Source of the DNA: Gordonia polyisoprenivorans
GTDB lineage: Bacteria > Actinomycetota > Actinomycetes > Mycobacteriales > Mycobacteriaceae
Direction: 5' to 3'
DNA length: 64,000 nucleotides
Assembly: GCF_017654315.1 (NCBI RefSeq)
Contig: NZ_CP072203.1
Location: 1 to 64,000 of the forward strand
The translations under genes were made by a program, and so were the position numbers. Below are positions 1-64,000 of the stretch, one piece after another. Positions within the stretch are counted from its first letter, which is position 1. Every line of letters starts with the position of its first letter. The notes under the pieces are model-generated. The model was given only the letters and a program-made list of their open reading frames with translations, ran no database searches and was not told the origin of the DNA.

Positions 1-1
1 G

Positions 2-397
2 GTATCCGCGCTGGGTGCGGTCAGCTATGGCAAGGCGCGGAACCTGGTGGCGCTGGCGCGAGCCGCTTACGACCAGGCGCTCGCAAGCTACGACGTCCTT
101 CTGATGCCGACACTTCCCTACACCGCCTCTGAGCTGCCGGACCGTACGACCATTGATCGTGGTACGTACGTGACCAAGGCACTTGGAATGGTGGTGAACA
201 CCGCCCCGCTGGATGTGACGGGGCATCCGGCTCTGTCGGTGCCGGCCGGTCAGGTCGACGGGTTGCCGGTGGGAATGATGATCATCGGCAAGCACTTCGA
301 TGACGCCACTGTTCTCCGTGCTGGTGCTGCTTTTGAGCGGCTCAGTGGCGGCTTTCCCTCGCCGGCATCGACGCCGGAAACAGCTATCTCGATGTAG
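2..397 (+). CDS. Amidase (amidase-signature family), C-terminal part only
   Basis: The gene enters from the left edge, so its start and catalytic Lys/Ser/Ser residues lie outside the window. The 131 visible residues align along their length with the C-terminus of the second amidase in this window (6300-7874), sharing the stretches TKALGMVVNTAP, DVTGHPALSVPAG and VDGLPVGMMI. By family it would hydrolyse amides made by nitrile hydratase to carboxylic acid and ammonia. The last 27 codons are part of a 1,979-bp repeat and recur behind ahpC. It lies 34 bp upstream of the truncated hemoglobin gene and probably heads the aldoxime-nitrile operon. Confidence 0.85.
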   Translation, partial: VSALGAVSYGKARNLVALARAAYDQALASYDVLLMPTLPYTASELPDRTTIDRGTYVTKALGMVVNTAPLDVTGHPALSVPAGQVDGLPVGMMIIGKHFDDATVLRAGAAFERLSGGFPSPASTPETAISM

Positions 398-431
398 TTC
401 AGCCCATGTCAAAGAGTGAAGGAAACAGCCC

Positions 432-923
432 ATGAGTGAGCAGCAGGATGCTTCGTTGTATGACCGTTTGGGGGGTCTTGAGACGGTCGAGTTTTTGGCT
501 CGGATTCTGGTGACCCGAGCGATTTTAGATCCGACGATCGGCCATGTGTGGAAACACAAGACAGAGGCCGAGATTCAGGAGGAGATCAGCGGGTTCGTCG
601 ATTTCCTGGGTATGCATTGGGGTGGCCCGCAGGTGTATCACGGACCCGACATGGCCACAGCACACCGCGGGATGGGTGTGACCGAGGAATATTGGGACGC
701 CCTATTCAACGACATCGTCACCCCCGCGTACGCCGAGTTCAATCTGCCGGAGCGCGAAGCGAAAGAGATCGACGAATTCCTACGGTCATTCAAGTCCGTG
801 GTCGTCGGTAGCCCCACGTTCCGTGAGGTGCTGGTGGCCAACCCCGACATGAACGTGATGGAGGGCATGAAGAGTGTGGGTGTGGTGTGGCCTGATCCTG
901 GCAAGGTGGTTGCGGGTTCGTAG
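432..923 (+). CDS. Truncated hemoglobin linked to aldoxime dehydratase (copy A)
   Basis: This 163-residue protein begins with the LYDRLGG pre-helix motif of 2-over-2 truncated hemoglobins. The region around residues 69-84 (YHGPDMATAHRGMGVT) matches the proximal-histidine segment of group I members, with His78 as likely heme ligand. A tail of about 35 residues (NPDMNVMEGM onward) extends past the globin fold. GAAGGA lies upstream of the ATG. Such globins bind O2, NO or heme. The neighbouring enzyme works only with ferrous heme, so a role in heme supply, NO/O2 protection or redox poise is inferred. An identical copy lies at 11614-12105. Confidence 0.88.
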   Translation: MSEQQDASLYDRLGGLETVEFLARILVTRAILDPTIGHVWKHKTEAEIQEEISGFVDFLGMHWGGPQVYHGPDMATAHRGMGVTEEYWDALFNDIVTPAYAEFNLPEREAKEIDEFLRSFKSVVVGSPTFREVLVANPDMNVMEGMKSVGVVWPDPGKVVAGS

Positions 924-950
924 CCCGCGTGGAATCGGCTGGTGGTTGGT

Positions 951-1157
951 ATGACTGCTAGAGCGACTGTGGAGGTGTCGCGGTTGTGTGTGGGAGCGGG
1001 GATGTGTTTGGCGGTTGCGCCGGAACATTTTGCTTTCACCGGTGGTGGTCGTGCTGTGGGCACGAAGGACGTGGTGGGTACGGCGGAGTTGCAGTTGGTT
1101 GTTGATGCTGCGAAAGCGTGCCCGGCTCGTGCGATAACGATTACAGACCGCGCGTGA
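951..1157 (+). CDS. Small [3Fe-4S]-type ferredoxin (copy A)
   Basis: This 68-residue protein has cysteines in CVGAGMC and ACPARA, the three-cysteine pattern of actinobacterial [3Fe-4S] ferredoxins that usually serve cytochrome P450s. An in-frame GTG at 942 is possible; ATG 951 gives the usual family N-terminus (ATVEVSRLCVGAG). It lies between the hemoglobin and aldoxime dehydratase genes. No P450 is in the window, so the likely client is the adjacent heme enzyme, which must be ferrous to act; this is inference. Third codon positions are rich in T and G, unlike the C/G-ending codons of most neighbours. An identical copy lies at 12133-12339. Confidence 0.85.
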   Translation: MTARATVEVSRLCVGAGMCLAVAPEHFAFTGGGRAVGTKDVVGTAELQLVVDAAKACPARAITITDRA

Positions 1158-1189
1158 TGCGTGCTTGATGTGAAGAAAGTGTGACGCCT

Positions 1190-2248
1190 GTGGAATCAGC
1201 AATCGACACTCATCTTGTGTGTCCGAGGAGTATTTCCCGTCGTGTTCCTGACGACTATCAGCCGCCGTTCTCAATGTTCGTCGGACGTGCTGACCAGAAG
1301 ATCAAACAGGTCACGATGGCGTATCTGGGGGTGCAGTCGAAGGGCGCAGAACGCCGTGCTGACGCGTTGGCGGCGGTAACGACACTGGTGTCGAGTGTGG
1401 AGGGCCCGGATGGTGCGGGGCATTACGACATCACCCACCATGTCGATAATCAGGGCTACGACAACTACATTGTCGTTGGATATTGGGATGATCCTGATGT
1501 TTTCGGCCGATGGTTGGATTCGGCGGATGTCGAGCAGTGGTGGTCGTCAGAGGATCGCCTATCTGAGCCGGTCGGGTATTTCCGGGAAGTCGTGGCTCCG
1601 CGTGTTGATCAACTGGAGACACTGTATGCGTTCACCGACGAGTTGCCCGGCGTCGGACAACTGATGAACGACATCAGTGGTGACATCAACGAGCACGGCT
1701 ACTGGGGTTCGATGCGTGAACGGATCCCGTTGTCGCAGACGAGTTGGATGCAACCCGCGGGAGAGGACGTCTTACGGATCGTCTCCGGAGACCCAGCCGC
1801 TGGTGGTCGGGTGGTAGTCGCCGGCCATGACAACATTGCGTTGATCCGATCAGGTCAGGACTGGCGTGAAGCCGGAGAACAGGAGCGAGCGCTCTACCTC
1901 GACGAGATCCAGCCCACCCTGCAGCAAGGAATGGACTTCCTGCGTGATCACGGTGCTGAACACGGCTGCTACAGCAACCGTTTGGTACAAAACATCGATA
2001 TCGACGGAAACCCGCTGGACGAAACCTACAACATCGGGCACTGGCGATCATTGGAGAAACTAGAGCGGTGGGCCGAATCCCATCCCACCCACCTACGAAT
2101 CTTCACAACATTCTTCAAAGTTGTCGCCAACCTGGACAAACTCCGGCTCTATCACGAAGTATCAGTATCAGATACCAGTGACCAGATCTTCGAATACATC
2201 AACTGCCATCCGGCCACCGGCCTGATGCGCGACGCCCAGCCGGCCTGA
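1190..2248 (+). CDS. oxd: Aldoxime dehydratase (copy A)
   Basis: A heme enzyme that dehydrates aldoximes (R-CH=NOH) to nitriles, the first step of the aldoxime-nitrile pathway. The 352-residue sequence follows Rhodococcus OxdRE/OxdRG closely, beginning MESAIDTHL and containing WGSMRER, ALIRSGQDW, PTHLRIF and RLYHEVSVSD. By that alignment His301 is the proximal heme ligand (His299 in OxdRE), His322 the catalytic histidine (His320), and the Arg in MRER and the Ser in IRSGQ the other active-site residues. GTG 1190 is chosen over GTG 1181 because relatives start there and GAAAG sits about 10 bases upstream. The next gene, 57 bp on, is the nitrile hydratase that would use its product. Confidence 0.95.
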   Translation: MESAIDTHLVCPRSISRRVPDDYQPPFSMFVGRADQKIKQVTMAYLGVQSKGAERRADALAAVTTLVSSVEGPDGAGHYDITHHVDNQGYDNYIVVGYWDDPDVFGRWLDSADVEQWWSSEDRLSEPVGYFREVVAPRVDQLETLYAFTDELPGVGQLMNDISGDINEHGYWGSMRERIPLSQTSWMQPAGEDVLRIVSGDPAAGGRVVVAGHDNIALIRSGQDWREAGEQERALYLDEIQPTLQQGMDFLRDHGAEHGCYSNRLVQNIDIDGNPLDETYNIGHWRSLEKLERWAESHPTHLRIFTTFFKVVANLDKLRLYHEVSVSDTSDQIFEYINCHPATGLMRDAQPA

Positions 2249-2305
2249 TACCCGACAACCAACCCACCACAACCCAACCAACCGTCAATCAGTGAGGAGA
2301 ACAGT

Positions 2306-3001
2306 ATGAATGGTGTATTCGATCTGGGTGGGACCGACGGTCTCGGCCCAGTTGCCGTTGTCGAGGATGAACCGATTTTCCGGGCAGAGTGGGAAAAGCC
2401 GATGTTCACGATGTTTTCCGCGTGCTTCCGCGCGGGATTCTTCGGCGTCGACTCCTTCCGCCACGGCATCGAGAAGATGGACCCGGCAACCTATTTGAAG
2501 GCCCCCTACTACGAACACTGGTTGTTCACGATCGAGAACGCCAGCATCGCCGCCGGGGCCGTCGACCCGGAGGAGCTCGATCGTCGTACCGAGTACTACC
2601 TGAAGAATCCCGATGCTCCGCTACCCGAGCACGAGCAGTCACAAGAGCTCATCGACTTCGTCAACGCAGTGGTGCCGGCCGGCGCTCCGGCGGCGCGGGA
2701 GACCGACAAGGTGGCTCGCTTCTCGGTGGGCGACGTGGCTCGCGTGATCGATGTGAGCCCGTATGGCCACACCCGTCGTGCCCGTTACGTGCGCGGCAAG
2801 GTGGGCACCGTGATCGCCCATCACGGTTCATTCATCTACCCCGATACCGCGGGCAATGGACTCGGGGAGAATCCCGAGCATGTGTACACGCTGAAGTTCA
2901 CCGCAGAAGAGCTGTGGGGCGCAGAGGCCGCCGACCCGAACGGAACGGTGTGCTTCGACGTCTGGGACCCCTACCTCGAACTGATCACCGAAGGAGCATG
3001 A
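2306..3001 (+). CDS. nhhB: Cobalt-type nitrile hydratase, beta subunit
   Basis: Beta subunit of the heterodimeric enzyme that hydrates nitriles to amides in the cytoplasm. Its 231 residues begin [16 protein letters not shown], a standard beta start, and end with the SH3-like C-terminal domain ([23 protein letters not shown]). The arginine near residue 52 (DSFR) and that in the TRRARY stretch are kept; in the family these hydrogen-bond to the oxidised cysteines of the alpha metal site. The beta-before-alpha order is typical of cobalt-type operons. AGGAG precedes the ATG at good spacing. The 1,979-bp repeat stops just upstream, so this gene is single copy. Confidence 0.95.
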
Positions 3002-3003
3002 GC

Positions 3004-3606
3004 ATGAGTTTTTCTACCCCCAGTCAAGAAGAGATCGCCGCGCGCGTCAAGGCGCTGGAATCGATGCTGATCGAGAAGGGCGTGATGACCACGTCCATGG
3101 TCGATCGCATCGTCGACATCTACGAGAACGAGGTGGGTCCGCAGCTGGGCGCAAAGGTCGTCGCCAAGGCGTGGGCAGATCCGGAGTTCAAGGCCAAGCT
3201 CGTCGCCGATGCCACCGAGGCGTGCAAGGAACTCGGCATCAGCGGGCTGCAGGGCGAGGACATGGTGGTGCTCGAGGACACCGATACCTTGCATCATGCC
3301 ATCGTGTGCACACTGTGCTCGTGCTACCCGTGGCCCGTACTCGGCTTGCCGCCCAACTGGTACAAGGATCCGCAGTACCGGGCCCGCATCGTGCGTGAAC
3401 CACGCAAGGTCCTCGCCGAGGACTTCGGCTACTCGGTGCCCGAGTCGGTGGAGATCCAGATCTGGGACTCCAGTTCGGAGATGCGCTATTGGGTTCTGCC
3501 CCAGCGGCCCGCCGGCACCGACGGGTGGACCGAGGAGCAGCTGGCCGAGCTGGTGACGCGCGACTCGATGATCGGAGTCGGACCAGTGAAGGCTGCCGCG
3601 GCATGA
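3004..3606 (+). CDS. nhhA: Cobalt-type nitrile hydratase, alpha subunit
   Basis: Metal-binding catalytic subunit, 200 residues. The claw motif at residues 102-107 is CTLCSC followed by Tyr; Thr at the second position marks low-spin cobalt(III) enzymes, whereas iron enzymes have Ser. In the family Cys105 and Cys107 become sulfinic and sulfenic acids. ATG 3004 is preferred to ATG 2998 because AAGGAG (2991-2996) is spaced correctly only for 3004. The stop overlaps the activator start (ATGA), so the two are translationally coupled. Its metal should come through NhlF (4143-5255) and be delivered by the downstream activator. Confidence 0.96.
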
Positions 3607-4016
3607 GCGCCGCAGCGCCCGAAGCCGATCAGCGCGCAGCCATCGAGGACCTCGTCTGCGATCTCCCCGGGGCCCGCGAAGGTGAGCTCTCGTTCGAGTA
3701 TCCTTGGCAGATAAGGGCGTTCGCGCTTGCTGTGGTCGCTCACCAGAACGGGAAGTACGAGTGGACTCAGTTCCAGGGAGCATTGATCGCCTCCATCCAG
3801 GAATGGGAGACCTCGGTCGGCGATCTGTCCGACGAGTCGTGGTCGTACTACCAACACTGGGTGACCGCCCTGGAGCAGGTACTCGCCGAGAAAGGCACCC
3901 TCTCCACCGACGAGTTCGAGAAGAAGACCGCAGAGGTTCTCGCGACTCCGGCAAACCGTAATCATCACCACGCAGTTCTCGAGCCGATTGCGATCGACAA
4001 AGCAACTGCTTCCTGA
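3603..4016 (+). CDS. nhhG: Cobalt nitrile hydratase activator / subunit-swapping chaperone
   Basis: A 137-residue protein of the NhlE/NhhG (P14K) family, distantly related to the beta-subunit N-terminus. Family signs are the stretches [19 protein letters not shown] and WTQFQGALI. In Rhodococcus rhodochrous the homologue carries a cobalt-loaded alpha subunit and exchanges it into apo-enzyme (self-subunit swapping). The start ATG 3603 overlaps the alpha stop. A His/Asn-rich stretch (NRNHHH) near the C-terminus could bind metal; that is inference. A strong hairpin follows 23 bp after the stop. Confidence 0.85.
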
Positions 4017-4038
4017 GTCCAAAGCTCTTCCGAGGGTT

Positions 4039-4079
4039 CGCGTGCCGGCCATACTGTTCCCATTCATGGTCGGCACGCG
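4039..4079 (+). terminator. Hairpin between nhhG and the cobalt transporter gene
   Basis: Fourteen-base arms (4039-4052 and 4066-4079) pair with one G-T wobble around a 13-base loop. No U-tract follows. It could be a terminator or attenuator lowering transporter transcription relative to the nitrile hydratase genes. Confidence 0.6.
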
Positions 4080-4142
4080 TCATCGGTATGTCCCGAGTCC
4101 GGCGGTTCGTTTCACACGAACGCGCAAGTGCAGGAGAATCAC

Positions 4143-5255
4143 ATGGCCCAAGTCAATTCGGTGGCGGCGTCGAAAAAACCGACGAAGCGGTGGGGTACCA
4201 GAGACTACCTTGATGCCGGCATCCAGCTCAGCGTGGTGGCCGTCATGCACGTCGTCGCTTTCGGCGTTCTTTTCTCGGTGGTCGTGCCGCATCACTATCA
4301 GCTCGGCACCCAGGTTTTCACTGTCGGATTAGCATTTACCGCTTACGTCTTCGGACTGCGTCACGCTTTCGATGCCGATCACATCGCGGCCATTGACAAC
4401 ACCACGCGGAAGCTGATGAACGATGGTAAGCGACCGAAGTCCGTGGGCTTCTGGTTTGCGATGGGCCACTCAACCATCGTTTTCGTTCTGGCGATCATGG
4501 TGATCATCGGAACTCGTGCGGTCGCGGCCCTCACCAACGACGACTCCCCCATACGACATGCCCTGGGCACCATCAGCACACTGGCGTCCGGAGGCTTCCT
4601 CTATCTGATCGCGCTGATCAATGTCGTTGCTTTGATCGCTATCTGGCGTGTTTTCCGCAGTATGCGCGCGGGCCACTTCGATAATGATGAATTGGAATCC
4701 GCGCTCAACGCGCGCGGCTTCTTGGCACGTGTGCTGAATCCTTTGATGCGCCGCATTTCCCGGCCCATCCAGGTGTATCCGGTTGGTGTGTTGTTCGGCT
4801 TGGGCTTTGACACCGCAACCGAGGTTGCCCTGTTGGCGTTGGCCGGTACCGGTGCGGTCGCGGGTCTGCCGTGGTACGCGATCCTGGTACTACCACTACT
4901 CTTTGCCAGCGGCATGAGCTTGATGGACACCGTTGACGGCATGTTCATGACGGTCGCCTACGACTGGGCATTCTCACATCCGGCTCGAAAGATCTACTAC
5001 AACCTCACCATCACCGGACTGTCGGTCGCGGTGGCATTCCTGATCGGCACCATCGAGATGATCAGCGTATTGCATGATGACTTGGGCTGGAATGACGCAG
5101 TGACCGAGTGGATCAGCGGTATTGATCTCAATACCGCGGGCATCGCCATCGTGATCATGTTCGTCGTTGCTTGGCTCGTTGCCGTGGCGTATTGGAAGAT
5201 CGGGAAAGTCGAGTCGAAATTGAATGTAGCACCCACCGGGCAATCAGCACCCTAG
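4143..5255 (+). CDS. nhlF: Cobalt transporter of the NiCoT family
   Basis: A 370-residue membrane protein with all NiCoT signatures: RHAFDADHI at residues 73-81, FAMGHSTIV in the next helices, LGFDTATE, and GMSLMDTVDG. These mark single-component Ni2+/Co2+ permeases; beside a cobalt nitrile hydratase it corresponds to NhlF of R. rhodochrous J1. ATG 4143 is chosen because AGGAG (4132-4136) sits six bases upstream; an in-frame start at 4128 lacks a site. Codon use looks less GC-rich than in downstream genes. A hairpin separates it from nhhG, so it may be expressed at a lower level. Confidence 0.95.
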   Translation: MAQVNSVAASKKPTKRWGTRDYLDAGIQLSVVAVMHVVAFGVLFSVVVPHHYQLGTQVFTVGLAFTAYVFGLRHAFDADHIAAIDNTTRKLMNDGKRPKSVGFWFAMGHSTIVFVLAIMVIIGTRAVAALTNDDSPIRHALGTISTLASGGFLYLIALINVVALIAIWRVFRSMRAGHFDNDELESALNARGFLARVLNPLMRRISRPIQVYPVGVLFGLGFDTATEVALLALAGTGAVAGLPWYAILVLPLLFASGMSLMDTVDGMFMTVAYDWAFSHPARKIYYNLTITGLSVAVAFLIGTIEMISVLHDDLGWNDAVTEWISGIDLNTAGIAIVIMFVVAWLVAVAYWKIGKVESKLNVAPTGQSAP

Positions 5256-5343
5256 ATATCGACCCGGCTGGTTATCGTCCCAGTAAAACTGTCACGCCGG
5301 CTGTTTCAGCCGAGTAGGCCGTGGCAAGCGGAGGGAACCACAA

Positions 5344-5766
5344 ATGAAAGTTCTTTACACCACAGATGCATTGGCCACCGGTGACGGTCGAGAAGGTCAT
5401 GGCCGCTCGGGTGATGGTGTTCTCGATGTCACCCTCGGCTTACCGACCGGAATGGGCGGCTCGGGTAAGGGCACCAATCCCGAGCAGTTGTTCGCCGTCG
5501 GATACGCGGCGTGTTATCACAACGCGTTGCGCATCGTCGGGCGGCAAGCCAAGGCCGACATCACCGATTCTGCGGTTGGCGCACAGGTCACCCTCGGGCA
5601 GACAGAAGAGGGTGACTATCAGCTCGCGGTGATCCTGGAGGTCTCGTTGCCCAATCTCGACGCCTCGACCGCCCGCGAACTCGCCGACCAGGCACACCAG
5701 ATGTGCCCGTACTCGCGGGCGACCCGCGGGAACATCGATGTAGAGGTCACCCTCGTGTCCGAGTAG
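5344..5766 (+). CDS. ohr: Organic hydroperoxide resistance protein (Ohr/OsmC family)
   Basis: A 140-residue thiol peroxidase that reduces organic hydroperoxides. Both reactive cysteines are visible, in GYAACYHNAL and QMCPYSRATRG, and the N-terminus LYTTDALATGDGREGHGRS is typical of Ohr. It resembles the second Ohr at 60902-61324, but has no ohrR partner nearby. GGAGGGAA lies upstream of the ATG. Its position between the two nitrile hydratase gene sets suggests a protective role for the oxidation-sensitive enzymes or a need created by the substrate; this is inference. Confidence 0.9.
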   Translation: MKVLYTTDALATGDGREGHGRSGDGVLDVTLGLPTGMGGSGKGTNPEQLFAVGYAACYHNALRIVGRQAKADITDSAVGAQVTLGQTEEGDYQLAVILEVSLPNLDASTARELADQAHQMCPYSRATRGNIDVEVTLVSE

Positions 5767-5833
5767 ACAATCCGGCCGGTGGCGGTGGTCCGCCGAGGTC
5801 ACCAAACCGGACCACCGCACCACAGGCTCGCAA

Positions 5834-5909
5834 CAAAGCCCGTACCCACGCTGATGACGGCGCGTCTCGCTTCCCCGAGACCGCCCCGTCGGCGCAGGTA
5901 CGGGCTTTG
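5834..5909. terminator. Nested stem-loop after ohr
   Basis: Outer arms of 13 bases (5834-5846 and 5897-5909) are perfectly complementary. Inside are shorter pairs (GACGG with CCGTC, GTCTCG with CGAGAC), giving a branched 76-base structure. It lies 67 bp after ohr in a 534-bp gene-free stretch. It could end the first operon or act as an RNA element before the second. Confidence 0.5.
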
Positions 5910-5940
5910 CTGTCGTGTGGCAGAGTGGGCGGTGGGACCA

Positions 5941-5987
5941 TCCACATCTCGTGGACGTGTTGATACTTATTGACATGTGATCCACAT
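5941..5987. promoter_or_regulatory. Possible operator region upstream of the iron nitrile hydratase operon
   Basis: TCCACAT occurs at 5941-5947 and 5981-5987, and its complement ATGTGGA at 6196-6202. The second site sits in a small palindrome, ATGTG-ATC-CACAT (5975-5987). These repeated half-sites in the long leader before the amidase could bind a regulator. None of the known nitrile-cluster regulators is encoded in the window. The rest of 5767-6299 holds the hairpin at 5834-5909 and no convincing gene. Confidence 0.35.
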
Positions 5988-6299
5988 CGCACTACATTTC
6001 CCTCTGTGGCACTACGTACACCCTTGGCAGCCGGCTGGGGTGAGGCCGAGGCGATCCGCGCAACAACTGCGAGAGGTTCGCCCATCGCGTCTTCGCAACC
6101 CTCGTGATTCTGCAATCATGTTGTGCGCGAACGTAATACACAATCCCGAAACATGATTCTCCATGCCGGTTACGGCGGCGAAACGCGTTCTTTACATGTG
6201 GATATGTCGATACGTGTTGACGCGAAGTCGAAGGGATTCGTAGCCTCGTTGACACCAGCCAAACCCCACGCGGGCCTCACCTTGAACTCAGGAGATCTC

Positions 6300-7874
6300 A
6301 TGACGGTTCGACGCCCCGATGTCGATGACATTGCCGTTGCAGCTCAACACTTCGGGATCACTGTTGACGAGTCCGACCGAGCTGAACTCGTCGACCTCGT
6401 CGACGGAGCTTTGGGATCATACGACGTGGTGGAGGACCTGTACGCCGAGTGCGCCGCGCCGACGACGCCCCTCCGGGACTACACGATCGCCGAGTCGGGA
6501 GAGTCAAATCCGTTGGGCGCGTGGTACGTCACCACGTCGATCAGGTCGGAGAACCCGGCCGACGATCGGCTCGCGGGTCGTCGCGTGGCCATCAAGGACA
6601 ACGTGGCCGTCGCCGGGGTGCCGATGATGAATGGTTCACGATCCTTGGAAGGTTTCGTGCCGGCACGGGACGCGACCGTCGTCTCGCGGCTCCTCGACGC
6701 CGGAGCCGACATCGTCGGCAAGTCCGTATGCGAGGACCTGTGTTTCTCTGGTTCGAGTTTCACCCCGGCGACGGGCCCGGTGCGTAATCCCTGGGATCGT
6801 GACCGCGAAGCCGGGGGCTCGTCGGGTGGGAGTGCGGCGCTCGTGGCCAGCGGTGAGGTCGATCTCGCGATCGGTGGCGACCAGGGCGGATCGGTCCGCA
6901 TTCCGGCCGCGTTCTGCGGAGTGGTCGGGCACAAGCCAACCTTCGGCCTGGTTCCCTACACAGGTGCGTTCCCCATCGAGCGCACCATCGATCATCTCGG
7001 TCCGATCGCACCCACCGTCGAAGACGCGGCGCTGATGCTCTCGGTCCTGGCGGGTTCGGACGGACACGATCCGCGCCAGGCGGGCGACGTCGTCGTCGCG
7101 GACTACGTGAGCGGTCTCGCTCGGGGTATCGGAGGTGTTCGGATCGGCGTCGTCGAGCAGGGCTTTGGTCAGGCCTCGTCGCAGCCGGAGGTCGACGCCA
7201 CCGTGCGGGCGGCTGTGCAGCAATGCTCCGATGCCGGTGCTATCGTCGAATCCGTAAGTATCCCTTGGCATCTCGATGCATTTCACATATGGAATGTGAT
7301 AGCCACCGACGGCGCGGCATACCAGATGCTCGATGGAAACGGGTACGGCCTCAACGCCGGCGGACTCTATGACCCGGAGCAGATGGAGTTCTTCGCCCGG
7401 CAGCGTGTGCGCAACGCCGATCAGTTGTCGGAGACGGTGAAACTCGTTGCGCTGTGCGGCTATCACGGCGTCTCCGAGCTCGCCGCGACCGTCTATGCCA
7501 AGGCGCGAAATCTGGTTCCGATCGCTCGCGCGGCGTACGACGACGCGCTCGCCGAGTACGACGTCCTGGTGATGCCCACCGTGCCCTACGCGGCGACAGA
7601 GCTGCCGGACCTGGCGAGCATCGACCGCGGTACCTACCTCACCAAAGCCTTGGGGATGGTGGTCAACACCGCTCCCTTCGACGTCACCGGACATCCCGCG
7701 CTCTCGGTTCCCGCCGGACTGGTGGACGGACTCCCGGTGGGCATGATGATCGCCGGCAAGCACCATGATGACGCCACGGTCCTGCGAGTCGGACACGCCT
7801 TCGAGCAACTACGTGGCGACCTCGGCGTACCGGCGATTCGCCGGACGACCGCCAGTGAGTTTGCGTCTGCCTGA
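6300..7874 (+). CDS. Amidase (enantioselective, amidase-signature family)
   Basis: A 524-residue enzyme hydrolysing amides to acids and ammonia, the last step of the nitrile pathway. The amidase-signature triad is visible: Lys99 in AIKDN, the cis-Ser at 174 in GGSSGGS, and nucleophile Ser198 in GGDQGGSVR. It resembles the Rhodococcus N-771 amidase beside the iron nitrile hydratase, including HLGPIAPTV and HLDAFHIWNVIATDG. ATG 6300 is preferred to in-frame starts further upstream because it has GGAG before it and matches the homologous N-terminus. It leads the iron nitrile hydratase genes, 73 bp before the alpha subunit. Confidence 0.95.
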   Translation: MTVRRPDVDDIAVAAQHFGITVDESDRAELVDLVDGALGSYDVVEDLYAECAAPTTPLRDYTIAESGESNPLGAWYVTTSIRSENPADDRLAGRRVAIKDNVAVAGVPMMNGSRSLEGFVPARDATVVSRLLDAGADIVGKSVCEDLCFSGSSFTPATGPVRNPWDRDREAGGSSGGSAALVASGEVDLAIGGDQGGSVRIPAAFCGVVGHKPTFGLVPYTGAFPIERTIDHLGPIAPTVEDAALMLSVLAGSDGHDPRQAGDVVVADYVSGLARGIGGVRIGVVEQGFGQASSQPEVDATVRAAVQQCSDAGAIVESVSIPWHLDAFHIWNVIATDGAAYQMLDGNGYGLNAGGLYDPEQMEFFARQRVRNADQLSETVKLVALCGYHGVSELAATVYAKARNLVPIARAAYDDALAEYDVLVMPTVPYAATELPDLASIDRGTYLTKALGMVVNTAPFDVTGHPALSVPAGLVDGLPVGMMIAGKHHDDATVLRVGHAFEQLRGDLGVPAIRRTTASEFASA

Positions 7875-7947
7875 AAAGAACACGGACAGAGGTGGTTTCA
7901 CCGTTGTCCTTCCGTAAGTGTCAGCCCAACAGTTGAAAGGTTCACCA

Positions 7948-8583
7948 ATGTCATTGACGATCGACCACGCTCACGATACCGAGCTCACCCACGCTCCCGG
8001 GGTGCCCGCGCAGGCACCCGCGGGTGACCGCGCCTGGGCCCTGTACAACGCACTGAACTCCAAGGGGCTCGTTCCCGAGGGGTACGTGGAGAACTGGAAG
8101 AAGACCTTCGAGGAGGACTTCACTCCCCGCCGGGGCGCTGCGCTCGTGGCACGCGCGTGGACTGATCCCGAGTTCCGTGAACTGCTGCTGACCGACGGCA
8201 CCGCTGCTGTCGGACAGTACGGATGGCTTGGCGCGCAGGGCGAGTACATCGTAGCCGTCGAGGACACGCCGACTCTGAAGAACGTGATCGTCTGCTCGCT
8301 CTGCTCGTGCACCGCATGGCCGATCCTGGGTCTGCCGCCGACCTGGTACAAGAGCTTCGAGTACCGCGCGCGAGTCATCCGGGAGCCGCGCACCGTGCTG
8401 GCCGAACTCGGAACCGTACTGCCCGACGACGTGAAGATCCGTGTGGTCGAAACGAGCGCCGAGACTCGTTACCTGGTGCTTCCGATGCGGCCGGCAGGCA
8501 CCGAGGGTTGGAGTGCCGAACAGCTCGAGAAGATCGTCACCAAGGATTGCCTCATCGGCGTCGCTCTGCCCACCGTCTCCTGA
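7948..8583 (+). CDS. nha1: Iron-type nitrile hydratase, alpha subunit
   Basis: Catalytic subunit of 211 residues. The metal claw at 116-121 reads CSLCSC followed by Thr, the non-heme iron(III) signature, unlike CTLCSC in the cobalt enzyme at 3004-3606. The protein is nearly collinear with the N-771 alpha subunit (WKKTFEEDFTPRRGA, GEYIVAVEDTPTLKNV, CTAWPILGLPPTWYKS). Iron-type relatives are inactivated by nitric oxide and reactivated by light; that could apply here. GAAAGG lies seven bases before the ATG. The alpha-before-beta order, amidase upstream and P47K activator downstream are the standard iron-type layout. Confidence 0.97.
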   Translation: MSLTIDHAHDTELTHAPGVPAQAPAGDRAWALYNALNSKGLVPEGYVENWKKTFEEDFTPRRGAALVARAWTDPEFRELLLTDGTAAVGQYGWLGAQGEYIVAVEDTPTLKNVIVCSLCSCTAWPILGLPPTWYKSFEYRARVIREPRTVLAELGTVLPDDVKIRVVETSAETRYLVLPMRPAGTEGWSAEQLEKIVTKDCLIGVALPTVS

Positions 8584-8631
8584 TATCCCCACACCAGCCC
8601 ACTCACTCGAACGTAAAGGACGTCATTCGTC

Positions 8632-9285
8632 ATGGATGGAGTACATGATCTCGGTGGTAAGCAGGGCTTCGGCCCCGTCGACCACACCGTGAACCAGTAT
8701 GAGGGTGGCCAGCCGGTCCCCGAGACCTTCCACGCAGACTGGGAGCACCTGCCCTACAGTCTGTTCTTCCTCGGCGTCGCCGAGCTCAACAAGTTCAGCG
8801 TCGACGAGGTCCGCCACGTCGTCGAGCGCATCGCTCCCGTTCACTACCTGGTCACGCCGTACTACGAGCGCTATGCGATCGGTGTCGCCACTCTGATGGT
8901 CGAGACCGGGGTCCTCACACACGAGGAGCTGGAAACACTTGCCGGCGGGCCATTCCCGCTGGCGCTGCCCGCGGTCTCCGAGGGCCGGCCGGCCCGCGCC
9001 GACAAGGTGGAGTTCAACGTCGGCGACACCGTGCGCGTGCGTGACGACTACTTCGCCGGTCATATCCGTATGCCCGCGTACTGCCGCGGCAAGACCGGGG
9101 TGGTCCGACACCGGACAGCCGACAAGTGGCCGTTCCCGGATGCGATCGGCCACGGCCGAACCGACGGTGGTGAAGAGCCGACTTACCACGTGGAGTTCAC
9201 CGGAGAAGAATTGTTCGGCGACGACACCGAATCGGCGAGCGTACTGGTAGATCTGTTCGAGGGGTACCTCGAGCCGGCCGCCTGA
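8632..9285 (+). CDS. nha2: Iron-type nitrile hydratase, beta subunit
   Basis: A 217-residue beta subunit beginning MDGVHDLGGKQGFGPV and containing EWEHLPYSLF-like and TPYYERYAIGVATLMVE stretches of iron-type beta chains. Arg61 in DEVR and the Arg of GHIRMPAYCRG match the two arginines (56 and 141 in N-771) that contact the oxidised alpha cysteines. The C-terminal SH3-like part ends VDLFEGYLEPAA, as in N-771. It follows the alpha gene by 48 bp with AAAGGA upstream and forms the alpha-beta dimer with it. Confidence 0.97.
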   Translation: MDGVHDLGGKQGFGPVDHTVNQYEGGQPVPETFHADWEHLPYSLFFLGVAELNKFSVDEVRHVVERIAPVHYLVTPYYERYAIGVATLMVETGVLTHEELETLAGGPFPLALPAVSEGRPARADKVEFNVGDTVRVRDDYFAGHIRMPAYCRGKTGVVRHRTADKWPFPDAIGHGRTDGGEEPTYHVEFTGEELFGDDTESASVLVDLFEGYLEPAA

Positions 9286-9327
9286 TCCTCGTTCCCCCTT
9301 CTGATCCTCGCATTCCCTTCTGATCTC

Positions 9328-9364
9328 GGTGGCGGGCACGCGCCCACCTTCCGTGCCCGCCACC
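9328..9364 (+). terminator. Hairpin between iron nitrile hydratase beta and its activator
   Basis: Perfect 13-base arms (9328-9340 and 9352-9364) flank an 11-base loop, with no U-tract. It lies 43 bp after the beta stop and 128 bp before the activator start. It may reduce read-through so that the GTPase activator is made in smaller amounts than the enzyme, paralleling the hairpin at 4039-4079. Confidence 0.6.
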
Positions 9365-9492
9365 GTCTTCACCACCGGTCTCAGCCCCCGAACTCCGGTG
9401 TACCCCCTTCTTCGTTGTCATTCAGCCCGAGTGATGCGCAGCGCAGTCCACGGCGACTGTGTGTCTCAGTCCATGAGAGGACGTTATCGACG

Positions 9493-10728
9493 ATGGTCGA
9501 CTCACGACTTCCGGTCACTGTGCTGTCCGGCTTCCTGGGTGCAGGTAAGACCACCCTGCTCAATCAGATTCTGCGCAACCGGGACGGCCGCCGCGTCGCG
9601 GTGATCGTCAACGACATGAGCGAGATCAACATCGACAGTGCGCAAGTCGAGCGTGAGATCACCCTGAGCCGTTCGCAGGAGAAGTTGGTCGAGATGACCA
9701 ACGGATGTATCTGCTGCACACTGCGCGAAGATCTACTCGCCGAGATCGGCGTCCTGGCCGCAGCGGGTCGTTTCGACTACCTGCTGATCGAATCCTCCGG
9801 TATCTCCGAGCCCCTGCCGGTCGCCGAGACCTTCACCTTCATCGATCCTTCCGGACACGCTCTCGATGACGTTGCCCGACTGGATACGATGGTGACCGTT
9901 GTCGACGGGAGTAGCTTTCTCGTCGACTATCGCAACGGGGGCGCAGTGGATGCCGATGCGCCCGAGGATCAACGCGACCTGTCCGATCTCCTGGTCGATC
10001 AGGTGGAGTTCGCCGACGTCATCCTGATCAGCAAGGTCGATCTCATCGTCGAGGAGGACCTCGCCGAACTCGTCGCGGTGATTCGATCGCTGAACGCATC
10101 GGCTCGGATTGTGTCGATGTCTCATGGGGATGTCCCCCTTGACATCATCATGAACACTGGCTTGTTTTCGTTGGAGAAGGCCGCCGCCGCACCCGGGTGG
10201 TTGCAGGAACTCCAGGGCGAGCACACTCCCGAGACCGAAGAGTACGGAATCAGTTCCGTCGTCTACCGTGAGCGGGCGCCTTTCCATCCCGAACGGCTCC
10301 ATCAGTTCTTGAACGCGCCGTGGGAGAACGGACACCTGCTGCGCGCCAAGGGATACTACTGGAACGCTGCCCGATTCACCGAGATCGGCAGCATTTCCCA
10401 GGCAGGACATCGGATTCGGCACGGATACATCGGTCGCTGGTGGAAATTCCTACCGGAGAGCTATTGGCCGGCCGACGATTACCGGCGTCAGGGAATCCTC
10501 GACAAGTGGGAGGAGCCGGTCGGCGACTGCCGCCAGGAACTGGTCTTCATCGGTCAGGGCATCGATCCGGGGCGGCTGCGTCGAGACCTCGATGAGTGCC
10601 TGCTGACCACGGCCGAGATCGAGCTGGGCCCCGATGTATGGACTGCCTGGCCCGACCCGCTCGGCGTCGGCGAAGGTGACGCCGTAGCCAGTCATGTCGG
10701 CCAGACGAACGCGGCCCAGGCCGTCTGA
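9493..10728 (+). CDS. nha3: Iron nitrile hydratase activator (P47K, CobW/COG0523 GTPase)
   Basis: A 411-residue G3E GTPase required in iron-type systems for metal insertion. Walker A is GFLGAGKTT (13-21); the CxCC metal motif is at 72-75 ([11 protein letters not shown]); SKVD is the likely guanine-specificity motif. The sequence matches the N-771 activator through its C-terminal stretch ([29 protein letters not shown]). ATG 9493 is preferred over 9415 because homologues start MVD(S/T)[12 protein letters not shown]. It serves the iron enzyme, while the unrelated NhhG serves the cobalt enzyme. Confidence 0.96.
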
Positions 10729-10810
10729 CCAGCGCCGATCTGATACCACCGATGTGACATCACCGATCTGATACTGCGCCACTGCACGCACATTCATCTC
10801 TGCACCACCT

Positions 10811-10849
10811 GGTGACGACCCGCCCTGCATTCCCTGCCGGGTCGCCACC
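10811..10849 (+). promoter_or_regulatory. Hairpin in the ahpC leader
   Basis: Twelve-base arms (10811-10822 and 10838-10849) pair with one mismatch around a 15-base loop, ending 34 bp before the ahpC start. Just upstream, CCGATCTGATAC occurs twice as a short direct repeat. It may be a terminator for the nitrile operon or a leader element. Confidence 0.4.
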
Positions 10850-10883
10850 GGTAATCATCCGCCGACGAGGAGACCACAGAGCC

Positions 10884-11471
10884 ATGCCCCTGTTGACCAT
10901 CGGGGATCAGTTCCCCGCCTACAACCTCACCGCTGTGATCGGTGGCGACCTGTCGAAGGTCGACGCCCAGCAGCCCGACGACTACTTCACCCAGATCTCC
11001 AGCGATGATCATCCCGGAAAGTGGCGGATCATCTTCTTCTGGCCCAAGGACTTCACCTTCGTGTGCCCGACCGAGATCGCCGCCTTCGGCAAGCTCAACG
11101 ACGAGTTCGCCGACCGCGACGCCCAGGTACTCGGCGCATCGGTGGACAACGAGTTCGTCCACTTCCAGTGGCGCGCCCAGCACGAGGACCTCAAGACCCT
11201 GCCCTTCCCGATGCTGAGCGACCTCAAGCGCGAACTGGCCACCGCAGCAGGTGTTCTCAACGCCGATGGGGTGGCCGATCGCGCCACCTTCATCGTCGAC
11301 CCGAACAACGAGGTCCAGTTCGTGTCGGTCACCGCGGGTTCAGTGGGCCGCAATGTCGACGAAGTGCTCCGCGTCCTCGACGCCCTGCAGTCCGACGAAC
11401 TGTGCGCATGCAATTGGCGCAAGGGCGACCCCACCATCAACGCAGGCGAACTGCTGACCGCCAGCGTCTGA
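10884..11471 (+). CDS. ahpC: Alkyl hydroperoxide reductase AhpC
   Basis: A 195-residue two-Cys peroxiredoxin with peroxidatic Cys61 in TFVCPTEIAAF and C-terminal cysteines in DELCACNWRKGDPT. It is almost collinear with mycobacterial AhpC. It reduces hydrogen peroxide, alkyl hydroperoxides and peroxynitrite. In mycobacteria the next gene is ahpD, which recycles AhpC; here the duplicated hemoglobin-ferredoxin-Oxd block begins about 25 bp after the stop and no ahpD is present. No oxyR was seen. ATG 10884 matches the conserved MPLLTIGDQFPAY start. Confidence 0.95.
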   Translation: MPLLTIGDQFPAYNLTAVIGGDLSKVDAQQPDDYFTQISSDDHPGKWRIIFFWPKDFTFVCPTEIAAFGKLNDEFADRDAQVLGASVDNEFVHFQWRAQHEDLKTLPFPMLSDLKRELATAAGVLNADGVADRATFIVDPNNEVQFVSVTAGSVGRNVDEVLRVLDALQSDELCACNWRKGDPTINAGELLTASV

Positions 11472-11496
11472 GCCGCCCGAACTCGCGCAATAATTT

Positions 11497-11579
11497 TCCG
11501 TGCTGGTGCTGCTTTTGAGTGGCTCAGTGGCGGATTTCCCTCGCCGGCATCGACGCCGGAAACAGCTATCTCGATGTAG
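11497..11579 (+). pseudogene. Amidase C-terminal fragment
   Basis: These 83 bp match the last 27 codons of the left-edge amidase and are carried along by the repeat. There is no start codon or upstream amidase sequence; the ahpC 3' region abuts it. Two substitutions relative to copy A (11520, 11534) fall here; one changes Arg to Trp. Confidence 0.85.
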
Positions 11580-11613
11580 TTCAGCCCATGTCAAAGAGTG
11601 AAGGAAACAGCCC

Positions 11614-12105
11614 ATGAGTGAGCAGCAGGATGCTTCGTTGTATGACCGTTTGGGGGGTCTTGAGACGGTCGAGTTTTTGGCTCGGATTCTGGTGACCCGA
11701 GCGATTTTAGATCCGACGATCGGCCATGTGTGGAAACACAAGACAGAGGCCGAGATTCAGGAGGAGATCAGCGGGTTCGTCGATTTCCTGGGTATGCATT
11801 GGGGTGGCCCGCAGGTGTATCACGGACCCGACATGGCCACAGCACACCGCGGGATGGGTGTGACCGAGGAATATTGGGACGCCCTATTCAACGACATCGT
11901 CACCCCCGCGTACGCCGAGTTCAATCTGCCGGAGCGCGAAGCGAAAGAGATCGACGAATTCCTACGGTCATTCAAGTCCGTGGTCGTCGGTAGCCCCACG
12001 TTCCGTGAGGTGCTGGTGGCCAACCCCGACATGAACGTGATGGAGGGCATGAAGAGTGTGGGTGTGGTGTGGCCTGATCCTGGCAAGGTGGTTGCGGGTT
12101 CGTAG
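11614..12105 (+). CDS. Truncated hemoglobin linked to aldoxime dehydratase (copy B)
   Basis: Identical in protein sequence to the gene at 432-923 and preceded by the same GAAGGA site. It has the 163-residue globin with the LYDRLGG start and likely proximal His78. Here it follows ahpC rather than an intact amidase, so its promoter must be inside the repeat, in the ahpC region, or shared by read-through from ahpC. Confidence 0.88.
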   Translation: MSEQQDASLYDRLGGLETVEFLARILVTRAILDPTIGHVWKHKTEAEIQEEISGFVDFLGMHWGGPQVYHGPDMATAHRGMGVTEEYWDALFNDIVTPAYAEFNLPEREAKEIDEFLRSFKSVVVGSPTFREVLVANPDMNVMEGMKSVGVVWPDPGKVVAGS

Positions 12106-12132
12106 CCCGCGTGGAATCGGCTGGTGGTTGGT

Positions 12133-12339
12133 ATGACTGCTAGAGCGACTGTGGAGGTGTCGCGGTTGTGTGTGGGAGCGGGGATGTGTTTGGCGGTTGC
12201 GCCGGAACATTTTGCTTTCACCGGTGGTGGTCGTGCTGTGGGCACGAAGGACGTGGTGGGTACGGCGGAGTTGCAGTTGGTTGTTGATGCTGCGAAAGCG
12301 TGCCCGGCTCGTGCGATAACGATTACAGACCGCGCGTGA
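12133..12339 (+). CDS. Small [3Fe-4S]-type ferredoxin (copy B)
   Basis: Identical to the ferredoxin at 951-1157: 68 residues, three cysteines (CVGAGMC and ACPARA). It again sits between the hemoglobin and Oxd genes, so the three genes were duplicated as one unit. An alternative GTG start lies nine bases upstream. Confidence 0.85.
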   Translation: MTARATVEVSRLCVGAGMCLAVAPEHFAFTGGGRAVGTKDVVGTAELQLVVDAAKACPARAITITDRA

Positions 12340-12371
12340 TGCGTGCTTGATGTGAAGAAAGTGTGACGCCT

Positions 12372-13430
12372 GTGGAATCAGCAATCGACACTCATCTTGT
12401 GTGTCCGAGGAGTATTTCCCGTCGTGTTCCTGACGACTATCAGCCGCCGTTCTCAATGTTCGTCGGACGTGCTGACCAGAAGATCAAACAGGTCACGATG
12501 GCGTATCTGGGGGTGCAGTCGAAGGGCGCAGAACGCCGTGCTGACGCGTTGGCGGCGGTAACGACACTGGTGTCGAGTGTGGAGGGCCCGGATGGTGCGG
12601 GGCATTACGACATCACCCACCATGTCGATAATCAGGGCTACGACAACTACATTGTCGTTGGATATTGGGATGATCCTGATGTTTTCGGCCGATGGTTGGA
12701 TTCGGCGGATGTCGAGCAGTGGTGGTCGTCAGAGGATCGCCTATCTGAGCCGGTCGGGTATTTCCGGGAAGTCGTGGCTCCGCGTGTTGATCAACTGGAG
12801 ACACTGTATGCGTTCACCGACGAGTTGCCCGGCGTCGGACAACTGATGAACGACATCAGTGGTGACATCAACGAGCACGGCTACTGGGGTTCGATGCGTG
12901 AACGGATCCCGTTGTCGCAGACGAGTTGGATGCAACCCGCGGGAGAGGACGTCTTACGGATCGTCTCCGGAGACCCAGCCGCTGGTGGTCGGGTGGTAGT
13001 CGCCGGCCATGACAACATTGCGTTGATCCGATCAGGTCAGGACTGGCGTGAAGCCGGAGAACAGGAGCGAGCGCTCTACCTCGACGAGATCCAGCCCACC
13101 CTGCAGCAAGGAATGGACTTCCTGCGTGATCACGGTGCTGAACACGGCTGCTACAGCAACCGTTTGGTACAAAACATCGATATCGACGGAAACCCGCTGG
13201 ACGAAACCTACAACATCGGGCACTGGCGATCATTGGAGAAACTAGAGCGGTGGGCCGAATCCCATCCCACCCACCTACGAATCTTCACAACATTCTTCAA
13301 AGTTGTCGCCAACCTGGACAAACTCCGGCTCTATCACGAAGTATCAGTATCAGATACCAGTGACCAGATCTTCGAATACATCAACTGCCATCCGGCCACC
13401 GGCCTGATGCGCGACGCCCAGCCGGCCTGA
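12372..13430 (+). CDS. oxd: Aldoxime dehydratase (copy B)
   Basis: Identical to the 352-residue enzyme at 1190-2248, with the same heme and catalytic histidines (301 and 322). No nitrile hydratase follows; the next gene is on the opposite strand. This copy could raise Oxd dosage or act as a spare, and its product would feed either nitrile hydratase in trans. Confidence 0.95.
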   Translation: MESAIDTHLVCPRSISRRVPDDYQPPFSMFVGRADQKIKQVTMAYLGVQSKGAERRADALAAVTTLVSSVEGPDGAGHYDITHHVDNQGYDNYIVVGYWDDPDVFGRWLDSADVEQWWSSEDRLSEPVGYFREVVAPRVDQLETLYAFTDELPGVGQLMNDISGDINEHGYWGSMRERIPLSQTSWMQPAGEDVLRIVSGDPAAGGRVVVAGHDNIALIRSGQDWREAGEQERALYLDEIQPTLQQGMDFLRDHGAEHGCYSNRLVQNIDIDGNPLDETYNIGHWRSLEKLERWAESHPTHLRIFTTFFKVVANLDKLRLYHEVSVSDTSDQIFEYINCHPATGLMRDAQPA

Positions 13431-13475
13431 TACCCGACAACCAACCCACCACAACCCAACCAACCGTCAATCAGT

Positions 13476-13645
13476 AAGCGCTCTGATCGCGATTGGTCGC
13501 CACTGAGAGCCCCGCGCCGCTGCTGGGAACGACGAGGTTTCGGTTGACTCCGAGATCTCGTCCACCCGGCGGCGGCGCGGTGGCAGTCAGGGCGCAGATG
13601 GTCAGAGCAGCGAGCCGCCGACACGTCCGTGCTTCCGAGTGTGGA
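13476..13645. other. Intergenic stretch between the repeat and the LLM gene
   Basis: About 170 bp separating the end of repeat copy B from the stop of the leftward LLM oxidoreductase gene. No convincing gene, hairpin or motif was seen. Confidence 0.4.
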
Positions 13646-14638
13646 TCACATCGCGTCGATCTTGGGCAGGATGTCATTCTTGAGTCGTTTCATGTCATCC
13701 ATGGTTTTTGCGGTCGGTACGTCGGCGAATGGCGGCCACAGCAGTAGGGTGGTCAGCCCCGCCTCTCGGTAGTGCTTGAGCATGTCGGTGACCTGCCGTT
13801 CAGAACCGACCAGCAGATTGCTCGCCTTGCCTGCCGGGGTCTGATCCATGTCGACGTCGGTGATCACCGTCCAGATCATGGTGGCGATGTCGAGGTCGTC
13901 GATGGTGCGGTCGGTGTCGAGCGCGTCGAGTTCGCCGGCGATCCCCGCTCGCCACTGCGCGATCTCCTCCGGTGAGTCCTGGATGCCGATCCAGCCGTCG
14001 AGCCCATACTTGGCGACTCGTTTCGCGGCCCGCTTGGCATCCTTGAGACCGCTGAAGTACATCGGTGGCCGCGGAGCCTGCAGAGGCTTGGCACCGAATC
14101 CGCTCGGACCGAAGTCGGCGAACTCGCCGTGGTACTCGAAGACCTCGTTGGCCCAGATGCCCTGCAGGATCTCGATGGTCTCGCGAAGGTGCTGATGGCG
14201 GCGGGGGAAGATGTGACTGGCGCTGGCGGCTGCGAACTCCTCGGGCATCCAGCCCGATCCCACTGCGACATTGAGGCGTCCGTTGCTCAGATGATCGATG
14301 GTGGCCAGTTCGGCAGCGAGCACGCCGGGTGCGCGGTACGGGGTGTCGATGATGCTCATGCCGATCCGGACCTTGGAGGTCTTGGCAGCCAGCCACGGCA
14401 GCAGCGGGAATCCCTGCAGGAACTGACCGCGCGAAGACACCGGTAGCTGCTTGGGGAGCTCGTGCATCATTCCGAATGCGTACTCCATCTCCGCTCGATC
14501 GGAGGACTCCGGGACGATGACACGGTCGAGCGTCCACACCGAGGAGAAGTCGAGTTCCTCGGCGAGAGCGGTCAGTTCTTCGAGTTCGGCGACGGTGATC
14601 TGCTCGCGAAAGTTGGGTAGGTACAGGGCGAGTTCCAT
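13646..14638 (-). CDS. LLM-class (luciferase-like) F420/flavin-dependent oxidoreductase
   Basis: A 330-residue TIM-barrel protein of the luciferase-like monooxygenase family. It starts MELALYLPNFREQ and has RIGMSIIDTPYRAPGVLAAELATIDHLS-type and GRLNVAVGSGWMPEEF segments typical of F420- or FMN-using members. Its substrate cannot be read from sequence. It is the last gene of a leftward operon after an SDR and an acyl-CoA ligase (34-bp gap), which suggests a role in breakdown of a carboxylic acid or isoprenoid side chain. Confidence 0.85.
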   Translation of the reverse strand: MELALYLPNFREQITVAELEELTALAEELDFSSVWTLDRVIVPESSDRAEMEYAFGMMHELPKQLPVSSRGQFLQGFPLLPWLAAKTSKVRIGMSIIDTPYRAPGVLAAELATIDHLSNGRLNVAVGSGWMPEEFAAASASHIFPRRHQHLRETIEILQGIWANEVFEYHGEFADFGPSGFGAKPLQAPRPPMYFSGLKDAKRAAKRVAKYGLDGWIGIQDSPEEIAQWRAGIAGELDALDTDRTIDDLDIATMIWTVITDVDMDQTPAGKASNLLVGSERQVTDMLKHYREAGLTTLLLWPPFADVPTAKTMDDMKRLKNDILPKIDAM

Positions 14639-14672
14639 GATGAGTCTTCTCTCTTGTGACAGTCGTATCGGG

Positions 14673-16205
14673 TCAGTGGGCGGTGAGCGTGGTGCGGATG
14701 CTGGGCTTGAGGATCTTCCCGACGGTCGATCGGGGCAGGTCTTGCCAGATCTCGATCTGCTTGGGCGCCTTCACACTTCCGATGCGCTCCTTGACGAACC
14801 GGATGACCTCGTCGGTGTCGAGGTCGGTCCCGTCGGCGGTGGTGATGACCGCGGTGACGCGTTCTCCCCACTTGTCGTCGGGCAGTCCGACGACGGCGCA
14901 GTCGCGCACTGCGTCGTGGGCCATCAGCGCTTGCTCGACCTCCGCGGAATAGACGTTGAAACCGCCGGAGATGATCATGTCCTTGGCGCGGTCGACGATG
15001 TAGAGGTAGCCCTCCTCGTCGAGAAAGCCGATGTCGCCGGTGTGATGCCAGCCGAATTCGGACGCCTCCGCGGTGGCCTCGGGGTTGTTGTAGTACCCCT
15101 TCATGACCAGTGGACCACGTACGCAGACTTCGCCGCGCTCACCGTCGGGGACCGCGACACCCTTGTCGTCGAGAATGGCCACGGTCACCAGAGGAGAGGG
15201 CTTTCCGGCTGAGGTGAGTCGCGTGTGATCGATGCTGCCGTCGGGCGATCGATGATCGGCGGGTGCCAACGTGGAGATCATCATCGGCGCCTCGGACTGA
15301 CCGAATAACTGCCCCATCGGTCCGATCCGGTCGAGTGCCTCGGCCAGACGGTCGGCCGAGATCGGCGCCGCGCCGTACCAGAAACACTGCAGTGACGAGA
15401 GATCGGTGGCGTCGAGCGAGGGCTGGGCGAGCGTCATGTAGATCAGCGTCGGCGGCAGGAAGGTATGCGTGATCCGATGCTGCGCAATCAATTCCAGGAA
15501 CTCGCCGACGTCGGCTTGATCCATCACGACGATCTCGCCTCCGAGGGCGAGAATGGGGAAGCACAGTACGCCGGCGGCGTGGGTGAGCGGAGCCAGCGCC
15601 AGGTAGCGAGGGCGGCCGGTGAAGGGATAGCGCATCAGCACCACCGACGACATCGTCTGCACGTTGAGGCTCGTGAGCATCACTCCCTTGGGCCGGCCGG
15701 TGGTGCCGCCGGTTCCGACGAGCGCGACCACATCGTCGGGCGGCTCGTCGTCGATGGGGTCGGCGGCGTGCGCCTGGGCGATCCATTCGTCGAAACCGAC
15801 TGCGATGCCGTTACTCTCCCCGAGTCGGATGAGGTTCACCAGTGACGGGAGGGTGGGTGCGATCTCGGCGATGAGCGAGTCGAAGGAGGGTTGGTAGATC
15901 AGAGTGGTGCAGTCGAAGCGATCGATCAGCTCTGCGTTCTCGGCTGCCCCGTTACGCGGATTGATCGGACACCAGACGGCGCCCGCGCGGGCGATGCCGA
16001 AGACGCACGTGAACGAGGTCGGATGGTTGGCGGAGAGAATGCCGACTTTGTCTCCCGGGCGAACTCCTGAGTGGCGCAACGCGTTTGCCACAGAGTGGGA
16101 CAGCTCGACCACTTCACGGTAGGAACGGCTTTCGCCGTGGAAAGTCAGGCATGGCGCGTCCGGCCCCAGGGATGCACCCTTGTCCAGATAGAAGGCGAGG
16201 CTCAC
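14673..16205 (-). CDS. Acyl-CoA synthetase (AMP-forming, fatty-acid-CoA ligase type)
   Basis: A 510-residue ANL-superfamily enzyme that activates a carboxylic acid to its acyl-CoA using ATP. Visible motifs are the P-loop GTGGTTGRPKGVM, LFGQSEAPM in the middle core, YIVDRAKDMIISGGFN at the hinge, and the C-terminal catalytic lysine in STVGKILK. A longer open frame runs upstream across the SDR gene; GTG 16205 is chosen because it begins four bases after the SDR stop and gives a normal family length and start (MSLAFYLDKG). Cotranscribed with the SDR and LLM genes. Confidence 0.9.
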   Translation of the reverse strand: MSLAFYLDKGASLGPDAPCLTFHGESRSYREVVELSHSVANALRHSGVRPGDKVGILSANHPTSFTCVFGIARAGAVWCPINPRNGAAENAELIDRFDCTTLIYQPSFDSLIAEIAPTLPSLVNLIRLGESNGIAVGFDEWIAQAHAADPIDDEPPDDVVALVGTGGTTGRPKGVMLTSLNVQTMSSVVLMRYPFTGRPRYLALAPLTHAAGVLCFPILALGGEIVVMDQADVGEFLELIAQHRITHTFLPPTLIYMTLAQPSLDATDLSSLQCFWYGAAPISADRLAEALDRIGPMGQLFGQSEAPMMISTLAPADHRSPDGSIDHTRLTSAGKPSPLVTVAILDDKGVAVPDGERGEVCVRGPLVMKGYYNNPEATAEASEFGWHHTGDIGFLDEEGYLYIVDRAKDMIISGGFNVYSAEVEQALMAHDAVRDCAVVGLPDDKWGERVTAVITTADGTDLDTDEVIRFVKERIGSVKAPKQIEIWQDLPRSTVGKILKPSIRTTLTAH

Positions 16206-16209
16206 GCGA

Positions 16210-17013
16210 TCACATGCCCATTCCACCGTCGACGGGCAGGCCGGCGCCGGTGATGAACTTCGACGCGTCGGACGCGAGGAAGACCACCGCGTCCGCCATG
16301 TCGTCGATCTGGCCGAGTCGGCCCAGCGGAGTGAGCTCGGCGACCGCGCCGGCGGCGGCCTCGGGGGATTCGAACAATCCAAGGCCCGCCGTCTCCACGG
16401 CAAGCTTGTTGCCCATGGCGGTTGGCGTGAGACCGGGGTAAATGCTGTTGACTCGCACGTCGTAGCCGAGCTTGCCCGACTCGGCGGCCGCGACGCGGGT
16501 GAGCCGGTCGATGGCGGACTTCGATGCGGAGTAGAGGGAGATGCCGGGGAAGGCGATGGTCGCGGCCACCGAGGCGATGTTGATGACTGCGCCACCCGCT
16601 CCGGCCGGTCCGCCTGGGCGCATGGCGCGGAACGCGTGTTTGATGCCAAGAGCGGTGCCGAGGACGTTGATCGAGAGCAGATCGGATGCGGCGACGGGGT
16701 CGAAGTCGACGAGCAACTCGGTGATCTCGATTCCGGCATTGTTGACCACGATGTCGAGGCCGCCGAGAGCACTCACGACCGAGGATATGGCGGCCTCCCA
16801 GTCGGATTCTCTGCGAACGTCGAGCTGGACGAACTCTGCCTTGGCCCCGGCGGCCCGAAGGCCGGCTGCGCTCTCTTGTCCCAGGTCGGCGTTGATATCG
16901 GCGACAGCCACCGAGGCCCCCGCCACGGCCAGGGCAGAGGCCATCCCGGCGCCCAAACCCTGCGCTCCGCCGGTGACAAGGGCAGTCCTACCACTCAGGT
17001 CGTAGCTCGTCAT
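16210..17013 (-). CDS. Short-chain dehydrogenase/reductase
   Basis: A 267-residue Rossmann-fold oxidoreductase. The cofactor motif is TGGAQGLGAG near the N-terminus, NNAG follows mid-protein, and the catalytic tetrad appears with Ser in NIASVAA and YSASK. Asp in VADIN suggests NAD(H). The family oxidises or reduces alcohol/ketone groups; the substrate is unknown. ATG 17013 has AAAGG upstream on the minus strand. It is the first gene of the operon running into the acyl-CoA ligase, and faces a divergent TetR gene across about 185 bp holding palindromic sites. Confidence 0.9.
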   Translation of the reverse strand: MTSYDLSGRTALVTGGAQGLGAGMASALAVAGASVAVADINADLGQESAAGLRAAGAKAEFVQLDVRRESDWEAAISSVVSALGGLDIVVNNAGIEITELLVDFDPVAASDLLSINVLGTALGIKHAFRAMRPGGPAGAGGAVINIASVAATIAFPGISLYSASKSAIDRLTRVAAAESGKLGYDVRVNSIYPGLTPTAMGNKLAVETAGLGLFESPEAAAGAVAELTPLGRLGQIDDMADAVVFLASDASKFITGAGLPVDGGMGM

Positions 17014-17101
17014 CTCATTGCCTTTCGTCGAGAAGTCCCGCCCCGGTTCGCCGACGACCGGGTTCGCATCGATGCGATGTGGATCACAGTACGAAGTTCC
17101 T

Positions 17102-17138
17102 TTGACAGGTGTCAAGAGTTTCTTGGACAACCGTCAAG
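17102..17138. promoter_or_regulatory. Probable TetR operators and SDR-operon promoter
   Basis: TTGACA-GG-TGTCAA at 17102-17115 is a perfect 14-base palindrome. A weaker relative, TTGGACAACCGTCAA, lies just downstream at about 17123-17137. On the minus strand the first palindrome supplies a TTGACA -35 box with TACTGT as a plausible -10 about 18 bases on, pointing at the SDR gene. A repressor bound here would block that promoter; the divergent TetR is the obvious candidate. Confidence 0.55.
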
Positions 17139-17186
17139 GCCGGGTGAAGTTGCGCGCCCTCCCGTGACGGGGTGCGCAATGGGCCG

Positions 17187-17201
17187 TAGAATCGGGTGAT
17201 G
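17187..17201 (+). promoter_or_regulatory. Leaderless-type -10 element of the TetR gene
   Basis: TAGAAT (17187-17192) is followed by exactly six bases and then ATG 17199, with no ribosome binding site. This spacing puts the transcript start at or on the ATG, as in actinobacterial leaderless mRNAs. Confidence 0.5.
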
Positions 17202-17822
17202 ACGACCACCACCTCACGTTCGGAGTCGCGCTCTGGCGTGCGTGGTGCCGACAAGTTCGAGGCGCGGCGCAGTGAGTTGGCGAATGCCACCCTGGTGACC
17301 CTTGCGGAGCTGGGATATGCGCGCACAAGCTTGCGCGAGATCGCGCAGAATTCTCCGTACTCCCACGGCGTTCTGCACTACTACTTCCGGGACAAGCTCG
17401 ATCTCATCGCCGAGGCGGTGAAGATCTTCGAGGCAATGTGCGTCACGCGATACGACGAGGCCGTTGCCACCTCGACGACGGCCGGAGAGTTGCGCCACGG
17501 CTTCACCGACATGTTCTTCACCACGCTCGCCTCGGAATCGTCGTTGCATCGGCTGTGGTACGACCTCCGTAACCAGACGCGTTTCGAGTCTGCCTTGCGG
17601 GCGGAGGTTGCCGATATCGAAACCCGTCGCGCACAGATGATCTGGAACGTCATCGACCGCTACTGCGAATTGCGCGGCGAACCTTCGAGAATGTCGGAAT
17701 CGTTGGCGTATGTGACGTTCGATGGCATCTTCCAGCGCGGCCTGGACGATCTCCTCAATGGCGTTGACGTCAAGGCGCTCGAATCACGCCGGCTTCTCGA
17801 CGAGGCATTCGACGCGCTGTAA
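17199..17822 (+). CDS. TetR-family transcriptional regulator
   Basis: A 207-residue one-component regulator. The N-terminal helix-turn-helix is clear (TLAELGYARTSLREIAQN followed by HGVLHYYFRDKLDLIAEAV); the C-terminal ligand domain is of the TetR_C type but its ligand is unknown. It is divergent from the SDR / acyl-CoA ligase / LLM operon, with palindromes between, so it probably represses that operon until an acyl-CoA or related compound binds. GTG 17196 is possible; ATG 17199 fits the leaderless -10. Confidence 0.88.
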   Translation: MTTTTSRSESRSGVRGADKFEARRSELANATLVTLAELGYARTSLREIAQNSPYSHGVLHYYFRDKLDLIAEAVKIFEAMCVTRYDEAVATSTTAGELRHGFTDMFFTTLASESSLHRLWYDLRNQTRFESALRAEVADIETRRAQMIWNVIDRYCELRGEPSRMSESLAYVTFDGIFQRGLDDLLNGVDVKALESRRLLDEAFDAL

Positions 17823-17958
17823 CGACGAGCAAGTCCGGCGTCGCGGACGTGAACTCACGGGAGCGGCGGCTATCACCACGACCGCTCTCATCACATCCGC
17901 CCTTGCGGGATTCACCCCCTCCATTTATTGTTTTCCATACAAACATCAGGGAGAACCC

Positions 17959-18603
17959 GTGACCACTGCGCGCCGAGGCAGCCGCGAGGCCGGCAAGGCC
18001 ACCCGAACCGCTCTGCTGCGTGCGGCCGGCGAGGTGTTCGCCGAGGTCGGGGAGACCGCGTCGGTGGCGCAGATCTGCGCCCGGGCCGACGCCTTTCCCA
18101 ATCAGGTCACCTACTACTTCGGGTCCAAGGAGCAGTTGTTCGTCGAGGTGGCGTGTACGGCGGTGCTGCGTGCCGGTTGGCATGCCGAGCAAGCGGCCGC
18201 GTCGGCGACAACGGTCCGTGACTACACCCGCATACTCGTCGAGACTCTCCTCGGCCCGCAGTCGCGCAGCGTCGAGCTGTTCACCATCGCCATGCTGTTG
18301 GTGTCGCGTCGCACCGATCTACGCCCCCACATCACCGAGACGCTGTCCACCCTGCACGACCGCGGCGAGGCCGCGCTCCTCGACACCCTGGTCCGCACCG
18401 GATGGCGGCTGCGCGCCGAGATCGGCGTCGAGGCCCGGGCCTTCTGGTCGGCGATCTTCGGTCTGACCGTCCAAAATGCCGCCACCGGAGACGAATTGGG
18501 GACATCCGCCGCCCAGGCCGTCACCGTTCTGTTCACCAATATGGGCATCCCCGACAGCGTGCTCGACCAGCCGCTAACCCCAACCGGAAAGGTATCGCCG
18601 TGA
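17959..18603 (+). CDS. TetR-family transcriptional regulator
   Basis: A 214-residue TetR protein with HTH residues VAQICARADAFPNQVTYYFG and a helical C-terminal domain. GTG 17959 is chosen because AGGGAG lies five bases upstream. Its stop overlaps the start of the AidB-like acyl-CoA dehydrogenase (GTGA), so the two are translationally coupled and it probably controls its own operon. It differs clearly from the TetR just upstream. Confidence 0.87.
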   Translation: MTTARRGSREAGKATRTALLRAAGEVFAEVGETASVAQICARADAFPNQVTYYFGSKEQLFVEVACTAVLRAGWHAEQAAASATTVRDYTRILVETLLGPQSRSVELFTIAMLLVSRRTDLRPHITETLSTLHDRGEAALLDTLVRTGWRLRAEIGVEARAFWSAIFGLTVQNAATGDELGTSAAQAVTVLFTNMGIPDSVLDQPLTPTGKVSP

Positions 18604-20303
18604 CCTCAACCAACGCAACCACCACCAACCCAAACGACACGGCACAACCGCAGCCACATCTCACCCACGCGGTCTTCAATCAGTCCACACCGCGCGTCGA
18701 CGTCAACGAGTACGAGCTGAACCCCGTTCTGCAAGAAGCGGTTGCGCGTCACGACGCGGGATGGGCCGACGTTGAGCTGCGCGAGGTCGGCGCGTTGGTC
18801 GGCAGCGCGACGTTCCAGCACGACGCGCATCTGGCCAACACCATCACCCCCGAACTGCACACCTTCGACCGATGGGGCCACCGCATCGACGAGGTCGAGT
18901 ACCACCCGTCGTATCACCGCATCATCTCCGCGTCGATTTCCCATGGCGCCCATACCCGTTGCTGGGCCGATCCGCAGGCAGGCTCGCATGTCGCCCGGGC
19001 CGCAGTGTTCATGCTCTTCGGTCAGATCGAGCCAGGCCATGCATGCCCGGTATCGATGACCCACGCGGTGATCCCGTCACTGGAACTGCAACCCGACGTC
19101 GCTGCCACCTGGGTACCGAAAGCACTGTCGCGCAGCTACTCTCCCGGTCTGTCCGCCGGCAAGTCATCGGCGATCTTCGGGATGTCGATGACCGAGAAGC
19201 AGGGCGGATCGGATGTCCGCGCCAACACCACCGTCGCCCGACCAGTCGGCGCGGGCGGCCCGGGTGCGGAGTACCTGCTGACCGGACACAAGTGGTTCTG
19301 CTCGGCGCCGATGTCGGATGCGTTCCTGGTGCTCGCGCAGGCGCAGGGCCGCGGCGGTGAGGGACTGTCGTGCTTCCTGCTCCCCCGCGTCCTGCCAGAC
19401 GGAACCCGCAACGTCTTCCGCATCCAACGGCTGAAGAACAAGCTGGGCAACAAGTCCAACGCGTCCAGTGAGATCGAACTCGACGGCACCGTCGCGCTGA
19501 TGGTCGGCGAGCCGGGCCGCGGAGTGCGCACCATCATCGAGATGGTCGCCCAGACCCGACTGGACTGCGTGCTGGGCAGTGCCGCGGGGATGCGGCAGTC
19601 CGTCGCCGAAGCGGTATGGCATGCCCGCCATCGCGCGGCATTCGGTGCGACGCTGGCCGACCAGCCGGCCATGACGGCCGTATTGGCTGATCTCGCACTG
19701 GAATCCGAGGCGGCCACGGTCACCGCGATGCGCCTGGCACGCGCCCACGACGAGGATGCCTCTGACACCGAACGTGCCTTCCGCCGCCTGGGGACCGCGG
19801 TGGCCAAGTACTGGATCTGCAAACGCGGCCCGCATCACGCCTACGAAGCCCTGGAATGCCTGGGCGGCAACGGATACACCGAGGACTTTCCGCTCGCCAT
19901 GCGCTACCGCGAACAACCGGTGATGGCCGTCTGGGAGGGTTCGGGCAACGTTATCGCCCTCGACGTGCTGCGCGCCATGACCCGTGAACCGGAATCGGTC
20001 GGCGCCTTCGACGCCGAGGTGAATCTGGCGCGCGGTGCGCACGCCGACCTCGACACCCACCTCGACCGGTTGCGCGACCAGCTCGGCGAACTCGCCGGAC
20101 TCGACGCCGCAGCCGCTCAGCGCAACGCGCGACGGGTCGTCGAATCGATGGCGCTGGCGCTGGAAGCATCTCTGCTCGTGCGGTTCTCACCGACTGAAGT
20201 CGCCGAGGCGTTCATCGCCGCGCGACTCGGCACCGACCGTGGATTCGAGTACGGCACCCTACCCACCGGCACCGACCTGGAGCTCATTCTGTCTCGTCAG
20301 TGA
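18600..20303 (+). CDS. Acyl-CoA dehydrogenase, AidB-like
   Basis: A 567-residue flavoprotein of the acyl-CoA dehydrogenase superfamily. MTEKQGGSDVRANTT and the long N-terminal extension match the AidB subgroup; LECLGGNGYTEDFPLAMRYRE is the ACAD C-terminal motif. E. coli AidB is tied to alkylation damage, but actinobacterial relatives are often placed with acyl-CoA metabolism, and here the neighbours are CoA enzymes. GTG 18600 overlaps the TetR stop and has AAAGG upstream. The 3' end overlaps the convergent LysR gene by 20 bp. Confidence 0.88.
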   Translation: MTSTNATTTNPNDTAQPQPHLTHAVFNQSTPRVDVNEYELNPVLQEAVARHDAGWADVELREVGALVGSATFQHDAHLANTITPELHTFDRWGHRIDEVEYHPSYHRIISASISHGAHTRCWADPQAGSHVARAAVFMLFGQIEPGHACPVSMTHAVIPSLELQPDVAATWVPKALSRSYSPGLSAGKSSAIFGMSMTEKQGGSDVRANTTVARPVGAGGPGAEYLLTGHKWFCSAPMSDAFLVLAQAQGRGGEGLSCFLLPRVLPDGTRNVFRIQRLKNKLGNKSNASSEIELDGTVALMVGEPGRGVRTIIEMVAQTRLDCVLGSAAGMRQSVAEAVWHARHRAAFGATLADQPAMTAVLADLALESEAATVTAMRLARAHDEDASDTERAFRRLGTAVAKYWICKRGPHHAYEALECLGGNGYTEDFPLAMRYREQPVMAVWEGSGNVIALDVLRAMTREPESVGAFDAEVNLARGAHADLDTHLDRLRDQLGELAGLDAAAAQRNARRVVESMALALEASLLVRFSPTEVAEAFIAARLGTDRGFEYGTLPTGTDLELILSRQ

Positions 20304-21174
20304 TCCCGACCGCGTCGAGGATGGCGTTCCGGATCCTCGACGCAGTGTTCGGCAGCCACATAGCCATCACCGGGGTCATCGGCGGGTCGTCGAACGAAAC
20401 GACGCGAATCTGGTTCTGGTACAACCATCCCGGCTGATTGGTGACGAACGCACACGCATCCGGATGGGTGATCACCGACATGTGCGGCGGAGTTCCACGT
20501 AGATTCGACACGACGATCTCCGGCTCGAAACCCGCTCGGCGACAGTACGACACGATCATGTTCTTGTAGTCGTCCTCGAGTTCGGACACCACAATCGGGT
20601 GATCGGCGAGATCGCGCATCGCACACGTCGGATTCTTCGACAGCGGATTGTCGGCGTTGACCGCCAGTCGCAGCTCGTGCCGAGTGGCGATGGCACCGGC
20701 CAGATCGGTCGGCGCGGTGTGCGAGCGGGCGAGCACCATGTCGACGTCGCCGGACATGATGGCGTCGCGGATGTCACCCGGCCACAGCGGCTTGACGGTG
20801 ATCAGCAACGACGGATCGGCCAACACCGCACCCTCGATGACCTGGAAGACCTCCGACGGCGCCAACCCCGGGGTGTGCCCGATGGAGAACGGGTCGGGCT
20901 TGTTGTCGTCGATCATCTTGACCTCGGCCGCGAGATTCGACCCGCCGGCCAGCAACGGGATCGCTCCCTCGTAGAGCGCAACCCCGGCGGGCGTAGGCGT
21001 CAGGGTTCGTCGCGACCGAGAGAACAACTCGACGTCGAGTTGCCGCTCGAGTTCGCGAATTGCGACAGAAAGCGCCTGCTGGGAGATGTAGAGCCGCTCG
21101 GCCGCCACCCGCAACGACGGGGCATCGACCACCGCCATGAACATCCGCAGCCGTCGAAGATCGAGATCGCGCAT
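20284..21174 (-). CDS. LysR-family transcriptional regulator
   Basis: A 296-residue LysR protein. The N-terminal winged helix (LDLRRLRMFMAVVDAP, AAERLYISQQALSVAIRELE) is standard; the rest is a periplasmic-binding-protein-like effector domain. It is read leftward from a 410-bp spacer shared with the thiolase/ECH fusion gene, the usual arrangement for a LysR activating a divergent target. The effector is unknown. Confidence 0.9.
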   Translation of the reverse strand: MRDLDLRRLRMFMAVVDAPSLRVAAERLYISQQALSVAIRELERQLDVELFSRSRRTLTPTPAGVALYEGAIPLLAGGSNLAAEVKMIDDNKPDPFSIGHTPGLAPSEVFQVIEGAVLADPSLLITVKPLWPGDIRDAIMSGDVDMVLARSHTAPTDLAGAIATRHELRLAVNADNPLSKNPTCAMRDLADHPIVVSELEDDYKNMIVSYCRRAGFEPEIVVSNLRGTPPHMSVITHPDACAFVTNQPGWLYQNQIRVVSFDDPPMTPVMAMWLPNTASRIRNAILDAVGITDETE

Positions 21175-21584
21175 TACCGGCCTACCGCCTTTCTCGCCCC
21201 ACCCTCAAGGTCGCCTTGTTGGAAGACAACATATCCGATATCGATGAGCGTCGTTTGTCATTCTATTGTTGTCAATACCCCAGTGGTTGACCGCGTTCGG
21301 GTGGACTCCGAGACAGAGACCATTTCCGGCACGCGATCGGCGTGGCATCGGGGGTGCCATGTCGTCGACCGGCAGTCGACAAACAGCCGCACGCTGGCGC
21401 TTTACCGCGGGGCGGTCCACATCGCGGCCCTGCACGCCGCGGCACAGAGGGGTTGCCGCGGCGTACGGTCCCCCTCTCCCCACCGATCCTCCTGGTCGTG
21501 CGAGCACACAGGCGCATCGGCGGCCACGCCTCGTCACATGGAACGATGGTCGGCACATGTCTCATGTGACCGGGAGGACACCGC
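21175..21584. other. Intergenic region between lysR and the fusion gene
   Basis: About 410 bp with no convincing gene. Near the LysR start, GACAACA (21225-21231) and TGTTGTC (21267-21273) form a spaced inverted repeat in an AT-richer stretch, a possible LysR binding or promoter region. Short open frames on both strands here look incidental. Confidence 0.4.
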
Positions 21585-23981
21585 ATGACTCACGAAGCCC
21601 AGTTGCACGACCTCGATCCGCGCACCCCCGTCATCGTCGGCGTCGGGCAGGCGTCCGAGCGCATCACCGACGCCGACTACCGGGGTCTGGGTGAGGCCGA
21701 TCTGGCCGCCTGCGCGCTCGATGCGGCACTGAACGACACCGGCGTCGCACCCACCGACGTGGCACGGGCCGTCGACACCGTCGTCGCGGTGCGATCCTTC
21801 GAGGTGTCGAGTCCGCTCTCGTCGTCGCCGCTGGGCCGTCCGGACAACATGCCGCGCGCGGTCGCCGGCCGGATCGGGGTCACGCCGCGGCGCGCGGTCA
21901 CCGAGGTGGTCGGCGGACAGAGCCCGCAGAAACTGGTCGACGAGTTCGCGCAGTCCATCGCCGACGGCAATGCAGACGCTGTGCTGATCTTCGGCTCGGA
22001 GGTGATGTCGACGGTTCGGCACGCGCTCAAGTCTCTCCCCGCCGAAGCACGCCCCGACTTCTCCGAGACGGTGCCCGGCGATCACGAGGACCGCGGATTC
22101 GGGCTCAAGGGCCTCACCTCGGTACAGGAGGCGCGACATGGACTCCTCGAGCCGATCACCCAGTACGCACTGCTGGAGAACGCGCGGCGGCACCATCGGG
22201 GACTGTCCCGCGCCGACTACGCGCGGTCGATGGCCGAACTGTTCGCCCCGATGTCGGCGATCGCGGCCGCCAATCCGCATGCGGCGTCGCCGGAAGCGCG
22301 TTCGGTCGAGGAAGTCGCGACGGCGTCGGACTCCAATCGCGCGCTGGCCGAACCGTATACGCGCCTGCTGGTCGCGCGCGATCAGGTGAATCAGGCGGCC
22401 GGAGCCATCGTGATGTCGGCGGCCAAGGCCACCGAGCTCGGAATCGACCCCGCGCGTTGGGTATTCGTACACGGGCACAGTGATCTGCGGGAGCGGCCGT
22501 TGATGGAACGCGTCGACCTGTCGACGAGTCCCGCGTCGATCGCCGCGATGACCACCGCCCTCGACATGGCCGGCCTCACCCTCGACGACATCGCCTTCCT
22601 CGATCTCTACAGCTGCTTCCCGATCGCGGTGTTCAACATCTGCGACGCCTTCGGCCTGCGCGCCGACGATCCGCGTGGGTTGACCGTCACCGGCGGACTG
22701 CCCTACTTCGGCGGCCCCGGCAACAATTATTCGATGCACGCCATCGCCGAGGTCGTCGACCGAGTACGTTCGCGCCCTGGCGCTTTCGGCCTCGTTGCCG
22801 CCAACGGCGGGCTGATGAGCAAGTACTCGGTGGGCATCTACGCCACCACGCCGACCCTGTGGCGGGCCGGCGACGACGCCCGCATCCAACGAGAACTCGA
22901 CAGCCGACCGTCTGTCGACGAGCGACGCAATGCCGACGGCGCCGCGACCATCGAGAGTTTCACCGTGTTGCCCGCCGACAAGAACGGGCGCCGAAAGTCC
23001 ATCGTCGTCGGCCGCCTGGCGGGCGGCGCGCGCTTCGTTGCCAACGGCGCCGAGGGTGACGACGAACTCCTCGAATTGCTCACCGGGAGCGATGATCCCA
23101 TCGGTTCACCGATCTACGTCCGTTTCTTCGCCCGCGGCAACCGCGTGTCCGTTTCCGATGCGCGGATGTCCGAGTTGTTCCCGGTCAGACCGCCCGGCTT
23201 TCGGGAGGAGTACGAGAACGTCGTCATTCGTCGGGACGGCCGTGTCCTCGAGGTGACGATCAACCGGCCGGCGGCGCGTAATGCACTCGACCCGACGGCC
23301 AACGCCGAACTCGACGAGATCTTCGACGCCTACTTCGCCGACCCCGACCTCTGGGTCGCAATCCTCACCGGTGCGGGCGACAAGGCCTTCTCCGCCGGAA
23401 ATGATCTGGCGCACATGGCCGGTGACGCGATGCTCACGGTCCCGAAGAACGGCTTCGGCGGACTCACCTCGCGCCGGGAACTACCCAAGCCGGTGATCGC
23501 CGCCGTCAACGGCGTGGCCCTCGGCGGTGGCCTCGAGATCGCCCTCGCGTGTCACGTCATCGTCGCCGACGAGAAGGCTAGTTTCGGTCTGCCCGAGGTG
23601 AAGGTGGGCCTGGCAGCCGCCGCGGGCGGACTCGTGCGGTTACCGCGCGCGATCAGCCCGGCACTGGCCCGCGACATGATCCTCACCGGCCGCCGCATCG
23701 ACACCGCCGAGGCCTACCGCATCGGCCTCGTCAGCCGCATCGCCGACCACAGACAGGTACTCGTGGCCGCACGTCAAGTGGCGCAGGAGATCCTGGCCGG
23801 CTCGCCGACGTCGGTCCGGGCATCGTTGCAGGCAATGGCCGACGCCGAGGCCATCGACGATCCAGTTGAGGCGATCGAGGCGACCTCCTCGGTCCTCGAC
23901 TCGCTGCTGATCAGTCAGGACACCATCGAGGGCATCAGCGCGTTCGTCACCAAGCGTCCCCCGCGGTGGACGGGGCGGTAG
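21585..23981 (+). CDS. Fusion of SCP-x/thiolase-like domain with enoyl-CoA hydratase
   Basis: A single 798-residue frame. Residues about 12-500 are a thiolase-like protein (TPVIVGVGQASER, RWVFVHGHSD, GGLPYFGGPGNNYSMHA), of the kind annotated as acetyl-CoA acetyltransferase or lipid-transfer-like thiolase. A nucleophilic cysteine is not seen where thiolases have it (the stretch reads TEVVGGQSPQKLV). Residues about 545-798 are crotonase: GNDLAHMAGD, GGGLEIALACH and FGLPEVKVGL keep the two catalytic glutamate positions. Fusion would couple two beta-oxidation-like steps. The LysR upstream is its likely regulator. Confidence 0.85.
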   Translation: MTHEAQLHDLDPRTPVIVGVGQASERITDADYRGLGEADLAACALDAALNDTGVAPTDVARAVDTVVAVRSFEVSSPLSSSPLGRPDNMPRAVAGRIGVTPRRAVTEVVGGQSPQKLVDEFAQSIADGNADAVLIFGSEVMSTVRHALKSLPAEARPDFSETVPGDHEDRGFGLKGLTSVQEARHGLLEPITQYALLENARRHHRGLSRADYARSMAELFAPMSAIAAANPHAASPEARSVEEVATASDSNRALAEPYTRLLVARDQVNQAAGAIVMSAAKATELGIDPARWVFVHGHSDLRERPLMERVDLSTSPASIAAMTTALDMAGLTLDDIAFLDLYSCFPIAVFNICDAFGLRADDPRGLTVTGGLPYFGGPGNNYSMHAIAEVVDRVRSRPGAFGLVAANGGLMSKYSVGIYATTPTLWRAGDDARIQRELDSRPSVDERRNADGAATIESFTVLPADKNGRRKSIVVGRLAGGARFVANGAEGDDELLELLTGSDDPIGSPIYVRFFARGNRVSVSDARMSELFPVRPPGFREEYENVVIRRDGRVLEVTINRPAARNALDPTANAELDEIFDAYFADPDLWVAILTGAGDKAFSAGNDLAHMAGDAMLTVPKNGFGGLTSRRELPKPVIAAVNGVALGGGLEIALACHVIVADEKASFGLPEVKVGLAAAAGGLVRLPRAISPALARDMILTGRRIDTAEAYRIGLVSRIADHRQVLVAARQVAQEILAGSPTSVRASLQAMADAEAIDDPVEAIEATSSVLDSLLISQDTIEGISAFVTKRPPRWTGR

Positions 23982-24029
23982 GGTTTGCGGGTTCGGGGTG
24001 GTGGAGCGGAAGATATTGTGTCTCAACGG

Positions 24030-24596
24030 GTCTCGAGGCTCGTCGCTAACGCTCCTCACACCTCGACCAGCGGGTGAAAACGTCGCCACCAGGTGGCGGC
24101 CACCACCCCGCCGATGGTCGAGGTGCCCGAGCCCGCCAGGGCGAGGGCCTCGAGACCCGGCGACACGACAACGCCGACACGGAACCAGCACCGGCACAAG
24201 AGGTCTCGAGGCTCGTCGCTAACGCTCCTCACACCTCGACCAGCGGGAGAAAACGTCACCACCAGGTGGCGGCCACCACCCCGCCGATGGTCGAGGTGCC
24301 CGAGCCCGCCAGGGCGAGGGCCTCGAGACCCGGCGACACGACAACGCCGACACGGAACCAGCACCGGCACAAGAGGTCTCGAGGCTCGTCGCTAACGCTC
24401 CTCACACCTCGACCAGCGGGAGAAAACGTCACCACCGGGTGGCGGCCACCACCCCGCCGATGGTCGAGGTGCCCGAGCCCGCCAGGGCGAGGGCCTCGAG
24501 ACCCGGCGACACGACAACGCCGACACGGAACCAGCACCGGCACAAGAGGTCTCGAGGCTCGTCGCTAACGCTCCTCACACCTCGACCAGCGGGAGG
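24030..24596. repeat. Tandem array of 173-bp units
   Basis: Units begin at 24030, 24203, 24376 and 24549, an exact 173-bp period, giving three full units and a partial fourth; differences are a few substitutions (for example GCCACC/ACCACC). Each unit holds two inverted ends, GGTCTCGAGGCTC...CACCTCGACC and TGGTCGAGGTG...GCCTCGAGACC, so it can fold into a long cruciform. Related single elements occur at 58363-58410, 58462-58503 and 58870-58911. Open frames across it on both strands are products of the repeat. The rest of 23982-24695 holds no gene. Confidence 0.92.
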
Positions 24597-24695
24597 AATG
24601 GCCGCCGCCGGGTGGAAGCACCCCAGCGGGAGAAGCTGTCGCTGGCGGGCGGCGGCACACCAGTGGAGGAGGGGGCCGGCCACCGGCGGGGTGGG

Positions 24696-26090
24696 TCAGA
24701 GGATCACACCGGGATTCAGCAGGCCGTCGGGATCGAGGGTGGCCTTGATGGCGGCGGTCAGCTCCATGACGTCGGGGCCGACCTGATCGGGCAGCCAGCC
24801 CTTCTTCAGGCGGCCGACGCCGTGTTCACCGGTGATGGTGCCGCCCAACGAGATCGCGAGGTCCATAACCTGGCCGAACGCCTTCTGGGCGCGGTCGTGT
24901 TCGTCGGCGTCATCGGGATCGAACACGATGAGTGGATGGGTATTGCCGTCTCCGGCGTGGGCGATCACCGAGATCATCACCGCGTTGTCGTTCGCGATCT
25001 TGCCGACCCCGTCGATCAGTGCGGGCAATGCCGGTAGCGGCACCCCGACGTCTTCGAGCAGCAGCGAACCGAGTTTCTCCACCGCGGGGATGGCGGCGCG
25101 TCGGGCAGCGGTGAACGCCTCCCCTTCGGCGGCGTCGGCGGTGTCGAAGACCTCGGACGCACCGCAGGACTCGAAGGCCTCGCGGATGATCTCGACCTCG
25201 GCCACACCGGCGGGGCCCGGCGCGTCGGACTGAGCGACGAGCAGTGCTCCCGCGTCCCGGTCGAGGCCCATCCGCAGCATGTCCTCGACGGCGTTGATCG
25301 AGACCTTGTCCATGAACTCGAGCATCGCCGGCCGAATCCTGGCGGTGATCGCGAGAACCGCCTCGCTCGCCGAATGCACCGACGCGAAGGAACCGACCAC
25401 CGTGCACGCCGACGCCTGCGGTGGCAGCAACCGCAAGGTGACCTCGGTGATGATCCCGAGGAGCCCCTCGCTGCCGACGAACAGTTTGGTCAGCGACAAC
25501 CCGGCCGAATCCTTGAGTTGCTTGCCGCCGAGGCGGATCGCGCGGCCGTCGGCGAGCACCACCTGCATGCCGAGCACGTAGTCGGTGGTGACGCCGTACT
25601 TGACGCAGCACAGTCCGCCGGCGTTGGTGGCCACGTTGCCACCGATCGAGCAGATCTCGAATGACGACGGGTCCGGCGGATACCAGAGATCGTGTGCCGC
25701 GGCAGCAGCCTTCACCTCGGCATTGAACAGCCCCGGCTGCACCACCGCGGTCCGGGTGGCGGTGTCGATGCTCATCTCGCGCATCTTCTCCGTCGAGAGC
25801 ATCACCGCGCCGTCGACGGCCGTCGAACCACCGGAAAGGCTGGTGCCCGCACCTCGGGTGACGATGGGGACCCGATGAGCGGCGCACCAGCGGACCACCG
25901 TCTGGGCGTGTTCGGTGGTCGTCGGGCGGATGAGTGCGAGCGGCGTACCGGCCGTGGGGTCGAAGGCCCTGTCCTGCCGATACCCGGCAAGGATGTCGGG
26001 GTCGGTGACGACCATCTGGTCGGGGAGGTCGGCGCGCAGATCGGCGAGATCCACGCCGGCGGTCTCGGTACTCGTGGGCACACTGCTCAT
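24696..26090 (-). CDS. FAD-linked oxidase (glycolate oxidase / D-lactate dehydrogenase type)
   Basis: A 464-residue GlcD-like flavoprotein that oxidises a 2-hydroxy acid. The FAD-binding PP-loop is TRGAGTSLSGG; SIGGNVATNAGG and YGVTTDYVLGM follow; the C-terminal half carries HAGDGNTHPL and GEHGVGRLK, the metal and substrate histidines of this family. ATG 26090 is preferred to the upstream in-frame start because it gives the normal N-terminus. It is a single gene between the 173-bp repeats and a divergent Ddn-like gene. Confidence 0.9.
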   Translation of the reverse strand: MSSVPTSTETAGVDLADLRADLPDQMVVTDPDILAGYRQDRAFDPTAGTPLALIRPTTTEHAQTVVRWCAAHRVPIVTRGAGTSLSGGSTAVDGAVMLSTEKMREMSIDTATRTAVVQPGLFNAEVKAAAAAHDLWYPPDPSSFEICSIGGNVATNAGGLCCVKYGVTTDYVLGMQVVLADGRAIRLGGKQLKDSAGLSLTKLFVGSEGLLGIITEVTLRLLPPQASACTVVGSFASVHSASEAVLAITARIRPAMLEFMDKVSINAVEDMLRMGLDRDAGALLVAQSDAPGPAGVAEVEIIREAFESCGASEVFDTADAAEGEAFTAARRAAIPAVEKLGSLLLEDVGVPLPALPALIDGVGKIANDNAVMISVIAHAGDGNTHPLIVFDPDDADEHDRAQKAFGQVMDLAISLGGTITGEHGVGRLKKGWLPDQVGPDVMELTAAIKATLDPDGLLNPGVIL

Positions 26091-26217
26091 GGGTTCAGCG
26101 TAGGCGTGGCCGCCGGGTGCCCGGTGTCCCTTCCTGAGACCCGCACCGGCGACGCCGCGGCGGTGAACGTTTGGCCAACATCCACAATCCACCAGCACCC
26201 TCACGCACTATGGAGTG

Positions 26218-26646
26218 ATGACCGATTTCAACAAGACCATCATCGACGAGTTCCACGCCAACGACGGCACCGTCACCACCATGGGCTTCGGCCGTCACCT
26301 CGTCCTCGTCCACTCCATCGGCGCCAAGTCTGGAGCGGAGCGGGTGACGCCGCTGATGTCGCTGCCCGACGGCGCCGGAGGTCGCTTCATCGTCGGGAGC
26401 GCGGCCGGCTCTCCGAAGGATCCGGCGTGGGTGCGCAATCTGCGCAAGAATCCGGAGATCACCATCGAATACGCCGGCGAGAAATCCGGGATCGAAAAGC
26501 ATCCGGCGACTGCCACCGAACTCGATCCGCCCCAGCGCGAACAGGCGTGGCAGGGTTTCGTCGCGGCGTCGGAGCAATTCCTGAAATACACCGAAACCGC
26601 CGAGGGGCGCGTCTTCCCGATCTTTCGCCTGACGCCCAAGAAGTGA
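26218..26646 (+). CDS. Deazaflavin (F420)-dependent nitroreductase family protein
   Basis: A 142-residue split-beta-barrel protein of the Ddn family (SIGAKSGAERVTPLM, DPAWVRNLRKNPEITIEY), which in mycobacteria uses reduced F420 to reduce quinones or nitro compounds. CACTAT followed by six bases precedes ATG 26218, a leaderless-like arrangement. The kinase gene starts 28 bp after its stop with its own -10-like element. Confidence 0.85.
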   Translation: MTDFNKTIIDEFHANDGTVTTMGFGRHLVLVHSIGAKSGAERVTPLMSLPDGAGGRFIVGSAAGSPKDPAWVRNLRKNPEITIEYAGEKSGIEKHPATATELDPPQREQAWQGFVAASEQFLKYTETAEGRVFPIFRLTPKK

Positions 26647-26674
26647 TTTCGGCGTAAGCCGATATCCTGGCGAG

Positions 26675-27589
26675 ATGTTCGGGGTTGGCGAGACGGTCGC
26701 GGGTTTTGTGGTCGACGCCGTCGTGGGTCACGGCAGCAGCGCCGACGTCTACCGGGTGCACCGCACCGGCGAGTCGACGTCGCTCGCACTGAAGGTTCTC
26801 CACGCAGATGACGGCGACACCGGCCGGGCGCGAGAACGCTTCGAGCGAGAGTTCGCGATCGCGTCGCTCCTCGACCATCCGCACATCGTGGCCATGGTCT
26901 CGCGCGGTGAGATGCTCGTCGATTCGTCGCCGCCGCGGACGCAGCTCTGGCTGGCGATGCAGTACGTCGCCGGGCCGTCGGCGATGTCGCTGATCCCACG
27001 TGAGGATCAACAGCCGCGGGTGCCCGCGGTACTACGCGTGGCAGAGCAGATCGGTGACGCCCTGGACTACGCACACTCCCGCGAGATCCTGCATCGGGAC
27101 GTCAAACCCGCGAACATCCTGCTGACGTCCACCTCCGACGACACCGATGCCGTGCTCAGCGACTTCGGTATCGCGCGACTCCTCGACGACACCCGACCCC
27201 TGGCCCGCAACGGACGGGTCCAGGGGTCCATCGCCTACGCCGCCCCCGAACTGCTTCAGGCACAACAACTCTCTCCCGCCACAGACGTGTATTCGTTCGC
27301 GTGCTCGCTGGTGGAGTTGTTCACCGGGCTGCCGCCGTTCCCACGGTCCACGCCGTTCGCCATCACCTATGCCCACCTGCGTGACGAGCCGCCGAAGCTC
27401 ACCCGGCGCCGCGATTGGCTTCCGTCGGCGCTGAATTCGGTGTTCGCCAAGGCGCTCGCCAAAAAGCCCGAGGAGCGCTACCAGACGTGCACCGAGTTCG
27501 TCGACATCATCACCCGCGCCCTGCGTGACGTGCCGGTACCGGCACACAATCCGCGACGGCGGCGCCGCGTGCGCGGATATCCGGGCTGA
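26675..27589 (+). CDS. Soluble serine/threonine protein kinase
   Basis: A 304-residue Hanks-type kinase consisting of the kinase domain alone. The glycine loop is GHGSSADVYRVH, the ATP lysine is in LALKVL, the catalytic loop is LHRDVKPANILL, the metal site SDFGIARLL, and the activation-segment end AYAAPELL. No transmembrane helix or sensor domain follows; the tail is short and arginine-rich (NPRRRRRVRGYPG). TATCCT plus six bases directly before the ATG suggests a leaderless transcript. Its substrates are unknown. Confidence 0.92.
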   Translation: MFGVGETVAGFVVDAVVGHGSSADVYRVHRTGESTSLALKVLHADDGDTGRARERFEREFAIASLLDHPHIVAMVSRGEMLVDSSPPRTQLWLAMQYVAGPSAMSLIPREDQQPRVPAVLRVAEQIGDALDYAHSREILHRDVKPANILLTSTSDDTDAVLSDFGIARLLDDTRPLARNGRVQGSIAYAAPELLQAQQLSPATDVYSFACSLVELFTGLPPFPRSTPFAITYAHLRDEPPKLTRRRDWLPSALNSVFAKALAKKPEERYQTCTEFVDIITRALRDVPVPAHNPRRRRRVRGYPG

Positions 27590-27864
27590 TCGGCGCCCCT
27601 CGTCGGAGTGACGCCGACCACACCCGGCCGTCATGTTAAATCGGACATTCGGCCCACATACCTTTCGGGGCAGTTCTTTTCGTGCCCAGTGGTCCGATGT
27701 TCGGGTCGGCGAATCGCGAATCTGTTTACATGGACCTCCCATTCATGTCACAACCGCTCCCTAACTTAGGTTTCCGTCCATCACACATGTGCCGCAGTGC
27801 AACCCGCTCGCGGCCGACGACGGCGGTCGACCCACCACCTGTCGACCCACACCTAGGGGAACCA

Positions 27865-29364
27865 TTGACAGCCGAATCATCGACCTCGTACGACAATTCC
27901 GCTCTCACCCATGAGGACGAGGGCTATCAGAAGAGTCTGAAGCCGCGGCAGATCCAGATGATCGCCATCGGCGGCGCGATCGGCACCGGCCTGTTCATGG
28001 GTGCCGGCAGCCGACTCCACGATGCGGGCCCGGGCCTGTTCATCACCTACGCCGTCTGCGGCGTGTTCGTGTTCTTCATCCTGCGCGCCCTCGGCGAGCT
28101 GGTGCTCCATCGCCCGTCATCCGGGTCTTTCGTCTCTTACGCGCGTGAGTTCTTCGGTGAGAAAACGGCTTTCGTCACCGGTTGGCTCTACTTCTTCAAC
28201 TGGGCGGCCACCGCCATCGTCGACGTCACCGCGATCGCGCTCTACGTCCACTACTGGGGCATGTTCGAAGCGATCCCCCAGTGGCTGATCGCATTGGTCG
28301 CCCTGTGCATCGTGATGGCGATGAACATCATCTCGGTGAAACTGTTCGGCGAGATGGAGTTCTGGGCGTCGATCATCAAGGTCGCCGCACTGGTCACCTT
28401 CCTCGTCGTCGGCATCATCTTCCTCGGCGGACGCTTCGACATCGAAGGCGCCGCCACCGGATTCAGTGTGATCTCCGACAACGGTGGCATGTTCCCGACC
28501 GGCATGTTCTCACTGGTGATCGTCACCTCCGGCGTCATCTTTGCTTACGCCGCAGTCGAATTGGTGGGTACCGCCGCCGGTGAGACCGCCGAACCGGCCA
28601 AGGTCATGCCGCGCGCCATCAACTCGGTCATCGTGCGCATCGCCGTGTTCTACGTCGGATCGCTGGTGGTGCTGGCACTGCTGCTGCCCTACACCACCTA
28701 CAAAGCCGGCGAGAGTCCGTTCGTCACGTTCTTCTCCAAGATCGGCGTCCCCGCCGCGGGCGGCATCATGAACCTCGTCGTCCTCACCGCGGCGCTGTCG
28801 AGCCTCAACGCCGGTCTCTACTCCACCGGCCGCACCCTGCGGTCGATGGCGATGAACGGCAGCGGCCCGGCGTTCACGGCCAAGATGAACCGCAACGGCG
28901 TGCCCTTCGGCGGCATCGCGCTGACCGGTGCACTGACCCTGCTCGGCGTCGTACTCAACCTGTTCGTCCCGGCCGAGGCCTTCAACATCGCCCTGGATCT
29001 CTCGGCGCTGGGCATCATCTCGACCTGGGGCATGATCGTCGCCTGCCAGATCCAGCTGTATCGATGGGAGCAGAAGGGCATTCTCACGCGGCCGGCCTTC
29101 CGGCTGCCGGGCACGCCGTACACCAGTTACCTGACGCTGCTGTTCCTCGCGGCCGTCGTGGTGTTGATGTGCTGGGACAACTACTGGAATCTCATCGCCA
29201 TCATCGTGGGTATCCCATTGCTGACCGGCGGTTGGTTCGCCTGCCGCGGCAAGGTGTTGGAGATCTCAAGGCAACGCCAGGGCTACACCGGCGAGTACCC
29301 GGTGCTGCCGCAACCGCCGGTGCCCGAAGGCCCTGGCGAGACCGAGGCGAAGGATCGGGACTAA
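27865..29364 (+). CDS. Amino-acid permease (AnsP/GABA-permease type, APC family)
   Basis: A 499-residue transporter with about 12 hydrophobic helices. The APC N-terminal signature is [21 protein letters not shown], and [13 protein letters not shown] is typical of asparagine/GABA/aromatic amino-acid permeases. It imports amino acids with protons; the substrate is not certain. TTG 27865 is chosen because AGGGGA lies just upstream and it gives the family N-terminus; a longer in-frame start at 27682 is less likely. Convergent with the amidohydrolase gene. Confidence 0.88.
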
Positions 29365-29405
29365 CGGACCGCCGCGCGGGGTGAGGGGTGCCGGAGCGGC
29401 AGACC

Positions 29406-30548
29406 TCACTTCGCGCGCGTGCGTTCCGGCGCGGTGATGCCGTACACGCGGCGCGCGGTGTTACGAAAGACGTTGCCCAGCACGTTGTCTCCCCAGGGTT
29501 CGAGGATCTCGGTCAGGCTCGCGATGACGGTGTCGATCGATGCATTCGGTTTGTCGATCGGGAAGTTGGAGCCGAACATGACCCGGCTCGCACCGAAGTG
29601 ACCGACGACGTGCTGGACCAGCGGGCCGACCATCTGTGTCAGGGTCTCGCGGGCACCGATGTTGCCCCACGGCTCACGGCCGTAGCCGAGAACCGGCATG
29701 GCCAGCCCGGAAAGTTTGACCACCACATTGCGTTCGGCGGCAATCGAGGTCATGCGCTCGCGCCACAGGCGCAGAATGTCGGCGCGGGCCGCCGCGGTGG
29801 TCCCGGTGCGCAGCCCGACGGGGCCGAAAGCGCCTACCGGACAACCTAAATGGTCGACGATGACGGTGGTGTCCGGGAATTCTCGGGCGAGGGTGATCAC
29901 GTCGTAGAGCTGGTGGGAGTAGACGAAGACCTCGACGGCGAGCCCGCGGGCGGCGACCTTCTCGACGCCGGAGAGGAACTCCGCCGATGCGAGCACGCCG
30001 TCGACCGGCCCGGCCGATCGGACCTTCGGGTCCGGATGGCGCGTCGCAGCGACCTCGATACCGCGCACCCGATCGCTGAGCGCGCGTTGCGCGTCCAGGC
30101 GCGCCTCGAAGCCCTCGGCCCGCGGGTCGGCACGCATCATCACCGCACCGAGCGTCGGGGCCACGCCGACCCCGAATGGCAGTCCCTGCAAGTAGTCGAT
30201 CTCGTCGACGGCCTGCCGGCTCGCGTCGGGCTCCTCGACATCGCCGAGGCGCCAGTACGATTCGGACACCACCACCGACTCGATACCCACCCCGACCACT
30301 TGCGCCACCGGCGCGATGTCGGCGCCGTAGTGTCGCGGCTCGTACGGACGGCCGATGATGTGCGGTGTCAACACATAATCGCGCTCGGCTTGGGGAACGG
30401 CGACCGAAAAAAGCCTGTCCCCCACTTTGGGGACAAATCGGTATCCACGCGCGAGGGGATTGCGCGACCACGGTGTCCGACGCGGATTCCATTGTTGGAC
30501 GTGGGCGTCGACGATCCCCGATATCGTTCCGGCCAACATTGTCACCAT
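29406..30548 (-). CDS. Amidohydrolase-2 family (TIM-barrel) protein
   Basis: A 380-residue protein with the amidohydrolase-2 layout: N-terminal IVDAHVQQW, VIVDHLGCP in the middle and MFGSNFPIDKP near the end. The usual HxH pair is HVQ here and the metal aspartate of GSDWP-type motifs is Asn, so the metal site is altered. This is seen in some decarboxylase- or lactonase-like branches. The start is uncertain: ATG 30548, 30539 and 30581 are all possible. Divergent from the flavohemoglobin-like gene. Confidence 0.8.
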   Translation of the reverse strand: MVTMLAGTISGIVDAHVQQWNPRRTPWSRNPLARGYRFVPKVGDRLFSVAVPQAERDYVLTPHIIGRPYEPRHYGADIAPVAQVVGVGIESVVVSESYWRLGDVEEPDASRQAVDEIDYLQGLPFGVGVAPTLGAVMMRADPRAEGFEARLDAQRALSDRVRGIEVAATRHPDPKVRSAGPVDGVLASAEFLSGVEKVAARGLAVEVFVYSHQLYDVITLAREFPDTTVIVDHLGCPVGAFGPVGLRTGTTAAARADILRLWRERMTSIAAERNVVVKLSGLAMPVLGYGREPWGNIGARETLTQMVGPLVQHVVGHFGASRVMFGSNFPIDKPNASIDTVIASLTEILEPWGDNVLGNVFRNTARRVYGITAPERTRAK

Positions 30549-30745
30549 TCGAGATTGCCATAGTTTGTTGACGCATCTCATGCGTTCGACGGACGAAAAG
30601 AATTGCCGGTCGTCGCCATCGGTGGGTCGGCTGCGCCACGGCGACGGCCTGCGGGTGAACCGAACTGTCGGTGACGCAGGGCAGAATGGAGATGTTGTCG
30701 GTTGACCGGTGATCGGTGACCAGTGATCGGTGGGAGGTGTGCGCA

Positions 30746-31897
30746 ATGGCGAGTCATTCCCGCCATGTGCTGCATCAACTCCGCGACCTGATCGCCCGCG
30801 ATCCCGATCGCTTCGCCGGCAACATCTACACGCGCCTGTTCGCCATCGACCCCGACCTGCGCGAACTGTTCGGCGCGATGATGTCGCAGCAGCGCGAGGC
30901 GTTTTACCACGTCGTCGACCACGTGCTCGACGTCATCCCGAGCCCCGACGGACAGGCCGAACTCGTGGAGTTCCTGGCGCAACTCGGGCGCGACCATCGC
31001 AAGTACGGGGTACAGCCCGAGCACTATCAGGCGATCTTCCGGGCGTTGATGGGTGAGTTCGCGGTCACGCTCGGCGATCAGTGGGACGACGAGGCCCAGC
31101 GGACCGTCGGGCAGGCGATGATGCTCGTCACCGGTGTGATGCGCGGAGCGGCGCAGACCGCGTCGGGGCCGGCGACCTGGACCGCCCGCGTGGTGGAGAA
31201 GTTCCGCATCAGCCGCGGTCTGGCGGTGGTACGACTCGTCGCCGACACGCCATTGCGATTCAACACGGGCCAATACCTCGAGGCCCAGATCCCCCAATGG
31301 CCGAAGGTGTGGCGGAACCTCTCCCCGGCGATTCCGCCCAACCCGCACGGCGAGTTGGAGTTCCACGTGCGCGCGGTACCCGGTGGCACGGTCAGTCCGG
31401 CGATCGTCGGTCAGACCCAGCCCGGCGACGTGTGGACGTTCGGTCAGTCGCACGGCACGCTGCACATCGACGGCGACCGTGAGGTGCTGATGGTGGCCGG
31501 CGGTACCGGTCTCGCGCCACTACGCGCCTTGCTCATCGAGATGTCGGCGCTGGCGACCTCTCCGCCCACGCAGGTCTACTACGGGGCGCGGTATCCCGGT
31601 GAGCTGTACGACCTACCGGTGTTGCGTCAGATCGCGGCGACCAATCCGTGGCTCACGATCACCGCGGTGTCGGAGGAGCGGACCGATCCGTGGTGGCTCG
31701 ACGACCCGGTCCGGCCCGCCGAGCTCGGTATCGAACACCGCATTGGTCGGCTTGTCGACGTCGTCGGCGCTTCGGGTACCTGGGACGACCGGCAGACCCT
31801 GATCACCGGCTCACCGATGATGGTGGAGAACACCCGGCGCGGGCTGATCATCGCCGGGGTGCGGGCCAGCCTCATCCAGCACGACCCCATGTTCTAG
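30746..31897 (+). CDS. Flavohemoglobin-like protein (globin plus FAD/NAD reductase)
   Basis: A 383-residue two-domain protein. Residues 1-135 are a globin whose proximal histidine lies in GVQPEHYQAIFRAL. The rest is a ferredoxin-reductase-like module with RNLSPA where classic flavohemoglobins have RxYS, then MVAGGTGLAPLRALL for NAD(P). Classic relatives convert NO to nitrate; the altered flavin motif suggests one of the divergent actinobacterial types. GGGAGG lies seven bases before ATG 30746. It is unrelated to the truncated hemoglobins of the nitrile cluster. Confidence 0.9.
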   Translation: MASHSRHVLHQLRDLIARDPDRFAGNIYTRLFAIDPDLRELFGAMMSQQREAFYHVVDHVLDVIPSPDGQAELVEFLAQLGRDHRKYGVQPEHYQAIFRALMGEFAVTLGDQWDDEAQRTVGQAMMLVTGVMRGAAQTASGPATWTARVVEKFRISRGLAVVRLVADTPLRFNTGQYLEAQIPQWPKVWRNLSPAIPPNPHGELEFHVRAVPGGTVSPAIVGQTQPGDVWTFGQSHGTLHIDGDREVLMVAGGTGLAPLRALLIEMSALATSPPTQVYYGARYPGELYDLPVLRQIAATNPWLTITAVSEERTDPWWLDDPVRPAELGIEHRIGRLVDVVGASGTWDDRQTLITGSPMMVENTRRGLIIAGVRASLIQHDPMF

Positions 31898-31923
31898 GGC
31901 GTGTCTCGACGCTGCTGCGGCGG

Positions 31924-33093
31924 CTACCCGCCCGCACCCGGGTTGCCGGGGCCCAGTTGCGGCGCGGTGACGGTAGTGGTGACCACCGAGGTGACGGTCT
32001 CCTGATCGGTGACCGTGGCCGTCGCTGTCGCCGTTGAGGTGACGGTTTGAGTGGCCGTACTGGTGACCGGTGGTCGCGTGACGGTACTGGTGACGGTCTG
32101 CTGGTCGACGACCGTCTGGGTGTCGGGCTGGCCGGTGCGGGTGACGGTGACCTCGCTGGTCGGGCCGGGCACCGTGACGGTCGAGGTGACCGCGGCGGGC
32201 GTGCCCGAGTCGTCCTTGCCGGTGAACAGCGCCACGAGCGCGACCACACACAGCAACGCGGCGAGCCCGGCGGCGCCGCCGATGATCCACCAGCGCAGGC
32301 CCACCCCGCCGATCGCCGTGTTCGGTGCCGCGGCGGCTGTCCCGACCGATGCCGCTGCGGCCGGTCCGACGGCGGCCGTGGCGACCGGGATCGCGCGGGT
32401 GTCGGCGGCGATCACCTCGGTGACGCCCTGGGCCAGCGCGAACACGGGTGCGGCGGCGACGGTCACCGGTGTGCCGGTCGCCGTCTCGATGGCACGCACG
32501 GCGTCGGGCAGTTGTGCGCCGGAACCGGCCGCGACCACGCGAGTCGCACCCGCTCCGCGCGTCAGAGAGTTCAGATGCGCCACGAGGCCGTCGGCGCCTT
32601 GTGGATCGGTCAGCGGCACCGACTGGGGCGCGGCGACGGCGGCGGAGGCGTGTACCGACGAGTGCTCGGCGTTGACGAGGGCGATCGAGGCGCCGGAGGC
32701 CAGGGCGCCGGACCGGTCGAGGACGACCGCGGCGACATCGCCGGTGGCGTCGCGGTGCGCAACCTGGGCCAGGGCGTGCGGGAGGTCGACGAAGCTCACC
32801 GCCGATGGCCACTCGGGTGCGTCGGGTGCGTTCATCGAGAACTCGAGGTGTGCTCGTACGTCGGGGCGGGCGCAGGTGAGGACGATGTGGTCGATCGCGA
32901 AGGGAGCGGAGTCGGCGAGTTCGCGCAGAGCGTCGAGCGCCGCATTCGGTGACTCGTCGGCGAGCTCGACGTGATTGCTGGCGACGATCTCACCGGTGGC
33001 GTCGCGGACGACGGTCGCGATCTCGTCGCCCACCACCGAGACCCCGAGCACTGCGGGTTCGGCGATGGAGATCTCGGGTGACTCGCTCACCAT
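31924..33093 (-). CDS. Membrane-anchored DUF7159-type protein with Thr/Val-rich tail
   Basis: A 389-residue protein. Residues 1-230 look like an actin/Hsp70-type fold (VLGVSVVGDEIATVV, AAVVLDRSGALASGAS), as in a mycobacterial family I recall as DUF7159. An Ala-rich linker leads to one transmembrane helix at about 268-290, and an outside tail (291-389) built of TVTST-like repeats. Function unknown. It sits beside the Hsp70 operon, 157 bp from hspR, on the same strand, so partial co-regulation is possible. Confidence 0.7.
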   Translation of the reverse strand: MVSESPEISIAEPAVLGVSVVGDEIATVVRDATGEIVASNHVELADESPNAALDALRELADSAPFAIDHIVLTCARPDVRAHLEFSMNAPDAPEWPSAVSFVDLPHALAQVAHRDATGDVAAVVLDRSGALASGASIALVNAEHSSVHASAAVAAPQSVPLTDPQGADGLVAHLNSLTRGAGATRVVAAGSGAQLPDAVRAIETATGTPVTVAAAPVFALAQGVTEVIAADTRAIPVATAAVGPAAAASVGTAAAAPNTAIGGVGLRWWIIGGAAGLAALLCVVALVALFTGKDDSGTPAAVTSTVTVPGPTSEVTVTRTGQPDTQTVVDQQTVTSTVTRPPVTSTATQTVTSTATATATVTDQETVTSVVTTTVTAPQLGPGNPGAGG

Positions 33094-33219
33094 TCGCCTC
33101 CCTTGTCAGGTCACCGACCTCGGATGACACGCCGCCACAGACTAACGCGCGATCGGTGCGCGGCCCACAGGCCGCTTACCGATCGCTGTCGTCGGAGATC
33201 AGTGAATCGTTACTCGGAT

Positions 33220-33249
33220 GGTCACACTGCAGGGGGTCACACTGCAGGG
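33220..33249. repeat. 15-bp tandem duplication after hspR
   Basis: GGTCACACTGCAGGG occurs twice in a row directly beside the hspR stop codon (33251). It may be a simple slippage product. Confidence 0.7.
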
Positions 33250-33250
33250 G

Positions 33251-33709
33251 TCACTCTTCGGTGCGTCGGCGCCGGGGCTGCCAGACGACGAGCGCATTGG
33301 TCCGCGGGACGGGGACCAATTCGCCGCCGCGGCGGGCGCGGTGTGCGTCGACCTCGCGTTGGAGCTCGTGCACCCGCTGTTGGAGCGCGTCGACCTGGTT
33401 GGTGAGCTCGATGATGCGTTTGATGCCCGCGAGGTTCACGCCCTCTTCCTGCGAAAGCCGCTGGATCTCGCGCAGCACCTCGACGTCGTGCGAGGAGTAA
33501 CGGCGCCCACCGCCGCTGGTGCGTTGCGGGGTCACCAGCCCGAGCCGGTCGTAGGTGCGCAGGGTCTGCGCGTGCATTCCGGCGAGCTCGGCGGCCACCG
33601 AGATCATGAAGGTGGCGGTTGCGCTCATCTCGCCCTCGAATCCCTCGAAACCGCCGGCCGGCCCGGTGCCTTCAGCGCCGGGCCGCCCACGATTCTTGCG
33701 TTCTGCCAT
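33251..33709 (-). CDS. hspR: Heat-shock repressor HspR (MerR family)
   Basis: A 152-residue MerR-type regulator: ISVAAELAGMHAQTLRTYDR and GGRRYSSHDVEVLREI are the HTH and wing, followed by a coiled coil. HspR represses dnaK and related operons by binding HAIR repeats, with DnaK as co-repressor. It is the last gene of the dnaK-grpE-dnaJ1-hspR operon, three bases after dnaJ1, giving feedback control. HAIR-like sites lie upstream of dnaK and of lon. Confidence 0.95.
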   Translation of the reverse strand: MAERKNRGRPGAEGTGPAGGFEGFEGEMSATATFMISVAAELAGMHAQTLRTYDRLGLVTPQRTSGGGRRYSSHDVEVLREIQRLSQEEGVNLAGIKRIIELTNQVDALQQRVHELQREVDAHRARRGGELVPVPRTNALVVWQPRRRRTEE

Positions 33710-33712
33710 GGT

Positions 33713-34924
33713 TCATCGCCCCCAACCCGCCCGAGGATCGAAACCGCTGGACTTCTCGGCCTCGGCGTAGGCGCGCATGGCCTCCACCGCGGCGTCGTCG
33801 AGTTTGCGGGGCACCTCGACCTTGACGGTGACGAGCAGGTCTCCGGCACCGCCGGCGCGCTTGGGCACGCCGCGGCCACGGACCCGAAGGGTGCGGCCGT
33901 CGCTGGTGTTCGGCGGGATCTTCACCCCGACCGATCCGTCGAGGGTCGGCACCGAGACCGTCGAGCCGAGCACCAGTTCGGAGATGCTCACCGGCAGTTG
34001 GACGCGCAGGTCGTGACCGCTGCGGGTGAATACCTTGTCGGGGGTCACGTGGACCACGACGTACAGGTCACCCGACGGCGCGCCCCGGCGTCCGGCTTCG
34101 CCTTGTCCGGCCAGCCGGATGCGCTGGCCGTCCTCGACGCCGGAGGGGATGCGGACGTTGATGGTGCGCGAGCGCACCTTGACGCCGCTGCCGTCGCAGT
34201 CGGTGCAGGGGTCGTCGATGCGGGAGCCGGTGCCTTGACAGTCCTGGCACGGCTCACTGAATCCGAACGCCCCCTGGTTGCGGCTGACGAAGCCGGATCC
34301 GTTGCAGTTCGGGCACACTCGCGGGCTGGTGCCGGGCTTGGCGCCACTGCCGTGACAGGTGGTGCACGGCGCCGGGCTGGTCACCCGGAGTGGGACGGTC
34401 GTACCCAACGCCGCGTCTTTGAACGACAACGTGGTCTCGGTCTCGAGGTCGTTGCCGCGACGCGGCCGGGTCGCGGTCGAGGTGCGCGTGCCGCCCGAAC
34501 CGCCGCGGTTGAACAAGCCCTCGAAGAGGTCGCCGAAACCGCCGGCGCCCTCGCCGGCACCGCCACCACCGAACAGGTCGCCGATGTTGAAATCGGCACC
34601 GGTCTCGGTCGAGTAGCGGGTGCCGCCGCCGGCGCCGGGGAAGCCACCGGGAAAACCGTTGCCGCCGCCGCGGAATCGTCCGCCGGCGAACATCGCTCGA
34701 GTCTCGTCGTATTCTTTGCGCTTGTCCGGGTCGGCGAGCACGCTGTGGGCTTCGGACACCCGCTTGAAGCGTTCTTCGGCTTGCGTGTCACCCGGATTGG
34801 CGTCCGGATGCAGCTCACGGGCGAGCTTGCGGTAAGCCTTCTTGATCTCTTCAGACGAAGCATCAGAAGCAACGCCCAGGTCCTTGTAGAAGTCACGCTC
34901 GAGCCATTCTCGTTGCGGAGCCAC
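33713..34924 (-). CDS. dnaJ: Chaperone DnaJ (DnaJ1)
   Basis: A 403-residue type I Hsp40. The J-domain is at the start ([23 protein letters not shown] in LHPDANPG), then a Gly/Phe-rich linker, four zinc repeats ([32 protein letters not shown]), and the substrate-binding C-terminal domains. It stimulates DnaK ATPase and delivers unfolded proteins. It follows grpE by about 110 bp and is directly followed by hspR. Confidence 0.96.
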
Positions 34925-35035
34925 CAGACGTCACCTCCTTCTCAATGAACATGTCTGGATGAAGTATGTTCCGATATCCGGCGATGCGCGACGCCGCGTG
35001 GGCGTCCGCGCATCGCCGGATGGTTGTGCAGGTGA

Positions 35036-35697
35036 TTATTGTGCACCGGTCGGAGCGTCCTGCGGGCCGCTCTCCTGCGCTGCCGGCGCCGGGTCGGTGA
35101 CGGTGACCATCGCGGTGCGGATCACCTTCTCGCCCAGGCGGTAACCGCTGCGATAGACCGCGCCGAGGACCGGCTCGGCACCACTGCCGTCGTTTTGGAC
35201 GGCCTCGTGCAGTTCCGGGTCGAACACGTCGCCGGGTTCACCGAACTTGACGACACCCTCGCCGGTCAGCGTGGCGGCCAGCTTGTCGGCGACAGCGCGC
35301 AGCGGACCGGACTCGAGGTCGCCGTGCTCGCGGGCACGGTCGAGGTCGTCGAGGACCGGCAGCAGCTTCTCGATGAGAACCTGCTTGCCGTAGGCAACCC
35401 GGCCCTGCTTCTCCTCCTCGGTACGCCGCTTGTAGTTGGCGAACTGTGCGCGTTCGCGCTGCAGTGCCGCCGTGAGGTCGGCGACCTCGTCGGAGTGCGG
35501 CGTGCTCGGCTCGGGATCGGGGATCGCCACGGCGGGCTCGGCCTCTGCCGGACCCGGCCGGGCGGCCGAATCCTCGCGCACCTCACCCGTTTCCGGGTCG
35601 ATGCGACGACGATCGGTCACCGTCACCGGCTCCTCGAAACCAGCTCCGCCGCCCGCGGCATTGGTCCCGCTCGCTCCGCTCCCGGCGCCCGGAGCGG

Positions 35698-35701
<4 letters not shown>
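35036..35701 (-). CDS. grpE: Nucleotide exchange factor GrpE
   Basis: A 221-residue partner of DnaK that releases ADP. The N-terminal 80 residues are low-complexity and acidic; a coiled coil follows ([18 protein letters not shown]), then the GrpE beta domain ([37 protein letters not shown]). Its GTG start overlaps the dnaK stop (GTGA), so translation is coupled. Confidence 0.95.
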
Positions 35702-37548
<1,847 letters not shown>

Positions 37549-37717
37549 CTTTGCTATTCCTCCTGGTTTCTGGGTGTGCACCCAAGTCCTGCTCCCCCGC
37601 GGCAGGCTTGACGCCCACCACGAGAGTGTGGTTTGTGGCAAACCTGCGCTCCGGGGGCAGACTTCAGTGCCTCCGACTCATGTCCTACCGGGTTGAGCCG
37701 GTCGAGGTCAACTCAAG

Positions 37718-37736
37718 TTGAGCCAGCATCGCTCAG
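37718..37736. promoter_or_regulatory. HspR-associated inverted repeat (HAIR) 1 upstream of dnaK
   Basis: TTGAGC-N7-GCTCAG, with spacer CAGCATC. It fits the HAIR pattern CTTGAGT-N7-ACTCAAG in spacing and most arm positions. An extra ACTCAAG half-site lies immediately before it. Confidence 0.75.
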
Positions 37737-37795
37737 GTTTCTCGATCGGTCCAACGGGTGGGGTGCCACAGATGTTCCCGATTCGACGAAAAAAG

Positions 37796-37814
37796 TTGAG
37801 CGGAGTTCGCTCAG
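37796..37814. promoter_or_regulatory. HspR-associated inverted repeat (HAIR) 2 upstream of dnaK
   Basis: TTGAGC-N7-GCTCAG with spacer GGAGTTC, the same arms as HAIR 1, about 78 bp further from dnaK. Paired sites imply cooperative repression by HspR. Confidence 0.75.
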
Positions 37815-37957
37815 GTTTGGCGCACGTGACCGCAGGTCACACGTTTCGGTCGTGAGATCCGCTCACGACCAGGCGCGATTGGGCCGATAATCCCCTCGGG
37901 GGTCGCGCTGCGTGGGTCCACCAAAGAGGTGGCCGCCGAGTTCGAGGAGTCGAGATC

Positions 37958-38128
37958 ATGAATCGTCGTGTCCTGTCCTTCGTGGCCCTGGCCATCACGA
38001 TGCTCTACGGCGTCGGCTTCGCGGTCATCGACACGAACACGCCATATGCCGTCGTCGGTGGCGTGGTGGTGGCGCTGAGTTGGGTCGCGGTCGGGATGCT
38101 CGGGCGTGAGGAGGACGACGCCGAGTGA
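37958..38128 (+). CDS. Small membrane protein, 56 residues
   Basis: A short gene with GAGGAG eight bases before its ATG. The product is two hydrophobic helices (about residues 5-24 and 30-48) joined by a short polar loop, with a charged tail GREEDDAE. It is not recognised as a named family. It reads away from dnaK, so the HAIR-containing spacer may also serve it. It converges with the CoA-transferase gene (23-bp gap). Confidence 0.65.
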   Translation: MNRRVLSFVALAITMLYGVGFAVIDTNTPYAVVGGVVVALSWVAVGMLGREEDDAE

Positions 38129-38151
38129 GCCGGGCCGGCCCCTCACGCCGG

Positions 38152-39555
38152 TCACCACCGCAAGGGCGCAGTCCCCAGGAGTGTCGGCGCGCGGTGTGTC
38201 GGGGTCGACAGACCCTCGAACACCATCGGCACCGAAGGTTCGACGAGGCGCCCGAGCGGACCGTCACAGCCGTCGGCGGACGCGACCGGCGGCCCGATCG
38301 GTTGCCCCGGGAGGGCGTCGACGATTCCCAATGAGCGAACCCAGGTGCACACCCGCGCCAATTCGACTCGCACGCGCCATGTCCCGCCCTCGGTGGCCCG
38401 TCGGCGCAATGCCGCCACGGCCCCGGCGGCCCCCAAATAGGCGGCGAGATAGTCGTTGAGCAGTTGTGTCGGCGGCAGGGCAGGCACCCCTCCACCCTCC
38501 TCGAGAGCAAAACCCGTTGCCGCGCAGGCGAGCTGATCGAAGCCGCCGCGGTCGCGCCAGGCCGACCCAGATCCCCAGCAGTGGTAGTCGACGACGACCG
38601 TGCCCGGATGCTCGAGCGAGAGATCGTCGGCCGCGAGGCCCCGCTTGCCCAGTCCCAGATAGGAGTTGACGAAGACGTCGCCGGCGTCGATCAGCGTGTG
38701 CAACGCCGCAGCCTGATCCGGCTGTCGCACATCGCAGTACGCGTTGCGCTTACCACCGCCGGTGAGGGCGACCATCGCCAGGGGATCAGGAAGGTCCGGG
38801 CGGCTGACGTGACACACATCGGCACCGAATGTCGCGAGCAGCTTGGTCGACACCGGCCCGGCGATCACGTGGGTCATGTCGACCACCCGTATCCCGTGAA
38901 GCGGCGGCCACATCGACGTGTGGGGAAGGGGCCGGGGCGGGGCGTCACCGATGCGCTCGAGTCGGATCACCGGATGCGTGGCGCTCTCCCGGCCCACGGG
39001 GTGCTCGGCCCATTCGTCGGCCGTGCGCACCGCGGCCGCCACGCCCCCCGCGGCGTACACGGCGTCCTCGAGATCGACCGCGCCCCATTCGGCGGCCGCG
39101 GCCGCGATCTTCGCCTTGACCGGCGGACAGTTCAGGACCACACACACCGCGTCGCGTTGATGAGGATAGGTGGTGATCAGAAAGATCCCCCGGCCGTCAC
39201 TCGTACGGTAGAAGTCGTTGTTACCCAAAGCCGAGGGGTCCTCGACGACGGTGTGGACATGCCGGCCGTTGAGGGTGGTGAGAAACGCCGCCCGGAGTTG
39301 ATCGAGCGCCGTGGCGAGGTCGACGGTCACGCGCGGACCGCCGGCGAGTGCGGCGAGTTGGACCCCGAGGGCTCCGATCCCTGCGGCAGACGCCTCCGCG
39401 ATCCGATGTGGCGACGAAGTCGTCGGCGCTTTTCCGCTGATCACGCATTCCCCGGTGTCGGTACCGAGCAGGGCGGTGAGGTCGAAGACCGTCGCGGGTA
39501 CCGAGGTGAACGAGTCCGGGGTGGACGAGTCAGGGGACGAAGGTGTCGGGGCCAT
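38152..39555 (-). CDS. CaiB/BaiF-type (family III) CoA-transferase
   Basis: A 467-residue protein. The second half carries family III hallmarks (GIRVVDMTHVIAGPVSTKLL, FGADVCHVSRPD, DVFVNSYLGLGKRG); the first half resembles a diverged second copy or N-terminal extension. These enzymes move CoA between organic acids. ATG 39555 is used because it faces the divergent IclR gene across 66 bp; the open frame continues upstream over that gene but that part is not coding. Confidence 0.82.
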   Translation of the reverse strand: MAPTPSSPDSSTPDSFTSVPATVFDLTALLGTDTGECVISGKAPTTSSPHRIAEASAAGIGALGVQLAALAGGPRVTVDLATALDQLRAAFLTTLNGRHVHTVVEDPSALGNNDFYRTSDGRGIFLITTYPHQRDAVCVVLNCPPVKAKIAAAAAEWGAVDLEDAVYAAGGVAAAVRTADEWAEHPVGRESATHPVIRLERIGDAPPRPLPHTSMWPPLHGIRVVDMTHVIAGPVSTKLLATFGADVCHVSRPDLPDPLAMVALTGGGKRNAYCDVRQPDQAAALHTLIDAGDVFVNSYLGLGKRGLAADDLSLEHPGTVVVDYHCWGSGSAWRDRGGFDQLACAATGFALEEGGGVPALPPTQLLNDYLAAYLGAAGAVAALRRRATEGGTWRVRVELARVCTWVRSLGIVDALPGQPIGPPVASADGCDGPLGRLVEPSVPMVFEGLSTPTHRAPTLLGTAPLRW

Positions 39556-39621
39556 GTCCCTACTGTGGCCATCGCCGACAGCGCACCGACCAGGCTTTCG
39601 TATTTCCGTAAGGTGGTGGAC

Positions 39622-40338
39622 ATGCGCCGACATCGCGCCATTCCGCGCGCGGACCACATCCTCGAGTGTGTCGCCCGCGCCGGAAAACCCTTGTCGCTGA
39701 GCGATATCGCGCGCGACATCGAAGCGCCGGTTTCCTCGACCCACGACCTCGTCGACGACCTTCGGGCATGCGGTTATCTGACCCGCGTCGGCGCGGGCTA
39801 TCGACTCGGCCAACGCCTGCGCATGCTGCGGCTCATTGCCGGCCACGCCGATCAGCCACCTCTGACGCCGGACGAACTCACCGAGTTGAACGCCGTCATC
39901 GAGGCCCCGGTGGCGCTGGCGGTGTTGGTGGGATCCGACCTGGTGTACCTGCATGGGGTGGGCGAGGTTCCCGCGGAGATCGGCGCCGTGGTGCGCGATC
40001 ACGTGCCTCGACCGTTGCTCGCCACGGCCAGTGGTCGGGCCATGCTGGCGTTCCTACCGGCGGACGAGCGCGCAGCGCTGCTCGCCGAGCACGCCTCACC
40101 CGGGGATGCCGTCGCCTTCGGCCGCGAGATCGATGAGATTCGCGCTTGCGGGTATGCCCTCAGCGATGGTTCGGTGCAGTCGGCGCTGCGGGTGGCCGGG
40201 GTACCGGTATTCGACGGCAGGCGACTACTGGCCGTGGTGGTCGTCGCCGCGCCGAGGATCTCGGATCGGCCCTCCCCGGCGCTCGAACACGCCGCGCGAC
40301 GTACGGCTGCCTGGTTGGCGGCCCGCGCCCGGACGTGA
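39622..40338 (+). CDS. IclR-family transcriptional regulator
   Basis: A 238-residue regulator with an N-terminal winged helix (ADHILECVARAGKPLSLSDIAR) and an IclR effector domain (LATASGRAMLAFLP). In-frame GTG codons lie six and nine bases upstream of ATG 39622. Divergent from the CoA-transferase, which it likely controls in response to a small acid. Confidence 0.85.
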   Translation: MRRHRAIPRADHILECVARAGKPLSLSDIARDIEAPVSSTHDLVDDLRACGYLTRVGAGYRLGQRLRMLRLIAGHADQPPLTPDELTELNAVIEAPVALAVLVGSDLVYLHGVGEVPAEIGAVVRDHVPRPLLATASGRAMLAFLPADERAALLAEHASPGDAVAFGREIDEIRACGYALSDGSVQSALRVAGVPVFDGRRLLAVVVVAAPRISDRPSPALEHAARRTAAWLAARART

Positions 40339-40368
40339 GTGTGCTGCGCGACGCCTCACCGCCACTGC

Positions 40369-40690
40369 TCAGAGGGACTCGATGATCCGCTCGAAGATGA
40401 GTTCCTGGGCGCCGAACCGCCGACCGGGAAAATACCGGGACACGACCGCTTCCAGCGCCTCTTGTGTGCTGATCGACAGGAGATGGCACAGCGCCACTGC
40501 GTCATCGATGTCCCCCTGCGACTTGCGCGTCACCATCGCCTTCATTGCGAGGACGTACTCCGGCGACCGATGCGGCCGCTTGAAGCACGACGTCGCGCGG
40601 CTCGAATGTTCCGTCCACATCCTCAGTCGCCCGATCGGCGTTGTACGCCAAGGCCATTGCCGCCCCGCCGACGTTCGCGCCACGCTCAGA
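40369..40690 (-). pseudogene. Decayed nucleotidyltransferase-like gene (DUF6036-like)
   Basis: Two frames are needed. On the minus strand one reads GGAAMALAYNADRATEDVDG and then FEPRDVVLQAAASVAG, typical of the nucleotidyltransferase core. The continuation SPEYVLAMKAMVTRKSQGDI and EAVVSRYFPGRRFG is in another frame. The usual segment between them is missing, and the N-terminus before GGAAMA is cut to a few residues. A frameshifting internal deletion plus 5' truncation explains this. Such proteins often form a toxin-antitoxin-like pair with the gene just upstream. Confidence 0.7.
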
Positions 40691-41114
40691 CTCCCTCGAG
40701 ATTGCCGACCGGCAACACCACGTTGCGCGTCTGCAACTCCACCGGGGTCCGGAGGTAGTCAGTCCAGAAATACTTGGGCGGCACGCCAAACGGGTCGAAC
40801 ATCGCATCCGTGCAGAACCGGTCCGGTTCAAAGCACCATGCCAAGATCTCCGGATCGCTGACACGATCGCGCCCGGTGATATGCGCGACCCCGCCCAGTA
40901 TGGCGTCCCATCCGCGCGTGCCGGTGGGTGGCGGACGCCGATGGACCTCATCGATGTCGACGACGTCGGTCAACCGCTGCGTCCGGAGAACCAGTTCACG
41001 GAGTAGTCGGACCGCCAGATGCCAGTCCTCGCCGGCGGCCAGGGATTCCGCGAGCTCCGCATAGGTGAACAACGTCCCGCGTCTGCGGGTGGGTCGACGG
41101 ACGTCAGCGGTCAC
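40686..41114 (-). CDS. Hypothetical protein, probable partner of the decayed nucleotidyltransferase
   Basis: A 142-residue protein from GTG 41114; a longer start is possible. It begins with an arginine-rich segment (RRPTRRRG), then FTYAELAESLAAGEDWHLAVRLL, HRRPPPTGTRGWDAILGGVA, and ends PVELQTRNVVLPVGNLEGV. No family was recognised with confidence. Its stop lies next to the nucleotidyltransferase remnant, the order seen in two-gene toxin-antitoxin-like pairs, so it may be an orphan antitoxin-type protein. Confidence 0.55.
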   Translation of the reverse strand: MTADVRRPTRRRGTLFTYAELAESLAAGEDWHLAVRLLRELVLRTQRLTDVVDIDEVHRRPPPTGTRGWDAILGGVAHITGRDRVSDPEILAWCFEPDRFCTDAMFDPFGVPPKYFWTDYLRTPVELQTRNVVLPVGNLEGV

Positions 41115-41166
41115 AGGGTCGATGATATCGGCGCGCAACGAGTTCGCCGCGCCCTCGATGCCACCG

Positions 41167-41526
41167 TCAGTCCGGCTTGGGCGCCAACGCGTCGCCCGGG
41201 AATCCGCGGACCGGGTGGACGTCGAACTCGAAGACGCCGGCCTGTACACCCGGGTCGTCGTTCATGATCTTCGCGGTCGTCTCGACGTCCTTGTCGAAGA
41301 TCCCGAAGCCGCGGATATCGGAGTCGTCCTCGGTGACACCGAGGATGACGGCGAGGTCGCCCTTGGCGCGCAGGGAGAAGTTGCGTCGACTGTGCTCCCA
41401 GATCAAGTCCTTCGACTCGGGCTTGCCGAACTCGGGCCCCGCGCGCAGCACCACCACCGAATACGGCTGCGAGTACTGGATGATCGTCCGCATCTCTTGG
41501 TCGGTGATCTTGGGCAGGTCGGACAT
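41167..41526 (-). CDS. YciI-like domain protein
   Basis: A 119-residue protein with the YciI/ferredoxin-like fold pattern: IIQYSQPYSVVVLRAGPEF, an HSRRNFSLRAKG segment, and DIRGFGIFDKDVETTAKIMNDDP followed by a VHPVRGF end. YciI-like proteins are small enzymes or binding proteins of mostly unknown role. AAAGGAG lies just before the ATG on the minus strand. Divergent from an LLM oxidoreductase gene. Confidence 0.75.
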   Translation of the reverse strand: MSDLPKITDQEMRTIIQYSQPYSVVVLRAGPEFGKPESKDLIWEHSRRNFSLRAKGDLAVILGVTEDDSDIRGFGIFDKDVETTAKIMNDDPGVQAGVFEFDVHPVRGFPGDALAPKPD

Positions 41527-41664
41527 GGAGAGCTCCTTTGCTGACACATATACGAGACTTCGTCTTTCACCGTAGTCCTCGCGTTCGGCGCAGATGCGGA
41601 CCGCTGGATTCAGGGTGATCGCAAGGCTTCCGGAGGCCCGGTACCCCGCTGTTAGCGTGGCGAC

Positions 41665-42834
41665 GTGCGCTTTCAAGTTCTCGACATCGTTCCGCACACA
41701 CCCCATCCGGTCACCGGTGAACTCCTCTCCTCGCACACGCGCCTGACGCGCGTCGTCGAGAACGCGGTACTCGCCGAGCAGCTCGGGATCGACTCGTATG
41801 CCGTCGGTGAGCGTCATGCCGGGGAGTTCTTGTCGTCGTCGCCGACGGTGCTGCTCGGTGCGCTCGCCGCGGCCACCGACCGGATTCTGCTGTCGACCGG
41901 GGTGACCGTGCTCAGCCTGCTCGACCCGGTACGCGTCGCCGAGGACTACGCCACCATCGACCAGCTCTCCGGTGGACGCCTGGAGATCGTGATCGGCAAG
42001 GGCAACGAGGACAAGCACTTCCCGATGTTCGGCCGGCGGCTCGAGCATCAGTACGACTACCTCCGCGAGAACTACGCACTGCTCCGGCGGCTCCTGCGCG
42101 AGGAGAATGTCACCTGGCGGGGCGAGCATCATGCACCGCTCGACGGGGTGAGCACCGTGCCGCGGCCGTTTTCCGGGCCATTCCGGATCTGGCACGGGTC
42201 GGCAACCTCCACCGTCGCCGTCGACCTCGCCGCCCGATACGGCGACCCGATCGTCACCGCCAACGCCCTGCAACCGCGCGAGAACTATCAGGTGCTCATC
42301 GATCGGTATAGGGAGAAGTACGCCGAGTACGGACACGATCCGGCCCGGGCATATGTGGGGTCCGGCTCGGGCGGCCTGTTCCTGGCCACCACCACCGACG
42401 ACGCGATCGCCGAGTATCGACCGGTCTACGAGGGCATCGCCGCCCGTAATCGCGAGAAGTTCGCGGGCGAGACCCGGATCGGCAAGATCAACATGTTCGC
42501 CACCATCACCGACGCCGTCGAACGCGGGCCCGCGCTGGTCGGGTCGTCGCAACGGGTCGCGGAGAAGATCATCGACTATCACCGTTCGTATCATCATGAT
42601 CTGCAGTCGATTTCGATCAATCCGGTGTTGCCGTACGAGCGTCAGCGTGAGGTGCTCACCCAATTCGCCGAAGAGGTGATCCCACTGGTGCGACGCGAGC
42701 TGTCGACGACGCTGTGGAGTACCGACGACCCTGGACGCGCCGGCGGGTTCACTGCCGGCGACTTTGCTTGCGGCGGAACAAACTTCGGAATTCCGGCAAA
42801 TTCATCCGATGGGGGCGCAACTGCACACCGATGA
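41665..42834 (+). CDS. LLM-class flavin-dependent oxidoreductase
   Basis: A 389-residue luciferase-like protein (FQVLDIVPHTPHPVTGELLS, YAVGERHAGEFLSSSPTVLL, TIDQLSGGRLEIVIGKG). These use FMN or F420 to oxidise small organics; the substrate is unknown. The GTG start has no ribosome binding site, but TAGCGT lies six bases upstream, as in leaderless genes. It differs from the LLM protein at 13646-14638. Confidence 0.85.
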   Translation: MRFQVLDIVPHTPHPVTGELLSSHTRLTRVVENAVLAEQLGIDSYAVGERHAGEFLSSSPTVLLGALAAATDRILLSTGVTVLSLLDPVRVAEDYATIDQLSGGRLEIVIGKGNEDKHFPMFGRRLEHQYDYLRENYALLRRLLREENVTWRGEHHAPLDGVSTVPRPFSGPFRIWHGSATSTVAVDLAARYGDPIVTANALQPRENYQVLIDRYREKYAEYGHDPARAYVGSGSGGLFLATTTDDAIAEYRPVYEGIAARNREKFAGETRIGKINMFATITDAVERGPALVGSSQRVAEKIIDYHRSYHHDLQSISINPVLPYERQREVLTQFAEEVIPLVRRELSTTLWSTDDPGRAGGFTAGDFACGGTNFGIPANSSDGGATAHR

Positions 42835-42877
42835 GTACTGTGGCGTTGTTGCGTCACCGGTGTCGTGAGGAGTGCCC

Positions 42878-43330
42878 ATGGACGAGAACCAGGTCGATCA
42901 GGCCTATCAGCAGTTGCAGCAGCAAGGACAGCAGACGGCGACAGCGCTGTCGGCGCTGGCCCAAAAGCTCAAGGCGGCAGCCGCATCCGGCAATTCCGAC
43001 GCCCGTGAGTGGGCGCTGGACCTCAAAGAGGTAGCGCTCGCGATCCGCGACGAGGAGGGGCAGATGACCAACCTGCTCCAGTCGATGCACGCGATGATCG
43101 ATTCACACGTGCAGCAGGTGGCGCCGACGACCCCACAACCTCAGTATCAGCAGCCGCAGTGTCAGCAACCCCAGTACCAGCAGCCGGCCCAGTATGCGCA
43201 GCCGGGTTACGGAGCCCCACAGGGCGGCGGAATGCTGCAGCGATTCCTCGGCAGCGGTTTCGGGCGGTCGATCGCCATGGGCGCCGGATTCGGCATCGGC
43301 GACGACATCGTCAACGACATCTTCCGCTGA
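42878..43330 (+). CDS. Hypothetical protein with coiled-coil start and Gln/Pro-rich linker
   Basis: A 150-residue protein. Residues 1-75 are helical and Gln-rich (QAYQQLQQQGQQTATALSAL); residues about 88-115 repeat QYQQPQ; the C-terminal 30 residues (LGSGFGRSIAMGAGFGIGDD) form a glycine-rich helix that may touch membranes. No known family was identified with certainty. GAGGAG precedes the ATG. Confidence 0.65.
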   Translation: MDENQVDQAYQQLQQQGQQTATALSALAQKLKAAAASGNSDAREWALDLKEVALAIRDEEGQMTNLLQSMHAMIDSHVQQVAPTTPQPQYQQPQCQQPQYQQPAQYAQPGYGAPQGGGMLQRFLGSGFGRSIAMGAGFGIGDDIVNDIFR

Positions 43331-43413
43331 GTGAACGCCCTCGTGGTTCGAGTACGGACCAACCACGCCCGGATTCCGCGCCACGTCATACCACCGGCGG
43401 TACCATATGTGGC

Positions 43414-43626
43414 ATGGCGAAGACGACTCTGTACCTACCCGACGACCTGAAACGCGCCATTGAGCTCGAAGCCCGCCGTCGTTCGATTTCGGAGGCAGAG
43501 GTGGTGCGCGAAGCCCTCCGTGCTGCGCTCGACGGGCAGAAGCCCCGGCCGCGGGGCGGTCTGTTCGTAGGCAGCGAGCCGATTGCCGAACGCGCTGAGG
43601 AACTGCTCGACGGGTTCGGAGAGTGA
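43414..43626 (+). CDS. vapB: VapB-type antitoxin (ribbon-helix-helix)
   Basis: A 70-residue protein starting TTLYLPDDLKRAIELEARRR, a ribbon-helix-helix DNA-binding fold, with a C-terminal toxin-binding part (RGGLFVGSEPIAERAEELL). It neutralises the VapC toxin and represses the operon. Its stop overlaps the toxin start (GTGA). Confidence 0.9.
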   Translation: MAKTTLYLPDDLKRAIELEARRRSISEAEVVREALRAALDGQKPRPRGGLFVGSEPIAERAEELLDGFGE

Positions 43627-44030
43627 TCCTCGACACCAGCGCCCTTCTCGCTTACTTCGACTCCGCGGAACCGCAGCACAGTGCCGTCGCCGAGATCATC
43701 GAATCCCACTCCGGTCCACTGGTCATTTCGCCGTTCGTCATCGCCGAACTCGACTATCTCCTACTGACCAGACACGGCACTCGAGCCGAACAGGTGGTCC
43801 TGTCGGAATTGACTTCCGGCGCATGGGAACTGGCATCAATGACGAGGAGTCGAATCGTCACGGCGACAGCCATCGTCGAGCGATATTCCGACATACCGAT
43901 CGGCGTCACCGATGCCTCCAACATCGTCCTCGCGGACGCGTATCAGACTTCGTTGATTGCAACCCTCGATCATCGGCACTTCAGCATTCTTCGACTCATG
44001 GATGGATCGCCGCCGACCATCGTTCCCTGA
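43623..44030 (+). CDS. vapC: VapC-type toxin (PIN-domain RNase)
   Basis: A 135-residue PIN-domain protein. The acidic active-site residues appear in LDTSALLAYFD, SPFVIAELDYLL and GVTDASNIVLAD. Such toxins cut RNA, often tRNA, when freed from VapB. It begins at GTG 43623, coupled to vapB, and ends just before a long perfect palindrome. Confidence 0.9.
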   Translation: MILDTSALLAYFDSAEPQHSAVAEIIESHSGPLVISPFVIAELDYLLLTRHGTRAEQVVLSELTSGAWELASMTRSRIVTATAIVERYSDIPIGVTDASNIVLADAYQTSLIATLDHRHFSILRLMDGSPPTIVP

Positions 44031-44054
44031 CTGCATCGGGATACCCACGTCACC

Positions 44055-44090
44055 ACCGAGCCCGGGGAGGTATACCTCCCCGGGCTCGGT
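44055..44090. terminator. 36-bp perfect palindrome between vapC and lon
   Basis: Arms of 18 bases (ACCGAGCCCGGGGAGGTA and its complement) meet with no spacer. It lies between the convergent vapC and lon stops, so it most likely acts as a bidirectional terminator. Confidence 0.8.
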
Positions 44091-44112
44091 CCTGTCGTGA
44101 ACCGTCGACAGA

Positions 44113-46452
<2,340 letters not shown>

Positions 46453-46464
46453 CTAACCTCCAAA

Positions 46465-46485
46465 GTTCAGTCTGACCGACTCAAC
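46465..46485. promoter_or_regulatory. HspR-associated inverted repeat (HAIR) upstream of lon
   Basis: On the minus strand, GTTGAGT-N7-ACTGAAC: seven-base arms with one mismatch and the seven-base spacer of HspR sites. It lies immediately before the lon ribosome binding site, where bound HspR would block transcription. Confidence 0.65.
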
Positions 46486-46544
46486 TCTGCTGGCAGGAAG
46501 TTTGTTCCCGGGATGGTTTCCGCCGTGGGCGAACGGGCTCGTTT

Positions 46545-46610
46545 GTGTGCCGACCTGGCCGATGTGTGTCCTGCAGGACACACATTCCCGAAGTCGACCC
46601 ACATTCAGGG
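46545..46610. repeat. Palindrome-containing repeat, copy 1
   Basis: A 66-bp element with a perfect 24-bp palindrome, ATGTGTGTCCTG and its complement (46562-46585). It matches 47366-47431 closely. The two copies flank the hydrolase gene in direct orientation. Confidence 0.85.
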
Positions 46611-46669
46611 ATCGACCCGCCCTCCGACCCTGCTCGAGGCAGCCCGGGGAGGCCGACAGCGTGGAGAAC

Positions 46670-47341
46670 TCACCGCCCGAACGCCCACCGGACCATCAGC
46701 GAGAGTTCCGTATTCCAGAACGCCCCACCGTGCGATCCGTCCCGCTCATACATGACGACGTCCGCTCCGGCTCCGTGAAGTGCGGTCGCCCATCGCGCAG
46801 CGTTCTCGAGGAAGAACGGTTCCGAGGTGCCCGCGACGAGATACACCCGCGGCAGTTGCACCGGCATGGTGACGGGCGGGCGGTAACCGGCACCGGGCGA
46901 CGCGCCGAGCACTATGCCGTAGGTCGATGGGTGCCGAAGCCCCAGAGCCAGAGCCAGTTCCGCCCCGGCGGAGACCCCGAACACGGCAGTCCGCTCCGGC
47001 GGCAGGTCCACACCGAACCGCGACGCCACCCATCGTCGTACGTCGCCGACGAAGAATCTCTCATGTGCAGCGAACCGTTCCGGCGCGATCGGCGGCGAAT
47101 ATTCCTGCAGACGCACCGTTTCATCCGCCGATCGGTGCGTTCCGACCACCATGGTGGATTCGGCGGCGCTCGCGTCGAGCGCTTGCACCCGACGCCGGGT
47201 CGACTGGCCGTCGCCGGTGAAAACGATGGCCTCCGGCCTCGTCGGCGGGATATACACCGTGACGGACCGGCCACCATCGTAATCGAGTGTCTCGGTATAA
47301 AATTCGCCGGCCATTGCAGCGCCGGTCGTCTCATCGTCCAT
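46670..47341 (-). CDS. Alpha/beta hydrolase (putative esterase)
   Basis: A 223-residue esterase-like protein. The nucleophile elbow is FGVSAGAELAL, with VYLVAGTSEPFF and a late histidine in DGSHGGAFWN completing a plausible Ser-Asp/Glu-His set, as in enterochelin-esterase/esterase-D-like proteins. The substrate is unknown. ATG 47341 has GAGGGG upstream; ATG 47314 is an alternative. Flanked on both sides by near-identical palindromic repeats. Confidence 0.75.
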   Translation of the reverse strand: MDDETTGAAMAGEFYTETLDYDGGRSVTVYIPPTRPEAIVFTGDGQSTRRRVQALDASAAESTMVVGTHRSADETVRLQEYSPPIAPERFAAHERFFVGDVRRWVASRFGVDLPPERTAVFGVSAGAELALALGLRHPSTYGIVLGASPGAGYRPPVTMPVQLPRVYLVAGTSEPFFLENAARWATALHGAGADVVMYERDGSHGGAFWNTELSLMVRWAFGR

Positions 47342-47365
47342 CGTCACCCCTCGCCGGAGGCAAAC

Positions 47366-47431
47366 GTGTGCCGACCTGGCGTTCGTGTGTCCTGCAGGAC
47401 ACACATCGCCGAAGTCGACACACATCCAGGG
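47366..47431. repeat. Palindrome-containing repeat, copy 2
   Basis: Second copy of the 46545-46610 element, offset by 821 bp; the palindrome core here is the 20-bp GTGTGTCCTGCAGGACACAC (47385-47404). It lies just upstream of the hydrolase gene and after the DUF4186 gene. Confidence 0.85.
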
Positions 47432-47446
47432 GATTAACGCGCCATT

Positions 47447-47890
47447 TCAAAACAACGTCCCCTGTCCCGAACTCCGCGCCGAGCGCCGACGCGCGACCGA
47501 CGGAGGTGACACAGCAGGCCCATCCGCCATCTCCATACCGATCCAGCAGCACACCACGTCACAGACGTACTCGAGTTCCGCGGCCGTCAGCGCGCGCCCC
47601 GCCGCGATCCCGTACAGTCGGTAAAGGCAACCCCGACAACAGGTTCCGGTGGCGTGCTGCGCGCGAAACACCGGGTGACCACCCCACGGCGTCTGTTTTC
47701 CGTCGTTACGGGGATGCGCCGGCGCAAGTCGGGCATCCAGCAGATCGGCCGCGTGAATCCGGATGAGTTTCATGCCGTCTCGGGCGACGATGGCCTGCTC
47801 GTGGCGCCGCAGATGAAAGCGGGAGCGGAACCGATAGCCGGTGATCCGCTGCACGACGGCGCGGATTTCCTCGGTCGGCTGCTCATGCAT
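47447..47890 (-). CDS. DUF4186-family protein
   Basis: A 147-residue protein matching the DUF4186 pattern: RFRSRFHLRRHEQAIVARDG, then TGTCCRGCLYRLYGIAAGRALT and EYVCDVVCCWI, with a cluster of cysteines likely binding a metal. In this family the C-terminal cysteine/histidine segment is conserved; the role is unknown. Confidence 0.7.
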   Translation of the reverse strand: MHEQPTEEIRAVVQRITGYRFRSRFHLRRHEQAIVARDGMKLIRIHAADLLDARLAPAHPRNDGKQTPWGGHPVFRAQHATGTCCRGCLYRLYGIAAGRALTAAELEYVCDVVCCWIGMEMADGPAVSPPSVARRRSARSSGQGTLF

Positions 47891-47988
47891 GGGACCAGGT
47901 TAGAGGCGCGTGACGTCAATGGCTTCGGCTCGATGGTTGATCCGGCTCAGAACCGACGCGATATTGCCGTCACAATCTCCGATTGGCG

Positions 47989-48498
47989 TCAATTCGTCCG
48001 ATCGGCAAAACTTTCGGGCAACTCTCCCGGTGCCACCGAGATCACCGACTCGTCGTCGGCGCCGACGAATTCGAACAGGGTGATCCGGGCGAACTCGGGC
48101 ACGACGAATATCGGATAGGTGGGCCCGGCGTCGCGCAGGGCGCGCATCTCGTCGAGGTGGTCGTTCTGGAACACGACGGTGGCGGAGCCGTTCTCCTCGA
48201 CCCATCGTGGGAAGAAAATCGTTCCGTGGAGTCTGCGCTTTCCCGGCAGGACGTTGACGACGACGCTCGTTCCGGTTGGCTCGTTCCAGGACACCTTGTA
48301 CACGTCGTCGTCGAGCTGCACGAGGTCCACGCGTTGATCCTTCACCCACCGGCCACCCACCATCCCCGAATGAATGCGGTAGTCGATCGTCGACGCGTTC
48401 TTCACGTACATCTCGTACTGCCACCCATTGGCGTAGGTGTAGATGAAGCGATGCCCGACGAGTCCGGACAGGTCCTGGATCGGCGCGATGTTGCTCAT
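47989..48498 (-). CDS. padC: Phenolic acid decarboxylase
   Basis: A 169-residue enzyme closely following bacterial Pad[38 protein letters not shown] and [15 protein letters not shown]. It decarboxylates hydroxycinnamic acids (p-coumaric, ferulic, caffeic) to vinylphenols, a detoxification step. ATG 48498 gives the family N-terminus. No padR regulator is adjacent. Divergent from a DoxX gene. Confidence 0.92.
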
Positions 48499-48608
48499 GG
48501 TGCCGATTGTGCCCGCGTCCGCCTGAGACCCTCCCCACCCCGGGGACGACGCCTCCAAGTAAACGGACTAGAGTCCTGTTAGACCATCGTTAGGAAGGTG
48601 AAACACCC

Positions 48609-49136
48609 ATGCCTCGTACCTCGAAGAATTCCCGGGCACTCGACGCCGGCCTGCTGACCCTGCGCGTCGCAGTGGGGGCCACGTTGTTCGCCCACGGCAC
48701 CCAGAAGCTCGCCGGATGGTTCGGCGGCCCCGGTATCGACGGCACCGCTGCCGGAATGGAGAAGATGGGCTTCGAGCCTGCCAAGCCGTCGGCGATCGCG
48801 GCGGGCATCAGTGAGGCCGCGGGCGGACTCGTCGTGCTCGGTGCGGGCACCCGGGTCGCGGCGGCCGTCGGGACCGCGGCGATGATCGCCGCCGCCGACG
48901 TCCACCGCCCGAGCGGGTTCTTCTCGCAGAACGGCGGTTTCGAGTATCCCGCAGTTCTCGGATTATCCTCTGCTGCAATCGTTCTGACCGGACCGGGGCG
49001 CTACTCGCTGGACGCCGTCGTCAAGCACCCGCTCGCACACGAGAAGGTCGGCATCGCCGCGCTGCTGGCATCGGTCGGCGGCGCCTTCGGCGTCCTCTCG
49101 CGCCGCAAGAAGGCTCTGGCTGCACAGTCGGCCTGA
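48609..49136 (+). CDS. DoxX-family membrane protein
   Basis: A 175-residue protein with about four hydrophobic helices. The DoxX signature is visible: LLTLRVAVGATLFAHGTQKL, GWFGG, EAAGGLVVLG. DoxX proteins are small membrane subunits; in mycobacteria one partners with SodA and a thiosulfate sulfurtransferase. AGGAAGG precedes the ATG. A second, different DoxX gene lies at 60451-60888. Confidence 0.82.
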   Translation: MPRTSKNSRALDAGLLTLRVAVGATLFAHGTQKLAGWFGGPGIDGTAAGMEKMGFEPAKPSAIAAGISEAAGGLVVLGAGTRVAAAVGTAAMIAAADVHRPSGFFSQNGGFEYPAVLGLSSAAIVLTGPGRYSLDAVVKHPLAHEKVGIAALLASVGGAFGVLSRRKKALAAQSA

Positions 49137-49143
49137 GCCGCCG

Positions 49144-49640
49144 TCAGATCACCGTGAACCGCACGGTGCACGTCACCGGCGCAACCGGCACCAACCCCTT
49201 GGGTTGGGCTGTGATCGACACGTCGAGCGAGCCCACCCCGGGGTGGAGGTGGAGCGTCGGCATGCTCGACATGTCGGCGAACGGCATCAGTAGCTGGTAC
49301 CGCCGGATCGAGTCGGAGAATCGTTGCGTTCCGTGCTGTCCTGTCACCGGATTGCGCCAGGTGAGGGTACCGCCGGCCGAGTAGGGGGCGATGAACGTCA
49401 CCGGCTTGGTCAAGTACAGCGTCACACTGTTGTGGACGATCGGTTTCTGGGTCTGCTGAGCGTGGATTCCCACTGTGTAGGGCAGATCGACGATGTTGGG
49501 ACTGACACCTGACAAGTGCGGTCATCGAGCCGACCGAGGGTGTCGTCAGCCGACGCGGTACCCGCGCCGATCAGCATTCCCGCCGCAGACGCGACCGTGA
49601 GCGCTCCGGCTACCAGCCGGTTCCTCCGTGTGCTGTTCAC
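49144..49640 (-). pseudogene. Secreted protein gene broken by a frameshift
   Basis: The 5' part (from GTG 49640) encodes a clear Sec signal peptide, LVAGALTVASAAGMLIGAG then TASADDTLGRLDD. The 3' part, in a different frame, encodes about 120 residues of beta-rich sequence (VSPNIVDLPYTVGIHAQQ, TLYLTKPVTFIAPYSAGG) ending VRFTVI. The frames join near 49515, at a TGTCAGGTGTCAG direct repeat where slippage or a sequencing indel is likely. Without the shift it would be a secreted protein of about 165 residues of unknown family. Confidence 0.65.
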
Positions 49641-49734
49641 GCGCCGAGTATCGGCTGTGGCTTCACGATCGTTAACTCGACTAGTCGAATCGTGATCCCG
49701 TCGTCCCCGAGACGCGACCCGAGGACGAACACGC

Positions 49735-49950
49735 CTACGGGATCGGCCAGTCGGTCGTGGCTCGCGCAGACGCCACCACGTCGTCGGACAATTGCGACGG
49801 ATCGATCCGCCGCGTCTTCTCCCACGCATGATGCACGGGGCAACGCTGCACGCGCATCGGCCCGAACCGCGCGGCCTTGAACGAGCCCAACGGCCACCAG
49901 ATCGTCGAATAGTAGGCACCTCGATCACACCGGACGATCACCCTGTTCAT
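49735..49950 (-). CDS. Small hypothetical protein (zinc-ribbon-like)
   Basis: A 71-residue protein: MNRVIVRCDRGAYYSTIWW, PLGSFKAARFGPMRVQRCPV then HHAWEKTRRID. The pattern (RCxxG...W.PxGS.KA.RxGPxRxQRCPV) recurs in small actinobacterial proteins. Cysteines in RCDRG and QRCPVHH could bind zinc. A longer in-frame start at 50040 is unlikely. Function unknown. Confidence 0.65.
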   Translation of the reverse strand: MNRVIVRCDRGAYYSTIWWPLGSFKAARFGPMRVQRCPVHHAWEKTRRIDPSQLSDDVVASARATTDWPIP

Positions 49951-50127
49951 CTCGACTCCGATCTCCCAATATCCAAGGGTCGGTAAACCGCCGGAAAAGT
50001 GACCCCAAAGAGTTGGGTCGAATTGTCGCAGTTCTCCCAATCACTCTACGCTGCAATGCAATTGGTGAGAATAATCTCAGGCAATCCTTACCCCACGAAG
50101 GGCAGCCAAGGCATACCTTTCTTTCTC

Positions 50128-52209
50128 ATGAACTGGGCTGACGCGGTGCCGAATCTGCTGATCGGACTCCGGGAAGGACTCGAGGCCGGACTGGTCGTCA
50201 GCATCCTGCTCGCCGCCCTGCACAAGGCCAATGCCACCCTCCCCGCCGCACGGCAGGTCTCGACCGCCGCAATCTGGCTCGGCGTTCTCGGTGCGGTTTC
50301 ACTGGCGGGCAGCTTCGCGGCGGTACTCAGCTACTCGACCACCATCCTGTCGAGTTCGGCGCAGGAGGCGATCGGCGGCGCGCTCAGTGTGGTCGCGGTC
50401 GTTCTGGTGACCGGGATGATCTTCTGGATGCGCAAGACCGCTCGCTCGCTGTCGGGGCAACTGCGCGGCGACGTCGACCGCGCCCTGGCCATCGGCGCGG
50501 GCGCGCTCACGCTGACCGCGTTCTTCGCCGTCGGCCGCGAGGGTCTCGAGACGACGCTGTTCCTGTGGACCGCGGTCAAGGCGTCGGGATCGACGGTCGC
50601 ACCGTTGATCGGCGCCGCCATCGGAATCGCCATCGCAATCACGTTGTGCTGGTTGCTCTATCGGCGAGCGATTCACCTCGACCTCGGCAAGTTCTTCAAC
50701 TGGACGGCACTGGCGCTGATCGTCATCGCGGCGGGCGTCCTCGCCTACGGTCTCGGCGACCTGCAAGATGCCGGACTCCTACCCGGAAGCTCGTGGGTCG
50801 CCTTCGATCTGACGGCCCACATCGATCCCACCTCCTGGTGGGTGACGCTGATCAGCGGAACCACCGAGCTCACCCCCAAGATGACGGTGCTGCAGATCGT
50901 GGCGTGGGCCGTCTACCTCGTGGTGGTGCTGACGATGTTCGTGCGCGCCGGCGCCGTTGTCCCGGCCGCCGCGAGCACCTCCGAGGAGAATCCCGCCGCG
51001 CGCGACACCACCGAGCCGGCACCGCCACGGTGGGAACGGTGGGCCCAGCAACGCACCCTCCCGGTCGCCCTGACACTGATCGCGGTTCCGGTGCTCGTCG
51101 CCGTCGTGGTCATCCTCGCCCTGCCCACTCCCACGTCGACCGACACCACCGTCACGATCACCGCCGACAGTTGTGCGCACGAATGGAATTCGGCGCATTC
51201 GGGTACCCAGAGCATCGACGTGGCGAACAAGTCCTCGCACGCCGGGGAGATCAACCTCGACGACGCATCCGGTGGTGTCGTCGGTGAGATCGAGACTCTC
51301 GGCCCGGGGACCACCGCCACTCTCACCGCCACGCTCGGGTCGGGGACGTACTCGTTCGTGTGTCTGATGCCGGGGGGCACCACCCGCAGCGCAGCGGTGA
51401 CGGTGACCGGGCACGACGTCGCGAATGTCCTTGCCGTCAAACCGGTCACCACCGCCGACCTCACCGGCCCCAACAATGCCTATCAGGCATATGCCTCGCA
51501 GACGCTGACGACCCTGGCAGGCGACGTCGCCACCCTGCGTTCGGCGGTGGCATCCGGAGATCTCGCGGGGGCCCAAAGAGATTGGCTGACAGCGCAACTC
51601 GACTGGGAAAGGGTTGGTGCCTCCTACGACAGCTTCGGCGACAAGGGCCAGACCGTCGACGGATTGCCCGATGGTCTTCCCGACGGGGTGAACGATCCCG
51701 GTTTCACCGGACTGCACCGCGTCGAGTACGGCCTCTACCACGGCCAGGGGCCGTCCCAGCTGCTGCCGGTGATCGACCAATTGACCACCGACATCGGCGT
51801 CGTCCAGCAGAATCTGACCACCGACGACGAGGCCGGTGATCCGACCAACCTGCCCATCCGGGTCCACGAGATCCTCGAGGACGCCCAACGCGACCACCTC
51901 TCCGGGATCGACGATCTGGGCTCGCACACCGCCTATGCGGCCACCTCCGCCGACACCCAGGTCACGCGCGTGGTGCTCGCCGAGGTCGCGCCGCTGGTGC
52001 AGGCCCGCGACCCCGGTTTGGTCGCCACCATCACCCGAGGTCTCGACACCCTCGACGCCGCGCTGAACACCACCCGCACCCCCGACGGCTGGCAGCCCAG
52101 CGACACGGTGACCCTGGCCCAACGCCAGCAGGTCAACGCCGCGCTGGGCGCCGTACTGCAGTCGTTGTCCGACGAGCCCGGGCTGCTCGAGGTCCCGCCC
52201 AGCTCATGA
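50128..52209 (+). CDS. Iron uptake permease fused to its EfeO-like partner (EfeU-EfeO)
   Basis: A 693-residue fusion. Residues 1-275 are an FTR1/EfeU permease with the two iron-binding motifs LREGLEAG (REGLE at 15-19) and VGREGLETT (137-141) in about seven helices. After one more transmembrane helix (about 311-332), residues 340-430 form a cupredoxin-like domain and 445-690 an imelysin/M75 domain with the HxxIL-type PIRVHEILED. In E. coli EfeU and EfeO are separate. With EfeB downstream (51-bp gap), this is a complete EfeUOB ferrous iron system in two genes. Confidence 0.9.
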   Translation: MNWADAVPNLLIGLREGLEAGLVVSILLAALHKANATLPAARQVSTAAIWLGVLGAVSLAGSFAAVLSYSTTILSSSAQEAIGGALSVVAVVLVTGMIFWMRKTARSLSGQLRGDVDRALAIGAGALTLTAFFAVGREGLETTLFLWTAVKASGSTVAPLIGAAIGIAIAITLCWLLYRRAIHLDLGKFFNWTALALIVIAAGVLAYGLGDLQDAGLLPGSSWVAFDLTAHIDPTSWWVTLISGTTELTPKMTVLQIVAWAVYLVVVLTMFVRAGAVVPAAASTSEENPAARDTTEPAPPRWERWAQQRTLPVALTLIAVPVLVAVVVILALPTPTSTDTTVTITADSCAHEWNSAHSGTQSIDVANKSSHAGEINLDDASGGVVGEIETLGPGTTATLTATLGSGTYSFVCLMPGGTTRSAAVTVTGHDVANVLAVKPVTTADLTGPNNAYQAYASQTLTTLAGDVATLRSAVASGDLAGAQRDWLTAQLDWERVGASYDSFGDKGQTVDGLPDGLPDGVNDPGFTGLHRVEYGLYHGQGPSQLLPVIDQLTTDIGVVQQNLTTDDEAGDPTNLPIRVHEILEDAQRDHLSGIDDLGSHTAYAATSADTQVTRVVLAEVAPLVQARDPGLVATITRGLDTLDAALNTTRTPDGWQPSDTVTLAQRQQVNAALGAVLQSLSDEPGLLEVPPSS

Positions 52210-52260
52210 CCACCACCGACCTGATTCCGACTTCCCTGTAGCGAGAGCCGAGAACCCCAC

Positions 52261-53523
52261 ATGCGCAAGCATTTCGACCCCAGCCCCTCCGCGGTGAACC
52301 GACGGAATTTCCTGCGTGGCGCGGCCGCCGGAACCGCAGGTACCGCGTTGACCGCAGGCCTGATCACCGGTGGCGTCGCCGCCGATGCTCGCTCGGCGGA
52401 CTCCGGTCCGCCCGAAAGTGATTCGTATCCTTTTCATTCCGAGCATCAGTCGGGAATCCTCACACCGGGTCCGGCCGACAAGCAGGCGTTCTCGGCCGTC
52501 GCCGCCTTCGACGTCGTCGAGGGCACCTCGCGCGCCGACCTCGTCGATCTCATGAAGACGCTGACCACCCGTGCCCGCACCCTCACCGCAGGCGGCGCGC
52601 CGACCGATGCCGGGGTGTCGGCACCGCCCTCGGATTCCGACGTGCTGGGCCCGCAGATGCCCGCCGACGGACTGACCCCCACGCTGGGCCTGGGTGCGAG
52701 TCTGTTCGACGATCGGTTCGGACTGTCGTCGTCGAAACCGTTGCAGCTCAAGCCGATGCGGATCTTTCCCGATGACTCCCCGGATCCGGCGTGGATGCAC
52801 GGCGACCTTTCGTTGCAACTGTGCGCCAATCACCCCGACACCATCCACCACGCGATCCGCGACATCACCCGTCACACCCGCGGCGCGATGCAGATCCGGT
52901 GGAAGATCGAGGGATACAACTCGCCGCCGCGTCCTTCGGGGACGGCACGGAACCTGTTGGGATTCAAGGACGGTACCGCCAATCCGACCGGGTCCGAGGC
53001 GCAATCGCTGGTGTGGGTGGACGATCCGCGCGAACCGCGGTGGGCTCGGGGTGGCAGTTATCAGGTGGTGCGACTGATCCGGATGCTCGTCGAATTCTGG
53101 GACCGTGTGTCGATCAACGAGCAGGAGAACATGTTCGGCCGCCGCCGAGACACCGGCGCACCACTGGACGGTAACGCCGAGTTCGACACCCCGAACTACG
53201 CGGCCGACCCGAAGGGCACCGTCATCCCGCTCGACGCGCACATTCGCATCGCCAACCCTCGTACACCGGCCACCGAGAACCAGCGCCTCATCCGCCGCTC
53301 CTACAACTACGATCTGGGCGTCGACCCGAACGGCAACATACAAGCGGGCCATGTCTTCCTCGCCTATCAGCAAGACGTGGTGCGCCAGTTCGAGACGATC
53401 CAGTTGCGCCTCGTCGGCGAGCCCCTCATCGACTACGTGCAGCCGTTCGGGGGCGGCTATTTCTTCGTGGTGCCCGGCGTCCGCTCGGCCGACGACTGGT
53501 ACGCCCGTGGCCTGCTGACCTGA
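52261..53523 (+). CDS. efeB: Deferrochelatase/peroxidase EfeB (DyP-type, Tat-exported)
   Basis: A 420-residue heme peroxidase. The twin-arginine signal reads NRRNFLRGAAAG at residues 13-24 followed by a hydrophobic stretch. The DyP motif is LLGFKDGTANP with the catalytic Asp; the proximal heme histidine lies in LDAHIRIANPR. EfeB oxidises ferrous iron or extracts it from heme for EfeUO. It follows the EfeUO fusion gene and probably shares its mRNA. Confidence 0.95.
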   Translation: MRKHFDPSPSAVNRRNFLRGAAAGTAGTALTAGLITGGVAADARSADSGPPESDSYPFHSEHQSGILTPGPADKQAFSAVAAFDVVEGTSRADLVDLMKTLTTRARTLTAGGAPTDAGVSAPPSDSDVLGPQMPADGLTPTLGLGASLFDDRFGLSSSKPLQLKPMRIFPDDSPDPAWMHGDLSLQLCANHPDTIHHAIRDITRHTRGAMQIRWKIEGYNSPPRPSGTARNLLGFKDGTANPTGSEAQSLVWVDDPREPRWARGGSYQVVRLIRMLVEFWDRVSINEQENMFGRRRDTGAPLDGNAEFDTPNYAADPKGTVIPLDAHIRIANPRTPATENQRLIRRSYNYDLGVDPNGNIQAGHVFLAYQQDVVRQFETIQLRLVGEPLIDYVQPFGGGYFFVVPGVRSADDWYARGLLT

Positions 53524-53619
53524 CCGAGGTCAGTTCCGCCGGTCGGCGATGACTAGGATTGGTCGCACCACGATGGTCGTGTGCACACGGCCGGGACCAC
53601 CAGTACCTGCGGGGTGAGG

Positions 53620-54828
53620 ATGCCGAAGTCACCGCAATCGGTCACCCCTGTCTCCACCGGCCTCGACCGTGTGTTCCCGCCCTGGTTGCGCGTCGACGAC
53701 CTCGATCCCGTCGGCCCGCTGTGGCGGGCCGCGCAGATCTTCCGGCTCGCATCCTTCTGCTACGCGCTGGGTTTTCAGATCGTCGTGAACCACGACCTGG
53801 ATCGGCCGGGACTGACGTGGGCGCTGTTCGGCTTGTTGGCCGTCGCCAACATCTGGTGGGCGGCGGGCTATCTCGTGGGATTCGGCCGGCGCTGGTGGTT
53901 CGTGGCGTCCGAAGTCGCGGTATCGGCGGTGATGATGCTGTCGACCTCCTACGTCGCCGACATGGCCTGGGTGGCGGACAACCAAACCTGGCCGACGACC
54001 CTCTGGATGACCAATTGTGTTCTCTCCAGCGCACTTCTGGGCGGGCCGTGGTGGGGGCTTCTGGGCGGAGCCGCGGTGGGGCTGACCAACTTCTATGTGA
54101 AGGGCGAGATCATCCTCAACTTCGGCCGCAACGCCACCGCGCTGCTGCTGTTGATGACCGGCATGGCGATCGGGCTCGCCGCGTCGCGGGCGCGCGTCAC
54201 CCATGAACGGCTGACCATCGCGATCCGAGCGGCCGCGCAGGCCGCCGAACGCGAACGCCTTGCCCGTGAGGTGCACGACGGCGTGCTGCAGGTGCTGGCA
54301 CTGGTCGCCCGACGAGGCGCCGAGATCGGTGGTGAAACAGCGCAACTCGCAGCGCTCGCCGCCCAGCAGGAGCAACGCCTGCGCCGGCTGATCGCAGCGC
54401 GGCCGGCCGACGGCGACTCCGACACGCAGACCGATCTCGGTGCAGCGCTGCAAGCGTTGGCCGCCGACGGGGTGTCGGTCAGCGCACCGCCCGATCCGGT
54501 TCCGCTGCCGGCAACGGTTCTCGCCGAGGTGATGTCGGCCATCGACAACATCCTCACCAATTCCGCACTGCACGCCGGACCCGAGGCGCACAGTTATGTA
54601 CTTCTCGAGGACCTCGACGACGAGGTGATCATCAGCGTCCGCGACACCGGGGTGGGGATCGCACCGGGCCGGCTCGCCCAAGCGAGAAGTGAAGGTCGGA
54701 TGGGGATCGATCGTTCGATCGTCGGACGCATCGAGCACCTCGGCGGTAGGGCCCAACTACATTCGGCGCCGGGCACGGGAACCGAGTGGGAACTGACGAT
54801 CCCGGTGGAGAAAGGCAGACGGCGATGA
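53620..54828 (+). CDS. Sensor histidine kinase (MacS-like)
   Basis: A 402-residue membrane kinase. Residues about 35-190 hold several hydrophobic helices; the phosphoacceptor is in ERERLAREVHDGVLQVLALV; the ATPase domain has DNILTNSALHAG and VRDTGVGIAPG, ending GTGTEWELTIPV. This layout matches the actinobacterial MacS family linked to cell-envelope or antibiotic stress. ATG 53620 has GGGGTGAGG upstream; an earlier in-frame start at 53581 is possible. Overlaps the regulator gene (ATGA). Confidence 0.88.
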   Translation: MPKSPQSVTPVSTGLDRVFPPWLRVDDLDPVGPLWRAAQIFRLASFCYALGFQIVVNHDLDRPGLTWALFGLLAVANIWWAAGYLVGFGRRWWFVASEVAVSAVMMLSTSYVADMAWVADNQTWPTTLWMTNCVLSSALLGGPWWGLLGGAAVGLTNFYVKGEIILNFGRNATALLLLMTGMAIGLAASRARVTHERLTIAIRAAAQAAERERLAREVHDGVLQVLALVARRGAEIGGETAQLAALAAQQEQRLRRLIAARPADGDSDTQTDLGAALQALAADGVSVSAPPDPVPLPATVLAEVMSAIDNILTNSALHAGPEAHSYVLLEDLDDEVIISVRDTGVGIAPGRLAQARSEGRMGIDRSIVGRIEHLGGRAQLHSAPGTGTEWELTIPVEKGRRR

Positions 54829-55466
54829 CGGTACGTGTGATGGTGGTCGATGATCACCCGATGTGGCGCGACGGGGTCGCCCGCGACCTGACCGACGAAG
54901 GGTTCGAGGTGGTCGCCACCGCCGACGGCGTCCGCGCGGCCACCGCCCGCGCCGCGGCGGTCCAGCCCGACGTGGTGCTGATGGACATGCAGATGCCCGA
55001 CGGCAGTGGCGCACAAGCGACCACCGAACTCCTCGCCGTCTGCCCGGGCGCCCGGGTGTTGGTGCTCTCGGCTTCCGACGAACGCGACGACGTCCTCGAC
55101 GCCGTCAAGGCCGGTGCCACCGGCTATCTCGTCAAGAGCGCTCACCGCGACGAACTGGTGGCGGCGGTCCGCGCAACCGCCGAAGGGCAGGCCGTGTTCA
55201 CGCCCGGTCTGGCCGGGTTGGTGCTCGGCGAGTATCGGCGGATCGCGCGCGACCCGGGCCCCGACACCCCCGTGCTGACCGACCGGGAGACCCAGGTGCT
55301 GCGTGAGGTCGCCAAGGGGCTGTCGTCCAAGCAGATCGCCACAAGGCTGTCGATCAGCCCGCGTACCGTCGAGAACCACGTCGGCGCGACCCTGCGGAAA
55401 CTGCAGTTGGCCAACCGAGTCGAATTGGCACGGTACGCCATCGAACACGGCCTCGACGACGACTGA
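54825..55466 (+). CDS. NarL/LuxR-type response regulator
   Basis: A 214-residue regulator: receiver domain with VVDDHPMWRDGV and phospho-Asp in VVLMDMQMPDG, then a LuxR helix-turn-helix (LTDRETQVLREVAKGLSSKQ, ISPRTVENHVG). It overlaps the kinase gene by four bases and is its cognate partner. Confidence 0.95.
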   Translation: MTVRVMVVDDHPMWRDGVARDLTDEGFEVVATADGVRAATARAAAVQPDVVLMDMQMPDGSGAQATTELLAVCPGARVLVLSASDERDDVLDAVKAGATGYLVKSAHRDELVAAVRATAEGQAVFTPGLAGLVLGEYRRIARDPGPDTPVLTDRETQVLREVAKGLSSKQIATRLSISPRTVENHVGATLRKLQLANRVELARYAIEHGLDDD

Positions 55467-55584
55467 GCACCATCCGCCCGAACGACGCCGACCAGGCTTC
55501 TCCGCAGGTCAACGGCGCTTCACTCACGGCATCCGGGTAGATCTACTCATGATCGGCAGCCTTCGCGCCAGCACAGTTGTCCTC

Positions 55585-57600
55585 ATGAACCACACACCTG
55601 CCCCCGGCGAGCCCACGCCCGCGCAGAGTGACACGACAGTCACTGTGCTCGATCGGATCAGCGGCCAGTTCGCCGACATCGCCCGCTCCATGACCTCCAT
55701 CTCCGACGACATGACGACGCTGCAGAGCATCCTCGGTGCCGCGCCTGTCCCGGCGCAGCCCTCGCCACAGCCGGTTCCGCCACAGCCGGTTCCGCCGCAG
55801 GCCGTCCCGTCCCCGCCTCATCACCATCAGCCCATGCCTGCGCCCTATGCGATCCCCACCTATCAGCCGGTGCGGCCCGCGCCGTACGCGATGCCGGCCG
55901 GACCCGTGCCGGTCGGGCCGATGCCGTTCAGCCCCATGCCGGTCGGGCCGATACCAGCCCGACCGCCCTACCCGCCGGTCGGTCATCGTTCATCGATACC
56001 GCCGAGAAAGACTCTGTCCGAACGGATCTCGCAGGCCGCCGAACGCGGACTCGTCGGCAAGCTCCTCGCCGCGGCCGGAGTCGGGATCACGCTGATCGGC
56101 GTGGTGTTGTTGCTGGTTCTGGCCGCGCAGGCCGGCCTGCTCCGGCCGGAGCTGCGGGTGGCCGGCGGCGCACTCTTGGCTGTCACACTCGTCGGCGTCG
56201 GCGCCATTCTCGGCCGAGATTCCGGAAAGCGTTCGGGTGCTGCGGCTCTCGTTGCCACCGGCGTGGCCACTGCCCTGTTCGACGTGCTGGCGATCACCGC
56301 GATCTATCACTGGGTACCCGACTACGCCGCGCTCATCCTGGCGGCTGTCATCGCCGCAGGTGGTCTCGGGATCGCGCACTGGTGGAACAGTCAGGCACTG
56401 GCGTTGATGGTCGGCATCCCGCTGGTGGCGTTCGCGCCGTTCATCACCGGTGGTATCGACGACGTGCTCGTCGGCTTCCTGCTCAGTTACGCCGCCGCCA
56501 CCCTGTGGATTCAGCTGGGACGTAACTGGATTGCGATGTTCGCAACCAATACGGCGGTCGCCACGCTCCCGCTCTGTTACGCGGTGGTCGAGGGTGCGCT
56601 CACCTCCCCGGATGCTGTGCAGTGGTTCGTCGTCATCGCGCTGGGCGTCAACACGCTCCTTGCGACGGGCTCGGCGCTTGTCCTGCTCCGCAGTTCGACG
56701 CAACCGCTGATCGTGACGCTGGTCGCGAGCGCCACTCTGGTGCCGATGCTCGGGGCAACTCCGATCGCAGGCCCGGTGGTCGCCTCGATCATGATGGCGC
56801 TGACAGCCGTCGTTCTGGCGACTCTGGCGCTGACTACCGGCCACCTGCGCGGTGTCACATCCGCGGTACGGACGGTGTGGTTGGCGGCGAGCGCCGTTGC
56901 CACCTGCGGTGCACTGATGGCCGGTCTCGACGGCCCAGGATTGGTCATCGGGCTGGCCGGTGTCGGCCTCGTCGTCTCTGTTGGTGCATGTGTCACAACC
57001 CGATTGGCGTTGCAGATGCGGATCATCGGCACCGTGTTCACCGGCCTCGCGCTATTCGGCTCGATGTCCCTCGGAGCCATCGATCGCATGGTGCTCAGGA
57101 ACTCGTTGCCGCCAACCACGCAGGCCCAGTTGGTGATCGTCGCGGCGGTCTCGCTTGCCACGGTGGCCACGCTCACCTGGTCGTGGGCCCGCGTTCGTCG
57201 CAGCGACGTGCCCACCATCGGGACCATCGGCAGCCTGATCTCCTTGGGACTGGTCACCGAGATCTGCGTCGGCCTCGGTGGCGCGATCAGCGGAGGCGTT
57301 GACAGCGGATTCCGCGCGGGCCACACCGTCGCGACCATCACCTGGGTGCTGACCGCCGCAGCCGGACTCATCTGGGCTCGTCGACTCCACGGCTCGTCCC
57401 GCACCCTCACGGTGACGGTGAGCCTGGTGATCGTCGCCGCCGCGGTCGCCAAGTTGTTCCTCTTCGACCTCGCCGCCCTCGACGGGCTGTTCCGGGTCAT
57501 CGCCTTCCTCGTCGTCGGATTGCTCCTGTTGACACTCGGTGTGGTCTACGCACAGTCGTTGAACTCCGATGACGGCCGGCCACACCCGAGGACCCAGTGA
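55585..57600 (+). CDS. DUF2339-family polytopic membrane protein
   Basis: A 671-residue protein. Residues about 50-140 are proline-rich and probably cytoplasmic; from about 150 it has many hydrophobic helices (GKLLAAAGVGITLIGVVLLL, ALMVGIPLVAFAPFITGGID) and ends DLAALDGLFRVIAFLVVGLLL, the conserved DUF2339 C-terminus. Function unknown. ATG 55585 is one of several possible starts. It lies 119 bp after the MacR-like gene and may be a target of that system. Confidence 0.8.
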   Translation: MNHTPAPGEPTPAQSDTTVTVLDRISGQFADIARSMTSISDDMTTLQSILGAAPVPAQPSPQPVPPQPVPPQAVPSPPHHHQPMPAPYAIPTYQPVRPAPYAMPAGPVPVGPMPFSPMPVGPIPARPPYPPVGHRSSIPPRKTLSERISQAAERGLVGKLLAAAGVGITLIGVVLLLVLAAQAGLLRPELRVAGGALLAVTLVGVGAILGRDSGKRSGAAALVATGVATALFDVLAITAIYHWVPDYAALILAAVIAAGGLGIAHWWNSQALALMVGIPLVAFAPFITGGIDDVLVGFLLSYAAATLWIQLGRNWIAMFATNTAVATLPLCYAVVEGALTSPDAVQWFVVIALGVNTLLATGSALVLLRSSTQPLIVTLVASATLVPMLGATPIAGPVVASIMMALTAVVLATLALTTGHLRGVTSAVRTVWLAASAVATCGALMAGLDGPGLVIGLAGVGLVVSVGACVTTRLALQMRIIGTVFTGLALFGSMSLGAIDRMVLRNSLPPTTQAQLVIVAAVSLATVATLTWSWARVRRSDVPTIGTIGSLISLGLVTEICVGLGGAISGGVDSGFRAGHTVATITWVLTAAAGLIWARRLHGSSRTLTVTVSLVIVAAAVAKLFLFDLAALDGLFRVIAFLVVGLLLLTLGVVYAQSLNSDDGRPHPRTQ

Positions 57601-57617
57601 CCGTCGTGGCCTCGCGC

Positions 57618-58124
57618 TCAGCTGCCGGCCGCAACGATCTGCACTGCCAGACCATCGAATTGGTTTCCCCCCGAGGGATATTCATGGACGCGGCCCGACG
57701 GCAGCAGCGACGCATTCAGGGCGAGATGATCGGCGCCGACAACCATGTCATCGCGGCAGTGATGCAACGAGGCGGCGATCGAGGGCTGTGGACTCGCGAG
57801 TGCGTATTCGGCGAGATCCCAGCCGTCGGGACCCCAGTTGGGCATGGCCAACAACATCACCGACGCCGGGGTCGGTCGGACCGTCTCGGCGAGAACCCGC
57901 AGCAGGATCGACGCTCCGAAGGAATGACCGACGACGACGTCATCGGCGCGCATGCGCGAGAGCGCGATACGGACGGACTTCGCCCAGCTCTCGTAGGACA
58001 TGTCGTCCGCGGGCATCCGCGGATAACGGACCTCCGTGTTGAGCGCGGCACCGAGTTCGTCGGCGAGCGTGGCGTCCTCGACAAACCCGCCCGCACCGTG
58101 CAGAAACAACAGTCGTCTGGTCAT
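57618..58124 (-). CDS. RBBP9/YdeN-like alpha/beta hydrolase with altered catalytic His
   Basis: A 168-residue small hydrolase: LLFLHGAGGFVED near the start, nucleophile in VVGHSFGASILL and ASVMLLAMPNWGPDGW. Where relatives have the catalytic histidine (GGHQF), this one reads GGNQF. The Ser is present but the usual base is not, so it may be inactive or act as a binding protein. Convergent with the DUF2339 gene. Confidence 0.75.
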   Translation of the reverse strand: MTRRLLFLHGAGGFVEDATLADELGAALNTEVRYPRMPADDMSYESWAKSVRIALSRMRADDVVVGHSFGASILLRVLAETVRPTPASVMLLAMPNWGPDGWDLAEYALASPQPSIAASLHHCRDDMVVGADHLALNASLLPSGRVHEYPSGGNQFDGLAVQIVAAGS

Positions 58125-58221
58125 GATGGCCCCCTTGCGTCGGTGAGTTGCTCACAAGGTTGACCACCGGGACCGACAAAACTCATCGCACCGCCTTCCC
58201 GACGTTTAAGAACTCCTTTCC

Positions 58222-58372
58222 CGGTGGTCGACAGCCGCTCCCTTCCGGTAGTCGAGAGCCGCTCCCGTCCGGTAGCCGATAGCCCCCTTCCCCCGATGGT
58301 CGATAGCCGCTTCCCCCGATGGTCGATAGCCGCTTCCCCCGATGGTCGATAGCCGCTTCCCCCGATGGTCGA
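58222..58372. repeat. Degenerate 23-24 bp tandem repeats
   Basis: Units begin at 58222, 58246, 58270, 58294, 58317, 58340 and 58363. The last three full units are identical (CGATGGTCGATAGCCGCTTCCCC); the earlier ones diverge. The final unit runs into a REP-like element. Together with 58363-58960 this fills an otherwise gene-poor 860-bp stretch. Confidence 0.88.
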
Positions 58373-58503
58373 GGTGCGAGCCGCGTGCGGCGAGCCTCGA
58401 GAACGCCTGTGCCGGTGCTGGTTCGGTTCGACAGGTGGGGCGGATACTCATCGGCGAGCGGGGTCTCGAGGCTCGTCGCTGGCGCTCATCGGCACCTCGA
58501 CCA
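58363..58503. repeat. REP-like elements related to the 173-bp array
   Basis: TGGTCGAGGTG...GCCTCGAG (58367-58402) and GGTCTCGAGGCTC...CACCTCGACC (58462-58503) are the same two ends, in opposite orientation, that make up the 173-bp units at 24030-24596. Confidence 0.8.
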
Positions 58504-58541
58504 CCGGAAAGGATCCGACCGGACACGGTGGTCACACCGTG

Positions 58542-58770
58542 CCACCCCCTGGGGCATTGACGTATGCACCCAGCGCCGCCTTGCGCGCTGAGGTGTTGGC
58601 CAATGATGTGTGGTGCCGTTCCCGTACTGTGGGATGCCGTCGCACCTGTGCGACCTCGATCATTGGCGACCGTTCAACCACACCGACCCCGAGGCCGGAG
58701 GCTGGACAGTGCTCGGTGACCTGATCCCGCTATGTCGGGCCGATCACCAACGCAACGTTGTACACGGACC
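58542..58770 (+). pseudogene. 13E12-type HNH endonuclease remnant
   Basis: The first part reads ALRAEVLANDVWCR, typical of the end of actinobacterial 13E12/DUF222 HNH proteins. The continuation FPYCGMPSHLCDLDHWRPF and TVLGDLIPLCRADHQ is in another frame. One missing base near 58617 accounts for the shift. Only the HNH domain remains; the DUF222 N-terminal part is absent. Confidence 0.75.
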
Positions 58771-58869
58771 GGCGGGTGGAGTGGCGGAGCCGACGGACGG
58801 GGCAGGTGATTGTCACCTATCCGCGGTTACGGGGTTTCGCTGTGGGATGGAACCAGCTGTGGCTCAACG

Positions 58870-58911
58870 GGTCTCGAGGCTCCTCGCTTGCGCTCGTCGC
58901 ACCTCGACCAC
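58870..58911. repeat. REP-like element
   Basis: GGTCTCGAGGCTC...CACCTCGACC, the same ends as in the 173-bp array. Just after it, TCGACCATCGAGGGA occurs twice in a short tandem (about 58926-58970). Confidence 0.8.
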
Positions 58912-58984
58912 CATGAAAAAGGCCCTCGACCATCGAGGGAGGGCGCGTCGACCATCGAGGGAAGGGTTGTCGCCCACACGGTGG

Positions 58985-60454
58985 TTATCGGGTTCGGGTC
59001 GTGGCGTCCTGGCATGCAGAGTTGACCGCGGGCATGACTTGCGGGCGGAAGCCGGTACCTTTCCGAATGGTCAGTAGCGCGACGAGACCGCCTGCGGCGC
59101 AAAATGCTGCGGCGATGATCATGGCGACCTGGAATCCGCTTCCGAGCGGCTGGCCGGGTCCGGCGTCGAGGCCGGCGACTGCGGGTAGGACAGCGACTGC
59201 GAGGAGACCGGCGAGGCGGGCGACTGCATTGTTGACGCCGGAGGCGGTGCCCGCACGGCTGTCGTCGACAGCGGCCAGTGCGGCAGAGGTCAACGGTGCC
59301 ACTGTGATCGTCATACCGAGACCGAACATCACCACCGCGGGCAACACACCTCCGAGATATCCGACTCCGGGTACGGCACGCGCCATCAGTCCCAATCCGA
59401 CTGCGGCCACAAGGGGTCCCACGGTCATCGGGAGGCGAGGCCCGGTGCGCTGAGCGAGCTTTCCCGCCAGCGGCGACCCGAACAGCATGATCACCGTGCT
59501 CGGGAACATCGCGGCACCCGCTTCCAACGCCGAATACCCCATGCTCTGCTGCAATTGCAGGGCGAGCAGGAACAGCGCTCCACCGAGCGCGGCGTAGACG
59601 AGCAGGGTCGTGAGATTGGCTCCGGTGAACTGACGCGACCGAAACAGGCTCAGCGGCAACAACGGATCACGCACCCGCAGCTCGACGATCACGAAAACAA
59701 CCAGTGCCACGAGCCCGACTCCGGCGGCGCCGACCGACAGCGCAGACCAGCCACGGGCAGGTCCCTCGATCAGCGCATAGATGACTCCTGCCAGCCCCAG
59801 AATCATGGTGCCGGCACCGAGCACGTCGAGCCGTGCATGCTCGGTGTGATCACGCGACTCCGGAACATGGCGCAGCGCAATCCATATCGCTCCCAGCGCC
59901 AGCGGGACACTCAGATAGAACACCCCACGCCAGGAGACCGAATCGACGAGCCACCCGCCGACGAACGGCCCCAGCGCACTGGTGGCCCCGGACATCCCGG
60001 CCCACAGGCCGACCGCGGCACCTCGATCGTCGGGTGCGATTTCCGAGTTGATCAACGCGAGGCTGCCCGGAACGACGGCGGCCGCTCCCACGCCCTGCAC
60101 AAGCCGGGCGACGACGAGCCACTCGATACCCGGAGCGAGTGCGCAACCCACCGACGCGACCGCGAACAGCACGAGCCCGCCGACGAACACCGCCCGCCTG
60201 CCATATCGATCACCGGCCACCCCGCCCACCAGGAGCAACGCACTCAGGGTGAGCATGTACCCGTCCAGAACCCATTGCTGCCCGCGCAGATCCGTGTCGA
60301 GGTCGCGCGCGATCGCCGGCAAGGCGACGTTGACCACGGTTCCGTCGAGAAACGCGACGCCGGAACCCAGTACGGCCGCGACGATCAGCCAGCGGCCGCG
60401 CGCCGACGCAGCGGCAAGCGTGCCCGACTGATCACCGCGGCCGTCGGAGTTCAT
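58985..60454 (-). CDS. MFS drug exporter (DHA2, 14-helix EmrB/QacA type)
   Basis: A 489-residue transporter with about 14 helices. The family motifs are visible: FLDGTVVNVALPAIARDL, WVLDGYMLTLSALLLVGG, AGDRYGRR and LVQGVGAAAVVPGSLALI. It would export drugs or metabolites using protons. Its ATG overlaps the stop of the DoxX-like gene (ATGA), so they are translated together; no own regulator is adjacent, but ohrR lies upstream in the same direction. Confidence 0.9.
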   Translation of the reverse strand: MNSDGRGDQSGTLAAASARGRWLIVAAVLGSGVAFLDGTVVNVALPAIARDLDTDLRGQQWVLDGYMLTLSALLLVGGVAGDRYGRRAVFVGGLVLFAVASVGCALAPGIEWLVVARLVQGVGAAAVVPGSLALINSEIAPDDRGAAVGLWAGMSGATSALGPFVGGWLVDSVSWRGVFYLSVPLALGAIWIALRHVPESRDHTEHARLDVLGAGTMILGLAGVIYALIEGPARGWSALSVGAAGVGLVALVVFVIVELRVRDPLLPLSLFRSRQFTGANLTTLLVYAALGGALFLLALQLQQSMGYSALEAGAAMFPSTVIMLFGSPLAGKLAQRTGPRLPMTVGPLVAAVGLGLMARAVPGVGYLGGVLPAVVMFGLGMTITVAPLTSAALAAVDDSRAGTASGVNNAVARLAGLLAVAVLPAVAGLDAGPGQPLGSGFQVAMIIAAAFCAAGGLVALLTIRKGTGFRPQVMPAVNSACQDATTRTR

Positions 60455-60888
60455 CGGCCTTTACGCGCCCCATAGTCGCCGGCAGCCAGTGCCCACAGCA
60501 CCAGCACCGGTTGACCGAACAGGCGCCCCAATCGCTTGGCATCCGAATCGAGTCCGAAAGCGTCGATGTGCGCAACATATTGGTGGATGTTGCCCGGAAA
60601 CACCGCGATGAAGAACAGCGCCGCGACGCCGGCAACGATCCGCCGGTACCTCGGCAGGGCGATGAGCGCCGCACCCAGACCGATCTCCACCACGCCTGAC
60701 GCCAGGACGGTGGCATCCTTGCCGAGGGGCACCCAGTCGGGAACCTGCGCCTGGAACTCGTTGCGCTGGAAGGTCATGTGTCCGATGCCGGCAAGCGCGA
60801 GAACAGCACCCAACGCGATTCGGGCGACGGCACGGCCACGGGTTTGGGGCATCGGGGAAGGGGCTGGCAGACTACGCGTCGAGGTCAT
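60451..60888 (-). CDS. DoxX-like membrane protein
   Basis: A 145-residue protein with about four helices: ARIALGAVLALAGIGHMTF, VVEIGLGAALIALPRYRRI and IAVFPGNIHQYVAHIDAFG. The HMTF and GNIHQY motifs mark a DoxX-like subgroup. ATG 60888 lies 13 bp after the ohr stop, and its stop overlaps the MFS start, so ohrR-ohr-doxX-MFS likely form one leftward operon. Confidence 0.78.
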   Translation of the reverse strand: MTSTRSLPAPSPMPQTRGRAVARIALGAVLALAGIGHMTFQRNEFQAQVPDWVPLGKDATVLASGVVEIGLGAALIALPRYRRIVAGVAALFFIAVFPGNIHQYVAHIDAFGLDSDAKRLGRLFGQPVLVLWALAAGDYGARKGR

Positions 60889-60901
60889 CGGTGGCCCGTT
60901 C

Positions 60902-61324
60902 TCAGTCGTCGGCCAGAGAGAGCGTGACCTCGACGTTGCCGCGGGTCGCGTTCGAGTACGGGCACACCTGATGCGCCTTCTCGACCAGATCGCGGGCCGC
61001 AGCGGCGTCCACCGCGGGCAGGCTGATCTCCAGATCCACGGAGATACCGAACCTCCCGGCCTCGTCGGAATCCAGCGATACCCGTGCGCCCACAGCCGAA
61101 TCCGTGACGTCGGCTTTCTCCGACCGCGCCACCATCCGCAGTGCACTGTGAAAACACGCCGCATAACCGACCGCGAACAGTTCCTCGGGATTGGTGCCCT
61201 CGCCGCTTCCGCCGAGTTCCTTCGGCGTGGCCAGATCGAGATCGAGACGGCCATCGGCACTGCGTCCGTGCCCGTTTCGGCCGTCACCGGTGGCGAGCGC
61301 CTCGGCGGTATAGAGATGGTTCAT
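60902..61324 (-). CDS. ohr: Organic hydroperoxide resistance protein Ohr
   Basis: A 140-residue Ohr with reactive cysteines in GYAACFHSAL and QVCPYSNATRG, starting LYTAEALATGDGRNGHGRS. It reduces organic hydroperoxides. It overlaps the upstream ohrR gene (ATGA), the classic ohrR-ohr pair; the other Ohr (5344-5766) lacks this partner. Confidence 0.95.
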   Translation of the reverse strand: MNHLYTAEALATGDGRNGHGRSADGRLDLDLATPKELGGSGEGTNPEELFAVGYAACFHSALRMVARSEKADVTDSAVGARVSLDSDEAGRFGISVDLEISLPAVDAAAARDLVEKAHQVCPYSNATRGNVEVTLSLADD

Positions 61325-61836
61325 GCTGATACTCCCTTGTTGTCGGACTTATCGGTCTTGTCGGACTTGTCGAGGTTGTTGAGCCTGTCGAGCTCTCCGA
61401 TGAGATTGTGGAGCAACGATCGAAGCGGAACGACGTCGTCGGGAACGAACTCCGGCTGCACGGACTGGTCGGCTGCCGCGGTCAGACCCTCCAGCAGTGC
61501 CGCCAGAACGCAATCCGACCGCTCCCCCAACGCCGACCCGGCCGGCGTCAGCTCGACGATGATCGACCGCTCGTCCTCCGTCGAACGTCTGCGTTCGACG
61601 AGACCGGCCCCCTCGAGCCTGCGGACCAGTGGCGACACGGTTCCGGAATCGAGGTGCAGACGTTCACAAAGCCGGCCGACCGGCACCGACCGCTCCTCCC
61701 ACATCACCAGCATCACCAGATACTGCGGATAGGTCAGTCCGAGTTCTTGCAGCCCAGGCCGTTGCGCGGCGATGACCGCACGCGAGGCGGCGTACAGCGC
61801 GAAGCACAGTTGATCGTCGAGACGAGGAGTCGCCAT
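61321..61836 (-). CDS. ohrR: Organic hydroperoxide sensor OhrR (MarR family)
   Basis: A 171-residue MarR protein. The reactive cysteine is near the N-terminus in DDQLCFALYAASRAV, as in OhrR; LGLTYPQYLVMLVMWEE and LHLDSGTVSPLVRRLEGAGL are the DNA-binding core. Oxidation of the cysteine releases DNA and induces ohr. An Asp/Lys-rich tail (LDKSDKTDKSDNKG) is unusual. A near-perfect operator lies just upstream. Confidence 0.93.
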   Translation of the reverse strand: MATPRLDDQLCFALYAASRAVIAAQRPGLQELGLTYPQYLVMLVMWEERSVPVGRLCERLHLDSGTVSPLVRRLEGAGLVERRRSTEDERSIIVELTPAGSALGERSDCVLAALLEGLTAAADQSVQPEFVPDDVVPLRSLLHNLIGELDRLNNLDKSDKTDKSDNKGVSA

Positions 61837-61868
61837 GGGTCTGACGATAACCCTCGACTAGGTGCCAC

Positions 61869-61896
61869 GCAACTAGGTGTTGCACAACCTAGTTGC
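61869..61896. promoter_or_regulatory. OhrR operator
   Basis: GCAACTAGGT (61869-61878) and ACCTAGTTGC (61887-61896) form a perfect 10-base inverted repeat with an 8-base spacer, 32 bp before the ohrR start. A further ACTAGGTG half-site sits at about 61856-61863. Confidence 0.8.
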
Positions 61897-61914
61897 GAAA
61901 AACCATTTCCGCCC

Positions 61915-62289
61915 TCACTCGACCTCGACGCGTACCGCATCGGGATAGAAGGCCAGATGATCGGCGATCTCGGCCACCGCCCGATAGGGCTCGGCATAGA
62001 ACCATGCCTTGTCCGGGGCCTCGGTACGGTCGGCTCCGCGCAGACCGTGATAGCCGGCGTCACCCTTGTACGGACAGTACGTGCTGTGCGCACTCGCGGT
62101 CAGCACGTCAGCGACGACGTCATCGCGCGGAATGTACTGCACCGGTGGATAAGTGGCCTCCCGCAGCGTCATCGCATGCGTGGTGTCGGCGATGAGTTGC
62201 TCGCCCAGCCACACCCGTACCCGGCCGGGCGTCGGTTCGACGGTGATCGGATGGGTGGCGTCCGGGGTGAGTCGTGGTCGGTCGCTCAT
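61915..62289 (-). CDS. DUF427-family protein
   Basis: A 124-residue protein with the DUF427 pattern: VRVWLGEQLIADTTHAMTL, YIPRDDVVADVL and TYCPYKGDAGYHGLR, ending AFYPDAVRVEVE. Function unknown. Its start overlaps the SRPBCC stop (ATGA), so the two are coupled. Confidence 0.85.
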   Translation of the reverse strand: MSDRPRLTPDATHPITVEPTPGRVRVWLGEQLIADTTHAMTLREATYPPVQYIPRDDVVADVLTASAHSTYCPYKGDAGYHGLRGADRTEAPDKAWFYAEPYRAVAEIADHLAFYPDAVRVEVE

Positions 62290-62771
62290 GATGCCTCCTG
62301 GTGCGGATCGGTTATCTGCCTGTCTTCGAGAAGCCTTGCCGCAGTGCGGAGGTCGGCGGCGAGCGCGGCGGGAGCGAGGACGCGGACACCGAGCAACCCG
62401 GGAGCGGCGACCAACGGCACGGTCAGATGGGCACGTGCCCGCACGAGCGTCGAATTTTGGCCCTGCGCCTCGAAGTCGAGAGTCAGCGCCGCATCGACCG
62501 GCCCCCACCGTCCGATCTCGCGCCAGCGCTGTGCGCGGCGACTCTCCACGACCTCCATCGTCGGCCGGACGAAGGGGACCGCGGTGACATCGATCCAACT
62601 CGAGCCGGCCTCACCCGGTTCACCCACATCGACCTCGTCGGCCACCCGGAGCAGGCTGGCCTGCCATTCGGCGCGGCGGCCGGGATCGCTGAGGTAGTCG
62701 TATGCAACCTCCGAGGCGACATCGAAGTGCACTGTCACATCAGCGATCTGCAGGCGGGACGTCGGTTTCAT
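62286..62771 (-). CDS. SRPBCC-family (START-like) protein
   Basis: A 161-residue START-like fold: ADVTVHFDVASEVAYDYLSD and ALTLDFEAQGQNSTLVRARA with hydrophobic ligand-binding strands. Such proteins bind lipids or polyketides; the ligand is unknown. ATG 62771 is preferred to the in-frame start at 62813. It lies just after the glucose-6-phosphate dehydrogenase gene. Confidence 0.75.
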   Translation of the reverse strand: MKPTSRLQIADVTVHFDVASEVAYDYLSDPGRRAEWQASLLRVADEVDVGEPGEAGSSWIDVTAVPFVRPTMEVVESRRAQRWREIGRWGPVDAALTLDFEAQGQNSTLVRARAHLTVPLVAAPGLLGVRVLAPAALAADLRTAARLLEDRQITDPHQEAS

Positions 62772-62781
62772 CCCGACGCCG

Positions 62782-63999
62782 TCAGAGTGCGGGCCAGGAC
62801 TGCGGGCCCGCACTGCCCGCCGGGTAGTCCTCCAGCGGCACCCTGTTCGCCTCCCACGCGTCGATCACCGGTTGCACGATGCGCCAGCATTGTTCGGTCG
62901 CATCACCGCGGACCGCGAGGGTGGCGTCGCCGTCGAGGATGCCCGAGAGCACCTCGGCGTAGGCCCGGACCGACCCGTGACCAAGGTCGGCGTCGAAGTC
63001 GATGGTCTTGACGGCGAACGGGTTGGTACCGTCGTGGATGTTCAGCTGCACGTTCATCACATCCGGACCGAGCTTGAGCCGCAACACATTCGGTGCCACC
63101 TCGGCGCCGAACTGCTCGGGTAGATGGCGCACCGGCCGGAACGTCAGCGCGATCTCCTTGACCGGAGGCGCCAGGGCCTTGCCGGAGCGCAACGTGAACG
63201 GCACCCCATCCCAGCGTGCGGTGCGCACGCCGAACGTCGCCTCGGCCAGCGTCTCGGTATTCCGCGCGGGGTCGACACCCTTCTCGTCGACGTAGGACGG
63301 CAACTGCTTGCCGTCGACCTCTCCCGCGGTGTAGCGCGCCCGACGGGAATGGGCGACCGCGTCGTCGTCCCAGATCTGCACCGCACGCAGCGCCGCGCCC
63401 GTCGCATCACGCAGGTCACGTTCACCGAGTGTCGCCGGCGAATCCATCGCCACCACCGCAAGCAGTTGCAACAGGTGGCTCTGCACCATGTCCCGCAATG
63501 CGCCGGTGCCCTCGTAGAAATCGGCGCGCCCCTCCAACCCGAGATCCTCGTCGTAGCGGATGACGACGGATTCGATGTGGTCGGCCGACCAGACCGGCTC
63601 GAACATCCGGTTCGCGAAGCGCACGCTCAGCAGATCGAGCAGCACCGACTGCCCGAGGAAGTGGTCGACGCGAAAGACCTGCTCCTCGGGGACGAGTTGG
63701 GTGAGTAATTGGTTCAGCGCGTGCGCGCTGGCCTCGTCGGTGCCGAACGGCTTCTCCGGAGCGAGGATCGTTCCGTCCGGAATGTCCACATCCCGCAACG
63801 CTTCACACGATTTCTCGGTGACCGCCGGCGGCACCGCGAAGTACAGCACGGGACGTCCTCTGGCCTCGCCGAGGAGCCGCGACAGATCGTCGGAGCTGGT
63901 CAGGTCACCCTGCCGATACACGGTCTCCTCGGCAAGAGCCCGCGCAGTGGCGCCGGCATCGTCACCGAAAGCCTCACGTACCTCGCCGCGCCAGGTGTC
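62782..63999 (-). CDS. zwf: Glucose-6-phosphate dehydrogenase, 5' end outside the window
   Basis: The gene starts beyond the right edge (the frame is open to 63999); about 405 residues are visible. The substrate region reads FRVDHFLGQSVLLDLLSVRF, with Gln where most members have Lys in FLGK, then LRDMVQSHLLQLLAVVAMD, PFTLRSGKAL and EQCWRIVQPVIDAWE. It oxidises glucose-6-phosphate to 6-phosphogluconolactone with NADP. The Lys-to-Gln change at a normally important substrate residue is worth noting. Confidence 0.9.
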   Translation of the reverse strand, partial: DTWRGEVREAFGDDAGATARALAEETVYRQGDLTSSDDLSRLLGEARGRPVLYFAVPPAVTEKSCEALRDVDIPDGTILAPEKPFGTDEASAHALNQLLTQLVPEEQVFRVDHFLGQSVLLDLLSVRFANRMFEPVWSADHIESVVIRYDEDLGLEGRADFYEGTGALRDMVQSHLLQLLAVVAMDSPATLGERDLRDATGAALRAVQIWDDDAVAHSRRARYTAGEVDGKQLPSYVDEKGVDPARNTETLAEATFGVRTARWDGVPFTLRSGKALAPPVKEIALTFRPVRHLPEQFGAEVAPNVLRLKLGPDVMNVQLNIHDGTNPFAVKTIDFDADLGHGSVRAYAEVLSGILDGDATLAVRGDATEQCWRIVQPVIDAWEANRVPLEDYPAGSAGPQSWPAL

Positions 64000-64000
64000 G

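Follow-up and report, generated by a model that had tools for sequence, protein, structure and literature searches.

Adjacent cobalt-type and iron-type nitrile hydratase operons, each with an aldoxime dehydratase gene, in Gordonia polyisoprenivorans

Cobalt-type and iron-type nitrile hydratases (NHases) are known to co-occur in single genomes. Rhodococcus sp. YH3-3 harbours one cluster comprising an aldoxime dehydratase gene (oxd), an iron-type NHase and an amidase, and a second cluster with a cobalt-type NHase and an amidase (PMC4888990). For Rhodococcus sp. M8, excerpts of PMC5805882 describe a genome that combines a cobalt-type cluster, nhmBA, with an iron-type one containing oxd and amidase; the two clusters are distinct, the cobalt one being likened to the H-NHase of strain J1 and its expression being cobalt-activated. 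The earlier note had ascribed one metal type to known Rhodococcus loci; one metal type per strain is not borne out by these two organisms. Rhodococcus erythropolis N-771, of single metal type in the relevant passages of PMC8955678, shares with the locus described here an amidase, alpha, beta and P47K genes as well as a nearby oxd. Cobalt-type NHases are encoded in the order beta, alpha, activator, and iron-type NHases in the order alpha, beta, activator, with a COG0523 activator bearing a CXCC motif (according to passages of PMC7193024).

Two adjacent nitrile operons are located on the same (+) strand of the Gordonia polyisoprenivorans chromosome, within the analyzed window (64,000 nucleotides from the contig start). 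The genome forms one contig of ~6.03 Mb (100 % complete, 0.2 % contamination), which was opened inside the nitrile locus. The cobalt-type operon 1 comprises amidase, globin, oxd, NHase beta-alpha, activator, NicT-type transporter and Ohr, and the iron-type operon 2 amidase, NHase alpha-beta, P47K, an AhpC-like protein and then a second globin-oxd pair. By gene content, each encodes the whole route from aldoxime via nitrile and amide to acid, and each gene set presumably forms a single transcript. Profile searches recovered all genes named in the earlier note, at or near where it had placed them:

2..397, + strand: amidase 1, 3' end, last 131 residues (PF01425, 65.9 bits)
312..2293, + strand: direct repeat copy 1, from the amidase 1 tail through globin and oxd to just 5' of NHase beta (blastn)
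432..923, + strand: group 1 truncated haemoglobin-like gene, copy 1 (PF01152, 38.1 bits)
1181..2248, + strand: aldoxime dehydratase oxd, copy 1 (PF13816, 318.2 bits; NF050090, 640.6 bits)
2306..3001, + strand: NHase beta, cobalt type (TIGR03888, 267.7 bits)
3004..3606, + strand: NHase alpha, cobalt type, CTLCSC (TIGR01323, 311.7 bits)
3603..4016, + strand: NHase activator, cobalt type, NhhG-like (TIGR03889, 72.1 bits, ORF residues 69-143)
4128..5255, + strand: NicT/NhlF-type nickel/cobalt transporter (PF03824; NF052500 and TIGR00802 above cut-off)
5344..5766, + strand: Ohr/OsmC-type peroxidase (TIGR03561, 168.7 bits)
6203..6213, + strand: candidate Nhr operator before amidase 2, TATGTCGATAC, beside a TTGACG -35-like box (6217-6222)
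6300..7874, + strand: amidase 2 (NF005565, 734.5 bits, from ORF residue 60)
7948..8583, + strand: NHase alpha, iron type, CSLCSC (TIGR01323, 290.6 bits)
8632..9285, + strand: NHase beta, iron type (TIGR03888, 237.9 bits)
9415..10728, + strand: P47K, COG0523/CobW-type activator, CICC motif (PF02492 and PF07683)
10812..11471, + strand: AhpC/TSA-like peroxiredoxin (PF00578)
11494..13475, + strand: direct repeat copy 2 (blastn)
11614..12105, + strand: globin copy 2, identical to copy 1 (PF01152, score as copy 1)
12363..13430, + strand: oxd copy 2, identical to copy 1 (NF050090, 640.6 bits)
C1:6032602-6032612, opposite reading direction in operon 1: candidate operator before amidase 1, TATGTCGATAC

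The assignment of the two metal types, as proposed in the earlier note, is borne out by motifs, gene order and nearest solved relatives. In the alpha subunit of operon 1, CTLCSC is followed by Tyr and the top solved relatives are cobalt NHases (best 4ob1, its chain named cobalt-containing NHase, E 6.5e-133); the genes follow the order beta, alpha, activator, the activator ORF being open from 3489 with a likely start at 3603. The alpha subunit of operon 2 contains VCSLCSCTAWP, i.e., CSLCSC followed by Thr, and is most closely related to the 2qdy/2ahj group (2qdy, which we take to be an iron-type NHase, E 1.8e-111; 2ahj, E 5.9e-111); alpha is followed by beta and by P47K with its CICC motif. According to passages of PMC8955678, 2ahj represents the enzyme of strain N-771, which is iron-type. 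Identification of P47K as the zinc metallochaperone ZigA was rejected (584.7 bits versus an NCBIfam equivalog cut-off of 600), and the AhpC/TSA-like protein scored below every NCBIfam cut-off. The model NF052500 matched by the transporter of operon 1 represents the nickel transporter NicT; nonetheless, its place in a cobalt locus, together with a CbtA-type (cobalt transporter) gene 3' of the activator in the related locus L034, suggests that the predicted transporter is a cobalt importer. Both amidases noted earlier are real, amidase 1 being incomplete in the window since the contig start cuts the gene. Its 5' part lies at the other end of the same contig (L003:18762-20000), and its frame is broken by one base across the junction, which is likely an assembly fault. 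The amidase 2 ORF is open from 6123, with a likely ATG at 6300.

Absent from the earlier note is a 1,982-bp direct repeat (99.849 % identity), whose 3 mismatches all fall in the first 41 bp, the last 1,941 bp being identical. Position 13475, given there as the end of the locus, coincides with the end of copy 2. The repeat carries the globin, with group 1 truncated haemoglobins as best solved relatives (E 3.1e-10), and oxd, both copies of which score above the cut-off of 600 bits for aliphatic aldoxime dehydratase (OxdA). The first 86 bp of copy 2 match the amidase 1 tail, with no amidase ahead of that tail. This scrap of amidase 1 in copy 2 indicates an origin from operon 1, and globin-oxd was apparently copied from there to the 3' terminus of operon 2; the similarity of the copies presumably reflects a recent copying event or gene conversion. 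Co-transcription of globin-oxd copy 2 with operon 2 is tentative, given the intervals of 142 and 257 bases and the weak hairpin (12189-12206) around it; a hairpin scan yielded 10 such sites versus 7.1 expected. A literature search for truncated hemoglobin and nitrile hydratase found no paper linking them.

Just ahead of operon 1, an Nhr1-type gene (L003:17108-18496) is accompanied by an ArsR-type neighbour. At E 1e-60, the genome contains no second match to the Nhr1-type gene, the product of which shares 67 % identity with P0028, nitrile hydratase regulator1 of Rhodococcus sp. JVH1; other relatives bear the names substrate-binding protein or nitrile hydratase, and a literature search on Nhr1 found no paper. 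Nhr1-type genes adjoin NHase loci in 13 relatives, and together with ArsR-type genes they precede cobalt-only and iron-only loci alike (the ArsR-type gene also being ahead of the iron-only loci L066, L067, L073, L075, L076, L079 and L083). A role of the ArsR-type protein as cobalt sensor was set aside, given its one cysteine and its conservation in iron-only loci.

The upstream regions of amidases 1 and 2 have a 12-mer in common, with TATGTCGATAC as its core. This core occurs twice in the 6.03-Mb genome, once ahead of each amidase (reversed control, 0), versus ~0.65 exact copies per genome expected from base composition; with one mismatch allowed, 1 site was found in the window versus 0.42 expected. 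The candidate operator, found post hoc from two window promoters, is weak by count alone, its weight lying in the location of the two copies; a general promoter scan returned 2 sites versus 3.5 expected. Within 260 bases 5' of the amidase, the 13-mer TATGTCGATACGT was matched with at most 3 mismatches in 13/13 relatives with Nhr1, be they cobalt or iron, where L073, L075, L076, L079 and L083 count as little more than one or two relatives because their upstream regions are near-copies (90-99.6 % alike). The same search matched 0/10 relatives without Nhr1, four of which (L031, L078, L080, L081) are poorly anchored because the inferred amidase start is no start codon, and 7.2 % of 1,300 shuffles of the Nhr1-bearing group. 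L096 and L097 were left out of this comparison; in L097, where Nhr1 is more distant (42 %), the closest match over 19 kb, with 3 mismatches, is located 64 bases 5' of NHase beta.

Synteny was compared with other nitrile clusters, and none of the 20 iron loci (defined by at least 70 % identity to the iron alpha of the window, weaker matches, beyond which the listing ends, being typed in part) and 9 cobalt loci (65 % rule, which leaves out the CTLCSC loci L071, L094 and L095) contains both NHase types; a protein search listed 120 of 1,335 matches. In L071, L094 and L095, the CTLCSC alpha was the only alpha matched and oxd was sought without a match. Both types in one genome are known, and both in one locus were seen only here among the loci examined. 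Streptomyces sp. V4I23 encodes a CSLCSC alpha and, on the same 8.01-Mb contig, an 81 % relative of the cobalt alpha. YH3-3 resembles G. polyisoprenivorans in possessing both types, but its clusters are separate and the cobalt cluster lacks oxd, whereas the Gordonia operons adjoin and each contains oxd (PMC4888990). The cobalt locus of Gordonia oryzae RS15-1S (L028) contains ArsR, Nhr1, amidase, oxd, beta, alpha, activator and NicT genes in the same order, but with only one oxd in the locus and no iron NHase; the genome yielded no globin relative at E 1e-20. The iron locus of Rhodococcus sp. KRD197 (L029; ArsR, Nhr1, amidase, alpha, beta, P47K, oxd) resembles operon 2 with oxd at its end, but oxd directly follows P47K, and cobalt NHase, globin and AhpC-like genes were not found in the stretch. 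The contigs of L029 and L066 are equal in length. Rhodococcus globerulus NBRC 14531 (L033) likewise has amidase, alpha, beta, P47K and a nearby oxd, but only one metal type, and the single oxd of the stretch is located 5' of the amidase.

At E 1e-60, relatives of the luciferase-like gene flanking the locus (13646-14638) were present in 6 of the 58 other Gordonia genomes. In G. oryzae (L087), the relative sits with FadD and TetR relatives, and left-hand neighbours sought there at >55 % identity were not found; comparison of the Gordonia genomes with this gene provided no clean empty site. Plasmid origin was also considered and rejected: the iron alpha (tblastn, 72,556 plasmid records) gave 179 records, of which 40 were listed and one, a Burkholderia replicon, showed at least 60 % identity, and the transporter gave 114 records, none at or above this level.

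The locus probably represents two self-sufficient, co-induced operons, the matured enzyme of which may still depend on metal. The regulator pair encoded just before operon 1 would act at the candidate site ahead of each amidase, such that a pathway compound rather than metal would induce both operons jointly. Copying of globin-oxd would have provided operon 2 with its own aldoxime step. The NHase of operon 1 would then mature with cobalt via its own activator and the likely cobalt importer, and that of operon 2 with its own metal via P47K. The suggestion of the earlier note that the cell may choose the enzyme by metal supply finds no support in the sequence at the level of transcription, considering the single Nhr1-type gene, the like site before both amidases and the occurrence of the regulator pair at cobalt-only and iron-only loci; a post-translational choice, governed by the available metal, is possible. 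More tentatively, and with some doubt on our part, one inducer may always yield both apo-enzymes together, the available metal deciding which one matures, in a kind of metal hedge; the copied, identical oxd would then allow either route to replace the other at every step.

An ArsR-type gene upstream, from a family that includes many metal sensors, would suit a switch under which ample cobalt leads to transcription of operon 1, and a shortage of cobalt to that of operon 2. Cobalt-activated expression of the cobalt NHase of Rhodococcus sp. M8 (excerpts of PMC5805882) points in the same direction; however, the ArsR-type gene stands equally before iron-only loci, its product has one cysteine and a like site precedes both amidases, rendering such a switch quite improbable. 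A division of labour, in which the two NHases and the two amidases accept different nitriles and amides, the metal being incidental, is conceivable but doubtful: specificities may differ, as the amidases are 71 % alike in protein (72 % in DNA) and the alphas 47 %, and the cobalt NHase of YH3-3 shows a substrate range of its own (passages of PMC8955678), but the oxd copies are identical, so that aldoximes would yield the same nitriles in either operon. A division of labour is compatible with co-induction of the two operons.

Alternatively, the clusters may have been joined by recombination at globin-oxd, through either single-crossover integration of a circle or tandem duplication, into a doubled state that is unstable and brings no particular benefit. 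The 1,982-bp direct repeats flanking a 9.2-kb segment, the GC content of the cluster (0.58-0.65 versus 0.65-0.68 at 18 to 24 kb) and the opening of the contig inside the locus agree with it, but the nitrile genes show no frame break, the contig junction excepted, and crossover of two complete loci would not need an amidase 1 tail in copy 2; this origin is considered unlikely. An assembly artefact, with a spurious extra globin-oxd copy or a false juxtaposition of the operons, is very improbable. It would fit the identity of the copies over their last 1,941 bp, the contig start 311 bases 5' of copy 1 and the one-base frameshift at the contig junction, but the copies differ at 3 places and in their flanks, the genome is one complete contig of low contamination, and a second genome record (6,048,280 bases) contains the same Nhr1 and alpha proteins.

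Cobalt and iron loci are intermixed in the trees of oxd, amidase and Nhr1, suggesting that NHase cassettes were swapped within a lasting frame of regulator, amidase and oxd. The candidate operator offers a testable handle on control by Nhr1. NHases are industrial enzymes, and to our knowledge it is not settled why nature keeps both the cobalt and the iron form. Since both forms occur here in one genome, with an identical oxd and, apparently, a shared type of operator, many confounders are removed, which permits their comparison within a single cell responding to a single signal.

The nitrile locus of Gordonia polyisoprenivorans comprises two complete operons, one encoding a predicted cobalt-type and the other a predicted iron-type nitrile hydratase (NHase). 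The genome is represented by a single contig (6,033,879 bases), the start of which falls within this locus; the upstream genes are located on the last 20 kb of the contig (L003). Every nitrile gene of the locus resides on the + strand:

L003:16673-17068: ArsR-type helix-turn-helix gene, upstream of operon 1
L003:17108-18496: nitrile hydratase regulator1-type gene (Nhr1; PF13458/PF13433; 67 % identity to a protein annotated as nitrile hydratase regulator1)
Contig end (L003) and window start: amidase 1, 5' part and 3' end, respectively
Operon 1 in the window: amidase 1 end, globin, aldoxime dehydratase (oxd), NHase beta, NHase alpha (CTLCSC), activator, NicT-type transporter, Ohr
Operon 2: amidase 2, NHase alpha (CSLCSC), NHase beta, P47K, AhpC-like, globin, oxd
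432-923 and 11614-12105: the globin genes of operons 1 and 2 (group 1 truncated haemoglobin-like)
After oxd of operon 2, opposite strand: luciferase-like gene

Each gene set is presumably transcribed as a single unit. Read across the contig ends (L003:20000 to window position 1), the frame of amidase 1 is off by one base, which is taken as an assembly closure fault.

NHase alphas of the cobalt and iron types are distinguished by a Thr/Tyr versus Ser/Thr motif rule. The motif alone is insufficient to tell the metal, since two distant alphas (P0148 and P0158, from Sphingobium indicum and a Pseudomonadota MAG) carry the mixed motif CTLCSCTAWP and share 68-71 % identity with the iron alpha of the window. 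In the present case, motifs, gene orders and activator families (the latter two judged by the rules in PMC7193024) are all consistent and agree in predicting one cobalt and one iron NHase, upholding the assignment of both types to one locus in the earlier note.

The same note considered this pairing unusual, and the synteny comparison bears this out. Matches to the NHase alpha family are present in 16 of 59 Gordonia genomes. Counting the window, alphas at least 70 % identical to the iron alpha occur in 20 of 401 genomes of the family sample, and matches at E 1e-70 in 3/397 (order sample) and 1/394 (class sample); more complete sampling of two genera yielded no additional iron-type genome (15/28 and 1/37). 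Among 20 iron loci of other genomes (all 19 others of the family sample and one of the order sample; 15 to 20 kb around each), none had a neighbouring alpha >65 % identical to the cobalt alpha of the window, and none of 9 cobalt loci defined by this identity rule contained an iron alpha. Both motifs occur in Gordonia genome G017, on separate contigs. In Streptomyces sp. V4I23, a single chromosome-size contig (8,013,931 bases) encodes an alpha with CSLCSC as well as a relative (81 %) of the window's cobalt alpha (P0156, P0235). The genomes of Rhodococcus YH3-3 and Rhodococcus M8 are also described as harbouring both types, but in separate clusters rather than in one locus. A search of titles and abstract starts, mostly outside the subscription literature, revealed no recognisable published single locus with both types. 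Eleven further NHase-alpha-like loci in Gordonia (L012-L020, L022, L023; 44-47 % identity to the cobalt alpha) lack the C[TS]xC motif; all four seen as protein (L012, L013, L022, L023) contain CALCSCYPRP, and L024, a relative, carries CALCTC along with an internal stop.

The genes described in the earlier note were confirmed. A direct repeat had been overlooked: 1,982 bp are common to 312-2293 and 11494-13475, each copy containing globin and oxd. The copies differ at three positions (314, 338 and 352) and are identical from 353 to 2293. The first 86 bp represent the 3' end of amidase 1, which in copy 2 is present as an isolated fragment following the AhpC-like gene. Of seven other cobalt loci with oxd that were compared, four have this gene immediately after the amidase (L027, L028, L030, L034) and two have it after the NHase genes (L026, L031), while in one (L072) it is encoded on the opposite strand. 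Copy 1 thus occupies a usual place of oxd, so that copy 2 would most simply derive from copy 1. All 3 changes crowd into the first 41 of 1,982 positions (chance about 1 in 100,000 by simple arithmetic, assuming even spread); gene conversion or a recombination edge at this place is the likely cause.

Group 1 truncated haemoglobin-like genes also accompany nitrile clusters of relatives (L026:11167-11631, L027:12653-13123, L034:11467-11919). Globin relatives at E 1e-20 were found in 4 of 59 Gordonia genomes; close ones (76-78 %) are restricted to two others (G022, G050), in both of which a cobalt NHase adjoins. One may guess that the globin handles NO or oxygen for the haem enzyme Oxd. Each operon also contains a peroxidase gene, of different families (Ohr, 5344-5766, versus AhpC-like, 10812-11471), and an OsmC-type gene is present in cobalt locus L034. 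Since cysteine oxidation is part of NHase maturation, a link of these peroxidases to maturation is conceivable. A second record in the protein database (6,048,280 bases) contains the same Nhr1 and alpha proteins.

Cobalt and iron loci intermingle in quick trees calculated for oxd (26 rows), for amidase (28 rows) and for Nhr1 (15 rows); support is uneven, with several open forks and flagged long branches, including amidase 2. Iron locus L066 (KRD197) groups with cobalt locus L034 (Mycobacterium MAG) at SH-aLRT 98, 87 and 99, respectively, and both amidases of the window belong to one group of six Gordonia amidases (95), which stem from cobalt as well as iron loci. The simplest reading of these sequences would be a shared regulator-amidase-oxd frame with exchangeable cobalt or iron cassettes, the window holding both. 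The G+C content per kb, 0.58-0.65 over the first 13 kb versus 0.65-0.68 from 18 to 24 kb, is in keeping with a gain from elsewhere.

At E 1e-60, the genome yields a single match to the Nhr1-type gene. Within Gordonia, this gene occurs in 6 of 59 genomes, each of which also has a match to the NHase alpha family. An ArsR-type gene adjoins Nhr1 in cobalt (L026, L027, L028, L030, L034, L072) as well as iron loci (L066, L067, L073, L075, L076, L079, L083). One 12-mer is common to the regions upstream of the two amidases, its orientation in one being the reverse of that in the other. Its 11-base core, TATGTCGATAC, has two copies genome-wide, one ahead of each amidase (6203-6213 and 6032602-6032612), and the reversed control none; as composition alone predicts about 0.65 copies, the evidence lies in the positions rather than the count. 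Within 260 bases upstream of the amidase, the 13-mer TATGTCGATACGT was matched with at most 3 mismatches in 13/13 relatives' loci with Nhr1, five of them near-copies (90-99.6 % alike), with 0, 1, 2 and 3 mismatches in 2, 6, 3 and 2 loci, respectively. It was matched in 0/10 loci without Nhr1 (best 4 to 6 mismatches; amidase start badly placed in four), and 7.2 % of 1,300 and 3.1 % of 1,000 shuffles reached this threshold. By eye, the site abuts a TTGAC box in all 13 Nhr1 loci, as a -35 element would. Thus, a single regulator pair likely acts on both operons via this candidate site.

The earlier note had also proposed that the enzyme may be chosen by metal supply; as a choice at transcription, this finds no support in the sequence. 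Co-induction of the two complete operons has better support than metal choice at transcription, and a metal-dependent outcome may possibly arise after translation.
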